Shown in pieces: positions 1 to 64,000 of a DNA stretch of 64,000 bases (the stretch's first letter is position 1; every line of letters starts with the position of its first letter). The position numbers and the translations under genes were made by a program. Source of the DNA: Nocardia arthritidis (GTDB taxonomy: Bacteria > Actinomycetota > Actinomycetes > Mycobacteriales > Mycobacteriaceae); NCBI RefSeq assembly GCF_011801145.1, contig NZ_CP046172.1, forward strand, positions 2,356,001 to 2,420,000. The letters run 5' to 3'. The notes under the pieces are model-generated. The model worked only from the letters and a program-made list of their open reading frames with translations, did not search any database and had not been told where the DNA came from.

Positions 1-495
1 GCGGCGGTGGATATGCCGCCCGAGTACAACATCGGCGGTCGAGACGGTGCGCTGACCGATCTGATCCTCTACGAACTCCGGACGTTGACACCGCTACCCC
101 TCGAACTGCCCCTACCGGTTCGCGCGGACCTGCGGGACCTGTGTGAGGCCTTCCAGCGGACCCCGTCGATTCGATCGACGCCCGAAAGTTGGGCCGGGCG
201 AATGCGTGTCAGCACACGCACCTTCAACCGCGTCTTTCGCGCCGAAACCGGGCTCACCTTCCAACAGTGGCGGCAACGGGCCTGCGTCGCGCACGCCATG
301 CGCGCGCTGATGTCGGGAGCGGCGGTCACCGCGGTCGCGGCCGAACTCGGCTACGAAACACCGGCCGCCTTCTCGGTCATGTTCCACCGGGAAATGCGAA
401 CGCCGCCAAGCGCTTTCCGGCCCAGGTCCGGTGTCGAAGTCCGGGCGGGGGGTGCGCTGGGCGCGCGGGCGATGGATGATCGAGGGAGAGCGTGA
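1..495 (+). CDS. AraC-family transcriptional regulator, C-terminal part (gene enters from the left edge)
   Basis: The reading frame is open from base 1, so the true start lies outside the window; the GTG at 7 and ATG at 13 are internal candidates only. The visible 160 or so residues hold the AraC-type double helix-turn-helix, beginning near DLCEAFQRTPSI. The first recognition region is STRTFNRVFRAETGLTFQQW and the second is AVAAELGYETPAAFSVMFHR, followed by the usual PPSAFR end. The N-terminal cupin-like sensor expected for this family would be upstream. The stop lies 24 bases before the glutaminase-family gene on the same strand, so it may regulate that gene, but this is inference. Family call is firm; effector and target are unknown. 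Confidence 0.85.
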   Translation, partial: AAVDMPPEYNIGGRDGALTDLILYELRTLTPLPLELPLPVRADLRDLCEAFQRTPSIRSTPESWAGRMRVSTRTFNRVFRAETGLTFQQWRQRACVAHAMRALMSGAAVTAVAAELGYETPAAFSVMFHREMRTPPSAFRPRSGVEVRAGGALGARAMDDRGRA

Positions 496-519
496 TTCCG
501 GACGAACAGTGGGGTCGGA

Positions 520-2544
520 ATGAGTTCGCAATTCGGTGTGATTCGGCCGCCTGCCGTGCCGTTGGCGGTGCGGTCTCCTTATCTGTCCACCTGGCTGGCG
601 GGGGATCGGTTGGCGGGGACGTGGGCGACATTATGGGCGGGGCAGATTACCGCGTTGACGGGTATCGTGCGGGTCGACGGGGCGGCGTATCTGTTCGCCG
701 GTGCGGTTGGTTCACCGGAACTGCCTGTGCTGCAACAAGTTTCGATTTCGGTGACGGCGACCCGATCGATTTTCGTATTCGATGGCGGCGGTATCGAATT
801 GACCGTGACGTTCTTCTCCCCGGTCGACCTGTCCGACCTGCGTCGCCAAAGCGTTCCGATGTCCTATATCACCGTGACGGCCCGCTGTGTCGACGGCGGT
901 TCGCATGATGTCGCGGTCTACCTGGATATCACCGGCGAGTGGGCGCACGGCGATCGGAGCCGGAGCATCGACTGGGATGTGCGAGTGGCGGATTCGCAAC
1001 GCGCGCTGAGCTTCGCACCGGTCGACCCGGCCGTGCTGGCCGAGGACTCGGAGCAGGCATCGTGGGGGACGGTGGTATTCGCGACGGACGCGGATTCGGG
1101 GTTGACCTATCTGATCGCCGACGCGGACGCGGCGCGCGCCGCCGGTGCGGCGGGTCCGTTGGCCGATACGGTCGAGCCCGGTCCGCGCGGAATCGACGAC
1201 CGCTGGCCGGTTTTCGCGTTCAGCCGGGATCTCGGCACCGTCACCGCGCAGACGCCGAGCCCGGAAATGGTGGTGACGATCGGACATGTCCGCACACCCG
1301 CGGTCAGCTATCTCGGTGCGCCGCTTGCCCCTTGGTGGCACACGTACTGGGCGGACTGGCCGGATATGTTGGGCTGGTTCCGCGCCGACTACCCCGCCGC
1401 ACTCGCCGCGGCGAGCGGTATCGACGCCCGCATAATCGCGGATGCCGCAAGCATTTTCGGCGCGGGCGCCACCGCCGACCAATACGCGACGATCGCGGCG
1501 CTGGCCATGCGGCAGGCGGTCGGCGGCACCGAACTGGTCGATCACGACGGTGCGCCATGGGCATTTCTGAAGGAGATTTCCAGCGACGGCAACGTCTCCA
1601 CGGTCGACGTCGTGTATCCGGCCGCGCCCGCATTTCTGTATCTGGCGCCGAATTACCTTCGGCTGCTGCTGAATCCGCTGCTGGAGTACGTGCGGGCGGG
1701 CAATTGGCCGCAGCCGTTCGCGCCGCACGACCTGGGCGCGCGCTACCCGGTCGCGGACGGCCACAACGACGGCGGCGGCGAGAATATGCCGGTCGAGGAG
1801 TCGGCGAATCTGCTGATCATGTGCGCGGCCCTGATCGGGCGGCCGGCCACCGCCGACACGACCGCACTGCTCACCGAGTACTACCCGCAGCTGCGCGCCT
1901 GGGCCGAATACCTGGTGCCGAACGCGCTCGATCCGCCGCTGCAGAATCAGACCGACGATTTCGCCGGACCGATCGCGCACAGCTGTAACCTCGCGCTCAA
2001 GGGGATCATCGGGATCGGTGCGATGAGCCTGATCGCGCAGGCGACCGGCAATGCCGACGACCGGAATCGCTACGACTCGATCGCACGCGACTACATCGCC
2101 CAGTGGGCGGCCAGGGCGCCGGATCCGACAGGCTCCCACCTCCAACTCGCCTACGACGACCCCGGCACCTGGAGCATCAAATACAACGGATACGCCGACC
2201 GCCTACTCGGCCTGAATCTCGTTCCGCCCGAAGTGATTACCCAAGAGGCCACGTGGTATGCCGGGCAGGCGAACGACTTCGGCGTCCCACTGGACAACCG
2301 GCACACCTACACCAAAGCCGACTGGGAATTGTGGACCGCGGCCTTCCTGATCAACGAACCAACCGCCCGCGACCTGCTGGTACGATCGGTCTACCGATTC
2401 GCCGACACCACCGGCGATCGGGTACCGCTCACCGACTGGTACGACACGGTCTCCGGCCAGCGCGTCGGATTCGCCGCCCGCCCGGTCGTCGGCGGACTGT
2501 TCGCCCTGCTCACCCTCGCCCAACCCGGTTGTGCGGGAACGTGA
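520..2544 (+). CDS. Glutaminase A-like protein (DUF5127/DUF4965/DUF1793 architecture)
   Basis: This 674-residue protein has the plan of the fungal/bacterial glutaminase A family: an N-terminal beta-rich region (about 1-280) followed by an alpha/alpha toroid (about 290-674). The N-terminus shows the family-like PLAVRSPYLSTWLAGDRLAGTW. The second half carries SSDGNVSTVDVVYPAAPAFLYLAPN, DGHNDGGGENMPVEESANLL, YSIKYN-like GTWSIKYNGYADRLLGLNL and NRHTYTKADWELWTAAF, all typical of the DUF4965/DUF1793 part. No signal peptide is obvious, unlike many secreted relatives. The ATG at 520 was chosen because it begins the conserved region. Whether it hydrolyses glutamine or acts on another amide or glycoside is not shown by sequence alone. 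Confidence 0.8.
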   Translation: MSSQFGVIRPPAVPLAVRSPYLSTWLAGDRLAGTWATLWAGQITALTGIVRVDGAAYLFAGAVGSPELPVLQQVSISVTATRSIFVFDGGGIELTVTFFSPVDLSDLRRQSVPMSYITVTARCVDGGSHDVAVYLDITGEWAHGDRSRSIDWDVRVADSQRALSFAPVDPAVLAEDSEQASWGTVVFATDADSGLTYLIADADAARAAGAAGPLADTVEPGPRGIDDRWPVFAFSRDLGTVTAQTPSPEMVVTIGHVRTPAVSYLGAPLAPWWHTYWADWPDMLGWFRADYPAALAAASGIDARIIADAASIFGAGATADQYATIAALAMRQAVGGTELVDHDGAPWAFLKEISSDGNVSTVDVVYPAAPAFLYLAPNYLRLLLNPLLEYVRAGNWPQPFAPHDLGARYPVADGHNDGGGENMPVEESANLLIMCAALIGRPATADTTALLTEYYPQLRAWAEYLVPNALDPPLQNQTDDFAGPIAHSCNLALKGIIGIGAMSLIAQATGNADDRNRYDSIARDYIAQWAARAPDPTGSHLQLAYDDPGTWSIKYNGYADRLLGLNLVPPEVITQEATWYAGQANDFGVPLDNRHTYTKADWELWTAAFLINEPTARDLLVRSVYRFADTTGDRVPLTDWYDTVSGQRVGFAARPVVGGLFALLTLAQPGCAGT

Positions 2545-2893
2545 TTGCCCCATCTACGACCGCGCGGGCCCCGATGACCCGGCACTGTGGCTGTCCATGC
2601 GCTATGTCGATGGCGGCGAGGTCGACGCGCTGCTTGCGGCGCATCCCGGCGGACTCCCCACCGACCGGGTGTTGTCGCTGTCCTTCTGTCCGGATGGATC
2701 GCTGCTCGCCTCGGGCAGCGAGGAGCGCACGGTGCGGGGCCGGGAGCTGACCGCCGAATCCGGTTCGCGATATCGCGGCAGCGGGGATGAAGCGCAGCTC
2801 ACGCGGTTGGACCTCGGCCGTTCGTGCGTGATAAGAGATTTGTCATGTCATCGAACCCCGCTATCGCCCGCGCCGGTGCATTCGAGAGCCTGA
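2531..2893 (+). pseudogene. Possible WD40-repeat remnant, 120 codons
   Basis: A 120-codon frame starts at a GTG inside the last codons of the glutaminase gene. Residues about 47-66 read RVLSLSFCPDGSLLASGSEE, which closely resembles the core of one WD40 blade (usual form: xSxxFSPDGxxLASGSxDxTVRLWD). The blade breaks down right after TVR, where the expected hydrophobic-Trp-Asp is replaced by GREL, and no second blade follows. The tail is basic and has no visible fold. I read it as a single surviving blade of a WD40 protein lost by deletion, or a small unrelated protein with a chance match. It ends 19 bases before the acyltransferase gene. Confidence 0.35.
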
Positions 2894-2912
2894 CGAGCGT
2901 CTTCGTGACACT

Positions 2913-4949
2913 GTGAAGGCCGCTCGAGTAGGGGTCGCGCCCGCCGAATCGGTTCGGTCCGGGTACCGGACGGATCTGGATGGGTTGCGTGGCTTCGCGA
3001 TCGCGCTGGTGGTGGCGTTCCACGTGTGGTTCGGGCGGGTGTCCGGCGGTGTCGACATATTTCTGGTGCTGTCCGGATTCTTCTTCACCGGATCGCTGCT
3101 GCGGCGCGCCGAATCGACCGGTGCGGTGGCGCTGCGGGAGACCGCGCGGCGCACCGTGCGGAGGTTGCTGCCCACGCTGGTGGTCGTGCTGGCGACGGTG
3201 GCCGCCGCCACGGTGGTGTTGCGGCCGTATACGCAGTGGATGGATATGGCGGGGCAGCTGCTGGCCTCGCTGCTGTACTACCAGAACTGGCGGCTCGCGC
3301 TGTCCTGGAGTGACTATCTGGCCGCGGATCCGTCGGTGAGCCCGCTGCAGCACCTGTGGTCGATGGCGGTGCAGGGACAGTTCTATGTTGTTGCGCTGCT
3401 TGGTGTTTGGTTGCTGGTCGCGGTGTGCGGCGCACGGTGGGCGCGCCCGGTCGCGGCAGTGGTGTTCGGCGGGCTGGCAATCGCCTCGTTCGGCTATGCC
3501 GCGCACGGCGTCGCGACGCATCAGGGCTGGAACTACTACGACAGCGCGGCCAGGGCATGGGAATTGCTGGCGGGGGCATTGCTCGCCGTCGTCGCACCGC
3601 TCGTCGCGCTGCCGAAGCCGGCGCGGGTGCTGCTGGCCTTCGCCGGATTCGCGAGCGTCGTGGCGTGCGGCTGGGTTTTCGATGGCGCGAATGTCTTTCC
3701 CGGCTCTGCCGCGCTGGTCCCGGTGTGCGCCGCGGCCGCGCTGATCCTGGCCGCGAACAATGCCGAGCCGCCGCTGCCGAACCGCCTGCTGGCGGCCGCG
3801 CCTATGGTGCGGCTCGGAGAGCTGGCATACGCCCTGTACCTGTGGCATTGGCCACTGCTGATCTTCGTGCTCGCCGAGCGCGGCACCCCGACCGCCGGGC
3901 TGGAGACCGGCACCGCGGTGATCGCCGCGTCGCTGATGTTGGCGTACCTCACCAATCGGCTCGTCGAGTCGCCGCTGCGCGCGGGCGCGATCTCCTCGGC
4001 CTACCGCAGGCGCGGCGGACGACTGGTCGCCGCGCTCGGTGTGCTGCTGCTCGCGGTCACCGCGGGCGCTCAACTGGTGCATTACGCGAATCCGCCCCGG
4101 CCCATCGCGATGCTGGATCCGGTCCGGTATCCGGGCGCCGAAGCATTGGCCGCGGGCGCGACGGTGCCGCGAGTTCCCATGCGGCCCACCATTTTCGAGG
4201 GGTCCGCCGACTATCCCGATCCGACGGTGGACGGTTGCATCGCCGATTGGGACACCCGGGAGGTGATCACCTGCGCCTACGGTGACCAGGCCGCGGCGCG
4301 GACCATCGCGGTGGTCGGCAGCTCACATGCCGAGCACTGGATTCCGGCGCTGAAAGTGCTTGCCAGGGAACACAATTTCCGGATCACCGTCTATTTGAAG
4401 ATGGGTTGCCCGCTGACGGTCGCGGCGGAACCCAGCTACAAGGGCGAGGCGAATCCGGACTGTCGCGACTGGTCGCGGGAGGTGATCGATCGGCTCGGCG
4501 CCGACCGTCCGGACTGGGTGTTCACCACCGGCACCCGCCCGCGCGACGGCGCGGGCGACGAGACGCCCGACGACTACCTCCAGGTGTGGTCCGAGCTGGC
4601 CGACCGCGGGCTGAAGGTGGCCGCCGTGCGCGATACCCCGTGGCTGCGCCGCGACGGCGTTCGCTACCGTGCCATCGATTGCCTTGCGCGCCAAGATGAT
4701 CGAATCGGCTGCGGAATGCGGCGCACGGATGCGCTCGACCCGGTTGATCCGGCCGCCGCGCCCGCCGCCGCCTTTCCCAACGTCTTCCCGCTGGATCTCA
4801 CCGACGCGGTCTGCGAGCCGCTGGTCTGCCCGGTGAGCGCGGGTAACGTCCTGATCTACCACGACGAACATCACCTCACCGCCAGCTACTCTCGTTCCCT
4901 GGCACCGGAATTGGGGCGCCGGCTCGGCCCGATTCTCGGCTGGTGGTGA
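2913..4949 (+). CDS. OafA/YrhL-type membrane acyltransferase fused to an SGNH domain
   Basis: 678 residues. Residues about 12-360 form an acyltransferase-3 membrane domain of roughly ten helices. It starts with the hallmark YRTDLDGLRGFAIALVVAFH and GGVDIFLVLSGFFFTGSLL, and carries the family's LWSMAVQGQFYV and ALYLWHWPLL segments. After a further helix (LGVLLLAVTAGAQL) the C-terminal part (about 440-678) is an SGNH-hydrolase-like extracytoplasmic domain: VVGSSHAEHW corresponds to the GDSHA nucleophile block, and YHDEHHLTASY to the Asp-x-x-His block. Proteins of this build transfer acyl groups to cell-envelope polysaccharides or glycolipids. The GTG start at 2913 fits the N-terminus of the family. 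No linked sugar genes are present, so the acceptor is unknown. Confidence 0.88.
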   Translation: MKAARVGVAPAESVRSGYRTDLDGLRGFAIALVVAFHVWFGRVSGGVDIFLVLSGFFFTGSLLRRAESTGAVALRETARRTVRRLLPTLVVVLATVAAATVVLRPYTQWMDMAGQLLASLLYYQNWRLALSWSDYLAADPSVSPLQHLWSMAVQGQFYVVALLGVWLLVAVCGARWARPVAAVVFGGLAIASFGYAAHGVATHQGWNYYDSAARAWELLAGALLAVVAPLVALPKPARVLLAFAGFASVVACGWVFDGANVFPGSAALVPVCAAAALILAANNAEPPLPNRLLAAAPMVRLGELAYALYLWHWPLLIFVLAERGTPTAGLETGTAVIAASLMLAYLTNRLVESPLRAGAISSAYRRRGGRLVAALGVLLLAVTAGAQLVHYANPPRPIAMLDPVRYPGAEALAAGATVPRVPMRPTIFEGSADYPDPTVDGCIADWDTREVITCAYGDQAAARTIAVVGSSHAEHWIPALKVLAREHNFRITVYLKMGCPLTVAAEPSYKGEANPDCRDWSREVIDRLGADRPDWVFTTGTRPRDGAGDETPDDYLQVWSELADRGLKVAAVRDTPWLRRDGVRYRAIDCLARQDDRIGCGMRRTDALDPVDPAAAPAAAFPNVFPLDLTDAVCEPLVCPVSAGNVLIYHDEHHLTASYSRSLAPELGRRLGPILGWW

Positions 4950-4952
4950 TGG

Positions 4953-5630
4953 TCAGGCGGGGCGGGTCGCGCGATAGTAGGTGAGCAGTCCGAGGGCGCG
5001 CCGCGGCTCCGCGAAGAGCACATCGCATTCGAAACCCGTCTCGCGCAACAGTTTCGGTATCCGATCACCCAAATTGCCCTCCAGGGCGCCGGTGCGGTGC
5101 ATGAGGCGGGAGAGCACGCCGTGGTGCTGGTGGATATCGCCCGCGACATCGACGATGTGCAATCGCCCGCCCGGGCGCAGTACCCGGAAAACCTCCTGCA
5201 TCGCCTGCGTTTTCACGTCTGCGTCCAGGTGGTGCAGCATCAGCGAGGAGAGTACCCGGTCGAAGCTGCCGTCCGGGTACGGCAGCTCCTGGGCGTAGGC
5301 GCGTTCGAAGCGAATTCCGGTCAAGTCCTCGGCCTTCCGCTGCGCGCGGGCCAGCGCCCGCGGGTCCGGATCGGAGCCGGTGACCTCGGCGGCGGGCTGG
5401 GATCGCTTCGCCATGATGGTGAGATTGCCGGTGCCGCAGCCGATTTCGAGCACTCGCTGCCCGGCTTCGAGCTCCGCCTGCACGATCAGCGCGGCATGCA
5501 TCTTGGTGCTGCCGAGCAACCGGGTCAACAGGTCATAGGTCGGCAGCAGCAGATCGTGCCCGGCGGCGGGCAGATAGTCGTGGCGGTTTCCCAAGGCATC
5601 GGTGACGCTTCCGGGATGATGTTTGGTCAT
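4953..5630 (-). CDS. Class I SAM-dependent methyltransferase (UbiE/COQ5-like fold)
   Basis: 225 residues. Motif I is VLEIGCGTGNLT (about residues 61-72) and the acidic ribose-binding position is in EVTGSDPDPRAL. DGSFDRVLSSLMLHHLD is motif II and VLRPGGRLHIVDV is the post-motif strand, all typical of small-molecule methyltransferases. It stands tail to tail with the acyltransferase (3 bases between stops) and is divergent from the AraC gene at 5705. An exact dyad overlaps its start codon (see 5627-5641), which suggests tight control, perhaps by the neighbouring AraC protein. The substrate cannot be told. Confidence 0.85.
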   Translation of the reverse strand: MTKHHPGSVTDALGNRHDYLPAAGHDLLLPTYDLLTRLLGSTKMHAALIVQAELEAGQRVLEIGCGTGNLTIMAKRSQPAAEVTGSDPDPRALARAQRKAEDLTGIRFERAYAQELPYPDGSFDRVLSSLMLHHLDADVKTQAMQEVFRVLRPGGRLHIVDVAGDIHQHHGVLSRLMHRTGALEGNLGDRIPKLLRETGFECDVLFAEPRRALGLLTYYRATRPA

Positions 5631-5641
5631 ATGTCATATGA
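5627..5641. promoter_or_regulatory. 15-bp perfect dyad TCATATGtCATATGA over the methyltransferase start
   Basis: The arms TCATATG and CATATGA flank one central base. The dyad covers the ATG of the minus-strand methyltransferase and lies 63 bp upstream of the AraC gene at 5705. In this GC-rich setting an exact AT-rich 15-bp dyad between divergent genes is a good operator candidate. Confidence 0.45.
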
Positions 5642-5704
5642 TGAGCCCCGGTTTATCTGCGCAATTGGGTGATTGTTCGCGATATCGGGATTATCTTCGG
5701 TGTC

Positions 5705-6553
5705 ATGACGGAGATGTCCCGGCTGGTGCGGCACGAGCGCGGCATCCCGGTTTTCGACTACCGGACCGATCCGGTGACGCCGCCGGTATCGGTGCTGCGC
5801 ATGCATCGGCCCGGCAGGCCCGGTCCGGATGGGCGGCATATCCACGACTTTCCGGTGCTGTTCTATACGGCGGGCATCGTCCACGTCGTCGCGCCCGGCC
5901 GGGTGATCGATCTTCCGGTGGAGCACGGTCTCGGCTGCGGTACCGTCGTCGCATTCGATCCGAGGGCGCTCGGCGGGGCGGCCCGGCCCGCTTGGGCGTC
6001 ACACCCGCTGCTGTACCCATTCCTGCACGGCAGTTCCGATGGGTTGCTGCGTCTTTCGGTACCCGATGGCCGAGACGTGTTCTGGGAGAACACGATCTCC
6101 GCCATCGAAGCCGAAATCGCCGGACGCCGGGAGGGCTATCGTCAGGCGGCGCTCGCCTATCTGACGCTGCTGTTGATCGAGCTGGCCAGGATGGCCGCCG
6201 ATGTGGTCGGTGATCTGCGGCGCAGTGGTGAACCGCTGCTCGCCGCGGTATTCGAGGCGATAGACGACCACATCGGCGAACCGCTGTCGCTGCGCGATGT
6301 CGCGCGTGCGGTCGGTATGACACCGGGCCACCTCACCACCGTGGTCCGCCGCCGCACCGGCCGCACCGTGCAGGACTGGATCGTCGAACGCCGGATGACC
6401 GAGGCGCGCAGGCTGCTCACCGAAACCGAACTGCCCATCGGCGAGATCGCCCGCCGCGTCGGCATGGCCGATCCCGGCTACTTCACCCGGGTGTTCCGGC
6501 GCGAGAACGGTGCGCCGCCGCGGCGCTGGCGGGAGCGGTCGGCGGCGCGGTGA
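5705..6553 (+). CDS. AraC-family transcriptional regulator
   Basis: 282 residues from the ATG at 5705; an upstream in-frame GTG at 5669 would add 12 residues that look like leader sequence. The N-terminal half is a cupin-type sensor (HIHDFPVLFYTAGIVHVVAPG-like region, HDFPVL visible). The C-terminal 100 residues are the AraC DNA-binding domain: SLRDVARAVGMTPGHLTTVV is the first helix-turn-helix and IGEIARRVGMADPGYFTRVF the second, ending in GAPPRRWR. It is divergent from the methyltransferase gene, with a dyad between them, so it probably regulates that gene and itself. The inducer is unknown. Confidence 0.87.
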   Translation: MTEMSRLVRHERGIPVFDYRTDPVTPPVSVLRMHRPGRPGPDGRHIHDFPVLFYTAGIVHVVAPGRVIDLPVEHGLGCGTVVAFDPRALGGAARPAWASHPLLYPFLHGSSDGLLRLSVPDGRDVFWENTISAIEAEIAGRREGYRQAALAYLTLLLIELARMAADVVGDLRRSGEPLLAAVFEAIDDHIGEPLSLRDVARAVGMTPGHLTTVVRRRTGRTVQDWIVERRMTEARRLLTETELPIGEIARRVGMADPGYFTRVFRRENGAPPRRWRERSAAR

Positions 6554-6571
6554 TACGCGGGTAGGCCGCCC

Positions 6572-7795
6572 CTACTCGTTCGCGCGGGCGATGGCGCGCT
6601 GCATCATCGTGCGGATGCCGGGCAGCCGCATGGCGCGGATCATCATCTCGTTCGCGAAGATATGCGCCTTCGTCGGCGGGGCGAATTGGGCTGTGCCCTT
6701 GCGGGCCAACGCCTGTCGCTTGCGCACCTCGGGCCGCAGCGCCGCCTCCCACGCGGCGAGCGCGGCCGGGATATCGTCGCCGTGCGCGTCGAGTTCGTCG
6801 CCGAGCCGGTCGGCGCCGGTGAGCGCGAGTGCGGCCCCGTGCCCGGCGAAAACCGTTACGCACCAGGCGGAATCGCCGAGCAACAGCACCCGGCCGCTAC
6901 TCCATCGGTTCAGCACGATCTGGCTGACCGAGTCGAAGTAGGCCGCGCCGGGGTCGCGGGCGAGTTGGCGCAGGGCGTTGGGCACGCCGCCTTCCAGATC
7001 GCCGAAAGCGGTGGTGAGCGCGTCCACCGCCCCCCGCTTCAGCTCCGTTTCCGGGTCTTCGCTGTAGTAGGTGAAGAATGCCGAGGACCGGCCGGGCCCG
7101 AGGTTCATCACCGCCGCCGTGCGGCGCACCCCGATGAAGGTGGTGCCCGCGCCCTCCGGCACGCCGTCCGGAGTTCCATCCAGCGGCAGCGCGCCGACCA
7201 TATGTTTCAGCTCGACCCGGCAATCGGTGGCCTCGCCGAACAGCAGTCCGCGCACAACCGAATGCACGCCGTCGGCGCCGACCAGCAGGTCGGCCGTTTC
7301 GCGGCTGCCGTCGGCGAATTCGATATCGACCTCGTCCCGGCCGGGTACGACGGCTCGGACGGTGGTGCCGAACCGGATCGGGACGATCTCCGAAATCTCC
7401 TCGTAGAGAACGGTTTCGAGGTCTCCCCGGAAGACGGTGAGCATCCGGGAGCCGAGGGCCTGCGCCGCGGCGGCGGGCACGGTGAATTTCGCGCTGCCGT
7501 CGGCCCTGGTCAGGATCGAGGTGAAGAATCCGATATCGCGCGCGACGAGCTGGGGCAGTATGCCGAGGCGCCCGGCCGTGTCGTAGGCCTGACCGGGCAG
7601 GTTGACCAGATAACCGCTGCTGCGCCGCCCCGGCGCGCGCTCGACCACCAGCACCCGCCAACCCGACCGGTGCAGGCGCAATGCGGTGGCCAGGCCCGCG
7701 ATTCCGGCACCGATGATCACCGCCCGTTTGGCCGGTGTGTCGGCACGGCCCGGCCGGTCGCCGTGCGCCTGTGCGCTTCCGCCGTTGTTCGTCAC
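6572..7795 (-). CDS. FAD-dependent aromatic/polyketide-type monooxygenase
   Basis: 407 residues of the group A flavin monooxygenase fold. AVIIGAGIAGLATALRLHRSG (from about residue 24) is the ADP-binding GxGxxG with its following helix. DLLVGADGVHSVVRGL is the conserved DG motif, and VLLGDSAWCVTVFAGHGAALAL is the GD motif contacting FAD and NAD(P)H. It is divergent from a TetR gene, and two copies of an 18-bp operator lie between them (7813-7853), so expression is probably released when the TetR protein binds an inducer. That arrangement is typical of detoxification of drugs or aromatic compounds. The substrate is not identifiable. Confidence 0.87.
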   Translation of the reverse strand: MTNNGGSAQAHGDRPGRADTPAKRAVIIGAGIAGLATALRLHRSGWRVLVVERAPGRRSSGYLVNLPGQAYDTAGRLGILPQLVARDIGFFTSILTRADGSAKFTVPAAAAQALGSRMLTVFRGDLETVLYEEISEIVPIRFGTTVRAVVPGRDEVDIEFADGSRETADLLVGADGVHSVVRGLLFGEATDCRVELKHMVGALPLDGTPDGVPEGAGTTFIGVRRTAAVMNLGPGRSSAFFTYYSEDPETELKRGAVDALTTAFGDLEGGVPNALRQLARDPGAAYFDSVSQIVLNRWSSGRVLLLGDSAWCVTVFAGHGAALALTGADRLGDELDAHGDDIPAALAAWEAALRPEVRKRQALARKGTAQFAPPTKAHIFANEMMIRAMRLPGIRTMMQRAIARANE

Positions 7796-7812
7796 TCTCG
7801 CGATCCTCTCGG

Positions 7813-7853
7813 TTTGAGCAGTTGTTCAAATCGAGTATGAGCATGTGTTCAAA
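7813..7853. promoter_or_regulatory. Double TetR-type operator, two 18-bp near-palindromes
   Basis: TTTGAGCAGTTGTTCAAA (7813-7830) and TATGAGCATGTGTTCAAA (7836-7853) share TnTGAGCAnnTGTTCAAA. The first is a near-perfect dyad (TTTGAnCAnnTGnTCAAA). The copies are offset by 23 bp between the divergent FAD monooxygenase and TetR genes, the usual place for a TetR operator controlling both. Confidence 0.75.
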
Positions 7854-7893
7854 CTTGGTCAAGGTATCGCCGACGGCCAATAGACTGGCCGTC

Positions 7894-8505
7894 ATGCCTA
7901 GAGGTGTCGCCATCCCCGCGATCCGGCAGCAGCTGTTCACCGCCGCCGAGCAGCTGATCGTCCGCGACGGGCCGGGCAAGCTCAGCGGCCGGGCCGTCAC
8001 CGGAGCGGCGGGTGTCGCGACCGGGTTGATGTACGCGCATTTCGCCGACTTCGACGAATTCCTGACCGGCTACGCCACCGACCGCGGGTTCCTCCTCTGC
8101 GCCGAGGCGGCGAACCTGCCGGAGCGGGCGGGCACCGGCGGGATCGCGGCGAACGTGTGCGAGGTGGTCCTCGCGCGTCCGCTGGCCGCAACCGTCGCCT
8201 CGGTGCGCCTGCTGGCCGCGCGTCCCGATCTGGCGGACCGGATCGGCGAATTGCTCGGCGATCGGAACGCGGGGCTCGACACCATCGAAAGCGCAACGGC
8301 CGCATACCTTTCGGCCGAGCAGCGGCTCGGCAGGCTGCCCGCGACGGCGGATCCGGCGGCCCTCGCGCTCGCCATCGTCGGCGTCGTCCACCACCTCCTG
8401 CTCACCGTCACCGCGGAAGCCGATATCCGCCTGCGCCTGCATCGAACCGTCGCGGCGCTGGTCGGTGAGCCGACGCCGTCGGAGCACGGGAGCGCGGCGC
8501 GGTGA
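7894..8505 (+). CDS. TetR-family transcriptional repressor
   Basis: 203 residues from the ATG at 7894 (MPRGVAIPAIRQQLFTAAEQ). The frame is open further upstream to 7735, but that part crosses the operators and looks non-coding. The N-terminal helix-turn-helix reads LSGRAVTGAAGVATGLMYAHFADFDEFL, with the TetR signature layout of recognition helix followed by YxHFxxxxEF. The C-terminal ligand-binding region is helical and unremarkable. It is divergent from the FAD monooxygenase gene; the paired operators between them suggest that it represses both. Confidence 0.87.
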   Translation: MPRGVAIPAIRQQLFTAAEQLIVRDGPGKLSGRAVTGAAGVATGLMYAHFADFDEFLTGYATDRGFLLCAEAANLPERAGTGGIAANVCEVVLARPLAATVASVRLLAARPDLADRIGELLGDRNAGLDTIESATAAYLSAEQRLGRLPATADPAALALAIVGVVHHLLLTVTAEADIRLRLHRTVAALVGEPTPSEHGSAAR

Positions 8506-8523
8506 TTTCGCGGTGGCTGGGCG

Positions 8524-9117
8524 CTACTTGCCCTGCCCGATCGCGCGGCTCATCCGCTGCCATTCGCGTGCCCATTCCGCGCGATTGCGCCAGGCCAGCA
8601 GCCATGTCGCGGACCAGGCGAGAGTTATTGCGCCGCAGACAATTCCGGTCAGTGTGAACAGCCCGGCGCCGATGCCCTGTATGGCGGCGGACCCGGTGGA
8701 CACCGGTGCGCCGGTGGGGCGTCCGTTCGACCCGAGCCACATCGGGACCAGGTCGCCCCGTTTGGCCGATGCGGGCACCTCGATGGTCGCGGTCGCGGGG
8801 TGACCGTCGAATTTCCACTGCACGTGGGCCTCGAGGTGGCTCGCCGCGGTCTGCCCCTCGGTGGGAATCAATTCGGGATCGCTGGTAATCGCCACCTGGA
8901 CAAGGGTTTTGGTGGCATTGTCGGCGTGGATGCGCGCGGCGGCGGAGGTATATCCGACGGTGCCCGCAAGACCGGCCAGCGGAACTGCGGCCAGCACGAG
9001 CACGATGGCGAGCAGCCGGATCAGCCCCTCGAACCGATCCGCAGGGCGCATCAGCGGGTTGCCGCTCCACGGCAGTGTCCGCCACAGTCGCCGCGCCAGC
9101 GAGGGATATCCGTCCAT
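8524..9117 (-). CDS. Rv1733c-family membrane protein
   Basis: About 197 residues from the ATG at 9117 (MDGYPSLARRLW); the same frame is open much further upstream but there it only shadows the LysR gene. Layout: a short basic N-terminus (RTLPWSGNPLMRPADRFE), a first transmembrane helix (LIRLLAIVLVLAAVPLAGLAGTVG), an extracytoplasmic domain with VQWKFDGHPATATIEVPASAKRGD, then a second helix (GAGLFTLTGIVCGAITLAWS) and a basic tail. This is the plan of the mycobacterial Rv1733c family. Members are common in Nocardia and Mycobacterium; their biochemical role is unsettled. Confidence 0.8.
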   Translation of the reverse strand: MDGYPSLARRLWRTLPWSGNPLMRPADRFEGLIRLLAIVLVLAAVPLAGLAGTVGYTSAAARIHADNATKTLVQVAITSDPELIPTEGQTAASHLEAHVQWKFDGHPATATIEVPASAKRGDLVPMWLGSNGRPTGAPVSTGSAAIQGIGAGLFTLTGIVCGAITLAWSATWLLAWRNRAEWAREWQRMSRAIGQGK

Positions 9118-9308
9118 CTCGACCGCCTCCAACACCGCCCATCGAGCCGAGCCGGACAACCGGTCCGGCGGTTGCACATGCGGCGGTGTCGCGTCGTCGC
9201 GGACGCCGCCGTGGCGCGAATAGCCCGGAAGCGCCCGGCCGAAACCCGGATTGGGCGTTCCGCGGAACGGCTGTACCGCGACTCGCGGTCGCCGACAACC
9301 GCCGGTTG

Positions 9309-10259
9309 TCAGCGCTGAGTGGAACCCCATAGCTCGGTCCGGATTTCCAGCGGCGGCAGCCACTGCGTGCGCGGATCGAACGGGCGGAATTCGGCGCGGA
9401 TGTGCTCGATCAGGCGGGGCAGCGCCGGATGTTGGCTGTGCCGATGCCAGAGCATGGCGTGTGGATAGACGGGCGTCGGATCGATAATCGGGATCTGGAC
9501 GATCTCGGGATGCCATGGGACGCGCATCTTTTCGGCGCCGAATACGAAACTCTCCGGGGAGTGGGCGATCTCGTCGAGCAGATGGTCCAATCCGAAATCC
9601 GGTCCGGTGGTGTCGTTGGTGAGTCCGAATTCGCCTGCGAGATCGTTGTAGTAATGCGCCCATTCGCTGCCCGGCTCGTTGCCCGGCATGCGGGCGACCG
9701 AATCGGTGAGCTCCGCCAAGCGTATTCGGCGGCGTCCCGCCAACCGATGCCTGCGGTTGACCAGGATCTGTAGCGGTTCGAGGTAGGCGGGAACATAGTC
9801 GATAACCGGGTCGAGCTCGCCGATCACCCTGGCGAAGGCGACATCGATGGTGCCGTTCGCGAGCGCGGACCGCCCGCTGCGCAACCCTTTCGAGGAGACG
9901 ATATCGATCTCGACATCGTCGTTGGCCTCGTGGAAGGCGCGGACCAATTCCGCCGGCGCGAGCCGGGTTCCGATCACGTCGACGCGCAGCGGACGGTCGC
10001 GCCCGCATACGGATTCCACCGCGCGATCGGCCAGCGCGATCAGGGCGCGGGCATGCGGGAGGAAGGCCGCGCCGTCCGGGGTGAGCTCGGCGCCGCCGCG
10101 GGCGCGCCGCAGCAGTACGGTGCCGAGCCCGGCCTCCAACTTCGCGATCCGCTTCGAAATCGCCTGCTGCGTAAGGTGCAATTCATCGGCCGCCGCTCCG
10201 AAATGCCGATCGTCGGCGATGGCGATGAACGCCCGCACCGCACCGAGATCCAGTTCCAA
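9309..10259 (-). CDS. LysR-family transcriptional regulator
   Basis: About 316 residues. The winged helix-turn-helix is complete: DLGAVRAFIAIADDRHFGAA, then ELHLTQQAISKRIAKLEAGLG and VLLRRARGGAELTPDGAAFL. The substrate-binding domain follows (IDIVSSKGLRSGRSALANGTIDVAF and so on). I prefer the TTG at 10259, because GAGGAG stands six bases before it; the frame also allows a start at 10277. No divergent partner is clear: the permease upstream is on the same strand, 46 bases away. The co-inducer is unknown. Confidence 0.85.
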   Translation of the reverse strand: MELDLGAVRAFIAIADDRHFGAAADELHLTQQAISKRIAKLEAGLGTVLLRRARGGAELTPDGAAFLPHARALIALADRAVESVCGRDRPLRVDVIGTRLAPAELVRAFHEANDDVEIDIVSSKGLRSGRSALANGTIDVAFARVIGELDPVIDYVPAYLEPLQILVNRRHRLAGRRRIRLAELTDSVARMPGNEPGSEWAHYYNDLAGEFGLTNDTTGPDFGLDHLLDEIAHSPESFVFGAEKMRVPWHPEIVQIPIIDPTPVYPHAMLWHRHSQHPALPRLIEHIRAEFRPFDPRTQWLPPLEIRTELWGSTQR

Positions 10260-10305
10260 CTTTCGCTCCTCGCACAACCGATGGTGGTCGAGGGCAGGGT
10301 AGCGC

Positions 10306-11460
10306 TCAGTGGTGGTGCTGGGCTGCGGGGTCGGGGTTGCCGCCCATCATGCGCAGCATGGGGATTCCGCCGGTGCGGATGAAGCGCAGGACGAGCAGGG
10401 CGGCGAGGATGAGGAAGGCGATATTGAGCCAGGTGGTGTAGTTCCAGCTGATGCCGTCGGCCATGACCATGGCGTTGCGTTCCTTCGGCGTGAGACCCGT
10501 TGCGCCGAACAGGATTTCGACGAGGTAGCCGGCGCCCGCCATGGCGGCGTAGAACGTCGCGAGCAGGGTGAGCGTCATGCGGGCTCCATAGTATTTGCGG
10601 TAGATGTTGAGGATCGGCAGGATCAGCAGGTCGGCGTAGATGAAGGCGATGACGCCGCCGAAGCTGATGCCGCCGTTCCACAGCACCGCGGCCAGCGGCA
10701 CGTTGCCGATCGAGCAGACGAACGACAGGATCGCCACCAGCGGCCCGACCAGCGGTCCCCAGATCGCGGACAGCAGCGGATGATCGGTCAGGAAGAAGTT
10801 CTGCCAGAACGAATTCGGCACCCACGCGCCGATCGCGCCCGCGATGAGCAGCCCGATGATCAGGTCGCGCAGGATGGCGGCCCATTCCATCACGAAGACG
10901 TGGGATACCGCGGTCAGGCCCGGGCGGGAGAGCAGCCGCCGCAGGAACGACCCCTCGGACGGCACCGACATATCCATGGCCGCATGGCCTTCCATCGATC
11001 CGGCGAGCCCGCGTTCGGCCTGCGCTCGCGCCGCGTCCACCAGCCTGGACCGGACGAAGATCCGGAACAGCACCGCGAGCAGCACGATCATGATCGGCCC
11101 CCCGATGAATTCCGCGGCGGTGAACTGCCAGCCGAGTAGCAGCGCGAGGATGATGCCGAGTTCGGCGACGAGGTTGGTCGAGCCGATCTCGAAGGCCATC
11201 GCCGCGGTGAAATTCGCGCCCTTGCGGAACAGCGAACGCGCGAGCGCGACCGCGGCATACGAGCAGGAGGAGGATGCGGCGCCGAGCCCGGCCGCGATCG
11301 CGAGCGTGCGCGGGCTGTCGTCGCCCAGCAGCCGCACGATGGTGGATTTGCGCACCACCGCCTGCACCACCGCCGACAGCGTGAATCCGAGGATGAGCGC
11401 CCAGAGTATCTCCCAGGTCATGGACCCGGTGAGGGCCAGTGCGTGTCCGATCGCGTGCAT
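10306..11460 (-). CDS. YraQ/ArsP-type permease (UPF0718), probable metal or metalloid exporter
   Basis: 384 residues from the ATG at 11460 (MHAIGHALALTGSMTWEILW); the frame extends to 11544, but the CsoR-like operator and leader lie there. Eight or so transmembrane helices are visible. GLGAASSSCSYAAVALARSL and the related second-half segment LSFVCSIGNVPLAAVLWNGG carry the conserved Cys/Ser-rich motifs of predicted permeases (COG0701). A cytoplasmic loop of about 60 residues separates the halves. The C-terminus is Met/His-rich (MLRMMGGNPDPAAQHHH), suggesting metal contact. The operator upstream resembles sites of copper-sensing CsoR repressors. Arsenical or copper-linked export is a reasonable inference, not a demonstrated function. 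Confidence 0.8.
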   Translation of the reverse strand: MHAIGHALALTGSMTWEILWALILGFTLSAVVQAVVRKSTIVRLLGDDSPRTLAIAAGLGAASSSCSYAAVALARSLFRKGANFTAAMAFEIGSTNLVAELGIILALLLGWQFTAAEFIGGPIMIVLLAVLFRIFVRSRLVDAARAQAERGLAGSMEGHAAMDMSVPSEGSFLRRLLSRPGLTAVSHVFVMEWAAILRDLIIGLLIAGAIGAWVPNSFWQNFFLTDHPLLSAIWGPLVGPLVAILSFVCSIGNVPLAAVLWNGGISFGGVIAFIYADLLILPILNIYRKYYGARMTLTLLATFYAAMAGAGYLVEILFGATGLTPKERNAMVMADGISWNYTTWLNIAFLILAALLVLRFIRTGGIPMLRMMGGNPDPAAQHHH

Positions 11461-11518
11461 CGGTGGCCTCGTCTCGCGGTAGTCGGATGGGGTCCGGACG
11501 GCATCCCTTGGACACCTT

Positions 11519-11535
11519 ATACCGGTAGGGGGTAT
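11519..11535. promoter_or_regulatory. CsoR-like operator ATACCGGTAGGGGGTAT
   Basis: The 17-bp element has dyad ends ATACC and GGTAT around a G-run. It lies 58 bp upstream of the permease ATG, inside its probable promoter. G/C tracts framed by ATACC/GGTAT are typical of CsoR-family sites in actinobacteria. No csoR gene is in the window. Confidence 0.55.
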
Positions 11536-11686
11536 TGCGGTCAAGGGTGCGGGCGCATGTCGGTCGAGAACGCATTCCCCAGTGGAGTGGGGAGCCGCGC
11601 GGAATACCTTGGCGGCCTCGGAAAGTCGTATCTTGATCGCGGCTCTTATGCCACGGATGAGCGCTAATTATTGGAGGTTCCGGGAA

Positions 11687-12211
11687 ATGGCGCTAAAACA
11701 TGTCCGCGTCACGGCTCTGCTGATTGCGGCGACCCCGCTCGCCGCTGCGATGGCACTACTTCCGACCACCCCCGCGGGCGCCGCCGACGGCGATCTCGGC
11801 TGCCAGGCGTCCCTCAATCTGACTCTCACCCCGCCGTTGCAGGCCGGCGGCAGCGCCACTGTCAGCATCAGTGGTGACCTCACCAATTGCACGTCGAGCA
11901 ACGGCCAGCACAGCGATCTGACCGCGGGCAAGCTGGCGGGCACCGGCACCGCGTCGGCCACCTCGATGATTCTGTTCCCGTGCGGAATCTCGGTGGACGG
12001 CAATGGATCCGGCACGGTCACCTGGGCATCGGGCAGCACGAGCGATATCAGCTGGCAGCTCTCCATGCCGACCTTCAGCGCGAATGTCACCGGGGGCCAG
12101 TTGAGCGGCGACACGGTGGGGGCGAGCATCCAGAACGCCCAGCCGAATCCGGGCTGCGAGACCAGCGGCCTGAGCACCCTCGCGGTCCAGGCGCAGGTGA
12201 CGTTCAGCTGA
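11687..12211 (+). CDS. Secreted protein of unknown function
   Basis: 174 residues from the ATG at 11687, which has GGAGG nine bases upstream. A classical signal peptide is visible: MALKHVRVTALLIAATPLAA, a hydrophobic core through MALL, then the cleavage-like PAGAADG near residue 28. The mature part is rich in Ser, Thr and Gly with short beta-type stretches and three or four cysteines (DLGCQASLN, LTNCTSSN, LFPCGISVDG, NPGCETSG), which probably pair after export. I recognise no family with certainty; small secreted beta proteins like this are frequent in Nocardia and Rhodococcus. The 54-residue gene downstream may share its transcript. Confidence 0.65.
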   Translation: MALKHVRVTALLIAATPLAAAMALLPTTPAGAADGDLGCQASLNLTLTPPLQAGGSATVSISGDLTNCTSSNGQHSDLTAGKLAGTGTASATSMILFPCGISVDGNGSGTVTWASGSTSDISWQLSMPTFSANVTGGQLSGDTVGASIQNAQPNPGCETSGLSTLAVQAQVTFS

Positions 12212-12278
12212 AAGCGCGCCGCGGCGGGCCCACCGCCGCGCTTCGAAATACCGGCAATAGAGTTAGGTGGTACCAAAA

Positions 12279-12443
12279 ATGTCCGCACTTTACAGCGTTG
12301 TGGATTACATCGCCCAGAACAACTCCGGCTCCAGCAGCGGCGGTCATTCGCCGAGCACCGGATCGTCGCTCGTCGGCAGCGGCTCGGTCGGCATCGCGAT
12401 CGATCTGGCCAAATTGATTCTCGGATTATTGACGGCATTCTGA
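12279..12443 (+). CDS. Small protein, 54 residues
   Basis: An ATG at 12279 with AGGTGG eight bases upstream opens a 54-codon frame ending in TGA at 12441-12443, immediately before a strong terminator. The product begins MSALYSVVDYIAQNNSGSSS, has a Gly/Ser-rich middle, and ends in a hydrophobic helix (about residues 38-54: GIAIDLAKLILGLLTAF). The start has a good ribosome site, and the gene sits between the secreted-protein gene and a terminator, so it is probably translated. The amphipathic tail suggests membrane association. No family recognised. Confidence 0.55.
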   Translation: MSALYSVVDYIAQNNSGSSSGGHSPSTGSSLVGSGSVGIAIDLAKLILGLLTAF

Positions 12444-12456
12444 TCCGAATATTCGG

Positions 12457-12493
12457 CGTCCAGCGCGGAGACCATCGGTTTCCGCGCTGGACG
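12457..12493 (+). terminator. Strong hairpin after the 54-residue gene
   Basis: A 13-bp perfect stem (CGTCCAGCGCGGA paired with TCCGCGCTGGACG) closes an 11-nt loop and is followed by TCGTTGTG. It starts 13 bases after the stop at 12443. The U-tract is weak, as is usual in actinobacteria. Confidence 0.7.
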
Positions 12494-12704
12494 TCGTTGT
12501 GCTGTATGGGATTGCCCGCTGATGGGGAATTTCCACAGTTGGCGCGATAACTCTACCGATCATTTCTGTGAGATCGTTTAGCGGCAGCGATGTTCGAGCC
12601 GCCGAATCGGCTTGTACTGCAATCGATCACAGATCCAGGCGAACGCCCGATACGGGGCGTGGCTGCGTTCGCCCTCGGATTGCTTATCAAAGGGGTTGAT
12701 TCCC

Positions 12705-14288
12705 ATGCGAATTCATCGTCCATCGAATGGACGCATTCGAACCTGCGCGGTACCGGGATCGCGGACGCTGCTCGCGCCCGCCGTGGTGGCGTTGAGCCTG
12801 ATCTGCGGCGCGACGGCGGCCGCGGCACCCTCCGGCGCCCCGCATACCGGCACCGGGAACGGTTCGTCGACCGGTTCGGCCGATCCGACGCCGGGCTCGG
12901 ACGGCGTCGGCGACCCGTACTATCCGCAGGACGGCAACGGCGGTTACACGGCGGTCCACTACGACCTCGGAATCGACTACGACCCGCCGACCCACCACCT
13001 CACCGGCAAGGCGACGATCACCGCGAACGCGACGCAGGACCTGTCCGCGTTCAACCTCGATTTCGCCGGTCCGCCGGTGCAGGGCGTCACCGTCAACGGC
13101 AAGGCGGCCCGCTTCGACCGGCAGGGCGAGCACGAACTCGTCATCACCCCGGCCGACCCGCTGCCGAACGAGCAGTCGTTCACGGTGACCGTCGACTACT
13201 CCGGCACCGTCGCCGACACCGGCGGTAACGGCTGGACGTATTCGCCGAGCGGCGGCGCCTTCGCCGCGGGCGAACCGCATTCCGCGACAACGTGGTACCC
13301 GCTCAACGACACCCCGTTGAACAAGGCCACGGTCACCCTGCACGCCACCGTGCCGACCGGCTGGGATGTCGCGTCCAACGGAATCATGACCTCCGACAAC
13401 CCATCCGGGACCGATCACCACACGGTGACCTGGGAGGACCGCAGCCCGATCATCGGTTACCTGACCACGATCGCGATCGACAAGTTCACCCACCTCAGCC
13501 AGAAGCGTTCCGACGGAACGCCTTTGGAGAGTGTCTTCGCGCCGGGCGCGGCGGCTCAGAAACAGGAGCTGGAGAAGAAGCTCCCGCAGGTGCTCGACTT
13601 CGAGGAGCAGCTGTACGGCCCGTACCCGTTCGAGTCGGGCGGCGGCATCTACGTCGACACGGATCTGCGGTTCTCGCTGGAGACGCAGACCCGGCCGATC
13701 TACGCGCCGTGGACGGATCTGAACACGCTGATCCACGAGAACGCCCATCAGTGGTGGGGCGATTCGATGTCGGTGACGCTGTGGAAGGACGTCTGCCTGA
13801 ACGAATGCTTCGCCAGCTACACCGCCGATATCCTCTGGCCGGAACGGATCGACAAGCAGGATGCCGATCAGCTCTACCTGGACGACCTCGCGCGCTGGGA
13901 GAAGCGCGACATCTGGAAGATCCCGCTGTTCGATCCCGGCAAGGGCAACGAGTTCACCACCGTCTACACCAGGGGCGCGCTGTTCCTGCACGCACTGCGC
14001 CGCACCATCGGTGACGACGTATTCTTCACCGCGGTAAAGGATTTCGTGCAGGACCACAAGTTCGGCAACGCCTCGATCCCGGAGTTCCGCGACTTCATCC
14101 AGTTGCGCAGCCCCGAACAGCTCGGCGGGTTCTTCGACGCTTGGCTGAACGGGACCACTCGGCCCGCGGATGAATACCTCTTCCCGGGTTCGCTGGGGGA
14201 CCGCCACAAGAAGAATCCGTCGCCGCAGGTCAACGAGACACCGCAGTGGCCGTCCGGGCAGGGCGACCGCAAGGGTGCCGGTCAGTAA
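12705..14288 (+). CDS. Secreted M1-family zinc metallopeptidase
   Basis: 527 residues from the ATG at 12705, which has AAAGGGG upstream; the longer frame from 12612 adds a leader that looks non-coding. The N-terminus is a signal peptide (basic start, hydrophobic LLAPAVVALSLICGATAAAA, then APSG). An N-terminal beta-saddle domain follows (VHYDLGIDYDPPTHHLTGKA). The catalytic domain carries the zinc site HENAHQWW (HExxH) at about residues 344-348 and the third ligand in NECFASY 18 residues later. The substrate-anchoring motif usually written GxMEN is altered to SLETQT. It lacks the long C-terminal domain of aminopeptidase N, so it is a short secreted form. Likely cleaves short extracellular peptides. 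Confidence 0.88.
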   Translation: MRIHRPSNGRIRTCAVPGSRTLLAPAVVALSLICGATAAAAPSGAPHTGTGNGSSTGSADPTPGSDGVGDPYYPQDGNGGYTAVHYDLGIDYDPPTHHLTGKATITANATQDLSAFNLDFAGPPVQGVTVNGKAARFDRQGEHELVITPADPLPNEQSFTVTVDYSGTVADTGGNGWTYSPSGGAFAAGEPHSATTWYPLNDTPLNKATVTLHATVPTGWDVASNGIMTSDNPSGTDHHTVTWEDRSPIIGYLTTIAIDKFTHLSQKRSDGTPLESVFAPGAAAQKQELEKKLPQVLDFEEQLYGPYPFESGGGIYVDTDLRFSLETQTRPIYAPWTDLNTLIHENAHQWWGDSMSVTLWKDVCLNECFASYTADILWPERIDKQDADQLYLDDLARWEKRDIWKIPLFDPGKGNEFTTVYTRGALFLHALRRTIGDDVFFTAVKDFVQDHKFGNASIPEFRDFIQLRSPEQLGGFFDAWLNGTTRPADEYLFPGSLGDRHKKNPSPQVNETPQWPSGQGDRKGAGQ

Positions 14289-14294
14289 CGGATT

Positions 14295-14334
14295 CGGTGG
14301 CCGTCCACGGATTCGCCTGGGCGGCCACCGTTTT
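14295..14334. terminator. Terminator between convergent genes
   Basis: CGGTGGCCG (14295-14303) pairs with CGGCCACCG (14322-14330), followed on the plus strand by TTTT. It lies between the stop of the M1 peptidase and the stop of the convergent FAD-linked oxidase, and can serve both. Confidence 0.7.
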
Positions 14335-15701
14335 CATGCGTCCAGCACCTTGTCCGGATTGAACAGGCCGAGCGGATCGATGGCACGCTTGATCGCGGCC
14401 ATCAGGTCGACCGCGGCGCCGTGCTCGTCGCGCAGGTACTTCTTCTTGGCCAGGCCGATGCCGTGTTCGCCGGTGGCGGTGCCGCCGACGGCGAGCGCGT
14501 GCCGCACCACGCTGTCGGAAAACTGTTGTGCCGCGGCATAGCTCGCGTCCGTATAGGGGATGACGGCGTGCACGTTGCCATCGCCGATATGTCCGGCGAC
14601 GCTGACCGCGAGCCCGAGTTCCGCACCGAGCCGGGTCGCGGTGTCGACGGCCGCGGCGACCCGGGAGAACGGGACGGCGGTGTCGGTCACCATGAATCGG
14701 TGCCCGGGATGGTGCGCCTTCAGTGCGAAGAAGAGATTGTGCCGGTCCTCCCAGAGGGCATGCCGCTCGGTGTGGGTGCGGGCCGTCGCGATATCGATGG
14801 CGTTGTGCGCCTGGGCGATTCGCTGGACCTCCTGTTCATCGGCGGTGCCCGCGACGGCCGACGACGATTCGATGTCGACGAACAGCGCGGGTGTTTCGGC
14901 GTAGTCGGTGCCGCGGTAGGCGTTGATCGCGGCCATACTCGGGGCGTCGACCAGTTCGAGCCTGCTGACCGGCAGCGCCGCGCCCATGACCGCGAGCGAG
15001 GCATCGACGGCATCGGCCACCGTCGGAAACGAAATCCGCAGCGAGCGGAGCCATTCCGGAATCGGGTGCAGGCGGACGGTGAGCTCGGTGATGATGCCGA
15101 GCGTCCCCGCCGAGCCGATCAGCAGATCCTTCAGGTCGTAGCCGCTCGACGATTTGCGGACCGCGCGGCCGAACCGGGCCGCGGTCGCGTCGGCGAGAAC
15201 AGCCTGCAGCGCAAGCACATTCGCACGCATCCCGCCGTACCGGACGGTGGTTGTGCCGCTGGCGTTGGTGGCCGCCATCCCGCCGAGTGAGGCGTCCGCG
15301 CCGGGATCGACGGTGAACTGCAGGCCGAATTCCGCGGTGGCCGCGTTCAATTGGGTGCGCGTCACCCCGGGCTGCACCGTCGCGGTGAAATCGACGGGTG
15401 AGATGTCCAGGATCGCGTTCGCCCGCGACAGGTCGACGATCAGCTCGTCGCGCTGCGCGAGCAGATGCCCCTCCAGGCTGGTTCCCGCGCCGCGGGGGAT
15501 GAGCGGAGTTCGGGTGGCCTCGGCCCATTCGACCACGGCGATCACTTCTTCCACGCCGGTCGGGTAAACGATCCCCCGCGGCCGCCGTCCGGTGCGCCCG
15601 GTCTCGTCCACCGTGAACTGATCCAGAACCGCCGGGCGCGTGTCGATCTCGAGCGGCGGCCCGCCGAATGCGGTGGTCCCCGTACCCCTGTTCACCGACA
15701 T
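14334..15701 (-). CDS. FAD-linked oxidase of the GlcD/D-lactate dehydrogenase type
   Basis: 455 residues from the ATG at 15701, chosen because AGGAG stands just upstream; an open frame to 15767 has no support. The N-terminal PCMH-type FAD domain shows the pyrophosphate-binding TPLIPRGAGTSLEGHLLAQR, with GGMAATNASGTTTVRYGGMR and SSGYDLKDLLIGSAGTLGII. The C-terminal cap ends in the GHIGDGNVH block (VAGHIGDGNVHAVIPYTD) and GTATGEHGIGLAKKKYL, whose histidines belong to the family's active site. Such enzymes oxidise D-lactate, glycolate or another 2-hydroxy acid. The exact substrate is open. Confidence 0.87.
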   Translation of the reverse strand: MSVNRGTGTTAFGGPPLEIDTRPAVLDQFTVDETGRTGRRPRGIVYPTGVEEVIAVVEWAEATRTPLIPRGAGTSLEGHLLAQRDELIVDLSRANAILDISPVDFTATVQPGVTRTQLNAATAEFGLQFTVDPGADASLGGMAATNASGTTTVRYGGMRANVLALQAVLADATAARFGRAVRKSSSGYDLKDLLIGSAGTLGIITELTVRLHPIPEWLRSLRISFPTVADAVDASLAVMGAALPVSRLELVDAPSMAAINAYRGTDYAETPALFVDIESSSAVAGTADEQEVQRIAQAHNAIDIATARTHTERHALWEDRHNLFFALKAHHPGHRFMVTDTAVPFSRVAAAVDTATRLGAELGLAVSVAGHIGDGNVHAVIPYTDASYAAAQQFSDSVVRHALAVGGTATGEHGIGLAKKKYLRDEHGAAVDLMAAIKRAIDPLGLFNPDKVLDA

Positions 15702-15833
15702 CGCGCTCCTCCGTACCTCGGGCTGCTCGTATTCGCATGGTAGAGCCCGCGTGTCGTACGGAACCACCGCTGTCCGGGCGGATCGCGGATCCGGCGAAAA
15801 CGATGTTCACGGAGATCGGGTGCGCCGAAAGCA

Positions 15834-15866
15834 CGCCCAGGCCGAGATCGGTTCACGGCCTGGGCG
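15834..15866 (-). terminator. Terminator of the MaoC-type gene
   Basis: CGCCCAGGCC (15834-15843) and GGCCTGGGCG (15857-15866) form a perfect 10-bp stem with a 13-nt loop, eight bases past the stop of the minus-strand MaoC gene. On that strand it is followed by TGCTTTC. Confidence 0.65.
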
Positions 15867-15874
15867 TTTCGGGT

Positions 15875-16936
15875 TCAGGAGAGCTGCACGACGGCGGTGG
15901 CGCGGCCGAAGATCTTGCGGTCCGCATATGTCGCGCCGATGGCGATGGTCGCGGTGCCCGTTGCGGGGTCCACCGATTTGATCTTGCCGGTGTAGCGGAT
16001 CTCGCTGGTGCCGTCGAAGGAGACGTAGACCGGGCTGGTCATGCGGACGCTGTATTGCAGCAGCGCGCCCGGGTCGTCGAGCCATGCGGTGACGAATCCG
16101 GCGCCGAGGCCCATGGTCAGCATGCCGTGCGCGACGATGCCCTGCTCCAGTCCGACCATTTCGGCGGCCTGGTCGCTCCAGTGGATCGGATTCGGATCTC
16201 CGGATACGCCCGCATAGTTGACCAGATCGCCGCGGGTGAGCCGGACGGTGCGCGGCGGCAGTTCCGCACCCTCGCGCACCGATGCCAGCGCGCGCCCGTT
16301 TGCGGCGGCGCGTCGCGGCAGCGGTTCGAATTCGCGGTGTGCGATCGGCTCCGGTGTCGGCGCGGGCACGTCGGGGGTGCGGACATCGTGCCGGACGAGC
16401 CCGAGCACGAATTCCGCTATCTCGGTGTCCTTTTCGGTTTGGACCGAGCGGGCGATCAGGCTGGTGTACGCGGTGAGCACGGTCTCGTCGCGCTGGTTGG
16501 TGATCGTGTTCTCGACGACCATCAGGTCGCCGCCGAACGCCTGGCGGAACGAGTGCAGCGAAACGTTGCTGGTGAGCCGGTCGCCCGCGACGATCGGCTG
16601 GTGATAGTTGAAGACCTGGTCGGTCTGCACGGCGGTGGACAGGTCGTAGCCGGTGAGCATGGCCGCGAGCATTTTCTGGACCGCCCCGCTGAGCAGGCAG
16701 GTGAAGGTCGGCGGCGCGAGCAGCCCGCGGTATCCGTATGCCGTGGCTTCGGCTTCGTTCCAGTGGACCGGATGCTCGTCTCGGACGGCGCGTGCGTACT
16801 CGCGAATCTTCTCGCGGCCGACCTCGTATTCCTCGTTGACGCGGTAGCGGCGACCGACGATCGACCTCGCGTAATCCGCCAGATTCAGCGCCGGGATCTC
16901 CGCCACCAGCTGCGCGATGCCCGCATCGCGTTCCAT
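15875..16936 (-). CDS. Two-domain MaoC/FAS1-type (R)-hydroxyacyl dehydratase
   Basis: About 353 residues from the ATG at 16936 (MERDAGIAQLVAEI); the frame allows 21 more residues up to 16999. Residues about 1-155 form an N-terminal dehydratase-like hotdog (YRVNEEYEVGREKIREYARAV and VFNYHQPIVAGDRLTSNVSL), as in HadA/HadC-type proteins. After a linker, the C-terminal half is a MaoC hotdog with the hydratase motif: RLTRGDLVNYAGVSGDPNPIHW supplies the catalytic Asp and His, followed by GIVAHGMLTMGLGAGFV. Such fused proteins hydrate or dehydrate acyl-CoA or acyl-ACP in fatty acid or polyketide metabolism. It is divergent from the asparaginase gene, with about 130 bases between. Confidence 0.82.
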   Translation of the reverse strand: MERDAGIAQLVAEIPALNLADYARSIVGRRYRVNEEYEVGREKIREYARAVRDEHPVHWNEAEATAYGYRGLLAPPTFTCLLSGAVQKMLAAMLTGYDLSTAVQTDQVFNYHQPIVAGDRLTSNVSLHSFRQAFGGDLMVVENTITNQRDETVLTAYTSLIARSVQTEKDTEIAEFVLGLVRHDVRTPDVPAPTPEPIAHREFEPLPRRAAANGRALASVREGAELPPRTVRLTRGDLVNYAGVSGDPNPIHWSDQAAEMVGLEQGIVAHGMLTMGLGAGFVTAWLDDPGALLQYSVRMTSPVYVSFDGTSEIRYTGKIKSVDPATGTATIAIGATYADRKIFGRATAVVQLS

Positions 16937-17068
16937 GCCGGTGACATCCAAGGTGAATACCTCCGTTCGGTGGGTTTCGTGTGCAACATACGGCAACATC
17001 GGCGGATTGCCGGTAGATTGCCGGTGCGGGTTTTCCGGCCGGTGTCATGCTTTCGCTACGCTGGCCAG

Positions 17069-18097
17069 GTGCCTTCGTTCGGAAATCGTTCCCGGGTAAT
17101 CGTTTACGCCCTCGGCGGCACCATCGCCATGACCGGTGCCGGCGGGGTGACCCCGTCGCTGTCCGCGGGTGAGTTACTTGGCGCGGTCCCCGGTCTCGCC
17201 GACAGCGGTGTCGAGCTCGAGGTGGTCGACTTCCGCCGGGTGCCCGGCGCCGCGCTGACCATCGCCGACATCACCGAGTTGGCCGTCGAAATCGGTACGC
17301 GCATCGGCGATTTCGACGGCGCCGTGGTCGTGCAAGGCACCGACACCATCGAGGAGACCGCCTACCTGCTCGATCTGCTGCATCCGGAACCGGAACCGAT
17401 CGTCGTCACCGGTGCGATGCGCAATCCGACGCAGGCCGGTGCCGACGGACCGGCGAACCTGCTGGCCGCCATCCGAACGGCGGCGGACCCGCATGCGAGA
17501 AACCAAGGCGCCCTTGTGGTTTTCGCCGACGAGATCCACGCCGCGCGCCGGGTCGGCAAGACGCACACCACCAGCATCGCCACTTTCGTCTCACGTAACG
17601 GCGGCCCGCTCGGCTATCTGGTCGAGGGACGTGCGCGCCTGCTCAATCGGCTCACCCACCGCACCGTCGTCCCCGGGTATCCCGCCGCCGACCTGAAGGT
17701 TCCGGTGCTGCCGGTCGCGCTCGGCGAGGACGGCACCGTCCTGGAGGCGGTCGCGGATCGCGTCGACGGACTCATCGTCGCCGGATTCGGTGCGGGGCAC
17801 GTACCGGCCCACCTCGTTCCGGGACTCGAAAAGCTTTGCGCCCGAGTACCTGTCGTGCTCGCCTCGCGCACCGGCAGCGGTTCGGTCCTCGCCGGCACCT
17901 ACGGTTTCGCGGGCAGTGAGCGCGACCTCCTCGCCCGCGGCCTCATCCGCGCCGGCTACCTGGACCCGCTGAAGGCACGGCTCCTACTGCTGACCCTGCT
18001 GGCCGCCGGCGCGGACCGTACCGCCATCCTCGCCGCGTTCGGCGTCGCCGGCGAATATCGCGAACCCGGCGATTGGCCGTGGCTCGCACCCGAATGA
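17069..18097 (+). CDS. L-asparaginase, bacterial type I/II fold
   Basis: 342 residues from the GTG at 17069; the same frame is open back to 15668, but that part only shadows the MaoC gene. The first catalytic block is RVIVYALGGTIAMTG, with the nucleophilic Thr in GGTIA. The second block, VVVQGTDTIEETAYLL, carries the Thr-Asp pair (GTDT). GAMRNPTQAGADGPANLLAA and FADEIHAARRVGKTHT are also family-typical. No signal peptide, so probably cytoplasmic. It hydrolyses asparagine to aspartate and ammonia. Confidence 0.92.
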   Translation: MPSFGNRSRVIVYALGGTIAMTGAGGVTPSLSAGELLGAVPGLADSGVELEVVDFRRVPGAALTIADITELAVEIGTRIGDFDGAVVVQGTDTIEETAYLLDLLHPEPEPIVVTGAMRNPTQAGADGPANLLAAIRTAADPHARNQGALVVFADEIHAARRVGKTHTTSIATFVSRNGGPLGYLVEGRARLLNRLTHRTVVPGYPAADLKVPVLPVALGEDGTVLEAVADRVDGLIVAGFGAGHVPAHLVPGLEKLCARVPVVLASRTGSGSVLAGTYGFAGSERDLLARGLIRAGYLDPLKARLLLLTLLAAGADRTAILAAFGVAGEYREPGDWPWLAPE

Positions 18098-18152
18098 GCG
18101 CTTCGTATCGGATCGCCGCCGCCGACCTCGGCGATGACGCATATTTGTAGGT

Positions 18153-18680
18153 ATGGAAGAGTCGCTCACCTTCCGTGACGGACACCGGGTCACCAAGATT
18201 GCCGAAGGCGTCGACGAGCACGGCCCCTACCTGCGGTTGCGACATCTGTTGCCGACTCCGAAGCGAAGGGCGGGCGCGCACTGGCATCCGGTGCTGACCG
18301 AGCGCTGGACGGTCCGGCGGGGTCGCATGAAATTCCGGATCGACGGGTCCGATATCGTTGCGGGCGAGGGTGATTCGGTATCGGCCCCGGCGCGGGTGGT
18401 GCACGAATTCTGGAGCGCGGCACCGGATACGATTCTCGACCATGAGATCAGGCCGCCGCTGCGGCACTGGGAGATGTTCCGGCTCTGGCAGGCGCTCGAC
18501 GTCGCAGGCCGCACCACCAGGTCCGGAATTCCACGCAACCCGTTCGAGCTGGCGCTGCTGTGGGAGCGTCAGGACGGCTACCTCGCGGGCGTACCCGCCT
18601 GGGCGCAGCGGCTGCTGTTCGGCGGGCTCGCGGCGCTGGCCCGCCGCCTGGGTTACGAATCTCGTTGGCGCGCAGCATAA
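18153..18680 (+). CDS. Cupin-domain protein
   Basis: 175 residues from the ATG at 18153. A single cupin is visible: GAHWHPVLTERWTVRRGRMKF corresponds to cupin motif 1 (two His and a Glu), and GDSVSAPARVVHEFWSA to motif 2 (His). Residues 115-175 form a helical tail ending LARRLGYESRWRAA. No partner gene is apparent: it follows the asparaginase by 55 bases and ends before a terminator. It could be an oxygenase-like or sugar-binding cupin; the function cannot be set. It marks the left flank of the PKS/NRPS cluster. Confidence 0.75.
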   Translation: MEESLTFRDGHRVTKIAEGVDEHGPYLRLRHLLPTPKRRAGAHWHPVLTERWTVRRGRMKFRIDGSDIVAGEGDSVSAPARVVHEFWSAAPDTILDHEIRPPLRHWEMFRLWQALDVAGRTTRSGIPRNPFELALLWERQDGYLAGVPAWAQRLLFGGLAALARRLGYESRWRAA

Positions 18681-18697
18681 ATGGCGCTGACCGACGG

Positions 18698-18720
18698 CGC
18701 CGGAATTCCGGCGGATTTTT
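18698..18720 (+). terminator. Intrinsic terminator after the cupin gene
   Basis: CGCCGGAATTCCGGCG is a perfect 16-bp palindrome, followed by GATTTTT. It is 18 bases after the cupin stop and separates that gene from the biosynthetic cluster. Confidence 0.75.
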
Positions 18721-18770
18721 ACCGTAAGACGCGCCGATAACACCATTGAATACCCCGTCGTGTGCGCCGG

Positions 18771-18790
18771 ATGTCCTGTCCACAGGACAT
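18771..18790. promoter_or_regulatory. Cluster dyad 1, ATGTCCTGTCCACAGGACAT, upstream of the N-hydroxylase
   Basis: Perfect 9-bp arms around CC. It lies 133 bp before the N-hydroxylase ATG. The same TGTCCyGTnnACrGGACA dyad occurs before the P450 (20307) and before the first NRPS gene (44665), so a common regulator is likely. Confidence 0.65.
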
Positions 18791-18923
18791 ATTCGGGTGG
18801 GGTGGGAGATGGTGTTGTGACGGGTTCGGCGCGGAATCGTTTTCGGCCCGGCGGTTTGATTATGCGAGAGTTGGTCGATCGTTTGTGTAAGTCATTTTCG
18901 GGAGTCCTTGTGGGGGATTTCGT

Positions 18924-20288
18924 ATGAGTACCGCTGCGCCGGATGTATTGGATATGGTCGGTATCGGGTTCGGGCCGTCCGGGCTCGCGCTGGCCATCGC
19001 ATTGGAGGAGTTGCCCGCCGATGCGCTGGAGCCACCGGTAGCCGCCATGTTCTTCGAACGCAAGGCCGCCTTCGGCTGGCATCGGAATATGCTGCTGCCC
19101 GCGACGAAGATGCAGGTCGCATTTCTCAAGGACCTCGTCACGTTCCGCAATCCGCGATCCCGGTTCGGCTTCGTTTCCTACCTGCATTCGATGGGCCGCC
19201 TGGCCCAGTTCGTGAACAACCGGGACTTCTTTCCCACCCGCCACGAATTCCACGATTACCTGGAATGGGCCGCGCGGATGGTCGCGGACCGGGTGACCTA
19301 CGGCGCCGAGGTGACCGGCATCCGGCTGCCCGGCGGCGATCCGCGCGCCGACCGCCTGGAGATCGAGGTGGTCGAGCACGGCCGCGGCCGCCGGGTGCTC
19401 AACGCGCGCAATGTCGTCATCTCGACCGGTCTGGTGCCCGCCATGCCCTCGGGCCTCGAACGCGGTGAAAGGGTCTGGCACAGTTCGGAATTCATCGAGC
19501 GGTTCGGCGGCTGCGATCCGCGTGACCTGCGCCGGGTGGTCGTCGCGGGCGCCGGGCAGAGCGCGGCCGAGATCACCAGGTACCTCTACGACACGCTGCC
19601 GGACGCCACCATTTTCGCAGTGATCCCGTCCTACGGATATTCGATCGCCGACAACACTCCGTTCGCGAATCAGATTTTCGATCCGGGCGCGGTCGACACC
19701 TACTACTCCGGCTCCAGCGAGTCCAAGGAGATGTTCTGGCGATATCACCGCAATACCAACTATTCGGTGGTCGACGACGAGGTGATCCGGGAGCTGTACC
19801 GGCGCGCGTACGACGACGAGGTGCGCAATGTCGACCGACTGCGGCTGCTGCGGCTGTGCCGGGTCGCCGGAATTCGCGGGAATGGTTCGGGCACAAGGCT
19901 TTCGGTGCATTCGCTGCTGGACGGTCAGTCGGTGGAGCTGGATGCCGACCTGCTGGTCTGCGCCACCGGATATAACGCGATGCAGCCCGCGAGCCTGCTC
20001 GGCGAACTGGACCGGTACCTGCGCCGCGATGCCGCGGGCCGCTACCTGGTGACCAGGGATTATCGGTTGATCGGCGATCTCGACCTGCCCGGTATCTACC
20101 TGCAAGGCGGCACCGAGCACACGCACGGTCTCTCTTCGTCGCTGCTGTCCAATATCGCGGTGCGCAGCGGGGAAATCGCCGAATCCATTCTCGGTCGCCG
20201 GGTCGGGCACGAACTGGAATCGGTGGTCGCGGCCGATCGGCTCGACCCGGCGAAAAGCTGGCCTGCGGGTGCGAATCTGCCGGGCTGA
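18924..20288 (+). CDS. L-ornithine/L-lysine N-hydroxylase (SidA/PvdA/KtzI family)
   Basis: 454 residues, with GGGGGA seven bases before the ATG. It uses FAD and NADPH to hydroxylate the side-chain amine of ornithine or lysine. Visible motifs: VGIGFGPSGLALAIALEE (FAD, residues about 13-30), KMQVAFLKDLVTFRNPRSRF (substrate and FAD region typical of ornithine enzymes), VVVAGAGQSAAEI (NADPH), and DLLVCATGYN with GTEHTHGLSSSLLSNIA near the end. No siderophore formyl- or acetyltransferase or iron transporter is nearby. Together with the PaiB/KtzT-like gene at 40593, this suggests that N5-hydroxyornithine is made for conversion to piperazic acid, as KtzI does for kutznerides. Preference for ornithine over lysine is inferred. 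Confidence 0.88.
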   Translation: MSTAAPDVLDMVGIGFGPSGLALAIALEELPADALEPPVAAMFFERKAAFGWHRNMLLPATKMQVAFLKDLVTFRNPRSRFGFVSYLHSMGRLAQFVNNRDFFPTRHEFHDYLEWAARMVADRVTYGAEVTGIRLPGGDPRADRLEIEVVEHGRGRRVLNARNVVISTGLVPAMPSGLERGERVWHSSEFIERFGGCDPRDLRRVVVAGAGQSAAEITRYLYDTLPDATIFAVIPSYGYSIADNTPFANQIFDPGAVDTYYSGSSESKEMFWRYHRNTNYSVVDDEVIRELYRRAYDDEVRNVDRLRLLRLCRVAGIRGNGSGTRLSVHSLLDGQSVELDADLLVCATGYNAMQPASLLGELDRYLRRDAAGRYLVTRDYRLIGDLDLPGIYLQGGTEHTHGLSSSLLSNIAVRSGEIAESILGRRVGHELESVVAADRLDPAKSWPAGANLPG

Positions 20289-20306
20289 TTACGCCCAGCG
20301 AATGGC

Positions 20307-20324
20307 TGTCCCGTCGACGGGACA
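20307..20324. promoter_or_regulatory. Cluster dyad 2, TGTCCCGTCGACGGGACA, upstream of the P450-PKS unit
   Basis: Perfect 18-bp palindrome 18 bases after the hydroxylase stop and 156 bp before the P450 start. It could fold as a terminator stem, but its close match to the dyads at 18771 and 44665 favours an operator. A TATGAT hexamer at 20385-20390 may be the -10 of the following promoter. Confidence 0.65.
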
Positions 20325-20480
20325 CGAATTATCGGCGGCGGTTCCGGCCCTCGCCGGGAGCATGAAACCGATCACCCCGCGAAATATGATCGGAAATATC
20401 TATTGCGCCCGAACAACGGCGTAATTCCGCAGCACGGGGACGCTCGAAAAACAAGCCGATCCGGCGTGAGGAGCGAATTG

Positions 20481-21608
20481 ATGTCCATTACCGGATCCCG
20501 GTACCGAATCGGACCGCTGCCCGAATTTCTCGCGATACGGCCGGATTCGCCCGCGATGCCGGTCCGAGTGCCGACCGGTGATCGGGTGTGGCTGGTGACC
20601 GATTACGCGCTGGGGCGCGCGGTACTTGCCGACGCGCGATTCAGCAGGGCGGCGGCCGCCCGTCCGGAGGCGCCGAAATTGGGCACGGTGGATCCGTCAC
20701 CGGATTCGATCATGAGCATGGACGGCGCGGCGCACGCCAGGCTGCGCCGCTTGGCCGGGGCGGCATTCACCACGCATCGCGTCGCCGAGCAGGCGCCGTT
20801 CATCGAGCGGATCGCCGACCAATTGCTCGCGGCGCTGGCCGATGGGCCGCGCCCAGCCGACCTGGTGGCCGGATTCATCTCGCCGCTGCCGATGGCCGCG
20901 ATGGGCGCGCTGCTCGGCGTACCGCCGGCCGATCGGCCGAAATTCGATGCCTCGGTGACCGCGCTGTTCGAAATGTCCACCGACGACGGCACCAAACGGG
21001 CCCGGCACGAACTGATTCTGGTGGACTACGTGTCATCCCTGATCAGCAGCAAGCGCCGGGATCCGCGCGACGATGTGCTGAGCGCGCTGATCCGGGCCAA
21101 CGACGGCGGCACGCTCTCGCACGCCGAACTCATCAACCTCGGGCTCGCCCTGCTGATGGCGGGGTACGAGACAACGGTTGGGCTGCTCGGCATTTCGGTG
21201 CTCGCGCTGCTCTGCGATGCCGAACTGCGCGCGCGGCCACTGGACGAGGCGACCATCGAGGAACTGGTCCGCATCGGCGCGTCGACCTCGGTGAGCGCGC
21301 CCCGGGTCGCCACCGAGGACGTCGAACTCGGCGGCACCACGATCGCCGCCGGTGCCGCGGTGGTCGTCTCGCTGCTGCACTGCAATGGCCTCTTCGATGA
21401 AACGACCAATCCCACAACGCATCTCACCTTCGGGCACGGCCTGCACCGCTGCCTCGGCGCACCGCTGGCCCGATTGCAGCTGCGGATCGCGCTGACCCGG
21501 CTGCTACAGCGCTTCCCCGGCCTGCGGCTGGCGGACGGCCCGGATGCCGTGCGGTGGAAGGCGGGCCTGGCGACCAGGGGCCTGACCGCACTGTCCGTCG
21601 AATGGTGA
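20481..21608 (+). CDS. Cytochrome P450 monooxygenase
   Basis: 375 residues from the ATG at 20481, which has a GAGGAG-type ribosome site; the upstream open frame from 20403 is leader. All P450 landmarks are present: the I-helix oxygen-activating AGYETT, the K-helix EELVR (ExxR), and the haem-ligand loop LTFGHGLHRCLGAPLARLQL with its Cys. The middle contains SMDGAAHARLRRLAGAAFTTHRV (C-helix region). It is six bases ahead of the PKS frame on the same strand, so it is part of the cluster, probably hydroxylating the acyl chain or a peptide residue. Which carbon cannot be told. Confidence 0.9.
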   Translation: MSITGSRYRIGPLPEFLAIRPDSPAMPVRVPTGDRVWLVTDYALGRAVLADARFSRAAAARPEAPKLGTVDPSPDSIMSMDGAAHARLRRLAGAAFTTHRVAEQAPFIERIADQLLAALADGPRPADLVAGFISPLPMAAMGALLGVPPADRPKFDASVTALFEMSTDDGTKRARHELILVDYVSSLISSKRRDPRDDVLSALIRANDGGTLSHAELINLGLALLMAGYETTVGLLGISVLALLCDAELRARPLDEATIEELVRIGASTSVSAPRVATEDVELGGTTIAAGAAVVVSLLHCNGLFDETTNPTTHLTFGHGLHRCLGAPLARLQLRIALTRLLQRFPGLRLADGPDAVRWKAGLATRGLTALSVEW

Positions 21609-21641
21609 AACGCGGTGAGCCGCACGGAAAGAGGAGTTCAG

Positions 21642-24600
21642 GTGGCTGACGAGGTTGCGATCGTCGGTATGTCGTGCCGGGTGCCCGGAGCGGAGTCGGT
21701 GGCCGAATACTGGCGGCTGTTGCGCGACGGTGTCGACGCGACCGGCGCGGGTACGCCGCGCGACCGGCGGCTCGCGCGGGTACGCAGATTCGATGCCGCG
21801 TTCTTCGGAATCGCGCCGCACGAGGCGGATTCGATGGATCCGCAGCAGCGGTTGACGCTGGAACTGAGCTGGCAGGCGCTGGAGGACGCCGGTATCGCGC
21901 CCGCGGTGCTGCGGGGCAGTGCGGCGGGTGTGTTCATCGGTGTGTGCGCGAGTGATTACCTTGCGCTGCTGGATGATTCGAAGCAGGCGGTGCCGCAGCA
22001 CGCGATGACCGGGCTGCATCGCAGCGTGATCGCGAACCGGGTGTCGCATCACCTCGACTGGCACGGTCCGAGCCTCACCGTCGACGCGGGCCAGGCATCT
22101 TCGCTGGCCGCGATCCATTTGGCTTGTGCCAGTGTGCGATCCGGCGAGTCGCGCCTCGCCGTCGCGGGTGGCGTGCAGCTGAATCCGAGCGAGCAGAGCG
22201 CGCGGATCGCCGAGGGTTTCGGCGGGCTGTCCGACGCGGGCCGGGTGCGCACCTTCGATGCGGCGGCCGACGGCTACGTCCGCGGTGAGGGCGCGGCGTT
22301 CGTGGTGCTGAAGCGGCTCGCCGAGGCTCGCGCCGACGGCGACCGGGTCTACGCGGTGATCCGCGGCAGCGCCGTCAACCACGACGGCACCGGCGTCGGA
22401 CTGGTGGTGCCGAATGCGCGCGCACAGGCCGAGGTACTGCGGGCGGCGCATCGGCGCGCCGGTATCGAACCGGCCGCGGTGCAGTATGTGGAATTGCACG
22501 GCACCGGGACCCGGGTCGGCGATCCGATCGAGGCCGAGGCGCTCGGCCTGGTCTTCGGCGCGGGTCGCACCGGGCGTCCCGCGCTGCGGGTGGGTTCGAC
22601 GAAGACGAATATCGGTCACCTCGAGGGCGCCGCGGGCGCGATCGGCCTGGTGAAGACGGCGCTCGCGGTGTCGCACGGAGTGCTGCCCGCCAGCCTGCAT
22701 TTCGAAAATCCCAATCCGGCAATACCTTTCGATGAACTACCGGTAGAGGTGCAGACCGCGCAGACGCCGTGGCCGGATGCCGGCGCCGAACGGATCGCCG
22801 GTGTCTCGTCGTTCAGCGTCGGCGGCACCAATTGCCATGTCGTACTTGCCGAACCGCCCGCGGCGCTGGCCAGGAATCGGGAATCCGGCCCGGCCGCGTC
22901 CGCGCGGATGCTGCCGTGGGTGCTGTCGGCGCGCGACGATCGGGCGCTGCGGGCGCAGGCGCGCCGCCTGGCCGAGCAACTGGCCGAAAATGGTTCGCGG
23001 CCTGCGGATCTCGCGTACTCGCTGGCGGCTACCCGGGAGGCGATGGAATATCGGGCGATCGTGCTCGCGGATTCGGTCGCGACCGCGGGGCCGCTGCTGC
23101 GGGAGGTGGCCGACGGCACTCGGACCGGCGTGGTGGACCGGATCGTATTCGAGCTGGCCGAGAATCCGTCCGGCGCTGCCCGGTTGGCGGCGCGGCTGCT
23201 GGTGCGTTCGGCTCTGTTCCGCGAACAGCTGGCGGCGGTCGATCCGTTCTTCGGGCGGTCGGTGGTGGACGACCTGCTGGCGGGTGAACCGGAATCGATC
23301 TCGCGGCCGGTGCATTTCGCGATTTTGTCCGCACTCGTCGAGTTCTGGCGGCGTCACGGCATCGATCCGGCCGGTCTCCGCGCGGCCGGACCGGTGTCGC
23401 TGCTGGCCGCCGCGGTCGCCGCGGGGGCGTTGCCGCTACGGGAGGCGGCGGGTATCGCTTCGCGTGCCGACGCCCAACCGGAGACGATCGCGGAGCCGCG
23501 GATACCTGTCTTCGTAGCTGGGCCTACCGAATCGCCGTCCGCGTCGGACGATCCACGCTGCTTGCCTGCTGACGGAAATGCGGCCGAGTCATCGTGTGCG
23601 CCAGCGGATTTCGCGTCAGCCGAGGTGGGCGGCCCGCACAGGTCAACGGCCGATACCGGCGAATTACCGCACGCACCCGCCTCGACCGAGGCGGGAAACA
23701 TCGCCGCGAGCTTGTCTGCGAGCGACATCGCCGAATTGCTGTGCGCGCCTGACGCCTTCGCTTCGATCGCGCCGCGAGATCTGCCCGTTGGCATGGTCGC
23801 GATGGATACGGCATTCGGCGGTGGATCGCCCGAGTTCGTCGACCTTCCGCTATATGCTTTCCAAGGCGACGACCATTGGTGGTCGTCCACGGAAGAGGTT
23901 GCCGCGCAGGAGAATTCGCCGAGACCGCGTACGGCGGGCGAATTGCGCGACGCCGTGCGCGCCGAGATCGCCGCCGTACTCGGCGACGAAACGGCCGACC
24001 CCACCTCGACGTTCCGGGATCTCGGATTCGGCTCGCTGCTGGCCGTCGAATTGCGAAACCGGTTGAGCGCGTTGACCGGTCTGCGGCTGCCGACAACGGT
24101 CGTATTCGACCACCCGACCCCCGATCTGCTCGCGGCGCACCTGGTCGCGCTGTCCGCTGGCACGCCGGTGGATGAACCCGTCCCGGTCGTCTCGGCGCAT
24201 GGCGATGAGCCGATCGCGATCGTCGCGATGGCCTGCCGCTATCCGGGTGGTATTCGCTCGCCGGAGGATCTGTGGCGGGTGGTCGTCGACGGCGTCGACG
24301 CGATTTCGCCGTTCCCGGCCGATCGCGGCTGGGATATGGCGGCGCTGGCCGACGATCCGGCCGTCGTGGTGCGCGAGGGCGGCTTCCTGCGCGATGTCGA
24401 CCAGTTCGACGCCGCGTTCTTCGGTATCGCGCCGCGCGAGGCGCAGGCGATGGATCCGCAGCAGCGGCTGCTGCTGGAATGCGCGTGGGAGACCTTCGAA
24501 CGCGCCGCGATGGATCCGATGTCGTTGCGCGGCAGCCGAACCGGTGTGTTCATCGGCACCATCGCACAGGAGTACGGCCCACGGCTGCCGGAGGCGGGCG

Positions 24601-27600
24601 AATCGACCGGCCTGCTGTTCACCGGCACGACCAGCAGCGTCGCCTCCGGACGGGTGGCGTATGTGTTCGGGCTGGAAGGGCCCGCGCTGACCATAGATAC
24701 CGCCTGTTCGTCCTCCCTGGTCGCGCTGCATCAGGCGGCGCTGTCGCTGCGCTCCGGAGAGTGCGGGCTCGCGCTGGCCGGCGGGGTGACGGTGCTGCCG
24801 TCGACCGGTATGGTCACCGAATTCTCCCGGCTCGGCGCGCTGTCGGCGGACGGCCGGTGCCGGGCCTTCGCCGCGGGCGCGAGCGGATTCGGGCTGGCCG
24901 AAGGCGTGGGTTTACTTCTGCTGGAACGGCTTTCGGACGCGCGGCGGCTCGGGCATCCGGTGCTCGCCGTGCTACGCGGGTCCGCGGTCAATCAGGACGG
25001 TGCGAGCAATGGGCTCACCGCGCCGAACGAATCGGCGCAGCGGCAGGTCATCGCGCAGGCGCTGCGCTCGGGCGGATTGACGCCGGCCGACGTCGACGCG
25101 GTGGAGGCGCACGGCACCGGAACCGCGCTCGGCGACCCGATCGAGGCGCACGCACTGCTGGCCACCTACGGCCGCGACCGGGAGCGGCCGCTGCTGCTCG
25201 GCTCGCTGAAATCGAATATCGGGCATGCGCAGGCCGCGGCGGGCGTCGGCGGTGTGATCAAGATGGTGCTCGCACTGCGGCACGAGTTGCTGCCGAAGAC
25301 GCTGCACGCGGAACAGCCCACCGCACATATTGATTGGGCATCCGCGCCGATGCGGTTGCTGACCGAGCCGGTGCCGTGGCCGCGGCGGGATCGGGTGCGC
25401 AGGGCGGGTGTTTCGTCATTCGGCGTATCCGGCACTAACGCGCACGTGATCGTCGAGCAGGCGCCCGAGGAACCGCCGAGCGTCCCGGTGCGGACGGATG
25501 TAGCTCTCCCGCTGTTGATTTCGGCGAAGACGCGGCAGGCGCTGCGGGATCGAGCGCAGCAGCTGGATGCGACGCTGGCCGCCGACCCGGGCATCGATAT
25601 CGCCGAACTGGCTGCGTCCCTGGCGATTACCCGCACGCACTTCCCCTGCCGGGTGACCATTCCGCCGGGCGAACCGGCTGCGGTCCGGGATGCGTTGCGG
25701 CAGCTCGCCGCCGGGGAAACGGATCCCCGGGTCGTTTCGAATGCCGGGCGCACCGTATTCGTCTTCCCGGGTCAGGGCTCGCAGTGGGTCGGCATGGGGC
25801 GGGCGCTGCTGGCCGCGTCGCCGGTGTTCGCCCGCCAGCTGCGGCGCTGCGCCGACGCGCTGGCCCCGCACCTCGACTGCGATGTGGTCGAGGTGCTACG
25901 GCGTGGTGACGCAGCGGATTTCGAGCGGGTGGAGATCATCCAGCCGGTGCTGTTCGCGGTGATGGTGAGCCTGGCCCGGCTGTGGCAGGCATACGGTGTG
26001 GAACCCGATGCGGTGGTTGGTCATTCGCAGGGTGAGATCGCCGCCGCGCATATCGCGGGCGCGCTGTCGCTCGCGGATGCGGCGTACATCAGCGCGGTCC
26101 GGGTCCGGCTGCTACAGGATCTGGCCGGGACGGGGACGATGGCCTCGGTGCCGCTGCCCGCCGACCGGGTCGCGCAGCGGCTGGCCGAATACCCCGATAT
26201 CTACGTGGCCTGCGTGAACAGCCCGTTCCAGACGGTCGTCTCCGGTGGTATGGCCGTGGTTCGCGAGGTGGTCGCGCGCTGGCAGGACGAGGGGGTCGAG
26301 GCGAAAACCATTCCGGTGGACTACGCCTCGCACTGCCCGCACATCGACGCGATGCGCGATGAACTGCTGGCCGCGCTGCGGGATGTGACGCCGAAGGCAG
26401 CGGATATCGCCTTCTATTCCACCGTCGAAGCCGGGGTTGTCGACACCACCCGGTTGACGGCCGAGTACTGGTGCCGGAATATGCGCGAGCCGGTGCGGCT
26501 GGCCGAAACCGCCCGGGCCCTGATCGCGGCGGGGCACGACACGTTCATCGAGGCGAGCCCGCATCCGATCCTGACCGTCGCGCTCGAACAGACCTCGGGC
26601 ACAACGGATATCGATGCGACCGTGCTGCCGACGCTGCACCGGGAACAGGGCGGGGTAGCGGACCTCTACGGGGCGCTCGGCCAGGCTCATCTGGCGGGAC
26701 GGAGCGTCGACTGGGCGGCGGTGCGCGCCGATACGGCAGGGCGCGGCGGGATCGTCTTCGTCTTCCCCGGCCAGGGTTCCCAGTGGGTCGGCATGGGGCG
26801 GGCGCTGCTCGATTCGTCGCCGGTGTTCGCACATCATCTGCGGGCCTGCGCCGACGCGCTGGCCGCACATGTCGACTTCGACGTCGTCGAGGTGTTGCGG
26901 CGGGGCGACGCCGCGGATTTCGGGCATGCCGAGACGATTCAGCCGATCCTGTTCGCGGTGATGGTGAGCCTGGCCCGGCTGTGGCAGGCATACGGCGTGG
27001 AACCCGATGCGGTGGTTGGTCATTCGCAGGGTGAGATCGCCGCCGCGCATATCGCGGGTGCGCTGTCGCTGGCCGATGCCGCGTACATCTGTGTCGCGCG
27101 GGCCACGACGATGGAGCCGCTGTCCGGAACCGGGACGATGGCCTCGGTGCCGCTACCGGTCGAGCGGACCGAACCGTGGCTGGCCGATTATCCGGACCTG
27201 TACGTCGCGGGGGCGAACAGTCCGGTGCAGACGATCGTGTCCGGCGGCCGAGCGGCGATCGCGGCACTGATCGCGCGCCTGCGGGAGGCGGGCATAACCG
27301 CGAAACCCATTGCGATGGACTATGCCTCGCACAGCCCGCACGTCGACGTGGTGCGCGAGGACCTGCTGACCGCCCTGCGGGACGTGACGCCGGAACCGTC
27401 GGATATCGCCTGCTATTCGTCGGTGCGCGGTGCGGTCATCGATACGCGCGAGCTCACCGCCGAGTACTGGTGGCAGAACCTGCGGGAGCCGGTGCGCTGG
27501 GATGCGACGGTGCGCGCGCTGATCGCGGCGGGGCATCGGGTATTCGTCGAGGTGAGCCCGCATCCGATCCTGACCGTCGCGGTCGAGCAGATCGCCGAGA

Positions 27601-30600
27601 CGGTGCCGGACGCCGAGATCGCCGCGCTGGCCACCGTGCGGCGGGGCCGCGACGGGCTCGACGAATTCACCGCGAGTATCGACCAGGTGCTGGGTGGCAC
27701 CGACCGGACACTCGGTGTGCCGCGAATTGCTTTGCCCACCTATCCATTTCAGCGCGAACGCTTCTGGCTCACCGGGCAGCACCGGCGGCGGCGCGGACAT
27801 CCGGTGCTCGATACCAGGACCGATCTGGCCGGGCGGGACGAGATCGTCTTCGGCGGCACCCTCGGTCTGGACACCCACCCCTGGCTCACCGACCACGTCG
27901 TCGAAGGCATGGTGCTGTTGCCCGGCACCCTGTTCCTGACCGCGGCGGCGCATGCGGCCCAGGCCATCGGTTACCGCGTCGTCGACGAATTGACCTTGCA
28001 GACACCGGCTTTCGTGCCGGAGCAAGGCGGGCTCGAACTGCAACTGGTGGTCGGTGCGCCCGACGCCGACGGGCGACGGCAGCTCACCGTGCATTCGCGG
28101 CGTTCCGCACGGGCCGACGCCTCCTGGCAGGCGCACGCGACGGGCGCGCTCGCGCCGGGTGAACCCGTCGCGGTCGAGCGGATCACTTGGCCGCCCGCCG
28201 GCGAACCGGTGACCGCCGACGAAATCTACGACCGGCTAACGGATCTCGGCTATGAGTACGGCCCGGCCTTCCAAGGCATACAGGCCGCGTGGCGCGTGAA
28301 CGATTCGATCTATCTATCGCTTTCGCTGCCGGAAAATATCGAAACCCGAGGCTACGATGTACATCCGGCGCTGCTCGACGCCGCACTGCAAATGGCGGCC
28401 CTCGACGGCGCCACCGCCGCCGGGCGGGTGGTGCTGCCCTTCGCCTGGCACGGTGTGCGAGTCGGTGAGGCGCCATCGTCCACGCTGCGCGCCCGATTGA
28501 CCTTCACGAGCGACCAAACGATGTCGGCGGTGCTCTGGGACGAGGAGGGCAATCCGGTTGTCACCGCCGACAAGCTGACATTGCGACCGCTGCCCGCCGC
28601 GGCCGCCGACGCGAGCGAAGTGGTGCGCCAATGTCTGTTCCGGGTCGGCTGGGAGCCACTAGCCGCATCGGGAATCCCGTTGCGGCAGACGGACACATGG
28701 GCGGTACTCGGCGACCCGGCCGCGCTCGCACCTGATCTGGACGGCATTCGCGTCGCCACGGACCTGGCCCAGCTGGCCGAATCGGTGCCGCAGGTGATAT
28801 TCGTACCGCTGATTGCCGCCGGGATTGATCCGGCCGCAACGATTCCGGCCGCGGTCAGCGCCGCGGTGCACGCGGTGCTCGGCCTGGTGCAGGCATGGCT
28901 TGCTGATCGGCGGTTCGCCCGGAGCAGGCTCGTTTTCGTGACGCGAGCCGCGGTCGGCACCGAAACCGATACCGGTCCAATGGATCTGGTCAACGCGCCG
29001 ATCTGGGGTCTGCTGCGGTCGGCTCAGTCGGAACATCCCGATCGGTTCGTCCTGCTCGATGTGGACGACACCGCGAGTGCGGATCTGATTGCCCGCGCGC
29101 TCGGCAGTGGCGAACCCGAGCTTGCGCTGCGCGAAAACCGGTTGCTGGCACCGCGATTGACTCGATACCAGCCGACGGCGCCGGCCGTCCCGTTCGACGC
29201 GGAAAGCCGCGTGCTGATCACCGGCGGGCTCGGGGCGATCGGCACACTGGTGGCGAAGCATCTGGTGCGCAGGCATGGCGTGCGCAGGATGATCCTGGTC
29301 GGGCGGGGCGGTTCGGACAGCCCGCACGCCGCCGCGGTGGTAGCGGAATTGGCCGGACTCGGCGCGACGGCCGAGGTGCATGCCTGCGACGCGGCCGACC
29401 GCGACGCGTTGGCCGCGCTGCTTGCCGAGGTGTGCGCGGACGGACCGCTGGACGCCGTGGTGCATGCGGCCGGTGTGCTGCGCGATGCCACGGTGCAGCT
29501 GATGACGCCGGAGCAGGTGGATATCGCGTTGCGCCCCAAGGTGGCGGCGGCGTGGAATCTGCACGAGCTCACGAAAGAGCTTCCGCTGCGGGCCTTCCTG
29601 GTGTTCTCGTCGATCGCGGCCACGCTGGGCAATGCCGGTCAGGCGAATTACGCGGCGGGCAACGCATTCCTCGACGCCATCGCCCAGCAGCGCACCCGGC
29701 TGGGTTTGCCTGGGAAATCGTGTATTTGGGGGCTGTGGTCGCTGCCGGACGGCATGGCCGCCGGGCTCGGCGATGTCGATCTGCGCAGGCTGGCCAGGGC
29801 GGGCGTGCTGCCCATCACCGCCGACGACGGGATGGAACTGTTCGACGCGGTGGCGGGCGCCGACCTTCCGGCCGTCGTCGCGGCGCGGTTCGATACGCAG
29901 GCGCTGCGCGGGCTGCGCGCGGTGCGACCGCTGTTGTCGGGGTTGATCCGCAGGCCCGCGCGCCGGGCGGCCGCGGATACGCCCGACGACAGCTCGGCGT
30001 GGGTGCGGCGGATGCGTGCGCTGCCCGCCGCCGAGCGCGCGGCCGCCGCGCTTCGTTCGGTGCTCGCCGAGGTGGGTGTGGTGGCGGGCGGCGGCTCGGT
30101 CGATGCCGGAATGACGTTCCGGGACTTGGGATTCGGCTCGCTGATGGCGGTGGAACTGCGCAATCGGCTGGTCGCGGCGACCGGGCTGCGGCTGTCGTCG
30201 ACCACGGTATTCGACCATCCGACGCCCATTCTGCTGAGCGAACACCTGGCCGCACTGGTCGGCGCCGCCGAGGCCGAGCCGGTGCGGGCGCCCGCGGCGG
30301 TCACCGCGCCGGAGCGGGATCCGATCGCGATCGTCGGGATGGCCTGCCGGTATCCGGGCGGTGTCGAATCACCGGAAAGGTTGTGGCAGTTGGCCGCCGA
30401 CGGCGTCGACGCGATCGGCGCGTTCCCGGCCGATCGCGGCTGGGACCTCGCGGCGCTGTTCGATCGCGGGATCGGCACCAGCTACGCGCGGGAGGGCGGA
30501 TTCGTCAGCGGCGTAGATCTTTTCGACGCGGCCTTCTTCGGCGTCTCCCCGCGCGAGGCCGCGGCGATGGATCCGCAGCAGCGGCTGCTGCTGGAGACGG

Positions 30601-33600
30601 TGTGGGAGGTGTTGGAGCGGGCCGGAATCGTGCCCGAGACCCTGCGTGGTACGGAGACAGGGGTTTTCATCGGCGCGTCCTCGATCGATTACGGGCCCCG
30701 GCTGCATCAGCCGACACCGGAGTCGGCGGGATATCTGCTCACCGGCACCGCAGCCAGCGTGCTGTCCGGGCGGGTGGCGTATTCGCTGGGCTTGGAAGGC
30801 CCGGCCATCACGGTGGACACCGCGTGCTCGTCATCGCTTGTCGCACTGCACCTTGCGGCTCGGTCGCTGCGGTCGGGCGAATGCTCGCTCGCGGTTGCCG
30901 GTGGGGTGACGGTGCTTTCGACGCCGGGCATCTTCGCCGAGTTCTCCCGCCAGCAGGGCCTGTCCGCGGACGGGCGCTGCCGGGCCTTCTCTGCGGATGC
31001 AAACGGCACCGGTGCCGCGGAGGGCGTCGGCGTGCTGCTGGTGGAGCGGCTGTCGGACGCGCGGCGGCTCGGGCATCCGGTGCTCGCGGTGCTGCGCGGG
31101 TCGGCCGTCAATCAGGACGGCGCGAGCAACGGGTTGACCGCGCCGAACGGGCTGGCCCAGCGCCGGGTGATCGAACAGGCTTTGCGCTCGGCCGGATTGA
31201 CGCCCGATGAGGTGGATGCGGTGGAGGCGCACGGCACCGGAACCCGATTGGGCGACCCGATCGAGGCACAGGCCGTGCTGGCCACCTACGGCCGGGACCG
31301 GGAACGGCCGCTGTGGCTCGGCTCGCTGAAATCGAATATCGGGCACGCGCAGGCCGCGGCGGGTGTCGGCGGCGTGATCAAGATGGTGCAGGCGCTGCGG
31401 CACGAACTGCTGCCGCGCACCCTGCACGTGAGCGAGCCGACGCCGCACGTGGATTGGGCGGCGGCGCCGGTGCGACTGCTGACCGAGCCGGTGCCGTGGC
31501 CGCGGGATACGCGGGTGCGCCGGGCCGCCGTCTCCTCGTTCGGGATTTCGGGGACCAATGCCCATGTGATCGTCGAGCAGGCGCCGGATCCGGTCGACGA
31601 CGCGCCGCCGGAACGTGGACCGGTGGTGCCGCTGCCGCTGCTGCTTTCCGCGAAAACCGAACCGGCGCTGCGGGATCAGGCCCGGCGGCTGCATACGCTG
31701 CTGACCGAGCGGCCGGAGCTGGAACTCGCCGACGCCGCGACGACGCTGGCCACCGCGCGCACCCATTTCGCGCACCGGGCGGCGGTCACCGCGGCCGATC
31801 GGTCGGGCATGCTGGAAAGCCTTGCGGCACTTGCCGATAGCGGCACCGCCGCGCCGCGTGAAACCTCGGCCGCCGGTGTGACATTCCTGTTCGCGGGTCA
31901 GGGCACGCAGCGGCCCGGCATGGGCGCCGAACTGTACCAACAGTTCCCGGCCTTCGCCGAGGCATTCGACCGGGTATGCGCGGCATTCGCGCCGCATCTC
32001 ACCAGACCATTGCCGGATATCGTTTTCGCGCGGCCGGATTCGCCGGAGGCCGAGCTGCTGCGCGATACCGCGTACGCGCAGCCCGCGCTGTTCGCCTACG
32101 AGGTCGCGCTGTATCGCCTCGTGCACTCGTGGGGGCTGCGCCCGGATACGGTGCTCGGCCATTCGCTGGGGGAGTTGGTCGCCGCGCATATCGCGGGCGT
32201 GCTCACCCTGGACGATGCCGCGACCCTGGTCGCGGCGCGCGGACGGCTGATGGGCTCGGTTTCCGAACCGGGCGCGATGGTTTCCGTCCATGCCGGGATC
32301 GGCGCGGTACAGCGGGTGCTGGCCGGTGCCGGGGACCGAGCCGGGATCGCGGCCGTCAACGGTGACCGGTCGATCGTCGTATCGGGCGCCGCCGATGTCG
32401 TCGGCGCCGTCGCGGACCGGCTCGCCGCACAGGGCGTCAAAACCACCGCGCTGGAGGTGCGTTCGGCCTTCCACTCGCCGCTGATGGATGCCGTCCGCGC
32501 CGAATTCGGCGGTATCGCCGCCGAATTGACCTACCACCAGCCCGAGCTGCGGATGATCTCCACGGTGACCGGGCGAGTGGTCGGCGGCACGGAACCGCTC
32601 GACGCCAGGTACTGGGTGCAGCAGCTGCGCGAACCGGTGCTGTTCGCGGCGGGTCTGCGCGCGGCCGAATCGGCAGGGGCGGGCAACTTCGTCGAAATCG
32701 GCCCGGATGGCACGCTTTCCGGTCTGGTGCGGGCCGCGGCGAACGGTTCGGTCTACACCCTCCCGAGCGGATCCGCCGGTTACCATCCGCCGCTCACCGC
32801 ACACGGCGTGGTGCCGCTGCAACGGCGCGACCGGCCCGAGGCGCTGACCCTGATGGGCGCACTGGGCGCGGCCCATGTCGCGGGTATCGATATCGATTGG
32901 CCCAGGGTGGTCGCGCCGTGGGGCGGCCGACGAATCCCCTTGCCCACCTATGCCTTCCAACGTCGCAGGTACTGGCTGGCCCCCGCGACGGCGCCCGCGG
33001 TGCGCGGCCGGCTCGGCCATCCGATCCTGGGAGCGGGAGTTCCGGACGCCGATCGGACCGTTTGGTCGGGATCGATCGCGCTGGCCGAACATCCTTGGCT
33101 CGCCGCGCATGTGGTCGGCGGTCGGACGATCCTGCCCGCGCCGGTCCATCTCGAATTGGCGCATCGAGCCGCCGTCGAGGCCGGATACGCCGGTGTCGCC
33201 GAACTCACCGTCGAGCGACAGCTGCCGATACCGGCGACCGGCGGCGTCGATGTCCGGGTGGTGCTGGAGGCCGATTCGAATTCGCTTGTCGTCTACGGGA
33301 AGTCGGACGGGGACGCGGATTGGGTGCGGTACGCCGGTGGTGCGCCCGCTACCGAAGCGGCGGTGCCAGGGGAGAATTCCGAGCCGCAAACGATGGGTCC
33401 CGGACAGCAGGCGGTGTTCGAGGCGGAGACCGAACCGCCGACATACGCGCAGCCGCAGGCGATGCCGGAAACAAACCCTCAGCCGCGGTTGGGAGCAGAG
33501 CCGGAGACAGAGACCGCACCGGATCCGGAGACCACGTCCCCTCCGATCGACCGCGACGAGATCTACCGCAGGCTCGCGGAAGTCGGCCTGAATTATGGCC

Positions 33601-36407
33601 CGGAGTTGCGCGGCCTCACCGCGCTGCGGTTGCCGAACAGAACGAGCCGCGCCGCCAACGAGATTCGTGCGGAGGCCGAATTGCTTGCGCCACTGCCGAC
33701 CGAGGCGCAGTCCTACGATCTGCATCCCGCGCTGCTCGACACCGTCATGCAGGCGATTGCCGTGGCCGCGGCGGTTGATGGCGGTCCGATGCGAATTCCC
33801 GTCGCATGGAAGGGATATCGCGTCTATCGGCCGGGCGTCTCCCATGTCGGCGTCCGCATTGTGCGGCGGGGCGATGACGACTACCGGGTGGAGTTGCGCG
33901 ATCGGGCGGGCGCGCCGGTCGCCGCGATCGATTCCGTCACCGTACGGGCGACCGCGACGCCGAGCGAGCGTGCTGAGCTCCGAAGGTATTCCTGGACACC
34001 GGTTTTCGACGATGGATCGGTGCGCGATACGCCACGGGTCGCCGTGCTGACCAAGCGTGCGGGCGCCGCGGTCGACCGGCTCGGCGAATGCCTGCGCGCC
34101 GATATCCACGCCGATGTGATCGGCCTGCTGACCGCACTCGGTGCGGCGGGTCGCGGCACGCCGGAGTGCGTGGTGCTGCCCTATGCCGACGGCGACCTGC
34201 GCACCGTGCTGACCGAGGTACGCGAGCAGATCCAACAGGTCTGTGCCGCAACGGAATTGGCCCGCTGCCGGATAGTCGTCCTGACAAGGGGCGCGCTGTC
34301 CGTCGACGCGGAGCCACGGGCGGTCGACCCGGTGGCCCGGGCGGTCTGGGGTATGGTCCGAGCGCTGCGACCCGCTGCGGAGCAGCCGCTTTTCCTGATC
34401 GACGAGGACGGATCCGATGCCGCCGCGGCGGTTTTGGACCGCGCCCTGCTCGGCGACGAATCGCGGCTGGCCGTGCGCGGCGGCCGAATGTATCGTGCCG
34501 ACCTGGTCGAGCAGTCGGCGCCCGCACTGGAACTGCCGCCGGATCCGTTCTGGCGCTTGAACTATGCGGCGGTCGGCGCACCGGACGACATCACCGTCGT
34601 CGTCGCACCCCGGTCGAATAGGCCGCTGGTTCGGCACGAAGTGCGGGTCGCGTTGCACACCGCCGGCGTGAATTTCCGTGACGTGCTGATGAATCTGGGT
34701 GTGGTCTCGCCGCGCGCGGGCACGCCGGAGGATTCGACCGTGCAGAACGCCGAGGGCGCGGGGGTGGTGCTCGAGGTCGGGCCCGGCGTCGACCGGCTGC
34801 GGCCCGGCGATCGGGTGATGGGTCTGTTCGACGAGATGAGCCCGGTCGCCATCGGCGATCACCGGCTGCTCGCGCGGGTGCCCGACGGTTGGTCGCTGGC
34901 CGACGCCGCCTCGGTGCCCGTCGCATTTCTCACGGCGTACTACGGACTTTCGCGGCTCGGGCAGGTGCGTCCCGGTGAGCGGGTGCTGATCCACACCGCG
35001 ACCGGCGCGGTCGGGATGGCGGCCATCCAGGTGGCCAGGCAACTCGGCGCGGAGGTGTTCGCGACGGCAAGTCCCGGCAAATGGCCGACGCTGCGCGCGC
35101 TCGGCATACCCGACGATCACATCGCGTCGTCGCGCGATGCCTCGTTCGAGGAGCGATTCCGCGCGGATACGCCTGGACGGCCGGATATCGACGCGGTGCT
35201 GAACTCGCTGGCCGGACCGTTGACCGACGCGTCGCTGCGGCTGCTCACGCCGCCGCCGGGCGCGCGGGCCGGGCGGTTCCTCGATATGGGGAAGACCGAT
35301 CCGCGCGATCCGGCCGCGGTGGCCGACGAATACTCGGGTGTCGCATACTCCCGCTTCGATATTCGCGATCCCGGACCCGACGGGGTGCGTGGTCTGCTCG
35401 ACGAGTTGATCGAGCTGTTCGAGGCGGGCAGCCTGACCCCGATTCCGACAACGGTCAGCCATGTGACCGAGGCGCGGCAGGCCTTCCGCACCATGGCCGA
35501 GGCGCGGCATCTGGGCAAGGTGGTGTTGCGGCTCAGGGACTGGCCGACCGATCGCGCGGTGCTGCTCACGGGTGGGATGACGGCAGCGATCGCCCGGCAC
35601 CTGGTCGGCGCGCACGGGGTGCGGTCGCTGGTATTCGTCGACGGACCGGGTCAACAATCCGATGCCGACCTGGTTCGGGAACTCGGCCAGCTCGGTGCGG
35701 AGATAGCAACGCGCACAGCCGATCTCGGTGACAGAACCGCGGTGGCCGCGCTGCTCGACGAACTGGACCGGTCCGGTATCCGGCTCGGCGCGATCGTGCA
35801 CGCCGCCGTAACACCCACCGCACCAACGGATCTCGACAGGATCCTGGACGCGACGGCACATCCCGCCGCACATCTGCACGAGCTGACGAAGCAGCTGGAC
35901 CTTTCGGCGTTCGTTCTCCTCGCCGAGCCCGCGGCCACGCCGGAGCACGCCGCGGCCAACGCATACCTCGACGGTCTGGCGGAGGCCAGGGCAGCCGCCG
36001 CGCTGCCCGGCCTCTCGATCACGGTGCGGCCCTTGGAGATCACGCCGCAGTGGTTGCGGCTGTTCGATCGAGCGGTCGCGCTCGGCTCGGGGACGGTGGT
36101 CGTCGCGTCGCCCGGCGACAGCCCGGCTCCCGCCGCGGTGCCGGAAACGGGTGCCGCGACCGCGAATCTGCTGCGCCTGATCTGCACCGCGACGGCGGAG
36201 GTGCTCGCGCTCGCACCCACCGAAGTCGTCGCACCGGATGCGCATTTCCGTGAGCTCGGGCTGACCTCGCTCGGTGCGATCGAACTGCGCGACCGGGTGT
36301 CGGAGGCGACCGGGGTGCCACTGCCGCCGACCCTGGTATTCGACTATCCGACACCGAACGATCTCGTGGAATACCTTGGCACACAATCATTTACGAGGGG
36401 AATCTGA
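21642..36407 (+). CDS. Type I modular polyketide synthase, loading module plus two modules
   Basis: 4921 residues from the GTG at 21642 (GAGGAG five bases upstream; alternative GTG 21615). Residues are approximate. Loading: KSQ 1-415, with Gln151 in VDAGQASSL in place of Cys; an AT remnant 500-640 in which AAGPVS replaces GHSxG; a Ser/Ala/Pro-rich filler 605-710; ACP (Ser798). Module 1: KS (Cys1022), AT (Ser1462), second AT (Ser1795), both with YASH (methylmalonyl type); DH with HVVEGMVLLP (His2085) and HPALLD; KR with an intact NYAAGN block; ACP (Ser2833). Module 2: KS (Cys3062), AT (Ser3508, SAFH, malonyl type), DH with a 70-residue insert, ER with TGAVGMAA, KR lacking its Ser and Tyr, ACP (Ser4876). 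No thioesterase: the chain passes to an NRPS. Predicted acyl: a short 2-methyl-enoyl unit extended by one malonate. Confidence 0.93.
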   Translation: MADEVAIVGMSCRVPGAESVAEYWRLLRDGVDATGAGTPRDRRLARVRRFDAAFFGIAPHEADSMDPQQRLTLELSWQALEDAGIAPAVLRGSAAGVFIGVCASDYLALLDDSKQAVPQHAMTGLHRSVIANRVSHHLDWHGPSLTVDAGQASSLAAIHLACASVRSGESRLAVAGGVQLNPSEQSARIAEGFGGLSDAGRVRTFDAAADGYVRGEGAAFVVLKRLAEARADGDRVYAVIRGSAVNHDGTGVGLVVPNARAQAEVLRAAHRRAGIEPAAVQYVELHGTGTRVGDPIEAEALGLVFGAGRTGRPALRVGSTKTNIGHLEGAAGAIGLVKTALAVSHGVLPASLHFENPNPAIPFDELPVEVQTAQTPWPDAGAERIAGVSSFSVGGTNCHVVLAEPPAALARNRESGPAASARMLPWVLSARDDRALRAQARRLAEQLAENGSRPADLAYSLAATREAMEYRAIVLADSVATAGPLLREVADGTRTGVVDRIVFELAENPSGAARLAARLLVRSALFREQLAAVDPFFGRSVVDDLLAGEPESISRPVHFAILSALVEFWRRHGIDPAGLRAAGPVSLLAAAVAAGALPLREAAGIASRADAQPETIAEPRIPVFVAGPTESPSASDDPRCLPADGNAAESSCAPADFASAEVGGPHRSTADTGELPHAPASTEAGNIAASLSASDIAELLCAPDAFASIAPRDLPVGMVAMDTAFGGGSPEFVDLPLYAFQGDDHWWSSTEEVAAQENSPRPRTAGELRDAVRAEIAAVLGDETADPTSTFRDLGFGSLLAVELRNRLSALTGLRLPTTVVFDHPTPDLLAAHLVALSAGTPVDEPVPVVSAHGDEPIAIVAMACRYPGGIRSPEDLWRVVVDGVDAISPFPADRGWDMAALADDPAVVVREGGFLRDVDQFDAAFFGIAPREAQAMDPQQRLLLECAWETFERAAMDPMSLRGSRTGVFIGTIAQEYGPRLPEAGESTGLLFTGTTSSVASGRVAYVFGLEGPALTIDTACSSSLVALHQAALSLRSGECGLALAGGVTVLPSTGMVTEFSRLGALSADGRCRAFAAGASGFGLAEGVGLLLLERLSDARRLGHPVLAVLRGSAVNQDGASNGLTAPNESAQRQVIAQALRSGGLTPADVDAVEAHGTGTALGDPIEAHALLATYGRDRERPLLLGSLKSNIGHAQAAAGVGGVIKMVLALRHELLPKTLHAEQPTAHIDWASAPMRLLTEPVPWPRRDRVRRAGVSSFGVSGTNAHVIVEQAPEEPPSVPVRTDVALPLLISAKTRQALRDRAQQLDATLAADPGIDIAELAASLAITRTHFPCRVTIPPGEPAAVRDALRQLAAGETDPRVVSNAGRTVFVFPGQGSQWVGMGRALLAASPVFARQLRRCADALAPHLDCDVVEVLRRGDAADFERVEIIQPVLFAVMVSLARLWQAYGVEPDAVVGHSQGEIAAAHIAGALSLADAAYISAVRVRLLQDLAGTGTMASVPLPADRVAQRLAEYPDIYVACVNSPFQTVVSGGMAVVREVVARWQDEGVEAKTIPVDYASHCPHIDAMRDELLAALRDVTPKAADIAFYSTVEAGVVDTTRLTAEYWCRNMREPVRLAETARALIAAGHDTFIEASPHPILTVALEQTSGTTDIDATVLPTLHREQGGVADLYGALGQAHLAGRSVDWAAVRADTAGRGGIVFVFPGQGSQWVGMGRALLDSSPVFAHHLRACADALAAHVDFDVVEVLRRGDAADFGHAETIQPILFAVMVSLARLWQAYGVEPDAVVGHSQGEIAAAHIAGALSLADAAYICVARATTMEPLSGTGTMASVPLPVERTEPWLADYPDLYVAGANSPVQTIVSGGRAAIAALIARLREAGITAKPIAMDYASHSPHVDVVREDLLTALRDVTPEPSDIACYSSVRGAVIDTRELTAEYWWQNLREPVRWDATVRALIAAGHRVFVEVSPHPILTVAVEQIAETVPDAEIAALATVRRGRDGLDEFTASIDQVLGGTDRTLGVPRIALPTYPFQRERFWLTGQHRRRRGHPVLDTRTDLAGRDEIVFGGTLGLDTHPWLTDHVVEGMVLLPGTLFLTAAAHAAQAIGYRVVDELTLQTPAFVPEQGGLELQLVVGAPDADGRRQLTVHSRRSARADASWQAHATGALAPGEPVAVERITWPPAGEPVTADEIYDRLTDLGYEYGPAFQGIQAAWRVNDSIYLSLSLPENIETRGYDVHPALLDAALQMAALDGATAAGRVVLPFAWHGVRVGEAPSSTLRARLTFTSDQTMSAVLWDEEGNPVVTADKLTLRPLPAAAADASEVVRQCLFRVGWEPLAASGIPLRQTDTWAVLGDPAALAPDLDGIRVATDLAQLAESVPQVIFVPLIAAGIDPAATIPAAVSAAVHAVLGLVQAWLADRRFARSRLVFVTRAAVGTETDTGPMDLVNAPIWGLLRSAQSEHPDRFVLLDVDDTASADLIARALGSGEPELALRENRLLAPRLTRYQPTAPAVPFDAESRVLITGGLGAIGTLVAKHLVRRHGVRRMILVGRGGSDSPHAAAVVAELAGLGATAEVHACDAADRDALAALLAEVCADGPLDAVVHAAGVLRDATVQLMTPEQVDIALRPKVAAAWNLHELTKELPLRAFLVFSSIAATLGNAGQANYAAGNAFLDAIAQQRTRLGLPGKSCIWGLWSLPDGMAAGLGDVDLRRLARAGVLPITADDGMELFDAVAGADLPAVVAARFDTQALRGLRAVRPLLSGLIRRPARRAAADTPDDSSAWVRRMRALPAAERAAAALRSVLAEVGVVAGGGSVDAGMTFRDLGFGSLMAVELRNRLVAATGLRLSSTTVFDHPTPILLSEHLAALVGAAEAEPVRAPAAVTAPERDPIAIVGMACRYPGGVESPERLWQLAADGVDAIGAFPADRGWDLAALFDRGIGTSYAREGGFVSGVDLFDAAFFGVSPREAAAMDPQQRLLLETVWEVLERAGIVPETLRGTETGVFIGASSIDYGPRLHQPTPESAGYLLTGTAASVLSGRVAYSLGLEGPAITVDTACSSSLVALHLAARSLRSGECSLAVAGGVTVLSTPGIFAEFSRQQGLSADGRCRAFSADANGTGAAEGVGVLLVERLSDARRLGHPVLAVLRGSAVNQDGASNGLTAPNGLAQRRVIEQALRSAGLTPDEVDAVEAHGTGTRLGDPIEAQAVLATYGRDRERPLWLGSLKSNIGHAQAAAGVGGVIKMVQALRHELLPRTLHVSEPTPHVDWAAAPVRLLTEPVPWPRDTRVRRAAVSSFGISGTNAHVIVEQAPDPVDDAPPERGPVVPLPLLLSAKTEPALRDQARRLHTLLTERPELELADAATTLATARTHFAHRAAVTAADRSGMLESLAALADSGTAAPRETSAAGVTFLFAGQGTQRPGMGAELYQQFPAFAEAFDRVCAAFAPHLTRPLPDIVFARPDSPEAELLRDTAYAQPALFAYEVALYRLVHSWGLRPDTVLGHSLGELVAAHIAGVLTLDDAATLVAARGRLMGSVSEPGAMVSVHAGIGAVQRVLAGAGDRAGIAAVNGDRSIVVSGAADVVGAVADRLAAQGVKTTALEVRSAFHSPLMDAVRAEFGGIAAELTYHQPELRMISTVTGRVVGGTEPLDARYWVQQLREPVLFAAGLRAAESAGAGNFVEIGPDGTLSGLVRAAANGSVYTLPSGSAGYHPPLTAHGVVPLQRRDRPEALTLMGALGAAHVAGIDIDWPRVVAPWGGRRIPLPTYAFQRRRYWLAPATAPAVRGRLGHPILGAGVPDADRTVWSGSIALAEHPWLAAHVVGGRTILPAPVHLELAHRAAVEAGYAGVAELTVERQLPIPATGGVDVRVVLEADSNSLVVYGKSDGDADWVRYAGGAPATEAAVPGENSEPQTMGPGQQAVFEAETEPPTYAQPQAMPETNPQPRLGAEPETETAPDPETTSPPIDRDEIYRRLAEVGLNYGPELRGLTALRLPNRTSRAANEIRAEAELLAPLPTEAQSYDLHPALLDTVMQAIAVAAAVDGGPMRIPVAWKGYRVYRPGVSHVGVRIVRRGDDDYRVELRDRAGAPVAAIDSVTVRATATPSERAELRRYSWTPVFDDGSVRDTPRVAVLTKRAGAAVDRLGECLRADIHADVIGLLTALGAAGRGTPECVVLPYADGDLRTVLTEVREQIQQVCAATELARCRIVVLTRGALSVDAEPRAVDPVARAVWGMVRALRPAAEQPLFLIDEDGSDAAAAVLDRALLGDESRLAVRGGRMYRADLVEQSAPALELPPDPFWRLNYAAVGAPDDITVVVAPRSNRPLVRHEVRVALHTAGVNFRDVLMNLGVVSPRAGTPEDSTVQNAEGAGVVLEVGPGVDRLRPGDRVMGLFDEMSPVAIGDHRLLARVPDGWSLADAASVPVAFLTAYYGLSRLGQVRPGERVLIHTATGAVGMAAIQVARQLGAEVFATASPGKWPTLRALGIPDDHIASSRDASFEERFRADTPGRPDIDAVLNSLAGPLTDASLRLLTPPPGARAGRFLDMGKTDPRDPAAVADEYSGVAYSRFDIRDPGPDGVRGLLDELIELFEAGSLTPIPTTVSHVTEARQAFRTMAEARHLGKVVLRLRDWPTDRAVLLTGGMTAAIARHLVGAHGVRSLVFVDGPGQQSDADLVRELGQLGAEIATRTADLGDRTAVAALLDELDRSGIRLGAIVHAAVTPTAPTDLDRILDATAHPAAHLHELTKQLDLSAFVLLAEPAATPEHAAANAYLDGLAEARAAAALPGLSITVRPLEITPQWLRLFDRAVALGSGTVVVASPGDSPAPAAVPETGAATANLLRLICTATAEVLALAPTEVVAPDAHFRELGLTSLGAIELRDRVSEATGVPLPPTLVFDYPTPNDLVEYLGTQSFTRGI
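23145..23850 (+). other. Degenerate loading acyltransferase domain inside the PKS
   Basis: The segment starts like an AT (RIVFELAENPSGAARLAARL against the usual VFVFPGQGSQWxGMGxxLL), and HFAILSALVEFWRRHGIDP matches the pre-active-site helix. At the active site GHSQGE is replaced by AAGPVSLL. The second half of the domain, including the substrate loop, is replaced by a Ser/Ala/Pro-rich stretch of roughly 100 residues. The usual post-AT linker returns at LPLYAFQ. Confidence 0.75.
25750..27650 (+). repeat. Tandem duplicated acyltransferase domains in PKS module 1
   Basis: Two AT domains lie head to tail. From CTGTTCGCGGTGATGG (25950 and 26949; offset 999 bp) about 140 bp around the GHSQGE block is nearly identical. 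Both have an intact catalytic Ser and YASH. Divergence is greater outside that block, so local gene conversion after an older duplication is possible. Confidence 0.8.
33340..33550 (+). repeat. Pro/Glu/Thr-rich insert in the DH domain of PKS module 2
   Basis: About 70 residues rich in Pro, Glu, Thr and Gln separate the two hotdog halves of DH2; DH1 has no counterpart. Short PQ and PET motifs recur without an exact period. The catalytic His (HVVGGRTILP) and Asp (DLHPALLD) blocks on either side are intact, so the insert is likely a flexible surface loop. Confidence 0.7.
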
Positions 36408-37174
36408 TGGCGGCCAATGCCTGGATCACCGTATTCCACGCCAAACCGGCGGCGGCCTACCGGGTGGTGTATTTCCCGCATGCCGGCGGTACGGCGGGCA
36501 CCGCGCTGCCGCTCTCGGCGGCGGCCCCGCCGAGCGTCGAGGTGGTGGCCATCGAATATCCGGGCAGGCAGTGGCGGCGGTCCGAGCCGCCCGCCACCGA
36601 TATCCGGCAGTTGGCTCACGGTGCGGCGCGGGCGCTGCTCGAACTCGGCGACCGGCCGACCGTGCTTTTCGGTCACAGCATGGGTGCGATCGTCGGCTTC
36701 GAGGTCGCCAGAATGCTTGCGGCCGAAGGCTCCGATGTCGTCGGCAGATTGTTCGCGTCGAGCAGCGGTCCGCCGTCGCGACCGCGCAGGCGCGCACCGG
36801 ACGCGGGGATGAGCGATGCCGAACTCGTCGCCGAAATGCGTGAGCTGGGCGGCACGGACGAGACGCTGTTCGCCGATCGGGAGGCATTGCAACTCATGCT
36901 GCCCGCACTGCGCGACGACTACCGGGCGATGGCGTCCTATATCTGTCCGCCCGGCGAGATCGACGCGCCGGTCACCGTGTTGTTCGGCCGGGACGACCCG
37001 TCGATCAGCTACCGTTCGGCTCTCGAATGGCGTTGGCACACAAGGGGTTCGGTTGAAGTGCAGACCTTCCCGGGCGGCCACTTCTATCTGAACCGGTGCA
37101 CGCGGGACGTGATCGAGACGATCCTGGCGCATTTCGAACTGCTGGCGAGCGCAGGGAAGCAGGAGCTGTCATGA
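36407..37174 (+). CDS. Type II thioesterase
   Basis: 255 residues. Its ATG overlaps the PKS stop (TGATG), so it is translationally coupled. Alpha/beta-hydrolase core: VVYFPHAGGTAGTALPL (oxyanion region), the nucleophile in LFGHSMGAIVGFE (GHSMG), the acidic residue in LFGRDDPSISY and the His in FPGGHFYLN. Stand-alone enzymes of this type clear misprimed or stalled acyl groups from PKS and NRPS carrier proteins. Editing may matter here because the loading AT is dead and one NRPS module lacks an adenylation domain. No transmembrane or signal sequence. Confidence 0.92.
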   Translation: MAANAWITVFHAKPAAAYRVVYFPHAGGTAGTALPLSAAAPPSVEVVAIEYPGRQWRRSEPPATDIRQLAHGAARALLELGDRPTVLFGHSMGAIVGFEVARMLAAEGSDVVGRLFASSSGPPSRPRRRAPDAGMSDAELVAEMRELGGTDETLFADREALQLMLPALRDDYRAMASYICPPGEIDAPVTVLFGRDDPSISYRSALEWRWHTRGSVEVQTFPGGHFYLNRCTRDVIETILAHFELLASAGKQELS

Positions 37175-38268
37175 CGCTGACCGCCGACGGCGCGGCCGCG
37201 AAATCCGTTGGGCCGATTCTCGATCCGATCGCCGGGACCGCCTTCACCGGCAGCCTGGTGCACGCGACGTACACCAGGGGCGGTGGGTGGGGCGATCCGG
37301 TGCTCGCGCCGATCGGCGCGCTGGACATGCACCCCGCCATGCGCGGATTGCACTACGGCCACATCGTTTTCGAGGGTTTGAAGGCGCATCGCGGCGCCGA
37401 CGGCTCGGTCGCCGTCTTCCGCCCCGACGCGCACGCGCGGCGCTTCCGGCGGTCGGCCCGCCGGATGGTGATGCCGGAGGTGCCGGAGGAGCTGTTCCGG
37501 GCCGCGGTGGACGAACTCGTCGCCGCCGATCATGCCGCGCTCTCCGACGATCCGCGGCACAGCATGTACCTGCGCCCGCTGCTGTTCGGATCGGACGCGA
37601 ATCTGATGTTCCCACCCGCGGACGAATATCGCTTCCTGATGATGGCGATGATCATCGGCGACTATTTCGGCGATCATCCCGGTGCGATCGCGGTTTCGGT
37701 GTGTCGCGATCAGTGCCGCGCCGCGCCCGGCGGCACCGGGAATATCAAATGCCCTGGCAATTACGCGGTGGCGATCATGGCGCAGCAGCGGGCCGCCGCC
37801 GCGGGTTTTCAGGAGGTGGTCTGGCTCGATCCGGTCGAGCGCCGCTGGCTGGAGGAATTGAGCGGGATGAACCTGTTCCTGGTCCGGTCCGGGAACGGCG
37901 CGGTCGAGGTGGTGACGCCCGAACTCACCGACACCATCCTGGCGGGCGTCACCAGGGATTCGCTGCTCACCCTGGCCGCCGACGCCGGATACCGGGTGTG
38001 CGAGGAGCGGATCTCGATCGATCAGTGGCGCGACGGGTGTGTGTCCGGGGTGATCACCGAGGCGTTCGCGGCGGGGACGGCCGCGGTCGTCGCGCCGATC
38101 GGGCGGGTCGGTGACGCCGCGGGCGATTTCACGGTCGGTGATGGGACCGCGGGGCCGGTGGCGCTGGCGTTGCGCGGCGCGCTGGTCGATCTGCATCGCG
38201 GCGTGGCGCCGGGTCATGCCGATTGGCGCCACGTCGTTTCGGGTTGCCCTTCCGATGCGCGCCGGTAG
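37171..38268 (+). CDS. Branched-chain amino acid aminotransferase-like protein (class IV, PLP)
   Basis: 365 residues. Its ATG overlaps the thioesterase stop in ATGA. The protein follows IlvE closely: YGHIVFEGLKAHRGADGSVA, RHSMYLRPLLFGSD, the PLP-lysine block GTGNIKCPGNYAVAIMAQQ, EELSGMNLFLV and SGVITEAFAAGTAAVV. It interconverts branched-chain 2-oxo acids and amino acids. Being locked in the PKS transcript, it probably supplies a branched or unusual amino acid for the NRPS, or a branched 2-oxo acid for another building block, rather than primary metabolism. The particular product is not evident. Confidence 0.9.
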   Translation: MTLTADGAAAKSVGPILDPIAGTAFTGSLVHATYTRGGGWGDPVLAPIGALDMHPAMRGLHYGHIVFEGLKAHRGADGSVAVFRPDAHARRFRRSARRMVMPEVPEELFRAAVDELVAADHAALSDDPRHSMYLRPLLFGSDANLMFPPADEYRFLMMAMIIGDYFGDHPGAIAVSVCRDQCRAAPGGTGNIKCPGNYAVAIMAQQRAAAAGFQEVVWLDPVERRWLEELSGMNLFLVRSGNGAVEVVTPELTDTILAGVTRDSLLTLAADAGYRVCEERISIDQWRDGCVSGVITEAFAAGTAAVVAPIGRVGDAAGDFTVGDGTAGPVALALRGALVDLHRGVAPGHADWRHVVSGCPSDARR

Positions 38269-38301
38269 CGGCCTGGTCGAGGCGGGTATGGGCCGTTTTT
38301 G

Positions 38302-38363
38302 CTGCGCCATCATGCGCCACGGAGGTGTTGACCTAGCGCCATGATGGTGCCATTCTGGCGCTA
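38302..38363. promoter_or_regulatory. Phased GCGCCA-type repeats upstream of the MmpL gene
   Basis: TGCGCCA occurs at 38303 and 38313. TAGCGCCA (38334), TGGTGCCA (38345) and TGGCGCTA (38356) follow at exact 11-bp steps, one helical turn; the outer two form an inverted repeat. The array ends 66 bp before the MmpL start. Related octamers recur at 43069-43089. Confidence 0.45.
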
Positions 38364-38429
38364 TGCGGCGCCGTTACATCTATCCGGCCCGAATCCGTCG
38401 ATAGCCGCAGAGTTCTGGAAAGGAATCCG

Positions 38430-40574
38430 ATGTTCGCCCGTCTGGGATCCCTGGTCGTCCGCCATCCGTGGCTGACCATCGGCGCGTGGTTGGTCATCGT
38501 TTTCGCGGTGGTCGCCACGGCACCGAAGCTCACATCGACCACCGACCAATCCGCCTTCCTACCGAACCGTTTCGAATCGATCCAGGCCGCACAGCTGCAG
38601 CAGCAGGCCTTTCCGAACAATGCCGCGCCCGGCGCGCTCGTGGTATTCGAGCGGGGTGACGGCGCGCCGCTCAACGATGGCGATGTCGCGACGGTCGGCG
38701 CCATCGCGACGCAGTTGAACGACGCGCACCTGCCGAACGTCACCGCCGTCGCGGCGGGCAAACCGTCGGACAACCGGTTGATCCAGGTCGCGGGCGTGCA
38801 GCTGGCCAAGGACACCGGCGTCGGCGACGCCAGGCAGCGCGACGCGATCAACGCCCTGCGCGACGCGCTCGGCCCCAAGGTGTCGGGTACCGCGCTGAAG
38901 GCGGGCGTCACCGGGCCCGCGGCGTCCAGCCTGGACGCGCAGAAGTCGGCGTCGAAGGGCCTCGCCGTCATCGGCATCGCCACCATCACGCTGATCCTGG
39001 TGCTGCTGCTGGTCATCTTCCGCAGCCCGGTGATCGCACTGCTGCCGATCATCGTCGTCGGCGCGATCTACGCCATGGTGAACGGGCTGGTCGCGATGGT
39101 GAACAAGGCCTTCGACCTGAAGATCGACAGCTCGGTCACCTCGATGCTGGTCGTGGTGCTGTTCGGTATCGGCACCGACTACATCCTGTTCCTGATGTTC
39201 CGGTACCGGGAGCGGCTGCGCGCCGGGGAGGATCCGAAGACCGCGATGGTCAGCGCCGTCACCCGGGTCGGCGAGGCGATCACCTCGGCCGCGGCCGCGG
39301 TGATCATCGCATTCCTCGCGCTGACCCTGTCCACCTTCGGGCTGTTCCGCTCGCTCGGTCCGGCGCTGGCCATCGCCATCGCGGTGACGCTGCTGACCGG
39401 GCTGACGGTGGTGCCCGCGCTCGGTTCGCTGTTGGGCACCAAGGTTTTCTGGCCGTCGAAGGCATGGCGGCACGAGCCGAAGGGCGCGGTATTCGCCAGG
39501 ATCGGCGGTGCGCTCGGCCGGCGGCCCGCCGTGTTCGCCGCGATATCCGGCGGGCTGCTGGTGGTGCTCGGACTGTTCGCCCTCGGCTTCAACCCGACCT
39601 TCGACCTCACCTCCGGCTCGACCTCGAACGCCGCCGAATCGGTCGTCTACAGCAAGGAAATGCTCAAGGGGCTGCCCGCGGGTGCCGCCCGGCCGAGCGA
39701 TGTGCTGCTGCGGTCGCAGACCAGGCTGAATCCCGATCAGCTCAACGCTTTTCGCGGCGCGCTCGCCGGGGTGGACGGGGTCGGGCAGGTGTCCGAACCG
39801 CTGCTGTCCCCGGACAATCTGGTCGCCGATTTCCGGGTGACGCTGAAGTCGGCGGCGGAATCGGATGCCGCGCTCGCCACCGTGCGCGGTCCGCTGCGCG
39901 ATGCCGCCAGGGCGGCGGCCCCGCCGGGAACAACGGCGCTGATCGGCGGCGCGACCGCGGTGTTCGTCGACTTCCGTGACGCGATGAACCACGATTACGC
40001 GCTCGTCTTCCCGGTGGCCGCCGTGCTGATCATGGTCGTGCTCGGGCTGCTGCTGCGCAGCCTGGTCGCGCCGTGGTATCTGATGCTTTCGGTGCTGCTC
40101 GGCTTCGTGGCCACGCTCGGCGCGGCGGTGCTGGTGTTCCAGCAGTTGCGCCACGAGGTCGGCGTCGTCTTCACGCTGCCGGTGATCATGTACCTGTTCG
40201 TCGTCGCGCTCGGCACCGACTACAACATCCTCATGGTGGCCAGGCTGCGGGAGGAGGCGCGGTCCGGTCATGAGCCGAAACAGGCAGCGGCCCTTGCGGT
40301 TCGGCACACCGGGCCGACCATCGCGGCGGCCGGGCTCGTGCTGGCGGGCACCTTCGCATCGATGACGCTCGCGGGCAATATCGCACTCTCGGAGATGGGT
40401 TTCGCCATCTCGGTCGGCATCGCGATATCCGCATTCGTCATGGCGCTGTTCTGGACCCCGGCGCTGACCGCGCTGATCGGTCGCCGGGCCTGGTGGCCGG
40501 GCCGCGGCGCGATCGCGCCCGCCCCAACTCGATTCGAACGGATGACGGCCGCGGTCAGCCGCCGCGGCCGCTGA
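38430..40574 (+). CDS. MmpL-family RND transporter
   Basis: 714 residues with the standard two-fold MmpL plan: a first helix (HPWLTIGAWLVIVFAVVATAP), a periplasmic loop of about 130 residues, then five to six helices. These include the proton-path GIGTDYILFLMFRYRERLRAGE. A second loop and six more helices follow, containing the symmetry-related LGTDYNILMVARLREEARSGHE. Paired GTDY motifs with a neighbouring Arg/Glu cluster are diagnostic. It is shorter than mycobacterial lipid-exporting MmpL3. In this cluster it most likely exports the finished lipopeptide-like product or gives self-resistance. Upstream phased repeats suggest that it has its own promoter. Confidence 0.9.
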   Translation: MFARLGSLVVRHPWLTIGAWLVIVFAVVATAPKLTSTTDQSAFLPNRFESIQAAQLQQQAFPNNAAPGALVVFERGDGAPLNDGDVATVGAIATQLNDAHLPNVTAVAAGKPSDNRLIQVAGVQLAKDTGVGDARQRDAINALRDALGPKVSGTALKAGVTGPAASSLDAQKSASKGLAVIGIATITLILVLLLVIFRSPVIALLPIIVVGAIYAMVNGLVAMVNKAFDLKIDSSVTSMLVVVLFGIGTDYILFLMFRYRERLRAGEDPKTAMVSAVTRVGEAITSAAAAVIIAFLALTLSTFGLFRSLGPALAIAIAVTLLTGLTVVPALGSLLGTKVFWPSKAWRHEPKGAVFARIGGALGRRPAVFAAISGGLLVVLGLFALGFNPTFDLTSGSTSNAAESVVYSKEMLKGLPAGAARPSDVLLRSQTRLNPDQLNAFRGALAGVDGVGQVSEPLLSPDNLVADFRVTLKSAAESDAALATVRGPLRDAARAAAPPGTTALIGGATAVFVDFRDAMNHDYALVFPVAAVLIMVVLGLLLRSLVAPWYLMLSVLLGFVATLGAAVLVFQQLRHEVGVVFTLPVIMYLFVVALGTDYNILMVARLREEARSGHEPKQAAALAVRHTGPTIAAAGLVLAGTFASMTLAGNIALSEMGFAISVGIAISAFVMALFWTPALTALIGRRAWWPGRGAIAPAPTRFERMTAAVSRRGR

Positions 40575-40592
40575 CGAAACGGCGGAATTCGG

Positions 40593-41237
40593 ATGTTCGT
40601 ACCCGATCTCTATCGCGCACCGGATGATTCGTGGACGGCCGAGCTGATCAGGCGCAATCCGCTTGCCCTGCTGACAAGCAACGGCGGAGCCGACGGCCCG
40701 TACGCCACCCACGTGCCGATAATTCCGGATCCGGAAGGCGCGATGGCGATCGGGGCGGGCGCCACCCTGCTCGGGCATATGAACCGGGCGAATCCGCACT
40801 GGGCCGCGCTGCGGACCGGCGATCCGGTGCTCGCGGTGTTCACCGGGCCGCACGCATACGTGACACCGACCATCTACGACATCACGCCCGCCGCGCCGAC
40901 CTGGAATTTCACCGCCGTCCACGTGCGCGGCACGGTCACCAAGATGCCCGACCCGGAGGCGACGCTCGCGGTGGTGCGGGCCACCGTGCGCGCATTCGAG
41001 CGGGAATTCGGGTCCGGTTGGGATATGTCGGCTTCGCAGGGGTATTTCCGGCAGCTGCTGCCGGGGGTCGGGGCCTATCGGATCGCGGTGACCGCGGTGG
41101 AGAGCATGTTCAAGCTGAGCCAGGAACAGCGGCCGGAGGTCAGGGAGCGGGTGCGGTGCGCATTCGCGGAGCGGGAATGTTCCAGGCATCGTGAGACCGC
41201 GCGAATGATGGCCGAACTACCGGAATCTGGGAGATAG
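40593..41237 (+). CDS. PaiB/KtzT-type protein, probable piperazate synthase
   Basis: 214 residues, 18 bases after the MmpL gene and probably co-transcribed. It has the whole PaiB-like fold signature: MFVPDLYRAPDDSWTAELIR, NPLALLTSNGGADGPYATHV, LLGHMNRANPHWAAL, VLAVFTGPHAYVTPTIYD and PTWNFTAVHVRGTVTKM, with a C-terminal FEREFGSGWDMSASQGYFRQ. PaiB proteins are usually listed as transcriptional regulators, but KtzT, from the same family, is the haem enzyme that closes N5-hydroxyornithine to piperazic acid. Because an ornithine N-hydroxylase opens this cluster, I call this a piperazate synthase by context. The haem ligand cannot be assigned by eye. Confidence 0.75.
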   Translation: MFVPDLYRAPDDSWTAELIRRNPLALLTSNGGADGPYATHVPIIPDPEGAMAIGAGATLLGHMNRANPHWAALRTGDPVLAVFTGPHAYVTPTIYDITPAAPTWNFTAVHVRGTVTKMPDPEATLAVVRATVRAFEREFGSGWDMSASQGYFRQLLPGVGAYRIAVTAVESMFKLSQEQRPEVRERVRCAFAERECSRHRETARMMAELPESGR

Positions 41238-41247
41238 CTGGGATTCG

Positions 41248-41265
41248 CGTCCTGGTGACGGGACA
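41248..41265. promoter_or_regulatory. Weaker copy of the cluster dyad (CGTCCTGGTGACGGGACA)
   Basis: This differs from the best form TGTCCTGTTGACGGGACA at two positions. It lies between the convergent stops of the PaiB-like and LmbU-like genes, not before a start, so it may be a fortuitous or auxiliary site. Confidence 0.35.
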
Positions 41266-41379
41266 ATGCGACTCCCGTTGGCCGATAAGGCATTCCGCGC
41301 GGACCCGCCGCCGAGCCGGTGCCCACCGGCGGGACTATGGCAGTCACCATAATGCCGCGGGCACCGGCCCCGCGGCGGA

Positions 41380-42045
41380 TCAGCCCGGAATGACGGCGGC
41401 GTGCTGGTCGAAGGTTTGCTCGGCGGCGCGATCGAGGACCATCATCACCCATTCATCGAAATCGATGCCCATATATTCGGCGGCTTTACGCCATGGTCGC
41501 AGCCTGCTACTCGCGATCGGGATATGCGCTATTGCGACGCCGACCTGATCCTTTTTATTTTCCTTCTGTTCAATTCCGTTCTGCTCGTCCCGGATGTGAT
41601 TGCGCAGCTGCTTCGTCGTCCACATACCCTGTTCGGCGCGGTCCAGCCACCAGTCCTGTTCCTCGATGGGCAGTGAGGCGACTTCCGCATGATGTTGGAA
41701 ACTCAGCTGGGGCCGCCTGCGTTCCAGCGGGAATCGGCGAGAAACCCATGCGTAGTTGCGCAATGTCTGATACTGGAGGCCGGCCGCGCGGATCGCGCGA
41801 TGGTATCGGTCCGGGAAATAGTGCTTGCCGTAGACGAGCCAATCGCCGAGGCACCAGGTAGAAGAGTCGACCACGCCGGACAGCCGTACGCCCGCTCGCT
41901 CCCAGGTCTCGAAGGTCAGCCGTTTGTTGATCTGCAGGCCGACCCTGGTCATCAGGATTTGATGGTTACCCTGTTCGGTCGTGTTCAGATCGGAGGTGGT
42001 TTCCGTGGGTGTCACATGTGCCGAGTCACTGCCAACCGTTTTCAT
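41380..42045 (-). CDS. LmbU-family antibiotic-cluster regulator
   Basis: 221 residues from the ATG at 42045, with GGAG eight bases upstream; an open frame further up to 42294 looks like leader. The conserved LmbU core is clear: LMTRVGLQINKRLTFETWER, SSTWCLGDWLVYGKHYFPDR, YQTLRNYAWVSRRFPLERRR, LSFQHHAEVASLPIEEQDWW and QGMWTTKQLRNHIRDE, the last parts resembling a helix-turn-helix. LmbU and its relatives (NovE, HrmB and others) activate antibiotic clusters by binding DNA. Base composition is visibly lower in G+C than in the flanking synthases, suggesting separate acquisition. It is the best candidate reader of the cluster dyads. Confidence 0.85.
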   Translation of the reverse strand: MKTVGSDSAHVTPTETTSDLNTTEQGNHQILMTRVGLQINKRLTFETWERAGVRLSGVVDSSTWCLGDWLVYGKHYFPDRYHRAIRAAGLQYQTLRNYAWVSRRFPLERRRPQLSFQHHAEVASLPIEEQDWWLDRAEQGMWTTKQLRNHIRDEQNGIEQKENKKDQVGVAIAHIPIASSRLRPWRKAAEYMGIDFDEWVMMVLDRAAEQTFDQHAAVIPG

Positions 42046-43221
42046 AGTTCGAACTCCAAAACCGCGATAGTTACGTGCCTGTCCCATTCGGTGGTTGTCT
42101 ACGGACTCTGCCCGGACTCGTCGACCGTGCAATGGGTCTGGGCGAGCGTCGATTCGGCGCCGACCAGTGACGCCCATGTTCGGTCTCATGAATAAGCGCC
42201 GGAACGCTGGCATCCTTTGTGACTTCCGCACTGATGGACATCGGCTGGCCCCTCCCCACACGAGAAAATAACATTTGCTGGCCATCGCGCTCACCCCAGT
42301 TTTCTTGGGGGTTGACCGTCATGATATTCCACGGCGGCGGTCGTCATGGCGCGAATTGATGATCTCTTGTCGATCACATCGCGCACGAGTTAATTTCGTA
42401 CCAGCCAATGTATCCATATATAAGACCAGTTGGTTCGGTAAATCAGTGAGGTACGCGCGGCGTGGACGTCGGGCGCGAGTGATTCCAGTTGGCAATGCCT
42501 ATTGACGCGCTTTACTCAGCAGTTGGACATATCGGACAGGGTTTCGGCGCGGTGCCGACTTCTCTGTTGTAGCCGAATGTTGGCCGAATGTACACCGAGT
42601 GAAAAACGTCTATTTGCCATCTCTTGCCGATATTCGAGAGCTCGATGACCTTATTTGTAGCGAATACCTCAGCTGCCGCGATCGGAAATTCTCGAGCAGT
42701 ATTTTTCCGGCAATTCGGGCAATCGGGTCGATGGTAATATTTTGTGCTGTTAATAAAATGCGTCCGCCGGGCGTCCCGACGTTGCGGTGTATCGCCGCGT
42801 CGCGTCAGTTCGGGAAATGGACCGTCCGTTGGGCAGTGGTGGATTCAGCGGCGAATGTCCGACTCGCCGTCGTAGTGGCCCTTGGCTGGGCTGAGGTGCG
42901 CCGGAGTTCCGATCGCGATATCGAGTGCCTCGGTATGCATGACTCGATATGGCGCACTTATGACGATTCAGCCGCGGCGATAGTGGCGGATGTATTTCGT
43001 GGGCCAATCCGATGATCCGGTGAGCTGAATACAGTCCCGGTGCCGGACGATTTCCGGGCCGGCCCGAATGGCACCATTCTATGGCGCCACGGATGGCGTC
43101 GCGGTAGGTCTGCCGGGTTATCTGCCGTACCCGTGTCCGGCACGGCGGATTCGCGTACGGCCCGAATAATTACCCATCGCTATATCGGCCGGAATGGTTC
43201 GGTGGATTGCTGGTCGACCGC
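42046..43221. other. 1.2-kb low-GC spacer between the LmbU gene and the aminotransferase gene
   Basis: No convincing gene. Open frames of 83 (minus), 76 and 138 codons (plus, 42599-43015) lack ribosome sites, family features and the third-position GC bias of the neighbours. The left end holds the LmbU promoter and leader. TGGCACCA (43069) and TGGCGCCA (43082) echo the repeats before the MmpL gene. The rest shows nothing I can name. Confidence 0.5.
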
Positions 43222-44403
43222 TCAGTCTGTCGCCAGGTCCGCCAGGTCGTCCAAGGTGCCGCGGCGATGGGCGGCGAGCCGCCTGCGCGCCTCGTCGAGG
43301 ACCGCCGGGCGTCGATTGAACGCGATGCGAACGAGGTGATCGCCCGCCCCGGGCGCCGAGTAGAAGAACTTTCCCGGGGCGACCATCACCCCGGTCTCCC
43401 GGACGAGCCGATAGGCGAGTGACTCACAATCCTCACCGGTGAACTCCCGGATATCCGCCATCGTGTAGCAGCCGCCGTCCGGCGGGATGCAGCGGAAGCC
43501 GAACTCGTCGAATATCGACACGGCCATATCCCGCTGGACGCTCAGGTCGGTCGGCCGCCAGAAATCGGATTCGGCCGCCGCGCGGGCCGCCGCCTCCTGC
43601 AAAGGGGCGGCCGCACCGCCGCACACCGCCGCGTGCACCCGCCGGATCGGCTCGGTCAGCGCGGCAGCGGCGCGCAGATAACCGATCCGCCAGCCGCTCA
43701 CCGCATGGCTCTTGGACAGGCTGCCGATGACGATGCCGCGCTCGCGCAGTCCGGGGATGTCGGCCGCCGATACGTGCCGGTTCCCGTCGTAGACATAGGC
43801 CGAATAGATCTCGTCGGAGATCGCGATGACGTTCCAGCGCTCGCACAGCAGCGCGATCTCGGTGAACTCCGATCGGGTCAGCAGGTGACCGGTGGGGTTG
43901 TTCGGCGTGCACAACAGAATGGCCCTGGTGCGTGGGCCGAATGCCGCGCGCAGTTCGGCCGCGTCGTACCGCCAGTCGGGGGCGCGCACGGTCACCGGCC
44001 GGGGTATGCCGCCGGCGAGGGCGATCGCGCTGATGAAATTCTCGTAGAACGGCTCGAAGACGATGACCTCGTCGCCGGGGTCGACGGTGGCGAGCACGGC
44101 CGAGGTGAGGGCCTCGCTACCGCCGACGGTGATGGTGAGTTCGGTGCGCGGATCGGTCGGCGCGGACAATTCGGCCGCGATACGGCGCCGCAGCTCCGGA
44201 TTGCCGTCGGGCAGTTCGTATTGATTGACCCCATCGCGCAATGCCGCGCAGGCCGATTCGACCAGACCGGGCGGGGTCGCGGGCGCGCCGGGCACGCCGA
44301 GGGCGAGGTCGACGATATCGCGGTCGCGTCCCTCGGCGAGCAATCGGAACAGTCCGCTGCGGGCCAGCGCGCCGACGCGCGCGGCCACCGGGATTCCCGT
44401 CAT
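43222..44403 (-). CDS. Class I/II PLP-dependent aminotransferase
   Basis: 393 residues. Fold-type I landmarks: NQYELPDGNPELRRRIAAEL, VGGSEALTSAVLATVDPGDE, ILLCTPNNPTGHLLTRSEF (substrate and PLP contact), VIAISDEIYSAYVYDG (Asp and Tyr to PLP), and the PLP lysine in IGSLSKSHAVSGWRIGYLRA. Arg of the carboxylate pocket is in LVRIAFNRRP. It resembles the aspartate/kynurenine/2-aminoadipate branch. It is divergent from the first NRPS gene, with a 370-bp control region between them, so it probably supplies an unusual amino acid to the assembly line. Substrate unknown. Confidence 0.87.
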   Translation of the reverse strand: MTGIPVAARVGALARSGLFRLLAEGRDRDIVDLALGVPGAPATPPGLVESACAALRDGVNQYELPDGNPELRRRIAAELSAPTDPRTELTITVGGSEALTSAVLATVDPGDEVIVFEPFYENFISAIALAGGIPRPVTVRAPDWRYDAAELRAAFGPRTRAILLCTPNNPTGHLLTRSEFTEIALLCERWNVIAISDEIYSAYVYDGNRHVSAADIPGLRERGIVIGSLSKSHAVSGWRIGYLRAAAALTEPIRRVHAAVCGGAAAPLQEAAARAAAESDFWRPTDLSVQRDMAVSIFDEFGFRCIPPDGGCYTMADIREFTGEDCESLAYRLVRETGVMVAPGKFFYSAPGAGDHLVRIAFNRRPAVLDEARRRLAAHRRGTLDDLADLATD

Positions 44404-44773
44404 CGCGGCACCGCCGCAGCGTCTAGTTCGTGTTCCGGTCTAATAACTATTCCGGCCGGAGATAAATGAACATCAGTGTGTAACACGAGAACCCGCCTTT
44501 ATGGAGCGTTTTGTGACCGAAACTCGGCGCGATCCGGTTTTCGGATATCTGATCTATCTGTACGGCATGCCGTCCGGGCGGATTTCCATTTTCCCGGATC
44601 CCTGTCCGCGCTGGTAGCGCGCCGGTTCTGCGTTCTGCTGCCGCCTGCTTCGGCGTCCGGGGTGATGTCCTGTTGACGGGACGTCGGCACCGGATTTCGT
44701 ATCGGTCGCGCGGTAATTGTCGCGGCGCCGATCCAATCTTGACCGGGCCTGTCCGATGCCGCGAGGGTGGTTG
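44404..44773. promoter_or_regulatory. Divergent control region of the aminotransferase and NRPS genes
   Basis: A 370-bp gene-free region. The left 70 bp are AT-richer (TAATAACTATTCC) and should carry the minus-strand promoter. The right half contains the cluster dyad (44665-44684) and then the NRPS leader with GAGGGTGG before the ATG. No small gene seen. Confidence 0.5.
44665..44684. promoter_or_regulatory. Cluster dyad 3, ATGTCCTGTTGACGGGACGT, upstream of the NRPS
   Basis: It lies 89 bp before the NRPS ATG. The core TGTCCTGTTGACGGGACG matches the dyads before the N-hydroxylase (18771) and the P450 (20307) at nearly all arm positions. Three operons of one pathway therefore share one element. 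Confidence 0.65.
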
Positions 44774-47700
44774 ATGACCACATGTGCTCCGTGTGGACTT
44801 TGTGACGACGAGGGGGCGGCTGCTTTGCGTTCGTTTGGTATTTCGTCGGCGCAGCAGGGGTTATGGCTTGCCCAAAAAATGACGCCGGAGTTTTCCAACA
44901 ATCCGACCCTGCTCTGGGAAATATCGGGCGCGGTCGATCTCGGCCTGCTTTCCGCCGCGCTGCGCACCGTATTCGGCGAGACCGATGCCGTCCTGGTCAA
45001 CTTCCGGGAGGACGCGGCCGGATTGCGCCAGGTGATCGGCGCGCCCGGTCGGTTGACGCCGTTCGCTATCGATGTCGGCTCGGCCGACGATCCGGACGCC
45101 GCGGCGCTCACGGCGCTGAACGAGCTGGTCGGCGCACCATTCGATCTCGCGAACGACCCGCTCTACCGGGTCGGCACGGTCCGGCTCGCGCCGACGCGAC
45201 ACCTGCTGGTCGTGATCTTCCAGCATCTGGCCGCCGACGGGTTCAGCGCCATCACCATGTTGTCGTCGCGGATCGCCGAGGTTTATACGGCGCTGCACGA
45301 CGGGCTCGCCGTGCCGCCGCCGCGGTTCGGCGATCCGGCGGCTCTCGTCGATGTGGACGACCAGTACCGGGAATCGGCGCGGTTCACCGACGACGCGCGA
45401 TTCTGGAAGGAATATCTGGCGGGCGATCCGACACCGGCCCGGCTGCCGCACCCGCGCACCGGCATATTCGAATCGCTCGACCGCGATCCGGACCGGCGTG
45501 CGAATCCGGCGGATACCTGGGCGGAATTGGCGGGCGCGATCGGGATGGTCAGCCGCGTCGTCACCATGTCGGGGGCCGAGGCGGACGGGCTGGAGCGGTT
45601 GGCCGACCGCGTCGGCGTGCGCGTATCCGCGGTGCAGTCCGCAGCCGTCGCCCTGTTCTGCGCGCGCCGCTGCGGCCTCGACGAACCGCTGTTCACCATG
45701 AGCGTCCGGAACCGGCGCGGCGCGGCGGCCCAAACGCCCGGGTTGACTCTGAACCTGATTCCGATCCGGGCGAAGGTCGCGCCCGCGGCGAGTTTCGCCG
45801 AGCTCGCCCAGGCCATGGCCGCCGAGCAGCGCCGCGTTTTCGCGCACGCCGACCACCACATCTCCGCCATCCAGCGTTGTGCGGGAACGGCCGCGGCGGT
45901 GCGTGACCCGTTCGGTGTGCTGCTCAACCTGATGCCGTTCGTCGCGGCGCCGGATTTCGCGGGCAGTCCGGCGCGATTGTTCCTCGGGCCGTGGGGAATT
46001 GCCGACGAACTGGCGATCTCGCTGTACCGGGACGGCGCGCAACATTTCCAGGTCCGGATGGACGCGCCGTCGAATCTGTACAGCGCCGCCGAATTGCGTT
46101 GGCTCTGTGACGATCTGGCCGGATTCCTCCGTGCGGTCGTCGAGCGGCCGGATGTGCCGGTCGCCCGGCTGTCGGTGCTGACCTCCGGTCAAACCGACTA
46201 CCTGCTGACCCGGCTGAACGCGACAGCCGTGCCGACGCCCGCCGCATCGGTCCCGGATCTGGTTCGGCGACAACCGGATTCGGCGATCGCCGTGGTCTCC
46301 GGTACTACCGCGCTGACCTATCGGGAGCTGGTCGCGCGGGCCCGCGGGTTGGCCGCGGAGCTGGCGCGGCGCGGTGTCGGGCCGGAGGCGCTGGTGGCGG
46401 TGATCCTGCCGCGATCGCTCGATTTGGTTGTCGCGCTGCTCGCGGTGCTGGAGGCGGGCGGCGCGTATGTGCCCGTCGATCCGGGTTATCCGGCCGAGCG
46501 GGTGGCGGCCATGCTCGGCGTCGCCCGGCCGGTGCTGGTTCTTACGACGTCCGGGTATGCCGAGGTGCCCGGTGACGCGTATCCGGTTGTGGCGCTGGAC
46601 GATCTGCGGGCACTGCCCTCGGCGGGATATACCGCCGACGGTCCGGTGGACCGGCTGGCGTGCGTCATGTTCACCTCGGGTTCGACAGGGGAGCCCAAAG
46701 GCGTCGGCGTCACCCATCGCGGCATCGTCGACTTCGTCTCGGACCGGAATTGGCGCGCGGGGCAGGAACGAGTGCTGCTGCGCTCGCCGCACACCTTCGA
46801 CGCGGCCATCTACGAAATGTGGGTGCCGCTGACCCACGGCGGCACCGTGGTGGTGGCGCCGCAGGGTGACCTCGACACCGCCGGGCTCGCCGCGCTGGTC
46901 ACCAGTCACCGGTTGACTTCGGTCTGCCTGCCCTCCGCGCTGTTGGATCTGCTGGTCGACGCGGATCCGCGCTGCCTGACCGGGCTGGCCAGGGTGGTGA
47001 CCGGCGGCGAGCGGGTGCGGCCCGCGACCATCTCGCGTGCCATGCGCGCCTGTCCGGACATAACGTTCTTCAACGTCTACGGACCCACCGAGACAACCGT
47101 CGGCGCGACAACGCATGTGGTCACCGCCGAGCCGGCCGGAGCGGAACTGCCGATCGGGCGGCCCTACGACAACATGCGGGTCTTCGTGCTCGATCAGGCG
47201 CTGCAACCGGTGCCGCCCGGTCAGCCGGGCGAGCTGTACGTGGCCGGTTCCGGTGTGGCCCGCGGTTATCTCGGCAGGCCCGGGCTCACCACCGAGCGAT
47301 TCGTCGCCTGCCCGTGGGGTCCGGCGGGCGGACGGATGTACCGCACCGGCGATATCGTCGCGCTCACCCCGCCCGGTGCGCTGGTCTTCCTCGGCCGCGC
47401 GGACGAGCAGGTCAAGATCCGCGGCTTCCGCATTGAACCCGGCGAGGTCGAGGCGGTGCTGCGGACGCATCCGGCCGTCGCGGGCGCCGGGGTGGTGACG
47501 CGCGCCGATCCGGCGGGCGGCGGACGACAGCTGGTCGCGTATGTGGCCACCGCGGGCGATGTCACCATCGCCGAGCTGCGCGCGCACGTCGCGCGACAGC
47601 TGCCGGAGTTCATGGTGCCCGCGGCGTACGGGTTGCTCGACCGGTTGCCGGTCAGCGCCAACGGGAAACTCGACCGGACCGCGCTGCCGGAACCCCAGGT

Positions 47701-50700
47701 CGCCAGCACCGAGTACCGGCCGCCGCGCACCAGGAACGAGCAGGTGCTCGCGCGGCTGTACACCGAACTCACCGGTGCCGATCCGGTCGGCGTCGACGAC
47801 AATTTCTTTGCGCTCGGCGGGAATTCGCTGCTCGCGCTGCGGCTGGTCAACCAGTTGCGCGCCGGACTCGGCGCCGAGATCTCGATCGGCGCCGTCTTCG
47901 ACGCGCCCAAGGTCGGCGAACTGGCGCGGCGGCTGGCCATCGGTAAGGGCGGACGTCCGGCGCTGAAACCGGTTGCGCGCCCGGAGCGGATACCGCTCTC
48001 GTTCGCCCAGCGGCGGTTGTGGTTCCTGCATCGGTTGGAGCCGTCCGCCACCTACAACGTGCCCGCGGTATTCCGTCTCGCGGGGACGTTGAATCCGGCG
48101 GTGCTCGCCACCGCGCTGCGGGATGTGGTCGGCAGGCACGAGGCGCTGCGCACGCTCGTCGCCGAGGATGCCGACGGCATCGCCTACCAGCACGTGATCG
48201 CGGTGGATGCGCTCGAGGCGCCCGTGACCGCGGTGTCGCCGGAGTCGGTGGCCGCCGCGGTGGCCGAATCCGCGCGCAGGATATTCGATCTCACCGCCGA
48301 CCTGCCGGTGCGGGCGGAGGTGTTCCAGGTCGGCTCCGAATACCTGCTGATGCTGGTGCTGCACCATATCGCCGCCGACGGTGAATCCGTTGTGCCGCTA
48401 GGCCGGGACCTATCGATCGCCTACGCGGCGCGGCGGGCCGGTCGCGCACCGGAGTGGACCGATCTTCCGGTGCAGTACGCCGATTACACGCTCTGGCAAT
48501 ACGAACTGATGGCCGAAGCATCCGATGCCGACAGTCTCATCGGACGTCAATTCGGTTACTGGCGGCGCGAATTGGCCGGTGTGCGCGGGCCGCTGCGGCT
48601 GCCCACCGACCGTCCGCGACCATCCGCGCCGAGCCATCGCGGCGACGTACTCGACTTCGTCCTGGAACCCGAGCTGCGTGCCCGGTCGACCGAACTCGCC
48701 GGTGCGCGCGGCGGCACCGAGTCGATGGTTTTACAGGCCGCCCTGTCCGTGCTGCTCTACCACCTGGGCGGCGGCAGCGACATCACCATCGGCGCGCCCG
48801 TCGCGGGACGCACCGACGAGGCCTTGGCGGATCTGGTCGGGCTCTTCGTCAACACCTGGGTGCTGCGGGTGCGGCTCAGCGCCGGGCTGCCGTTCGAGCA
48901 GGCGCTCGCGCAGGTACGCGATAAAGCGTTGGCCGCGTACGACAATCAGGACGCACCGTTCGACCGCATCGTCGAACTGGTCAACCCCGATCGCTCGCTG
49001 GCGTATCACCCGCTGTGCCAGGTGATGTTCACCTGGCAGGCCGAATTGCCGGGCTTCGACCTCGGCGGCGTGCGGGCGGAATGGAATCTCGTCCCGACCG
49101 GTACCGCGAAATTCGACCTGTCGTTCACGGTGATCCCCGAATCCGGTGGCGGACTGCGCGGCACCATCGAATACGCCACCGACCTCTTCGACCGCGACAC
49201 AGTTGCGCGCATCGCGGACTGGTACGGCCGGGTCGTCCGGGAGGTACTCGCCGATCCGGCGCGGGCGATCGGTGCGATCCGGCCGTTCGATGGGGTGCCG
49301 GATGTGGGGTCAACGTTCGGTTTTCACGCTGGTGTTGTCCCAGAAGACGTTGCGATACAAGGTTTTTGGCGCACACTGTGTGATGTTCGCCAAGTTGCTG
49401 GCGGTAGCGAACTCGGCGAAGACGTTGTTCGGGACATATCGCGCGACGGTGGCCGGGTGGTCGGTCGAGTGGTGGGGGCACGGGACAGCGGTCCGTTGGA
49501 GGTTGTCTTGCCGCGCGATGGTGCGGGTGACGGTGGGGTGGCGGGGGCGGGGGATAGCGGTTCGTCGGAGATCGTTCCGCCGGGTGATGGTGGCCGGGTG
49601 GCCGGTGGAGTGGTGGGGGCGTGGGACAGCGGTCGGTCGGAGGTTGTCTTGCCGCGCGATGGTGCGGGTGACGGTGGAGTGGCGGGGGTGCGGGATAGCG
49701 GTCCGTTGGAGATCGTCCCGCCGGGCGATGGTGGCCGGGTAGCCGGTGCAGTAGTGGGGGCGCGAGATAGCGGGCTGTCGGAGATCGTCTTGCCGGGTGA
49801 TGGTGCTGGGGCTGGGGAGCTGCGGGTGCTGGGGCCGGGGTTGGCGGCGGTGCCGCCGGGGGTGGCGGGTGAGGTGTATCTGACCGGCGATGTGGCTCGG
49901 AATTATCGAGGGAATTCGGGGTGGGTGGCGCGGTGGTTCGTCGCCGATCCGTTCGGCACGGGTGGGCGCATGTATCGGACCGGTGAGCTCGCGCGGTGCG
50001 GCCGGGACGGGAAATTGGAGTATGCCGGGCGGGCGGATTGGATTTCGGCCGAGGTGGAGGCCGTGCTCGGTGCGCATCCGGGGGTGGCGGCGGCCGCGGT
50101 GGTCGAGGGGGCGGACCGGCGGCTGGTGGGTTATGTGGTGCCGGTGCGGGCGGCGAGCGCCGCGGGCGGCATGGATGTGGACATCAGCGCGGACTTCACC
50201 GCGGCCGACCTCCGGACGTTGGCGGCGCGGCGATTGCCCGCGCATCTGGTGCCCTCGGCGATCGTGCTGCTCGACCGGCTGCCCGTCACCGCGACCGGGG
50301 AGCCGGATCGGGCGGCGCTGCCCGATCCCGATGAGGCGGGCGGCTCGTATCGCGAACCGGTTTCGCCGACCGAGCGGGCGCTCGCCACGATCTTCGCCGA
50401 TGTGCTCGGGCTGGACCGGGTCGGTGTCGACGACGACTTCTTCGCCATCGGCGGGGAAAGTATTCGATCCATTCAGGTGGCGGTTCGCGCGCGGGCCGCC
50501 GGTATCGCGATCAACACCCGCCAGGTGTTCGAGCACCGCACCGTGGCCGGTCTCGCGGCGGCCGCGGGCATCGCCGATCCGGACCGCCCCGCGCGATTGG
50601 CCGAACTCGAGGGCGGCGCGACAGGCTGGGCGCCGTTGTTACCGGTCGCGCGGTACGCGCTCGAATTGGGCGGGGACTGGGCCGATTTCGCGCAGAGCAT

Positions 50701-53700
50701 GCTGCTGGTGCTGCCGCCCGGCGCGGATATCGCGGCGACGGTGACCGCAGTGCTCGACCGGCACGGTGTGCTGCGCACCCGGCTGGTGACCGAACCCGAG
50801 CCCGGTCTCGTCGTCGATCCAGTGGCGAATGCGGCCGACCTGATCCGGACGGTCGAATGGGACGGCGGCTGGACGGGCGAGCGGTGGGACCACCTGCTGA
50901 ATAGCGAATTAGAAGCTGCCGCAGCACAATTGGCACCGGCGTCCGGCGTGATGGCGCGGCTCGTCCAGTTCCGTGCCACCGGCGCGCCGGGCCGGTTGCT
51001 GTTGGTGCTGCACCACCTCGTCGTCGATGTCGTTTCGTGGCAGATCCTGATCTCCGATCTCGCCGCCGCATGGGAAGGGGTCGAGCCGCCGCCCGCGACG
51101 ACATCGGCGCGGCGGTGGGCACACGCGCTGGTCGCCGAGGCCGCGCGCCCCGGCCGAATGGCCGAAATGTCGCTGTGGCGCGGCATTCTCGATGGGCCCG
51201 ATCCGCTGATCGGTACGCGGCCGCTCGACCCCGCCATCGACCTGACGTCGACGGTCGACAGCGTGCAGGTCGAGCTGCCTGCCGCCGACACCGCGGCCCT
51301 GCTCACCGATCTACCCGCCGCATACCGTTGCGGCGCCGCCGACGCCATGCTGGCCGCGCTCGCCGTCGCGGTTCGGCGGTGGCGGGATACCGATGACGAC
51401 TCGGTCCTGGTCCGCGTCGAAGGCCACGGCCGCGAGGAGCAGATCGTTCCCGGCGCCGACCTCTCCCGCACCGTCGGCTGGTTCACCAGTGTGTATCCCG
51501 TCCGGCTCGAAATCCCTACCGCGCCAGGGCCGGGCGCGCTGCTGAAGTCGGTGAAGGAACAACTGCGTGCGATCCCGGACAAGGGGATCGGCTACGGGCT
51601 GCTGCGCTATCTCAACCCGGAGACCGGCCCCGTGCTCGCGGCGCATCCACAGGGCCAGATCTCCTTCAACTATCTCGGCAGCCTCCCGTCCGATACGCGC
51701 GAGGTCGCCTGGGCGCCTGCGCCCGAAGGACTTTCGGCGCCGGTTGCGCGAAATATGCCCGCGGCGTCCGCAATCGATGTGACCGCCGCCGCGATGGATA
51801 TCCGGGGCGAGGGACGCCTGCGCGTCACCTTCGGCTTCCCGCGCGGCGTGCTGTCCCGCGCCGAAGTGCGCGAGCTGGCGCGGCTGTGGCAGCAGGCGGC
51901 GGCCGAATTCGCAAGGCACGCACGCTCATCGGATGCCGGTGGCCTCACCCCGTCGGATGTCCCGCTCGTCGATGTCGGCCAGCCGGAGATCGATGCGTGG
52001 CAGGCCGAGTTCCCGGGCCTCACCGATATCTGGCCGCTCACGCCACTGCAATCCGGGCTGCTGTTCCACGCCTCGATGGCCGAGGGCTTCGACCCGTACC
52101 GGGTGCAACTGGTCATTCACCTCGCGGGCCGGGTCGACGCGGACCGGATGCGGGCCGCTGGCCAGGCCGTGCTGGACCGGCACGCCGGTCTGCGCGCCGG
52201 ATTCGTCACCGGCGCAACGGGAGAACCGGTGCAACTCGTCGTCGCCGGAGTCGCCGTGCCGTGGCAAGAACTCGACCTGCGAACCCTGTCCGATGCGGTG
52301 CGCGCCGACGCCCTCGACCGGTTCCTGACCGATGATCTGCACCGCCCCTCCGCCTTCGACCGTCCGCCGCTGCTGCGGTTGGCGCTGGTGCGCACCGAGC
52401 CGGAACGCGCGGAACTCGTGCTCACCTCGCACCACCTGCTGATCGATGGCTGGTGCCTGTCGATCCTGCTGCGAGAGTTGTTGAGTCACTACGCATCCGG
52501 CGCGGACCGGCTGCCGAGGCCACGAGACTTCCGCAGCTACCTGTCCTGGCTCGCCGAACAGGATCGCGCGGTCTCCGAACAGGTTTGGGTCGACGAGCTG
52601 GACGGCATCGATGAGCCGACCCTGCTCGCCGCGCGGTTATCCGCGCGGGCTCCGGAACCCGGAATCGGTCAGGTCGATGTCCCGCTGTCCATTTCGGCGG
52701 CCAAGGCGCTCGCCCTGCGCGCGGCGGAGCTCGGCGTGACGGTCAATACGGTCGTCCAGGGCGCGTGGGGTCTGCTGCTCACCGAGCTGACCGGTCGCAC
52801 CGATGTGGTGTTCGGCGCGACCGTTTCGGGCCGCCCGCCCGCCATCGCGGGTGTCGACGGCATTGTCGGCATGTTCGTCAACACCGTGCCGGTGCGGGTG
52901 CGCCGCGCACCCACCGACACCGTCGCGGAATTCCTGACCCGGCTGCAGGCCCGGCAGGCCGCGCTCCTGGAACACCATCACATCGGGCTCGCCGAAATCC
53001 AACACCGGACCGGGCTCGGCGTCCTGTTCGACACCCTGGTCGCGTTCGAGTCCTATCCGATGGACCGGATCGGAATCGACGACGCGCGCGCCGCCGCAGG
53101 CATCGAGGTCACCGGTCTACGCCCGCGCACCGGCACCCACTATCCGGTGACGGTGGTGGCCACCCCCGACCCGCATGTTCGAATCTCGTTGCAGTACCAG
53201 CGATCTCTGCTCGACCGACCCACCGCCGACAATATCGCGACCCGATTCGCGCGGGTACTCGACCTGCTCGCCGGCGCACCGGACCGCCGCCTGGCAACCT
53301 TCGATCTGCTGACCCCAGCGGAACACGAGCTGCTATCGCACTACAACGACACCGCGGCACCGCATTCCGCCTCGACAATCCCGGAACTCGTCGAGCGCCA
53401 GGCCGCCGCCACCCCCGACGCGATCGCAGTAACCGACGGCACAACGACATCGACCTACCGTGAGCTGTGCACCCGGGCAAACTGGCTGGCGCACAAGCTA
53501 TTCGAACGCGGCATCCGCCCGGAAACCCTCACGGCCATCGCCCTCCCGCGCTCGGCGGATCTGGTCGTCGCAATGCTCGCAGTATGGCGCGCGGGCGGCG
53601 CATATCTACCCGTCGACCCCGAATTCCCCGGGGCACGACTGGAATTCGTCCTCGGCGAGGCGCAGCCGCAACTGATCCTCACCGACGCCAGGACGGTGCG

Positions 53701-56700
53701 ATTGCTGCCGCCATCCGATACACCGAGGCTGACGCTCGACGAGCTCTACGGGGTATCGGATCCGATGGAGGTGCGCGCTGCCGACGGCGGTGTGAGCGCA
53801 CACGTGGTTGCGGCGAGTCCGGCGTTCGAGGAGTTCGACGGGGTGTCGGATCCGATGGAGGTGCGGGCCGCCGATGGTGGTGGCGCGCCTGCGGTTCGGC
53901 GCGCGCGGCCGGACAACCTCGCCTATGTCATGTACACCTCCGGGTCGACCGGGACGCCGAAAGGTGTTGCGATCACGCACGGCAACGTCGTCAACGGTAT
54001 TGCTCGGCTGATCGACGGGCTTGGGGTCGGGGCGGGGTGGCGGATGCTGGCGGGCACCTCGATCGGCTTCGATGTGTCGGTTTTCGAAATGTTCACCACG
54101 CTGAGCACCGGCGGCTGTGTCGAGGTGGTGCGGGATGTGCTCGTGCTGGGGGAGCGGCAGAGTTGGTCCGGGGGCGTAATCAGCACTGTCCCTTCCGCAT
54201 TCGGTGAACTCACCGAGCGGCTGGCGGGTCGCGTCGCCGCCGATGCGGTGGTTTTCGCGGGTGAGGCGCTGTCGTCGGCGCTGGCCGCGCGGGTGCGTGC
54301 CATACTGCCCAGCGCGCGGCTGATCAACGCGTATGGGCAGAGTGAATCGTTCTACGCCACCGCCTTCGCGATCCCTGCGAACGAACTGCCGCCCGCAGAC
54401 GGCAATGTGCCGATCGGCGGTCCGCTGGGCAATGTCCGGGTGTATGTGCTCGGTCCGGCGTTGCGTCCGGTGCCGCCGGGCGTGGTGGGGGAGTTGTATG
54501 TCGCGGGCGCGAGCATAGGCCGCGGTTATCACCGGGCGGCCGGGACGAGTGCGAGCCGGTTCGTCGCCGACCCGTTCGGTCCCGCGGGTTCGCGCATGTA
54601 TCGCACCGGTGATCTGGCCAAATGGCAGGCGTCGCAGAGCGATTCAATGGGGGATGGTGCCCGGGCGACGGGTGCTCAGGCGCCGCAGAGCGATTCGATA
54701 GGAGATGGTGCCCAGGCGGCGGATGGTCAGGCACCGCAAAGTGATTCGATCAGGCACGACGGCGTGCTGGAATATGTCGGCCGGGCGGACGCGCAGGTCA
54801 AGATTCGCGGCTACCGGGTCGAACCGGCCGAGGTCGAAGCGGCGCTGGCCGAACATCCCGCGGTCCGGCAGGCCGTCGTCGTCGCCGATCGCACCGGGAC
54901 GGTGGCGCGGTTGATCGGATACGCGGTCGTCGGCACTGCGGTATCCACCGAGGAATTGCGGAAGTTCGTCGCGGGACGGCTGCCCGCGTACCTGGTGCCC
55001 GCGGCGGTCGTCATTGTGGACCGCTTCCCGCTGACGCCGAGCGGAAAGCTGGATCGCCGGGCGCTGCCCGCACCGGAATTCACCGGCACGACATACCATG
55101 CGCCGCGAACGCCGGACGAGCACGCGCTCGCAACGCTTTTCGCCGAGGTGTTGGGCGTCGAGCGGGTCGGCATCGATGACGACTTCTTCGCACTCGGCGG
55201 CCATTCGTTGCTCGCCACCCGGCTGGTCGGCCGGATCCGGGCGCGGCTCGCGGCCGAGGTGCCGATCAGGGCCGTGTTCGACGCGCCGACGGTGGCTCGG
55301 CTGGCGACCCGGCTGCGCACCGGATCGCGACCGAGGCCGCCGCTGGTCCGTGCGGTTCGGCCGCAGACGGTGCCGCTCTCGTTCGCACAGCGGCGGATGT
55401 GGTTCATCGATCGGTTCGAAGGTCCTTCGGCCACTTACAATTTGCTGCTCGCCGTCCGGATGCATGGCGAATTGGACACGGCCGCATTGGGTTTCGCATT
55501 GCGGGATGTGGTGGGCAGGCATGAGAGCCTGCGCACGCTGATCGTCGAGGACGCCGCGGGCACGGCGGCACAACGGGTGCTGCCCGCCGCCGAGGTGCCC
55601 GAGGTGTTTACCGTGCGCACCGTGTCCGAGGTGGAGTTGCCCGGCGCCGTCGCCGCTCTGGCCGCGTACGAATTGGATTTGTACACAAGGGTTCCCATCC
55701 ACGCCGAGCTGCTGCGGGTCGCGCCCGACGACCACGTGCTGATGCTGGTGATCCACCACATCGCCGCCGACGGCGCCTCGGCCGCCCCGCTGACCCGCGA
55801 TCTCTCCCATGCCTATGCGGCACGGCGCGCGGGCCGGGCGCCCGACTGGCCGGACCTGCCGGTGCAATACGCGGATTACACGCTCTGGCACGCCGAATTG
55901 CTCGGCGACGAGCGCGATCCGGAGAGTTTGCTCGCCGAGCAGTTCGATTACTGGCGGCGGGAACTGGCTGATGTCCCTGCGCCGCTTGCCTTGCCGACGG
56001 ACCGGCCCCGGCCGCCGGTGGCGAGCCATCGCGGCGGCCGGGTGCATTTCACCGTCGCGCCGGAGCTGATGTCCGCGGTGGATGTGGTCGCGCGCGGCTC
56101 GGGCGCGACGGCGGCCATGGTTTTGCAGTCCGCGCTGTCGGTGCTGCTGCATCAACTGGGGGCGGGTGCCGACATCACCATCGGCTCGCCGATCGCGGGC
56201 CGCACCGACGAGGCGCTCGCGGATGTGGTCGGTTTCTTCGTCAACACCTGGGTGCTGCGGGTCGGGCTCGGCGGCAACCCTCGGTTCGGCGAGCTGCTTG
56301 ACCAGGTGCGCGGCAAGGCGATGGCGGCGTACGAGAATCAGGACGCGCCGTTCGAGCGGCTGGTCGAGTTGCTGAATCCGGAGCGGTCCACCGCGTATCA
56401 CCCGCTGTTCCAGGTGATGTTCGCCTGGCAGAACACGGCCCCGCTCGATCTGGAATTGCCTGGTCTGCGGATCGAGCCGGAACCGACTCCGCCGGTCGCC
56501 GCCAAATTCGACCTGCTCGTCAACCTCACCCCCGATCCGGCGGGCGGTGCGTCGGGCGTGCTCGAGTATGCGACGGATCTGTTCGATCACGGCACCGCGG
56601 AGCTGATCGCCGCCCGGTATCTGCGCGTGCTGCGCCAGGTGGTCGCCGATCCGGCGATCCGGGTCGGCGCGGTCGAGCTCATGGATCCGGCCGAACGGGA

Positions 56701-59700
56701 TCGGTTGGTGCGCAACGACACCGAGACGCCGCTGCCCTCGGTCACGGTGGTCGATCTGTTCGGCCGTCAGGTCGCCGAGACACCGGGTGCGGTCGCATTG
56801 GTTTGCGGCGCAGCCGAACTCAGCTACGCCGAACTCGGCGCGCGGGCGAATCTGGTCGCGAACGCGTTACGCGACAAGGGAATCGGTCCGGAAACGCTGG
56901 TGGCCGTCGCGCTGCCGAGGACGCCGGACCTGGTGGTCGCGCTGCTGGCCGTGCTGATGACGGGCGGCGCCTACGTGCCGATCGACCCGGCATATCCAAG
57001 CCGCAGGCTCGAACAGGTACTGACCGAGGCGCGGCCGCGACTGATCCTCGGCGACGGTGACACCGCGGCCACGCTGCCGACCGGTGATATCCCGGTGCTG
57101 CGGCTGGACGAACTGCGCGGCGCGCCGGACCGGCCTGCGGTATCGATCCGGCCGCGGAACCTGGCCTACGTGATGTACACGTCCGGCTCGACCGGCACCC
57201 CGAAAGGCGTCGCGATCACGCACGAGGCGGTGATCAACGGGCTGCTGGCCCTGATCTCGGCGGTGGGCATCACCCGGCGGACCCGGATGTGCGCCGGAAC
57301 ATCGATCAACTTCGACGTGTCGCTGTTCGAGCTGTTCACCACGCTGTGCGCGGGCGGGACCGTCGAGCTGGTCCGCGATGTGCTGGAGCTCGGCGAGCGC
57401 GAGAGCTGGACCGGTGGCGTGCTCAGCACGGTGCCGTCGGTACTGTCCGGGCTGTACGGGCAGCTTCCCGGGCGGCTCACGGTGGATACCGTCGTCGTCG
57501 CGGGCGAGGCACTGCGGGCCGGGCTGGTGCGGGACGTGCGCGCCGCGCTGCCCGGCACCGGGCTGATCAACGCCTACGGACAGAGCGAATCGTTCTACGC
57601 CAGCGTGTTCGAACTCCCGGAGTCGATCGACACAGGCACGGCGCCGATCGGCGGGCCGCTGGCCAATATGCGAATGTATGTGCTCGGACCGGGTTTGGCC
57701 CCGGTGCCGCCCGGCGTCGTCGGTGAGCTGTACGTCGGTGGTCTCGTCGCCCGCGGCTATTACGGACTCGCGGGCCGCACCGCCGAGCGCTTCGTCGCCG
57801 ACCCGTTCGGCCCAGCGGGTGCGCGCATGTACCGGACCGGTGATCTGGCGAAATGGTCAGTATTGCAGAGCGATTCGGCGGGCCACCTGGAATACGTCGG
57901 ACGCGCCGACAGTCAGGTGAAGGTCCGCGGCTTCCGGATCGAACCCGGCGAGATCGAGGCGGTGCTCACCGCGCATCCGGGAGTGGCGCAGGCCGTCGTC
58001 GTCGCGGGGGAGCACCCGAATGGTGGCAGCCGGTTGATCGGATACGTCGTCGCGAGCACCGCGGACGCGCTCGGCGACGTCGACCTGACCGCCGGTGTCT
58101 CGGCGGCGGAATTGCGGCGTTTCGTGGCGACCCGATTGCCCGACTACATGGTGCCCTCGGCATTCGTGCTGCTGGACCGGTTGCCGTTGACGGCGAACGG
58201 CAAGCTGGACCGCAAGGCGCTGCCCGAACCGGATTCGACCGCGGGCCCGTACCGAGCGCCGGAGACCGTCGAGGAACGGATCCTCGCCGGGGTGTACGCC
58301 GAGGTGCTCGGCCTCGGCGAAATCGGTGTCGACGACGACTTTTTCGCCGTCGGCGGAGACAGCATCCGTTCGATCCAGGTGGTCGCCCGCGCCCGCGCAC
58401 TAGGCATCGACCTCACGCCCCGCCAGATCTTCGAATGCCGAACCGTAGCCGCACTCGCCGACGCCGTACTGCTTGACGGGCGGACCGCCGAACGCCCGGT
58501 GCTGCCGGAACTCGACCAAGGCGGCGTCGGTTGGCTGCCGCTACCGCCCGCCGCCCACTATCTGCTCGAACTCGGCGGCACCCACAACCGGTTCGCGATG
58601 TCGATGGTGGTCGGCCTGCCGCCGGATATCACGATGGAAGGCCTGCTCGCCAGCTTGACCGCCGTAGTCGAGCGACACGACATACTGCGATCGCGGCTGG
58701 TCATCGGCCCGGATGCGAAATCAGTCGTTCGCCGGTCGGATGCGATGACGGAGTCCGTCGATGCGGATGCGGGGCGGTCCGACGCCGTCGTCGCCTCGCC
58801 GGATCCGATCGACCCTGCGCCGCCGGTCCGGCCGGTCGACCGGGGTACGGCGCAAGCGCGGGATGTGGGGCCGGTTGTTGGTTCGCTGGATCCGACCGGC
58901 CCAGCGCGGTCGACCGAGCGCATCGACGGAGGTGCGGGGCGGTTGGGTGATGGGGGTCTGGTTGTCGGCCCGCCCGACTCGGTCGACGTCGCGCAGTTGA
59001 TGTGGTGTGTCGACTGGGATCCGGCACAGTCTTGGGACGAGCGGGTTCGCGCCGAAATCGATACTGCCGCAGGCCAACTCGATCCCGAGGCGGGTGTGAT
59101 GGCGCGGTTCGTCCGGGTGCGGCAGGAGGATGGGCCGGGCTGGTTGGCGCTGGTGCTGCATCACCTGGTTGTCGACGGGGTGTCCTGGCGCATTCTGTTG
59201 CCGGATCTGGCGGCGGCGTGGGAGCGGGTGCGCGACGGTCTGCCGGTCGTGCTGCCTCGGGTGGCGACCTCGGCGCGGCGTTGGGCGCATGCGCTGGCGG
59301 ATGCGGCGCTCGCGCCCGAGCGGATCGCCGAACTGGGGATGTGGCGGAGCGTGCTGGACGGGCCGGACCCGCTGATCGGCGCACGGCGGCTCGACCCGGC
59401 GGTGGACACCTCGTCCACGGTGCGCACGATCCGCGTCGAGCTGCCGATCCCGGCGACGCGGGCGCTGCTCACCGCGCTGCCCGCGGCCTTCCACGGCGGC
59501 GTCGATGACGGGCTGCTCGCCGCGCTGGCGGTGTCGGTGTGCGCGTGGCGGGGCACCGGCGACACCGAGGTGCTGCTGCGCTTGGAGGGACACGGCCGCG
59601 AGGAGCAGGTGGCGCCCGGTGCCGATCTCTCCCGCACGGTCGGCTGGCTCACCAGTATGTTCCCGGTCAGGTTGGCGGTCGGCGAGATCGCGACAGATGA

Positions 59701-62700
59701 TGTGCACGCGGGCGGCGACGCGGTGGCCCGGCTCGTCAAATCGGTGAAGGAACAGCTGCTTTCGATTCCGGACAAGGGCATCGGCTACGGCCTGCTGCGC
59801 TACCTCAATCCGGAGACGGCGGCCGAACTCGCCGCGTACCCGCAGCCGCAGCTCGGCTTCAACTACCTCGGTCAGCTCACCGCCGCCGACCTACCGTCGG
59901 ATGCGGGCTGGCGCGCGGTACCCGGTGTCGGGTCGCCGAGCCCGGATCCGGACCTGCCCGCCATGTCCGCGCTGGAGATCGCCGCCGCCGTCACCGATGA
60001 CGGTCCCGGACCGCAACTGTCTGCGGTATTCGCTTATGCGACAGGGGTTTTGACGGAGTCGAGGGTGCGCGCCCTCACGGAGCTGTGGTGTGCGGCGCTG
60101 ACCGGACTCGCCCGGTATTCGACGCGCCCCGGCGCAGGCGGCCTGACGCCGTCGGACCTCGCTCTGGTTTCGGTCGGCCAACATGAGATCGAGGCGTGGG
60201 AGCGCGAGCATCCGGGACTCGTCGACGTCTGGCCGGTGACGGCGACCCAGTCGGGCCTGCTGTTCCATTCCGCGCTTGCCGGTGATTCGTTCGACGCCTA
60301 CCACATGCAGTTGGTGTTCCACCTGTCCGGCGATGTCGATCCGGCGCGGATGCGGGCGGCGGGCCGGGCGCTGCTGCGGCGATACCCCAACCTGCGCACC
60401 GCATTCGGGCACGACGCCGCGGGCGGGCCGGTGCAGCTGGTGCCGGAGCATGTCGAATTGCCTTGGCGAGAAGTAGATTTCACCGATCGCACCGAAGACG
60501 AGCGCACCGCCGCGTTCGAGCGGCTGCTCGACGCCGACCATGCCGACCATTTCGATCCGGTCGTCCCGCCGTTGCTGCGGATGACGCTGGTCCGGATGGG
60601 CCCGAGGCGGTCGGAGCTGGTGCTCAGCGTCCATCACGCACTGTTCGACGGCTGGTCGCTGCCGTTGCTCATGCAGGATCTGTTGCGGCTCTACGGTTCC
60701 GGCGGAGACACCGCCAGGCTGGCGAGGGTGCGCCCGTACCGTGATTTCCTGGTGTGGCTGTCCGGGCGGGATCGCGCGGACTCGGCGCGGGCGTGGGCCG
60801 CCGAACTGGCCGGGCTGGACGAGCCGACCATGCTGGCAGGCGGCGCGGGGCAGGGGCGGCTCGCGCACCTCGAGGTCGGGCTGCCCGTCGACGTCGCCCG
60901 CAAATTGGCAAGGCGGACAGCGGAATTGGGCGTCACGGCGAATACCGTCGTGCAGGGTGCATGGGCCATCGTGCTCGGCCAGCTGACCGGACGCGGTGAT
61001 GTGGTCTTCGGCGCCACCGTATCCGGTAGACCACCCACCCTCGCGGGCGCCGACACCATGGTCGGGTTGTTCATCAACACCGTGCCGGTGCGGGTGCGCT
61101 ACGAGCCCGGTCAGACGCTCGCGCAACTGCTTACCGGTCTGCAACACCGGCAGGCGGTCCTGATGGATCACCACCAGCATGGGCTCGCCGACATCCAGCA
61201 GGCGGCCGGGTTGGGCAATCTGTTCGACACCCTGGTGGTTTTCGAATCCTTCCCGGTCGATCGATCGGGTCTCACCGACGCGCATGCGGCGGCCGACGTC
61301 GCGATCACCGGTCTGCGCTCGCGAACCGGAACCCACTATCCGCTGATGGTGGTCGCCGATGCGGCGCCCTACCTGCGCATCGTCCTGCAATACCGGGTGA
61401 GCCTCTTCGACGAGCGCGCCGCCCGAGGTATCGCGGACCGGATCACGCGAGTCCTCACCCAATTCGCCGCCGACCCGCACTTGCCGGTCAGCCGGGTGGA
61501 CACCCTGGATCCGAGCGAACGCGCCCTGCTGCGCGAACGCAACGACACCGCGGTGCCGCTCCCGCCGCTGACCTACCCGGAGCTGTTCGAACGCCAGGTC
61601 GCCGCGACCCCGGACGCGATCGCCGTGGTCTGCGGCGAGGTCCAACTGACCTACCTGGAACTGGACGCGCAGGCAAAACTGTTGGCGCACTGGCTGATCC
61701 GCCACGGCGTCGGACCCGAACGCCGAGTCGCGCTGGCACTGCCGAGAACGGCGCGACTCGTTGTCGCGATCCTCGCGATCCTCGACGCGGGCGGCGCCTA
61801 CGTCCCGATCGACCCCGGCTACCCACCGGACCGAGTGCGTTTCATGCTCCTCGACGCCGCACCGGTAGCGATGCTCACCGACCGCGAGACGGCGTCCCTC
61901 CTACCCGACACCGACGTGCCGTATCTGTTCATCGAGGATGCCGATGTGAGCCGCGTCGACGAAAACCGCAGCGGCACAATGGGCGGACTCGGCTTGCGCC
62001 CTGAGAACTTGGCGTACCTGGTGTACACCTCCGGCTCGACCGGTCGGCCGAAGGGCATCGCCACCACGCACCGCAATATGGTCAACGGCGCTATCGCGAT
62101 GGCCGCACTGCTCGGTGGCCGGGCCGCGCCGCGTTCGCTGGCCGCCACCTCGGTGTCGTTCGATGTCTCGGTATTCGAGATCTTCACCGTGCTCAGTGTC
62201 GGCGGCACCGCCGAGGTGGTGCGCGACGCACTCGCGTTGAGTGAGTTCGAACGGTGGTCCGGCTGCGTACTCACCGGGGTGCCGTCGGCCTTCGAGGAAG
62301 TGCTCGAGCACGCGCGCACCACGATCGTCGCGGACACGATCGTGCTCGGCGGCGAGCCGCTCACGCCCGCGATGATCGAGCGCACCAGGGCCCGCATCCC
62401 CGGCGTCCAGGTGGTCAACGGCTATGGGCCGACGGAGGCGTTCTACACGACTGCGTATCCGGTCCCGGAAAACATCGAGGGCGTCGCGCCCGGCGAATCG
62501 GTGCCGATCGGGCGGCCGCTGGCCAACGCCCGCATGTACGTACTCGACCCGTGGCTGCGGCCGGTCCCGCCCGGCGTCATCGGCGAGCTGTACATCGCGG
62601 GCGCCGGCCTCGCCCGCGGCTACCTCGGCAGACCGGCCCTCACCGCGGCGCGTTTCATCGCCGACCCCTTCGCCGCGAACGGCCGCCTCTACCGCACCGG

Positions 62701-63535
62701 CGACCTGGTCCGCTGGACCCGAACAGGCGACCTCGAATACGCGGGCCGCGTCGACGACCAGGTAAAGATCCGCGGCTACCGCATCGAACTAGGCGAGATA
62801 GAAGCGGCCATGGCGGCCCACCCCGCAGTCGCCCAAGCCGCCGTCGTCGCACGCGAATTCGCGGGCGGCAAACGCTTGATCGGCTACGTAGTGCCGCACG
62901 CAGCCGAACCGGCCGCCTCCACGCCGAACGGTACTGTTTCGGATCGCACTGCGCCGCAAGTGATTACACCGGGCACCGCCGTGCCGGATGGTGCCGTGCC
63001 GGGCAGCGCTGCGCCGAGTGGCGCTGTGTCAGCGAGCGTCGGGCCGAAGGGCTCTGCGCCGAGTGGCGTTGTGCTCCATGGCATTGCGTCGGACAGCGCC
63101 GCGCTGGACGGGACCGAGGTGCGTAGGTTCGTTGGCGGACTGTTGCCGGATTACATGGTGCCCGCGTTGGTGATGGTGATCGACGCGCTTCCGCTGACGT
63201 TGAACGGCAAGCTCGATCGGAAGGCGTTGCCGGATCCGGATTTCGCGGCGGCGACGCGGTATCGGGCACCGCGCGATCGGCTGGAGCGGTCGTTGGCGGG
63301 GTTGTTCGGTGAGGTGCTCGGCATCGACAAGGTCGGCATCTATGACGACTTCTTTCTGCTCGGCGGGCATTCGTTGCTCGCGACCAGGTTGATCGGGCGG
63401 ATCCGGGTTGAGCTCGGCGTCGAGTTGCCGATCCGCATGGTGTTCGAATCCCCGACCGTCGCCGGGTTGGCGGGCCGCTGGGCGAGCGTCGCCCCGTCCC
63501 GCAGGCCGCGGCTGCGCCGGATGGCTGAGGAGTGA
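44774..63535 (+). CDS. Five-module non-ribosomal peptide synthetase
   Basis: 6253 residues from the ATG at 44774 (GAGGGTGG upstream). Order, with approximate residues: C1 20-450 (QHLAADG), A1 476-972, PCP1 (Ser1018); C2 1071-1506 (HHIAADG), destroyed A2 1507-1855, PCP2 (Ser1896), E1 1950-2380 (HHLVVDV, Gly to Val); C3 2396-2865 (HHLLIDG), A3 2873-3435, PCP3 (Ser3478); C4 3533-3983 (HHIAADG), A4 3988-4487, PCP4 (Ser4530), E2 4576-5120 (HHLVVDG); C5 5133-5590 (HHALFDG), A5 5596-6155, PCP5 (Ser6200). No thioesterase. Specificity residues read by alignment to GrsA: A1 DAYCVGVVGK; A3 and A4 both DVFTVAAYAK, the type I recall for piperazate; A5 DVFGVGGYTK. C1 should take the polyketide acyl chain. 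The chain passes to the next gene, one base later. Several domains contain in-frame minisatellites. Confidence 0.95.
49291..49444 (+). other. Non-homologous junction replacing the start of adenylation domain 2
   Basis: The C2 domain ends normally at [13 protein letters not shown]. The next 50 or so codons ([20 protein letters not shown] and following) match no NRPS linker or A-domain core and are lower in G+C. They lead directly into the tandem repeat. Either foreign DNA or frame-shuffled A-domain sequence. Confidence 0.55.
49445..49798 (+). repeat. In-frame 141-bp minisatellite, 2.5 copies, in place of the A2 core
   Basis: The unit encodes 47 residues made of two related halves: [20 protein letters not shown] plus four more residues, then 23 residues beginning [15 protein letters not shown]. 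The halves share DG, VG/VAG, DSG and E-V-P. Five halves follow one another; the two full 141-bp units are about 90% identical by eye. It sits where A-domain motifs A1 to A5 belong. Confidence 0.85.
53750..53887 (+). repeat. 90-bp direct repeat in adenylation domain 3
   Basis: GGGGTATCGGATCCGATGGA (53750) recurs at 53840 with one change. Both encode [14 protein letters not shown]. The period is exactly 90 bp (30 residues). It lies just before the [11 protein letters not shown] core, in a loop that is short in A4 and A5. Confidence 0.85.
54635..54752 (+). repeat. 51-bp minisatellite in adenylation domain 3, between motifs A7 and A8
   Basis: The units [34 protein letters not shown] and a partial QSDSI start at 54635, 54686 and 54737, exactly 51 bp apart. 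They separate TGDLAKW from [18 protein letters not shown]4 has a single QSDS at the same place (about 57864), which looks like the unexpanded state. Confidence 0.88.
58716..58990 (+). repeat. 87-bp degenerate repeat inside epimerisation domain 2
   Basis: Successive 29-residue units begin [20 protein letters not shown] and [10 protein letters not shown]; the last runs into the normal E-domain strand. E1 has one such segment ([13 protein letters not shown]). The insert lies before the catalytic HHLVVDG, which is intact. Confidence 0.7.
62920..63120 (+). repeat. 15-bp-period repeat in adenylation domain 5
   Basis: About ten degenerate five-residue units of the form GxAxP ([30 protein letters not shown] and so on) stand between LIGYVVPH and [16 protein letters not shown], that is, in the small C-terminal subdomain before motif A10. 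The A10 lysine ([10 protein letters not shown]) is intact. Confidence 0.8.
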
Positions 63536-63536
63536 C

Positions 63537-64000
63537 ATGGTCCCGTTATCTTTCGCGCAGCGGCGCCTGTGGTTTCTGTACCGCTTCACCGGGCCATCGG
63601 CGACATACAACATTCCCGCGGTGTTCTGGCTGCGCGGCACGCTCGACGTCGACGCGCTGGTGGTGGCGATCGGTGACGTGGTCGCCCGGCACGACAGCCT
63701 GCGCACGCTGATTGTCGAGGACGATGCGGGCACCCCGATGCAGCGGGTGTTGCCGGGCGAAGACGTGGTGCTGGACGTATCCATGAAGTCGGTACCGGCC
63801 GCCGAGGTCGACGCGGTCGTCGCCGAACTGTACGGCCGCCCGTTCACCCTGGCCGCGGAGATCCCGATCCGCGCGCGGGTGCTGCGCTGTTCGGTGACCG
63901 AGCACGTGCTGGTGCTGATGATTCACCACATCTGCGCGGACGGCGGTTCGGTGGTGCCGTTTCTGCGCGATCTGGCGACCGCATACGAGGCGCGGCGCGC
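63537..64000 (+). CDS. Next NRPS gene, N-terminal condensation domain (runs off the right edge)
   Basis: An ATG one base after the stop of the first NRPS gene opens a frame still open at 64000 (about 154 residues seen). It begins directly with the C-domain core [20 protein letters not shown] and contains the active-site MIHHICADGGSV. No docking helix precedes it, so the break falls exactly between a PCP and the next C domain. The sequence resembles C2 and C4 (LCL type). The one-base gap implies coupled translation with the first NRPS gene. Later domains and the thioesterase should follow beyond the window. Confidence 0.92.
   Translation, partial: MVPLSFAQRRLWFLYRFTGPSATYNIPAVFWLRGTLDVDALVVAIGDVVARHDSLRTLIVEDDAGTPMQRVLPGEDVVLDVSMKSVPAAEVDAVVAELYGRPFTLAAEIPIRARVLRCSVTEHVLVLMIHHICADGGSVVPFLRDLATAYEARR

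Follow-up and report, generated by a model that had tools for sequence, protein, structure and literature searches.

How can an NRPS module that has lost the core of its adenylation (A) domain still take part in peptide assembly? The question is raised by an NRPS gene of Nocardia arthritidis lying in a 64-kb window (the whole stretch of DNA analysed, 64,000 nucleotides; coordinates without a prefix refer to it). An initial annotation had proposed that the second module of this gene lost its A domain to a coding minisatellite, leaving a module that must be loaded in trans, be skipped or be dead.

An NRPS module without an adenylation core

The gene and its module 2 region are made up as follows; P0003 is an orthologue from Nocardia sp. 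JCM 34519.1, 94% identical.

44774..63535, + strand: NRPS gene, 6253 aa (open frame; domain boundaries placed by motif)
47975..49294, + strand: C2 condensation domain (HHIAADG; Pfam Condensation, 266.6 bits)
49295..49441, + strand: 49-codon junction, low in both GC and GC3 (39/49 identical in P0003)
49442..49807, + strand: coding minisatellite, 141-bp period, in frame, 366 bp (length differs in P0003)
49808..50341, + strand: A2 stub, comprising the A6-A7 region and C-terminal subdomain (AMP-binding_C, 48 bits; motif table)
50342..50614, + strand: PCP2 (IGGESIR; PP-binding, 50.6 bits)
50615..51940, + strand: E1 epimerisation domain (recognised by its motif)
51941..53326, + strand: C3, of the type following an E domain (tree grouping)

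The domain order is C1-A1-PCP1 / C2-[A2 stub]-PCP2-E1 / C3-A3-PCP3 / C4-A4-PCP4-E2 / C5-A5-PCP5. An uninterrupted 6272-codon open frame (44717-63535) spans the gene, in agreement with the earlier statement that the frame stays open throughout, and the ATG at 44774 is the likely start, P0002 and P0003 both beginning there. Module 2 keeps its C, PCP and E domains; motifs A1-A5 of the adenylation core are gone. In the interval 49292-50698, AMP-binding_C and PP-binding are the sole Pfam matches at E ≤ 0.01, and no AMP-binding (PF00501) core is found at this threshold, which bears out the claimed absence of motifs A1-A5 between C2 and PCP2. The stub reads YRTGEL instead of YRTGDL and, in motif A10, Lys is replaced by Glu (GEPDRAALP), both as first described. 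Motif A8, said to have lost its whole loop, is indeed shortened, the gap being 9 residues in the motif table; the A remnant is present and damaged as claimed, but it also holds motifs A6 and A7. Very probably, module 2 is unable to adenylate on its own.

Domains A1, A3, A4 and A5 match the patterns for motifs A3, A7, A8 and A10, and C2 to C5 match that for the His motif. The whole line has seven modules, of which module 2 lacks the A core, module 6 holds a methyltransferase and module 7 a TE. Motif-anchored reading gives the pocket DVFTVAAYA, a piperazate code, for both A3 and A4, and DVFGVGGYT, only piperazate-like, for A5. The window also contains:

21615..36407, + strand: three-module type I PKS (three ketosynthase and three acyltransferase stretches), which likely makes the acyl chain
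18924..20288, + strand: ornithine N-hydroxylase, putatively KtzI-like (PF13434, 338.8 bits), 62% identical to a protein of the Streptomyces natalensis cluster
40593..41237, + strand: PF04299 protein, putatively a KtzT-like piperazate synthase (143.3 bits), 65% identical to a protein of the same cluster

A coding minisatellite in the module 2 scar

About 50 unrelated codons and a 141-bp repeat had been reported in place of the missing motifs. The junction has 49 codons, and Tandem Repeats Finder places an array at 49443-49806 with period 141, 2.6 copies, 87% matches and a score of 553, the highest among its 7 rows in the window. A second row for this array gives period 72 and 5.2 copies (score 424); units alternate, about 24 then 23 codons. 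All periods found in the two NRPS genes (141, 72, 51, 114, 48 and 189) are multiples of three. With in-frame tandem units whose copy number varies among close relatives, the array is a coding minisatellite.

The junction has a GC content of 0.52-0.56 in the two 100-bp intervals covering most of it, and a GC3 of 0.45 against 0.82-0.85 in C2, the stub, PCP2 and E1. It gave no DNA match beyond its own locus in 148 genomes of the genus (five best candidates scored per genome), nor did its reverse-strand reading match in 148 genus genomes; a similar protein stretch was found only in P0003. A mobile element may be its source, though these searches showed none. A search of the Nocardia arthritidis genome for dispersed copies of the 566-bp scar region returned that region alone (40 of 141 candidates scored), and in 150 genus genomes (two candidates scored per genome) the non-self matches among those listed, at 68-76%, covered the A and PCP part only. 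Derivation of the repeat unit from a motif A5 remnant was considered and dropped, the alignment being too weak to claim.

Further coding repeats occupy other loops of the protein:

53750..53894 (approximate), + strand: second site, loop preceding motif A3 in the A3 domain; three additional 30-residue stretches are present in P0003
54626..54750, + strand: third site, 2.5 copies of a 51-bp coding repeat in the loop between motifs A7 and A8 of the A3 domain; length equal in P0003
57875..57885, + strand: fourth site, a single QSDS unit in the A7-A8 loop of A4 (position from residue 4387); P0003 longer by 75 residues
58814..58994 (approximate), + strand: fifth site, loop in E2; P0003 longer by 84 residues
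62924..63104 (approximate), + strand: sixth site, loop between motifs A8 and A10 of A5; P0003 longer by 147 residues

Repeat length differs from P0003 at five loops of the protein alignment and, start-site difference aside, all gaps of at least 4 residues fall in repeat loops. Such repeats are not a genome-wide habit: long loops are few among A domains in 19 stretches of the same genome, surveyed with motif patterns, which miss degenerate domains. The A2-A3 motif distance, readable in 50 of the 68 A domains having motif A3, exceeds 100 residues in four (three in this cluster, one in stretch L065); the A7-A8 distance exceeds 27 in 1/57, belonging to this NRPS gene, and the A8-A10 distance exceeds 110 in 4/40, including one in this gene. 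It is conceivable, though we think it improbable, that minisatellites in NRPS loops of this Nocardia lineage have come to turn over rapidly and in frame (six loops in this gene, two in the next), and that the scar array is an adjustable tether replacing the A core, by which PCP2 would reach C2, E1 and the trans-loading enzymes and whose length would tune the module. Among the titles listed by a literature search, mostly outside subscription journals, none dealt with minisatellites or tandem repeats in A domains, or with A domains that are truncated or vestigial and served in trans.

Probable decay of A2 among orthologues

P0003, an independently deposited and single uninterrupted protein record, has the same scar with a different repeat length; by protein alignment it shares the junction, the stub and the repeat family. 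In P0018 and P0030, Nocardia orthologues of about 74% identity, the A2 core is absent and a short non-repetitive linker is found. Eight further homologues, seven of them named Streptomyces, carry a near full-length A2 in which motifs A3 and A8 are non-canonical. Over the 12 aligned homologues, our protein included, A2 has a canonical motif A3 in 0/12, a canonical A8 (QVK[IV]RG) in 0/12 and the A10 Lys in 3/12. A search of genome contigs for related loci found none with a single-protein query and two Streptomyces loci with an alignment query; viral contigs, also scanned, yielded no match.

Since P0018 and P0030 are coreless without a repeat and the eight homologues have a non-canonical A2, inactivation of A2 and deletion of its core appear to predate the repeat; the proposal that the domain was lost to the minisatellite is not supported. 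The homologous series is best read as an A-less module at several stages of decay. A2 would have decayed because trans loading made it dispensable, losing its catalytic motifs while most of the domain was kept (the Streptomyces state), then its N-terminal part (the state of Nocardia NPDC051321 and NBC_01499); in the lineage of the window and JCM 34519.1 the scar linker would have expanded into a length-variable coding minisatellite. We infer the order of these steps from the distribution of states, not from a dated tree. The A6-A10 stub would be retained as a structural piece.

Conservation of the remaining domains

C2 is 94% identical to its counterpart in P0003 and 78% to those in P0018 and P0030, and the stub 92%, 69% and 68%, respectively. 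PCP2 is conserved like the other PCPs. Nine comparisons of C2, PCP2 and E1 with their counterparts in other modules gave Fisher p values of 0.06-1.0; in the comparison with P0003, C2 fell slightly behind the other C domains in conservation (p = 0.06). Against P0018 and P0030 the stub has diverged more than the C-termini of intact A domains (p = 0.002 and 0.003), and against P0003 it does not differ from them (p = 0.37). C3 clusters with C5 and with C3 and C5 of S. natalensis (support 0.998), and E1 with E2 and the E domains of S. natalensis. Because C2, PCP2 and E1 are conserved as elsewhere and C3 is of the post-epimerisation type, it seems unlikely that module 2 is dead or skipped.

Candidate trans-loading genes

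Candidates were found in other stretches of the genome:

L060:6290-7858 (G000:C1:2446290-2447858): discrete A domain (TIGR01733, 396 bits, over cut-off)
L060:5847-6182: discrete PCP (42.5 bits)
L003:15963-17201: Cys-elbow alpha/beta-hydrolase, putatively SyrC-like (Abhydrolase_1, 46 bits)
L003, about 8440-8670: putative MbtH-like protein, judged by sequence likeness

The discrete A and PCP, about 17 kb past the second NRPS gene, were assigned to the cluster because neighbouring ABC and DUF genes are common to the S. natalensis cluster, whose counterpart of the putative transferase is 67% identical to ours. The nucleophile of SyrC and CmaE is a Cys, and the elbow Cys is present in 120/120 transferase-like proteins among the matches listed, ours included. 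The putative transferase occurs in 3/148 Nocardia genomes at E ≤ 1e-60, again counting our own; the other two have it flanked on one side by a free-standing A gene and on the other by an NRPS gene that opens with an A-less C-PCP module. A third transferase locus, G398 (a 3.8-kb stretch, L079), has PCP matches and neither A nor C match within that stretch. For three of the 12 NRPS carriers (JCM 34519.1, P0095 and SAI-144), the putative transferase is not among the 120 of 331 matches listed.

S. natalensis and S. curacoi carry a discrete A, a PCP and a chlorinating enzyme (scores 457.6 and 426.7; cut-off 226.3). No SyrB2-like chlorinating enzyme was found in four stretches of our genome (L002, the window, L003 and L060; best 49.3 bits), its PhyH protein scoring 38.9 bits against the same cut-off. 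The discrete A domains of Nocardia and S. natalensis share 34% identity, and each has a better match elsewhere: the Nocardia one is closer to S. natalensis A1 (42%), and the S. natalensis discrete A scores higher with Nocardia A1 (257 against 234 bits). Judged by these comparisons, the two discrete domains are not clearly orthologous. The Nocardia pocket, DAWYIGGIG by motif-anchored reading, does not read as Thr, so this domain may serve another purpose. We considered Thr at the second position of the Nocardia peptide and set it aside, the discrete A having no S. natalensis-like pocket.

Related assembly lines

In syringomycin synthesis, SyrE module 9 has no A domain, and SyrB1 (A-T), the halogenase SyrB2 and the shuttle SyrC are involved (PMC8949500). 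Both lines are canonical apart from their A-less module and keep A and T separate from it; the present system further has a presumed shuttle enzyme and, in two Streptomyces relatives, a chlorinating enzyme as well. Unlike syringomycin, the Nocardia A-less module is internal, has an E domain and a conserved A6-A10 stub, the A and PCP are separate genes, and the stretches searched hold no chlorinating enzyme. In albicidin-type systems a stand-alone A-T makes up in trans for an inactive A domain (PMC8949500); the Streptomyces state, with A2 present and its core motifs non-canonical, is similar, whereas here one orthologous series leads from an inactive A2, through loss of the core, to a scar filled by a minisatellite. 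In capreomycin and viomycin, CmnI/VioI is an A-less module 3 (PMC12400406), which may be likened to ours as served in trans; there the A domain of another module serves, with no shuttle described in the portion available.

The lipopeptides PM130391, PM130392 and PM140293 of Streptomyces tuirus PHM034 (BGC0002121) have, for the PM130391 type, seven residues, three piperazate-type and one N-methyl-Gly, with Thr second, for which the authors hold a separate A-T enzyme and SyrC-like hydrolase responsible (PMC10609185). By residue set and gene content the Nocardia line can be likened to this type: it has KtzI and KtzT homologues and seven modules, with piperazate codes in modules 3-5 (module 5 only piperazate-like), the methyltransferase in 6 and the TE in 7. 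It differs in that the available account of BGC0002121 mentions no degenerate or deleted A2 (PMC10609185). The azinothricin family (polyoxypeptin, aurantimycin and diperamycin; PMC3943440, PMC5031334, PMC10888640), in which DVFTVAAYA was reported for piperazate in ArtG-A2, shares the PKS acyl chain, piperazate and the placing of E domains in modules 2 and 4. Its lines, as described, have six modules, all with A, as against seven here with module 2 lacking the A core.

Proposed loading of module 2 and alternative explanations

We consider it likely that module 2 works although it cannot adenylate for itself, and that it is loaded in trans by the discrete A and PCP together with a SyrC-like acyltransferase. 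The discrete A would charge the discrete PCP, and the Cys-elbow acyltransferase would shift the aminoacyl group onto PCP2; C2 would condense and E1 epimerise, and C3, accepting a D-configured donor, would hand on. The transferase chemistry, the amino acid loaded and the service of this discrete A and PCP to module 2 we infer from sequence. Another A domain of the same line (A3 or A4, piperazate-type, or A1) might instead load PCP2 in trans in the manner of CmnA-A1/CmnI. The A3 and A4 pockets match the code reported for ArtG-A2, and such loading has been demonstrated for capreomycin in the account available (PMC12400406); yet it would leave the region's rare transferase, discrete A and PCP superfluous, and the published product of similar residue set carries Thr second. 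We regard this as improbable. Still less probable is skipping of module 2, PCP1 passing to C3 to give a six-residue product: azinothricin-type lines, as far as described, make six residues with E domains in modules 2 and 4, and A2 loss would be tolerable under skipping, but conservation of C2, PCP2 and E1 is close to that of their counterparts, C3 belongs to the class found after E domains, and the cluster of similar content yields a heptapeptide with Thr second.

That module 2 and the whole line are dead, with the genes decaying, would agree with the lost catalytic A2 motifs, the variable repeat lengths and the faster change of the stub towards two of three orthologues. Against it stand the uninterrupted frame and P0003 record, the 94% identity with gaps of at least 4 residues confined to repeat loops (start-site difference aside), and the matching motifs of A1, A3, A4 and A5 and of C2 to C5; we hold it very unlikely. 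Least probable of all is assembly collapse or a sequencing artefact within the repeat, for which tandem repeats are a classic spot: the independently deposited JCM 34519.1 protein has the same junction, stub and repeat family, and two more species are coreless without repeats. Of the fates first named, loading in trans is the one favoured by the evidence, death being opposed by conservation of C2, PCP2 and E1, and skipping by the C3 subtype and the heptapeptide. The initial annotation had also named, as evidence that would count against its reading, an identical region conserved in distant relatives together with a demonstrated function; of these two parts, conservation in relatives is observed.

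Implications

Trans-loaded A-less modules are known singly, and this family displays apparent steps across living genomes. Length-variable repeats in the loops of catalytic domains constitute a separate source of variation in megasynthases. The family bears on how much of an A domain a trans-loaded module structurally needs, a matter relevant to module engineering. Absence of an A domain does not necessarily shorten the peptide, and module-based product prediction must therefore allow for this.

Architecture of module 2

The N. arthritidis genome (10.01 Mb, one contig; window at G000:C1:2356001-2420000) encodes five NRPS modules in a 6272-codon open frame (44717-63535); a second NRPS gene (locus L003) provides modules 6 and 7 and also includes a methyltransferase and a thioesterase. 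Module 2 begins with C2 (Pfam Condensation, 266.6 bits) and has PCP2 (50.6 bits) and then E1 at its end; what is left of its A domain is the C-terminal part (AMP-binding_C, 48 bits). A Pfam search of the C2-PCP2 stretch found no AMP-binding core. Forty-nine codons of low GC3 (0.45) and the repeat after them separate C2 from the A remnant:

49442-49807, plus strand: coding repeat in the A2 scar, 366 bp (TRF period 141, 2.6 copies, score 553)

The motif table bears out the initial annotation of the remnant as reading YRTGEL and having glutamate for the A10 lysine. The A8 loss described there is corrected in size to nine residues. On the minus strand, a 408-codon open frame (49310-50536) runs over scar, repeat and stub; its 44-codon end piece matched nothing but itself in 148 genomes of the genus. 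The starter C1 domain (44837-46201) reads FQHLAADG, C2 to C5 HHxxxDG.

The scar in a second Nocardia and the repeat loops

That the scar might be an assembly artefact, a possibility raised initially, is contradicted by its presence in the separately deposited orthologue P0003 from Nocardia sp. JCM 34519.1; strain JCM 34519 is described as an isolate from a patient (PMC9132467). This 6664-residue protein agrees with the N. arthritidis NRPS at 5894 of the 6249 residues aligned. It has the same junction and stub, a repeat of the same family and the same gap at A8, and it too has lost the A10 lysine, which argues that the scar is real. All gaps of at least four residues between the two proteins fall in repeat loops, except for 19 N-terminal residues due to the longer start chosen for the N. 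arthritidis protein. Four of these loops belong to A domains: the A2 scar, the pre-A3-motif loop of the A3 domain, the A7-A8 loop in A4 and, in A5, that between A8 and A10. The fifth is in E2. TRF periods within the two NRPS genes (141, 72, 51, 114, 48 and 189) are all multiples of three. An array that spans the end of the candidate transferase gene and the stretch beyond it (L003:17184-17641) has periods of 115 and 229, which are not.

Two further coding arrays of the second NRPS gene (L003:1316-1564 and L003:5882-6388) occupy pre-A3-motif loops, with motif A2-A3 distances of 175 and 220 residues. Such distances exceed 100 residues in 4 of the 50 A domains readable in 19 surveyed stretches of the genome, three of them in this cluster; long pre-A3 loops are thus concentrated here, though not exclusive to it. 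In another NRPS of the genome (L065, G000:C1:1573001-1593000, about 11685-12281) motifs A2 and A3 are 199 residues apart with no TRF array, and two 51-bp units with 98% matches lie in a different NRPS region (L070:12706-12808). A QSDS-type unit occurs at the A7-A8 loops of both A3 (54626-54750) and A4 (57875-57885), as if copied between paralogous loops.

Proposed order of decay

The initial annotation had the A domain lost to a minisatellite. Two Nocardia homologues, P0018 (NPDC051321) and P0030 (NBC_01499), 73-76% identical to the N. arthritidis NRPS in three main matched blocks, also lack the A2 core, and their scar is a short non-repetitive linker, possibly holding a remnant of A5. In both, A8 is altered and the A10 lysine replaced. 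A2 is retained at near full length in eight more homologues: P0050, P0051, P0039, P0122, P0066 and P0078 (all named Streptomyces), S. curacoi (L049) and P0095. The A2 encoded by S. natalensis still gives a Pfam AMP-binding match of 254.5 bits. All eight lack both a canonical A3 and a canonical A8 motif, and the A10 lysine persists in three; the A3 pattern is matched by 25 of 28 other A domains in the seven complete proteins. Two three-module proteins, P0124 (Actinomadura) and P0123, carry an A domain with A3, A8 and the A10 lysine at the position aligned with module 2. The repeat seems to have come late, because P0018 and P0030 have neither core nor repeat and the eight others carry a non-canonical A2. 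The simplest order, resting on distribution rather than a dated tree, would be A2 inactivation, core deletion, then repeat growth.

Evidence that module 2 is probably still in use

The initial annotation had left a dead or a skipped module as options. Neither predicts the conservation of C2, PCP2 and E1, whose identities to P0003, P0018 and P0030 are not clearly different from those of the same domain types elsewhere in the line (nine comparisons, Fisher p 0.06 to 1.0, the lowest for C2 against P0003), or the type of C3. The latter groups with C5, the other post-E C domain (support 0.998), apart from C2, C4, C6 and C7; in the diperamycin line, post-E C domains are described as accepting a D-configured donor (PMC10888640). 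Towards P0018 and P0030 the stub (69% and 68% identity) has diverged more than the A3 and A4 C-termini (p = 0.002 and 0.003), which is not so towards P0003 (p = 0.37). It is therefore constrained, though to a lesser degree, which fits a structural remnant. Together, these comparisons argue that module 2 is still in use.

Candidate loading genes

Genes of interest in the cluster are:

18924-20288, plus strand: piperazate-type gene (family match)
40593-41237, plus strand: piperazate-type gene (family match)
L003:15963-17201, downstream: alpha/beta hydrolase with GFCGG elbow, candidate transferase

Further downstream, some 17 kb from the second NRPS gene, a discrete A domain is encoded together with a discrete PCP (42.5 bits). 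A transferase counterpart (67% identity) and P450, peptidase, ABC and DUF genes are shared by the S. natalensis cluster. Besides a discrete A with the pocket DFWQIGMVH, that cluster encodes a small PCP (42.3 bits), a thioesterase and a match to the chlorinating-enzyme family (457.6 bits). Upstream of the S. curacoi NRPS lie a discrete A and a PCP (52.4 bits), together with a chlorinating enzyme (426.7 bits). The stretch 36461-37111 of the window, matching the S. natalensis thioesterase (36%, 101 bits), likely encodes a type II thioesterase.

By bit score, the nearest of 16 A sequences to the S. natalensis discrete A sits at the module-2 position of P0124 (358 bits, 41.5%), and the inactive A2 of P0050 comes second (310 bits). 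This fits a discrete A that has taken over the A2 task in S. natalensis. The N. arthritidis discrete A shows no comparable likeness: its best S. natalensis match is A1 of the NRPS (42%), and the S. natalensis discrete A in turn matches the N. arthritidis A1 better than the N. arthritidis discrete A (257 vs 234 bits). The A domain that would supply the amino acid of the Nocardia module is the weakest link of a trans-loading model.

The transferase role is assigned by likeness; the elbow residue is Cys in all 120 proteins listed of 331 matches, that of N. arthritidis included. Among these 120, at least nine of twelve NRPS carriers, N. arthritidis included, have a homologue: on the NRPS contig in S. 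natalensis, on a contig equal in length to that of the NRPS in NPDC051321, NBC_01499, NPDC018045, P9-2B-2 and NPDC004629, and on a contig of different length in S. ziwulingensis and S. curacoi (matched by species name). None was found there for JCM 34519.1, P0095 or SAI-144. A search at E <= 1e-60 found the transferase in 3 of 148 Nocardia genomes; among 394 genomes sampled from the class, with four candidates per genome scored, it found 2. N. arthritidis is included in both counts. In two other Nocardia genomes (G101 and G110, alike and counted as one case), a transferase with 55-56% identity has a free-standing A gene on one side and an NRPS gene on the other. The C and PCP matches of the first module of that NRPS are about 40 bases apart, so that this module has no A domain; the pair is an independent case of a transferase beside an A-less module. 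Fragmentary A matches lying between C and PCP (24.8 and 49.5 bits in G101) occur in their loci (L083, L085) too, as does a weaker second transferase match next to a C-terminal A fragment. A further transferase locus (G398, L079) has PCP matches and no A or C match within the 3.8 kb examined.

Product and known systems

The A3 and A4 pockets read DVFTVAAYA (motif-anchored), the code given for piperazate in aurantimycin ArtG-A2 (PMC5031334). Streptomyces tuirus PHM034 lipopeptides are described as containing three piperazate-type residues along with Ala, Thr, N-methyl-Gly and N-hydroxy-Ala. Thr is put in second position by the authors, who propose that a SyrC-like hydrolase supplies it together with a separate A-T enzyme, and a predicted halogenase is reported with halogenation not found (PMC10609185). 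This order, taken after Thr from the units of Table 4 there, fits the N. arthritidis line by residue and module content: residue 2 would fall to module 2, codes of piperazate type are in modules 3 to 5 (A5 less clear), and module 6 has a methyltransferase.

In accounts of known systems (PMC8949500), the last syringomycin module is A-less and an inactive A domain of albicidin is complemented in trans, a state that the Streptomyces homologues resemble. In contrast to these accounts, module 2 is internal and has an E domain, a conserved A6-A10 stub and a repeat. By analogy, it would work like the A-less module of syringomycin, and its Streptomyces counterparts like the inactive A of albicidin.
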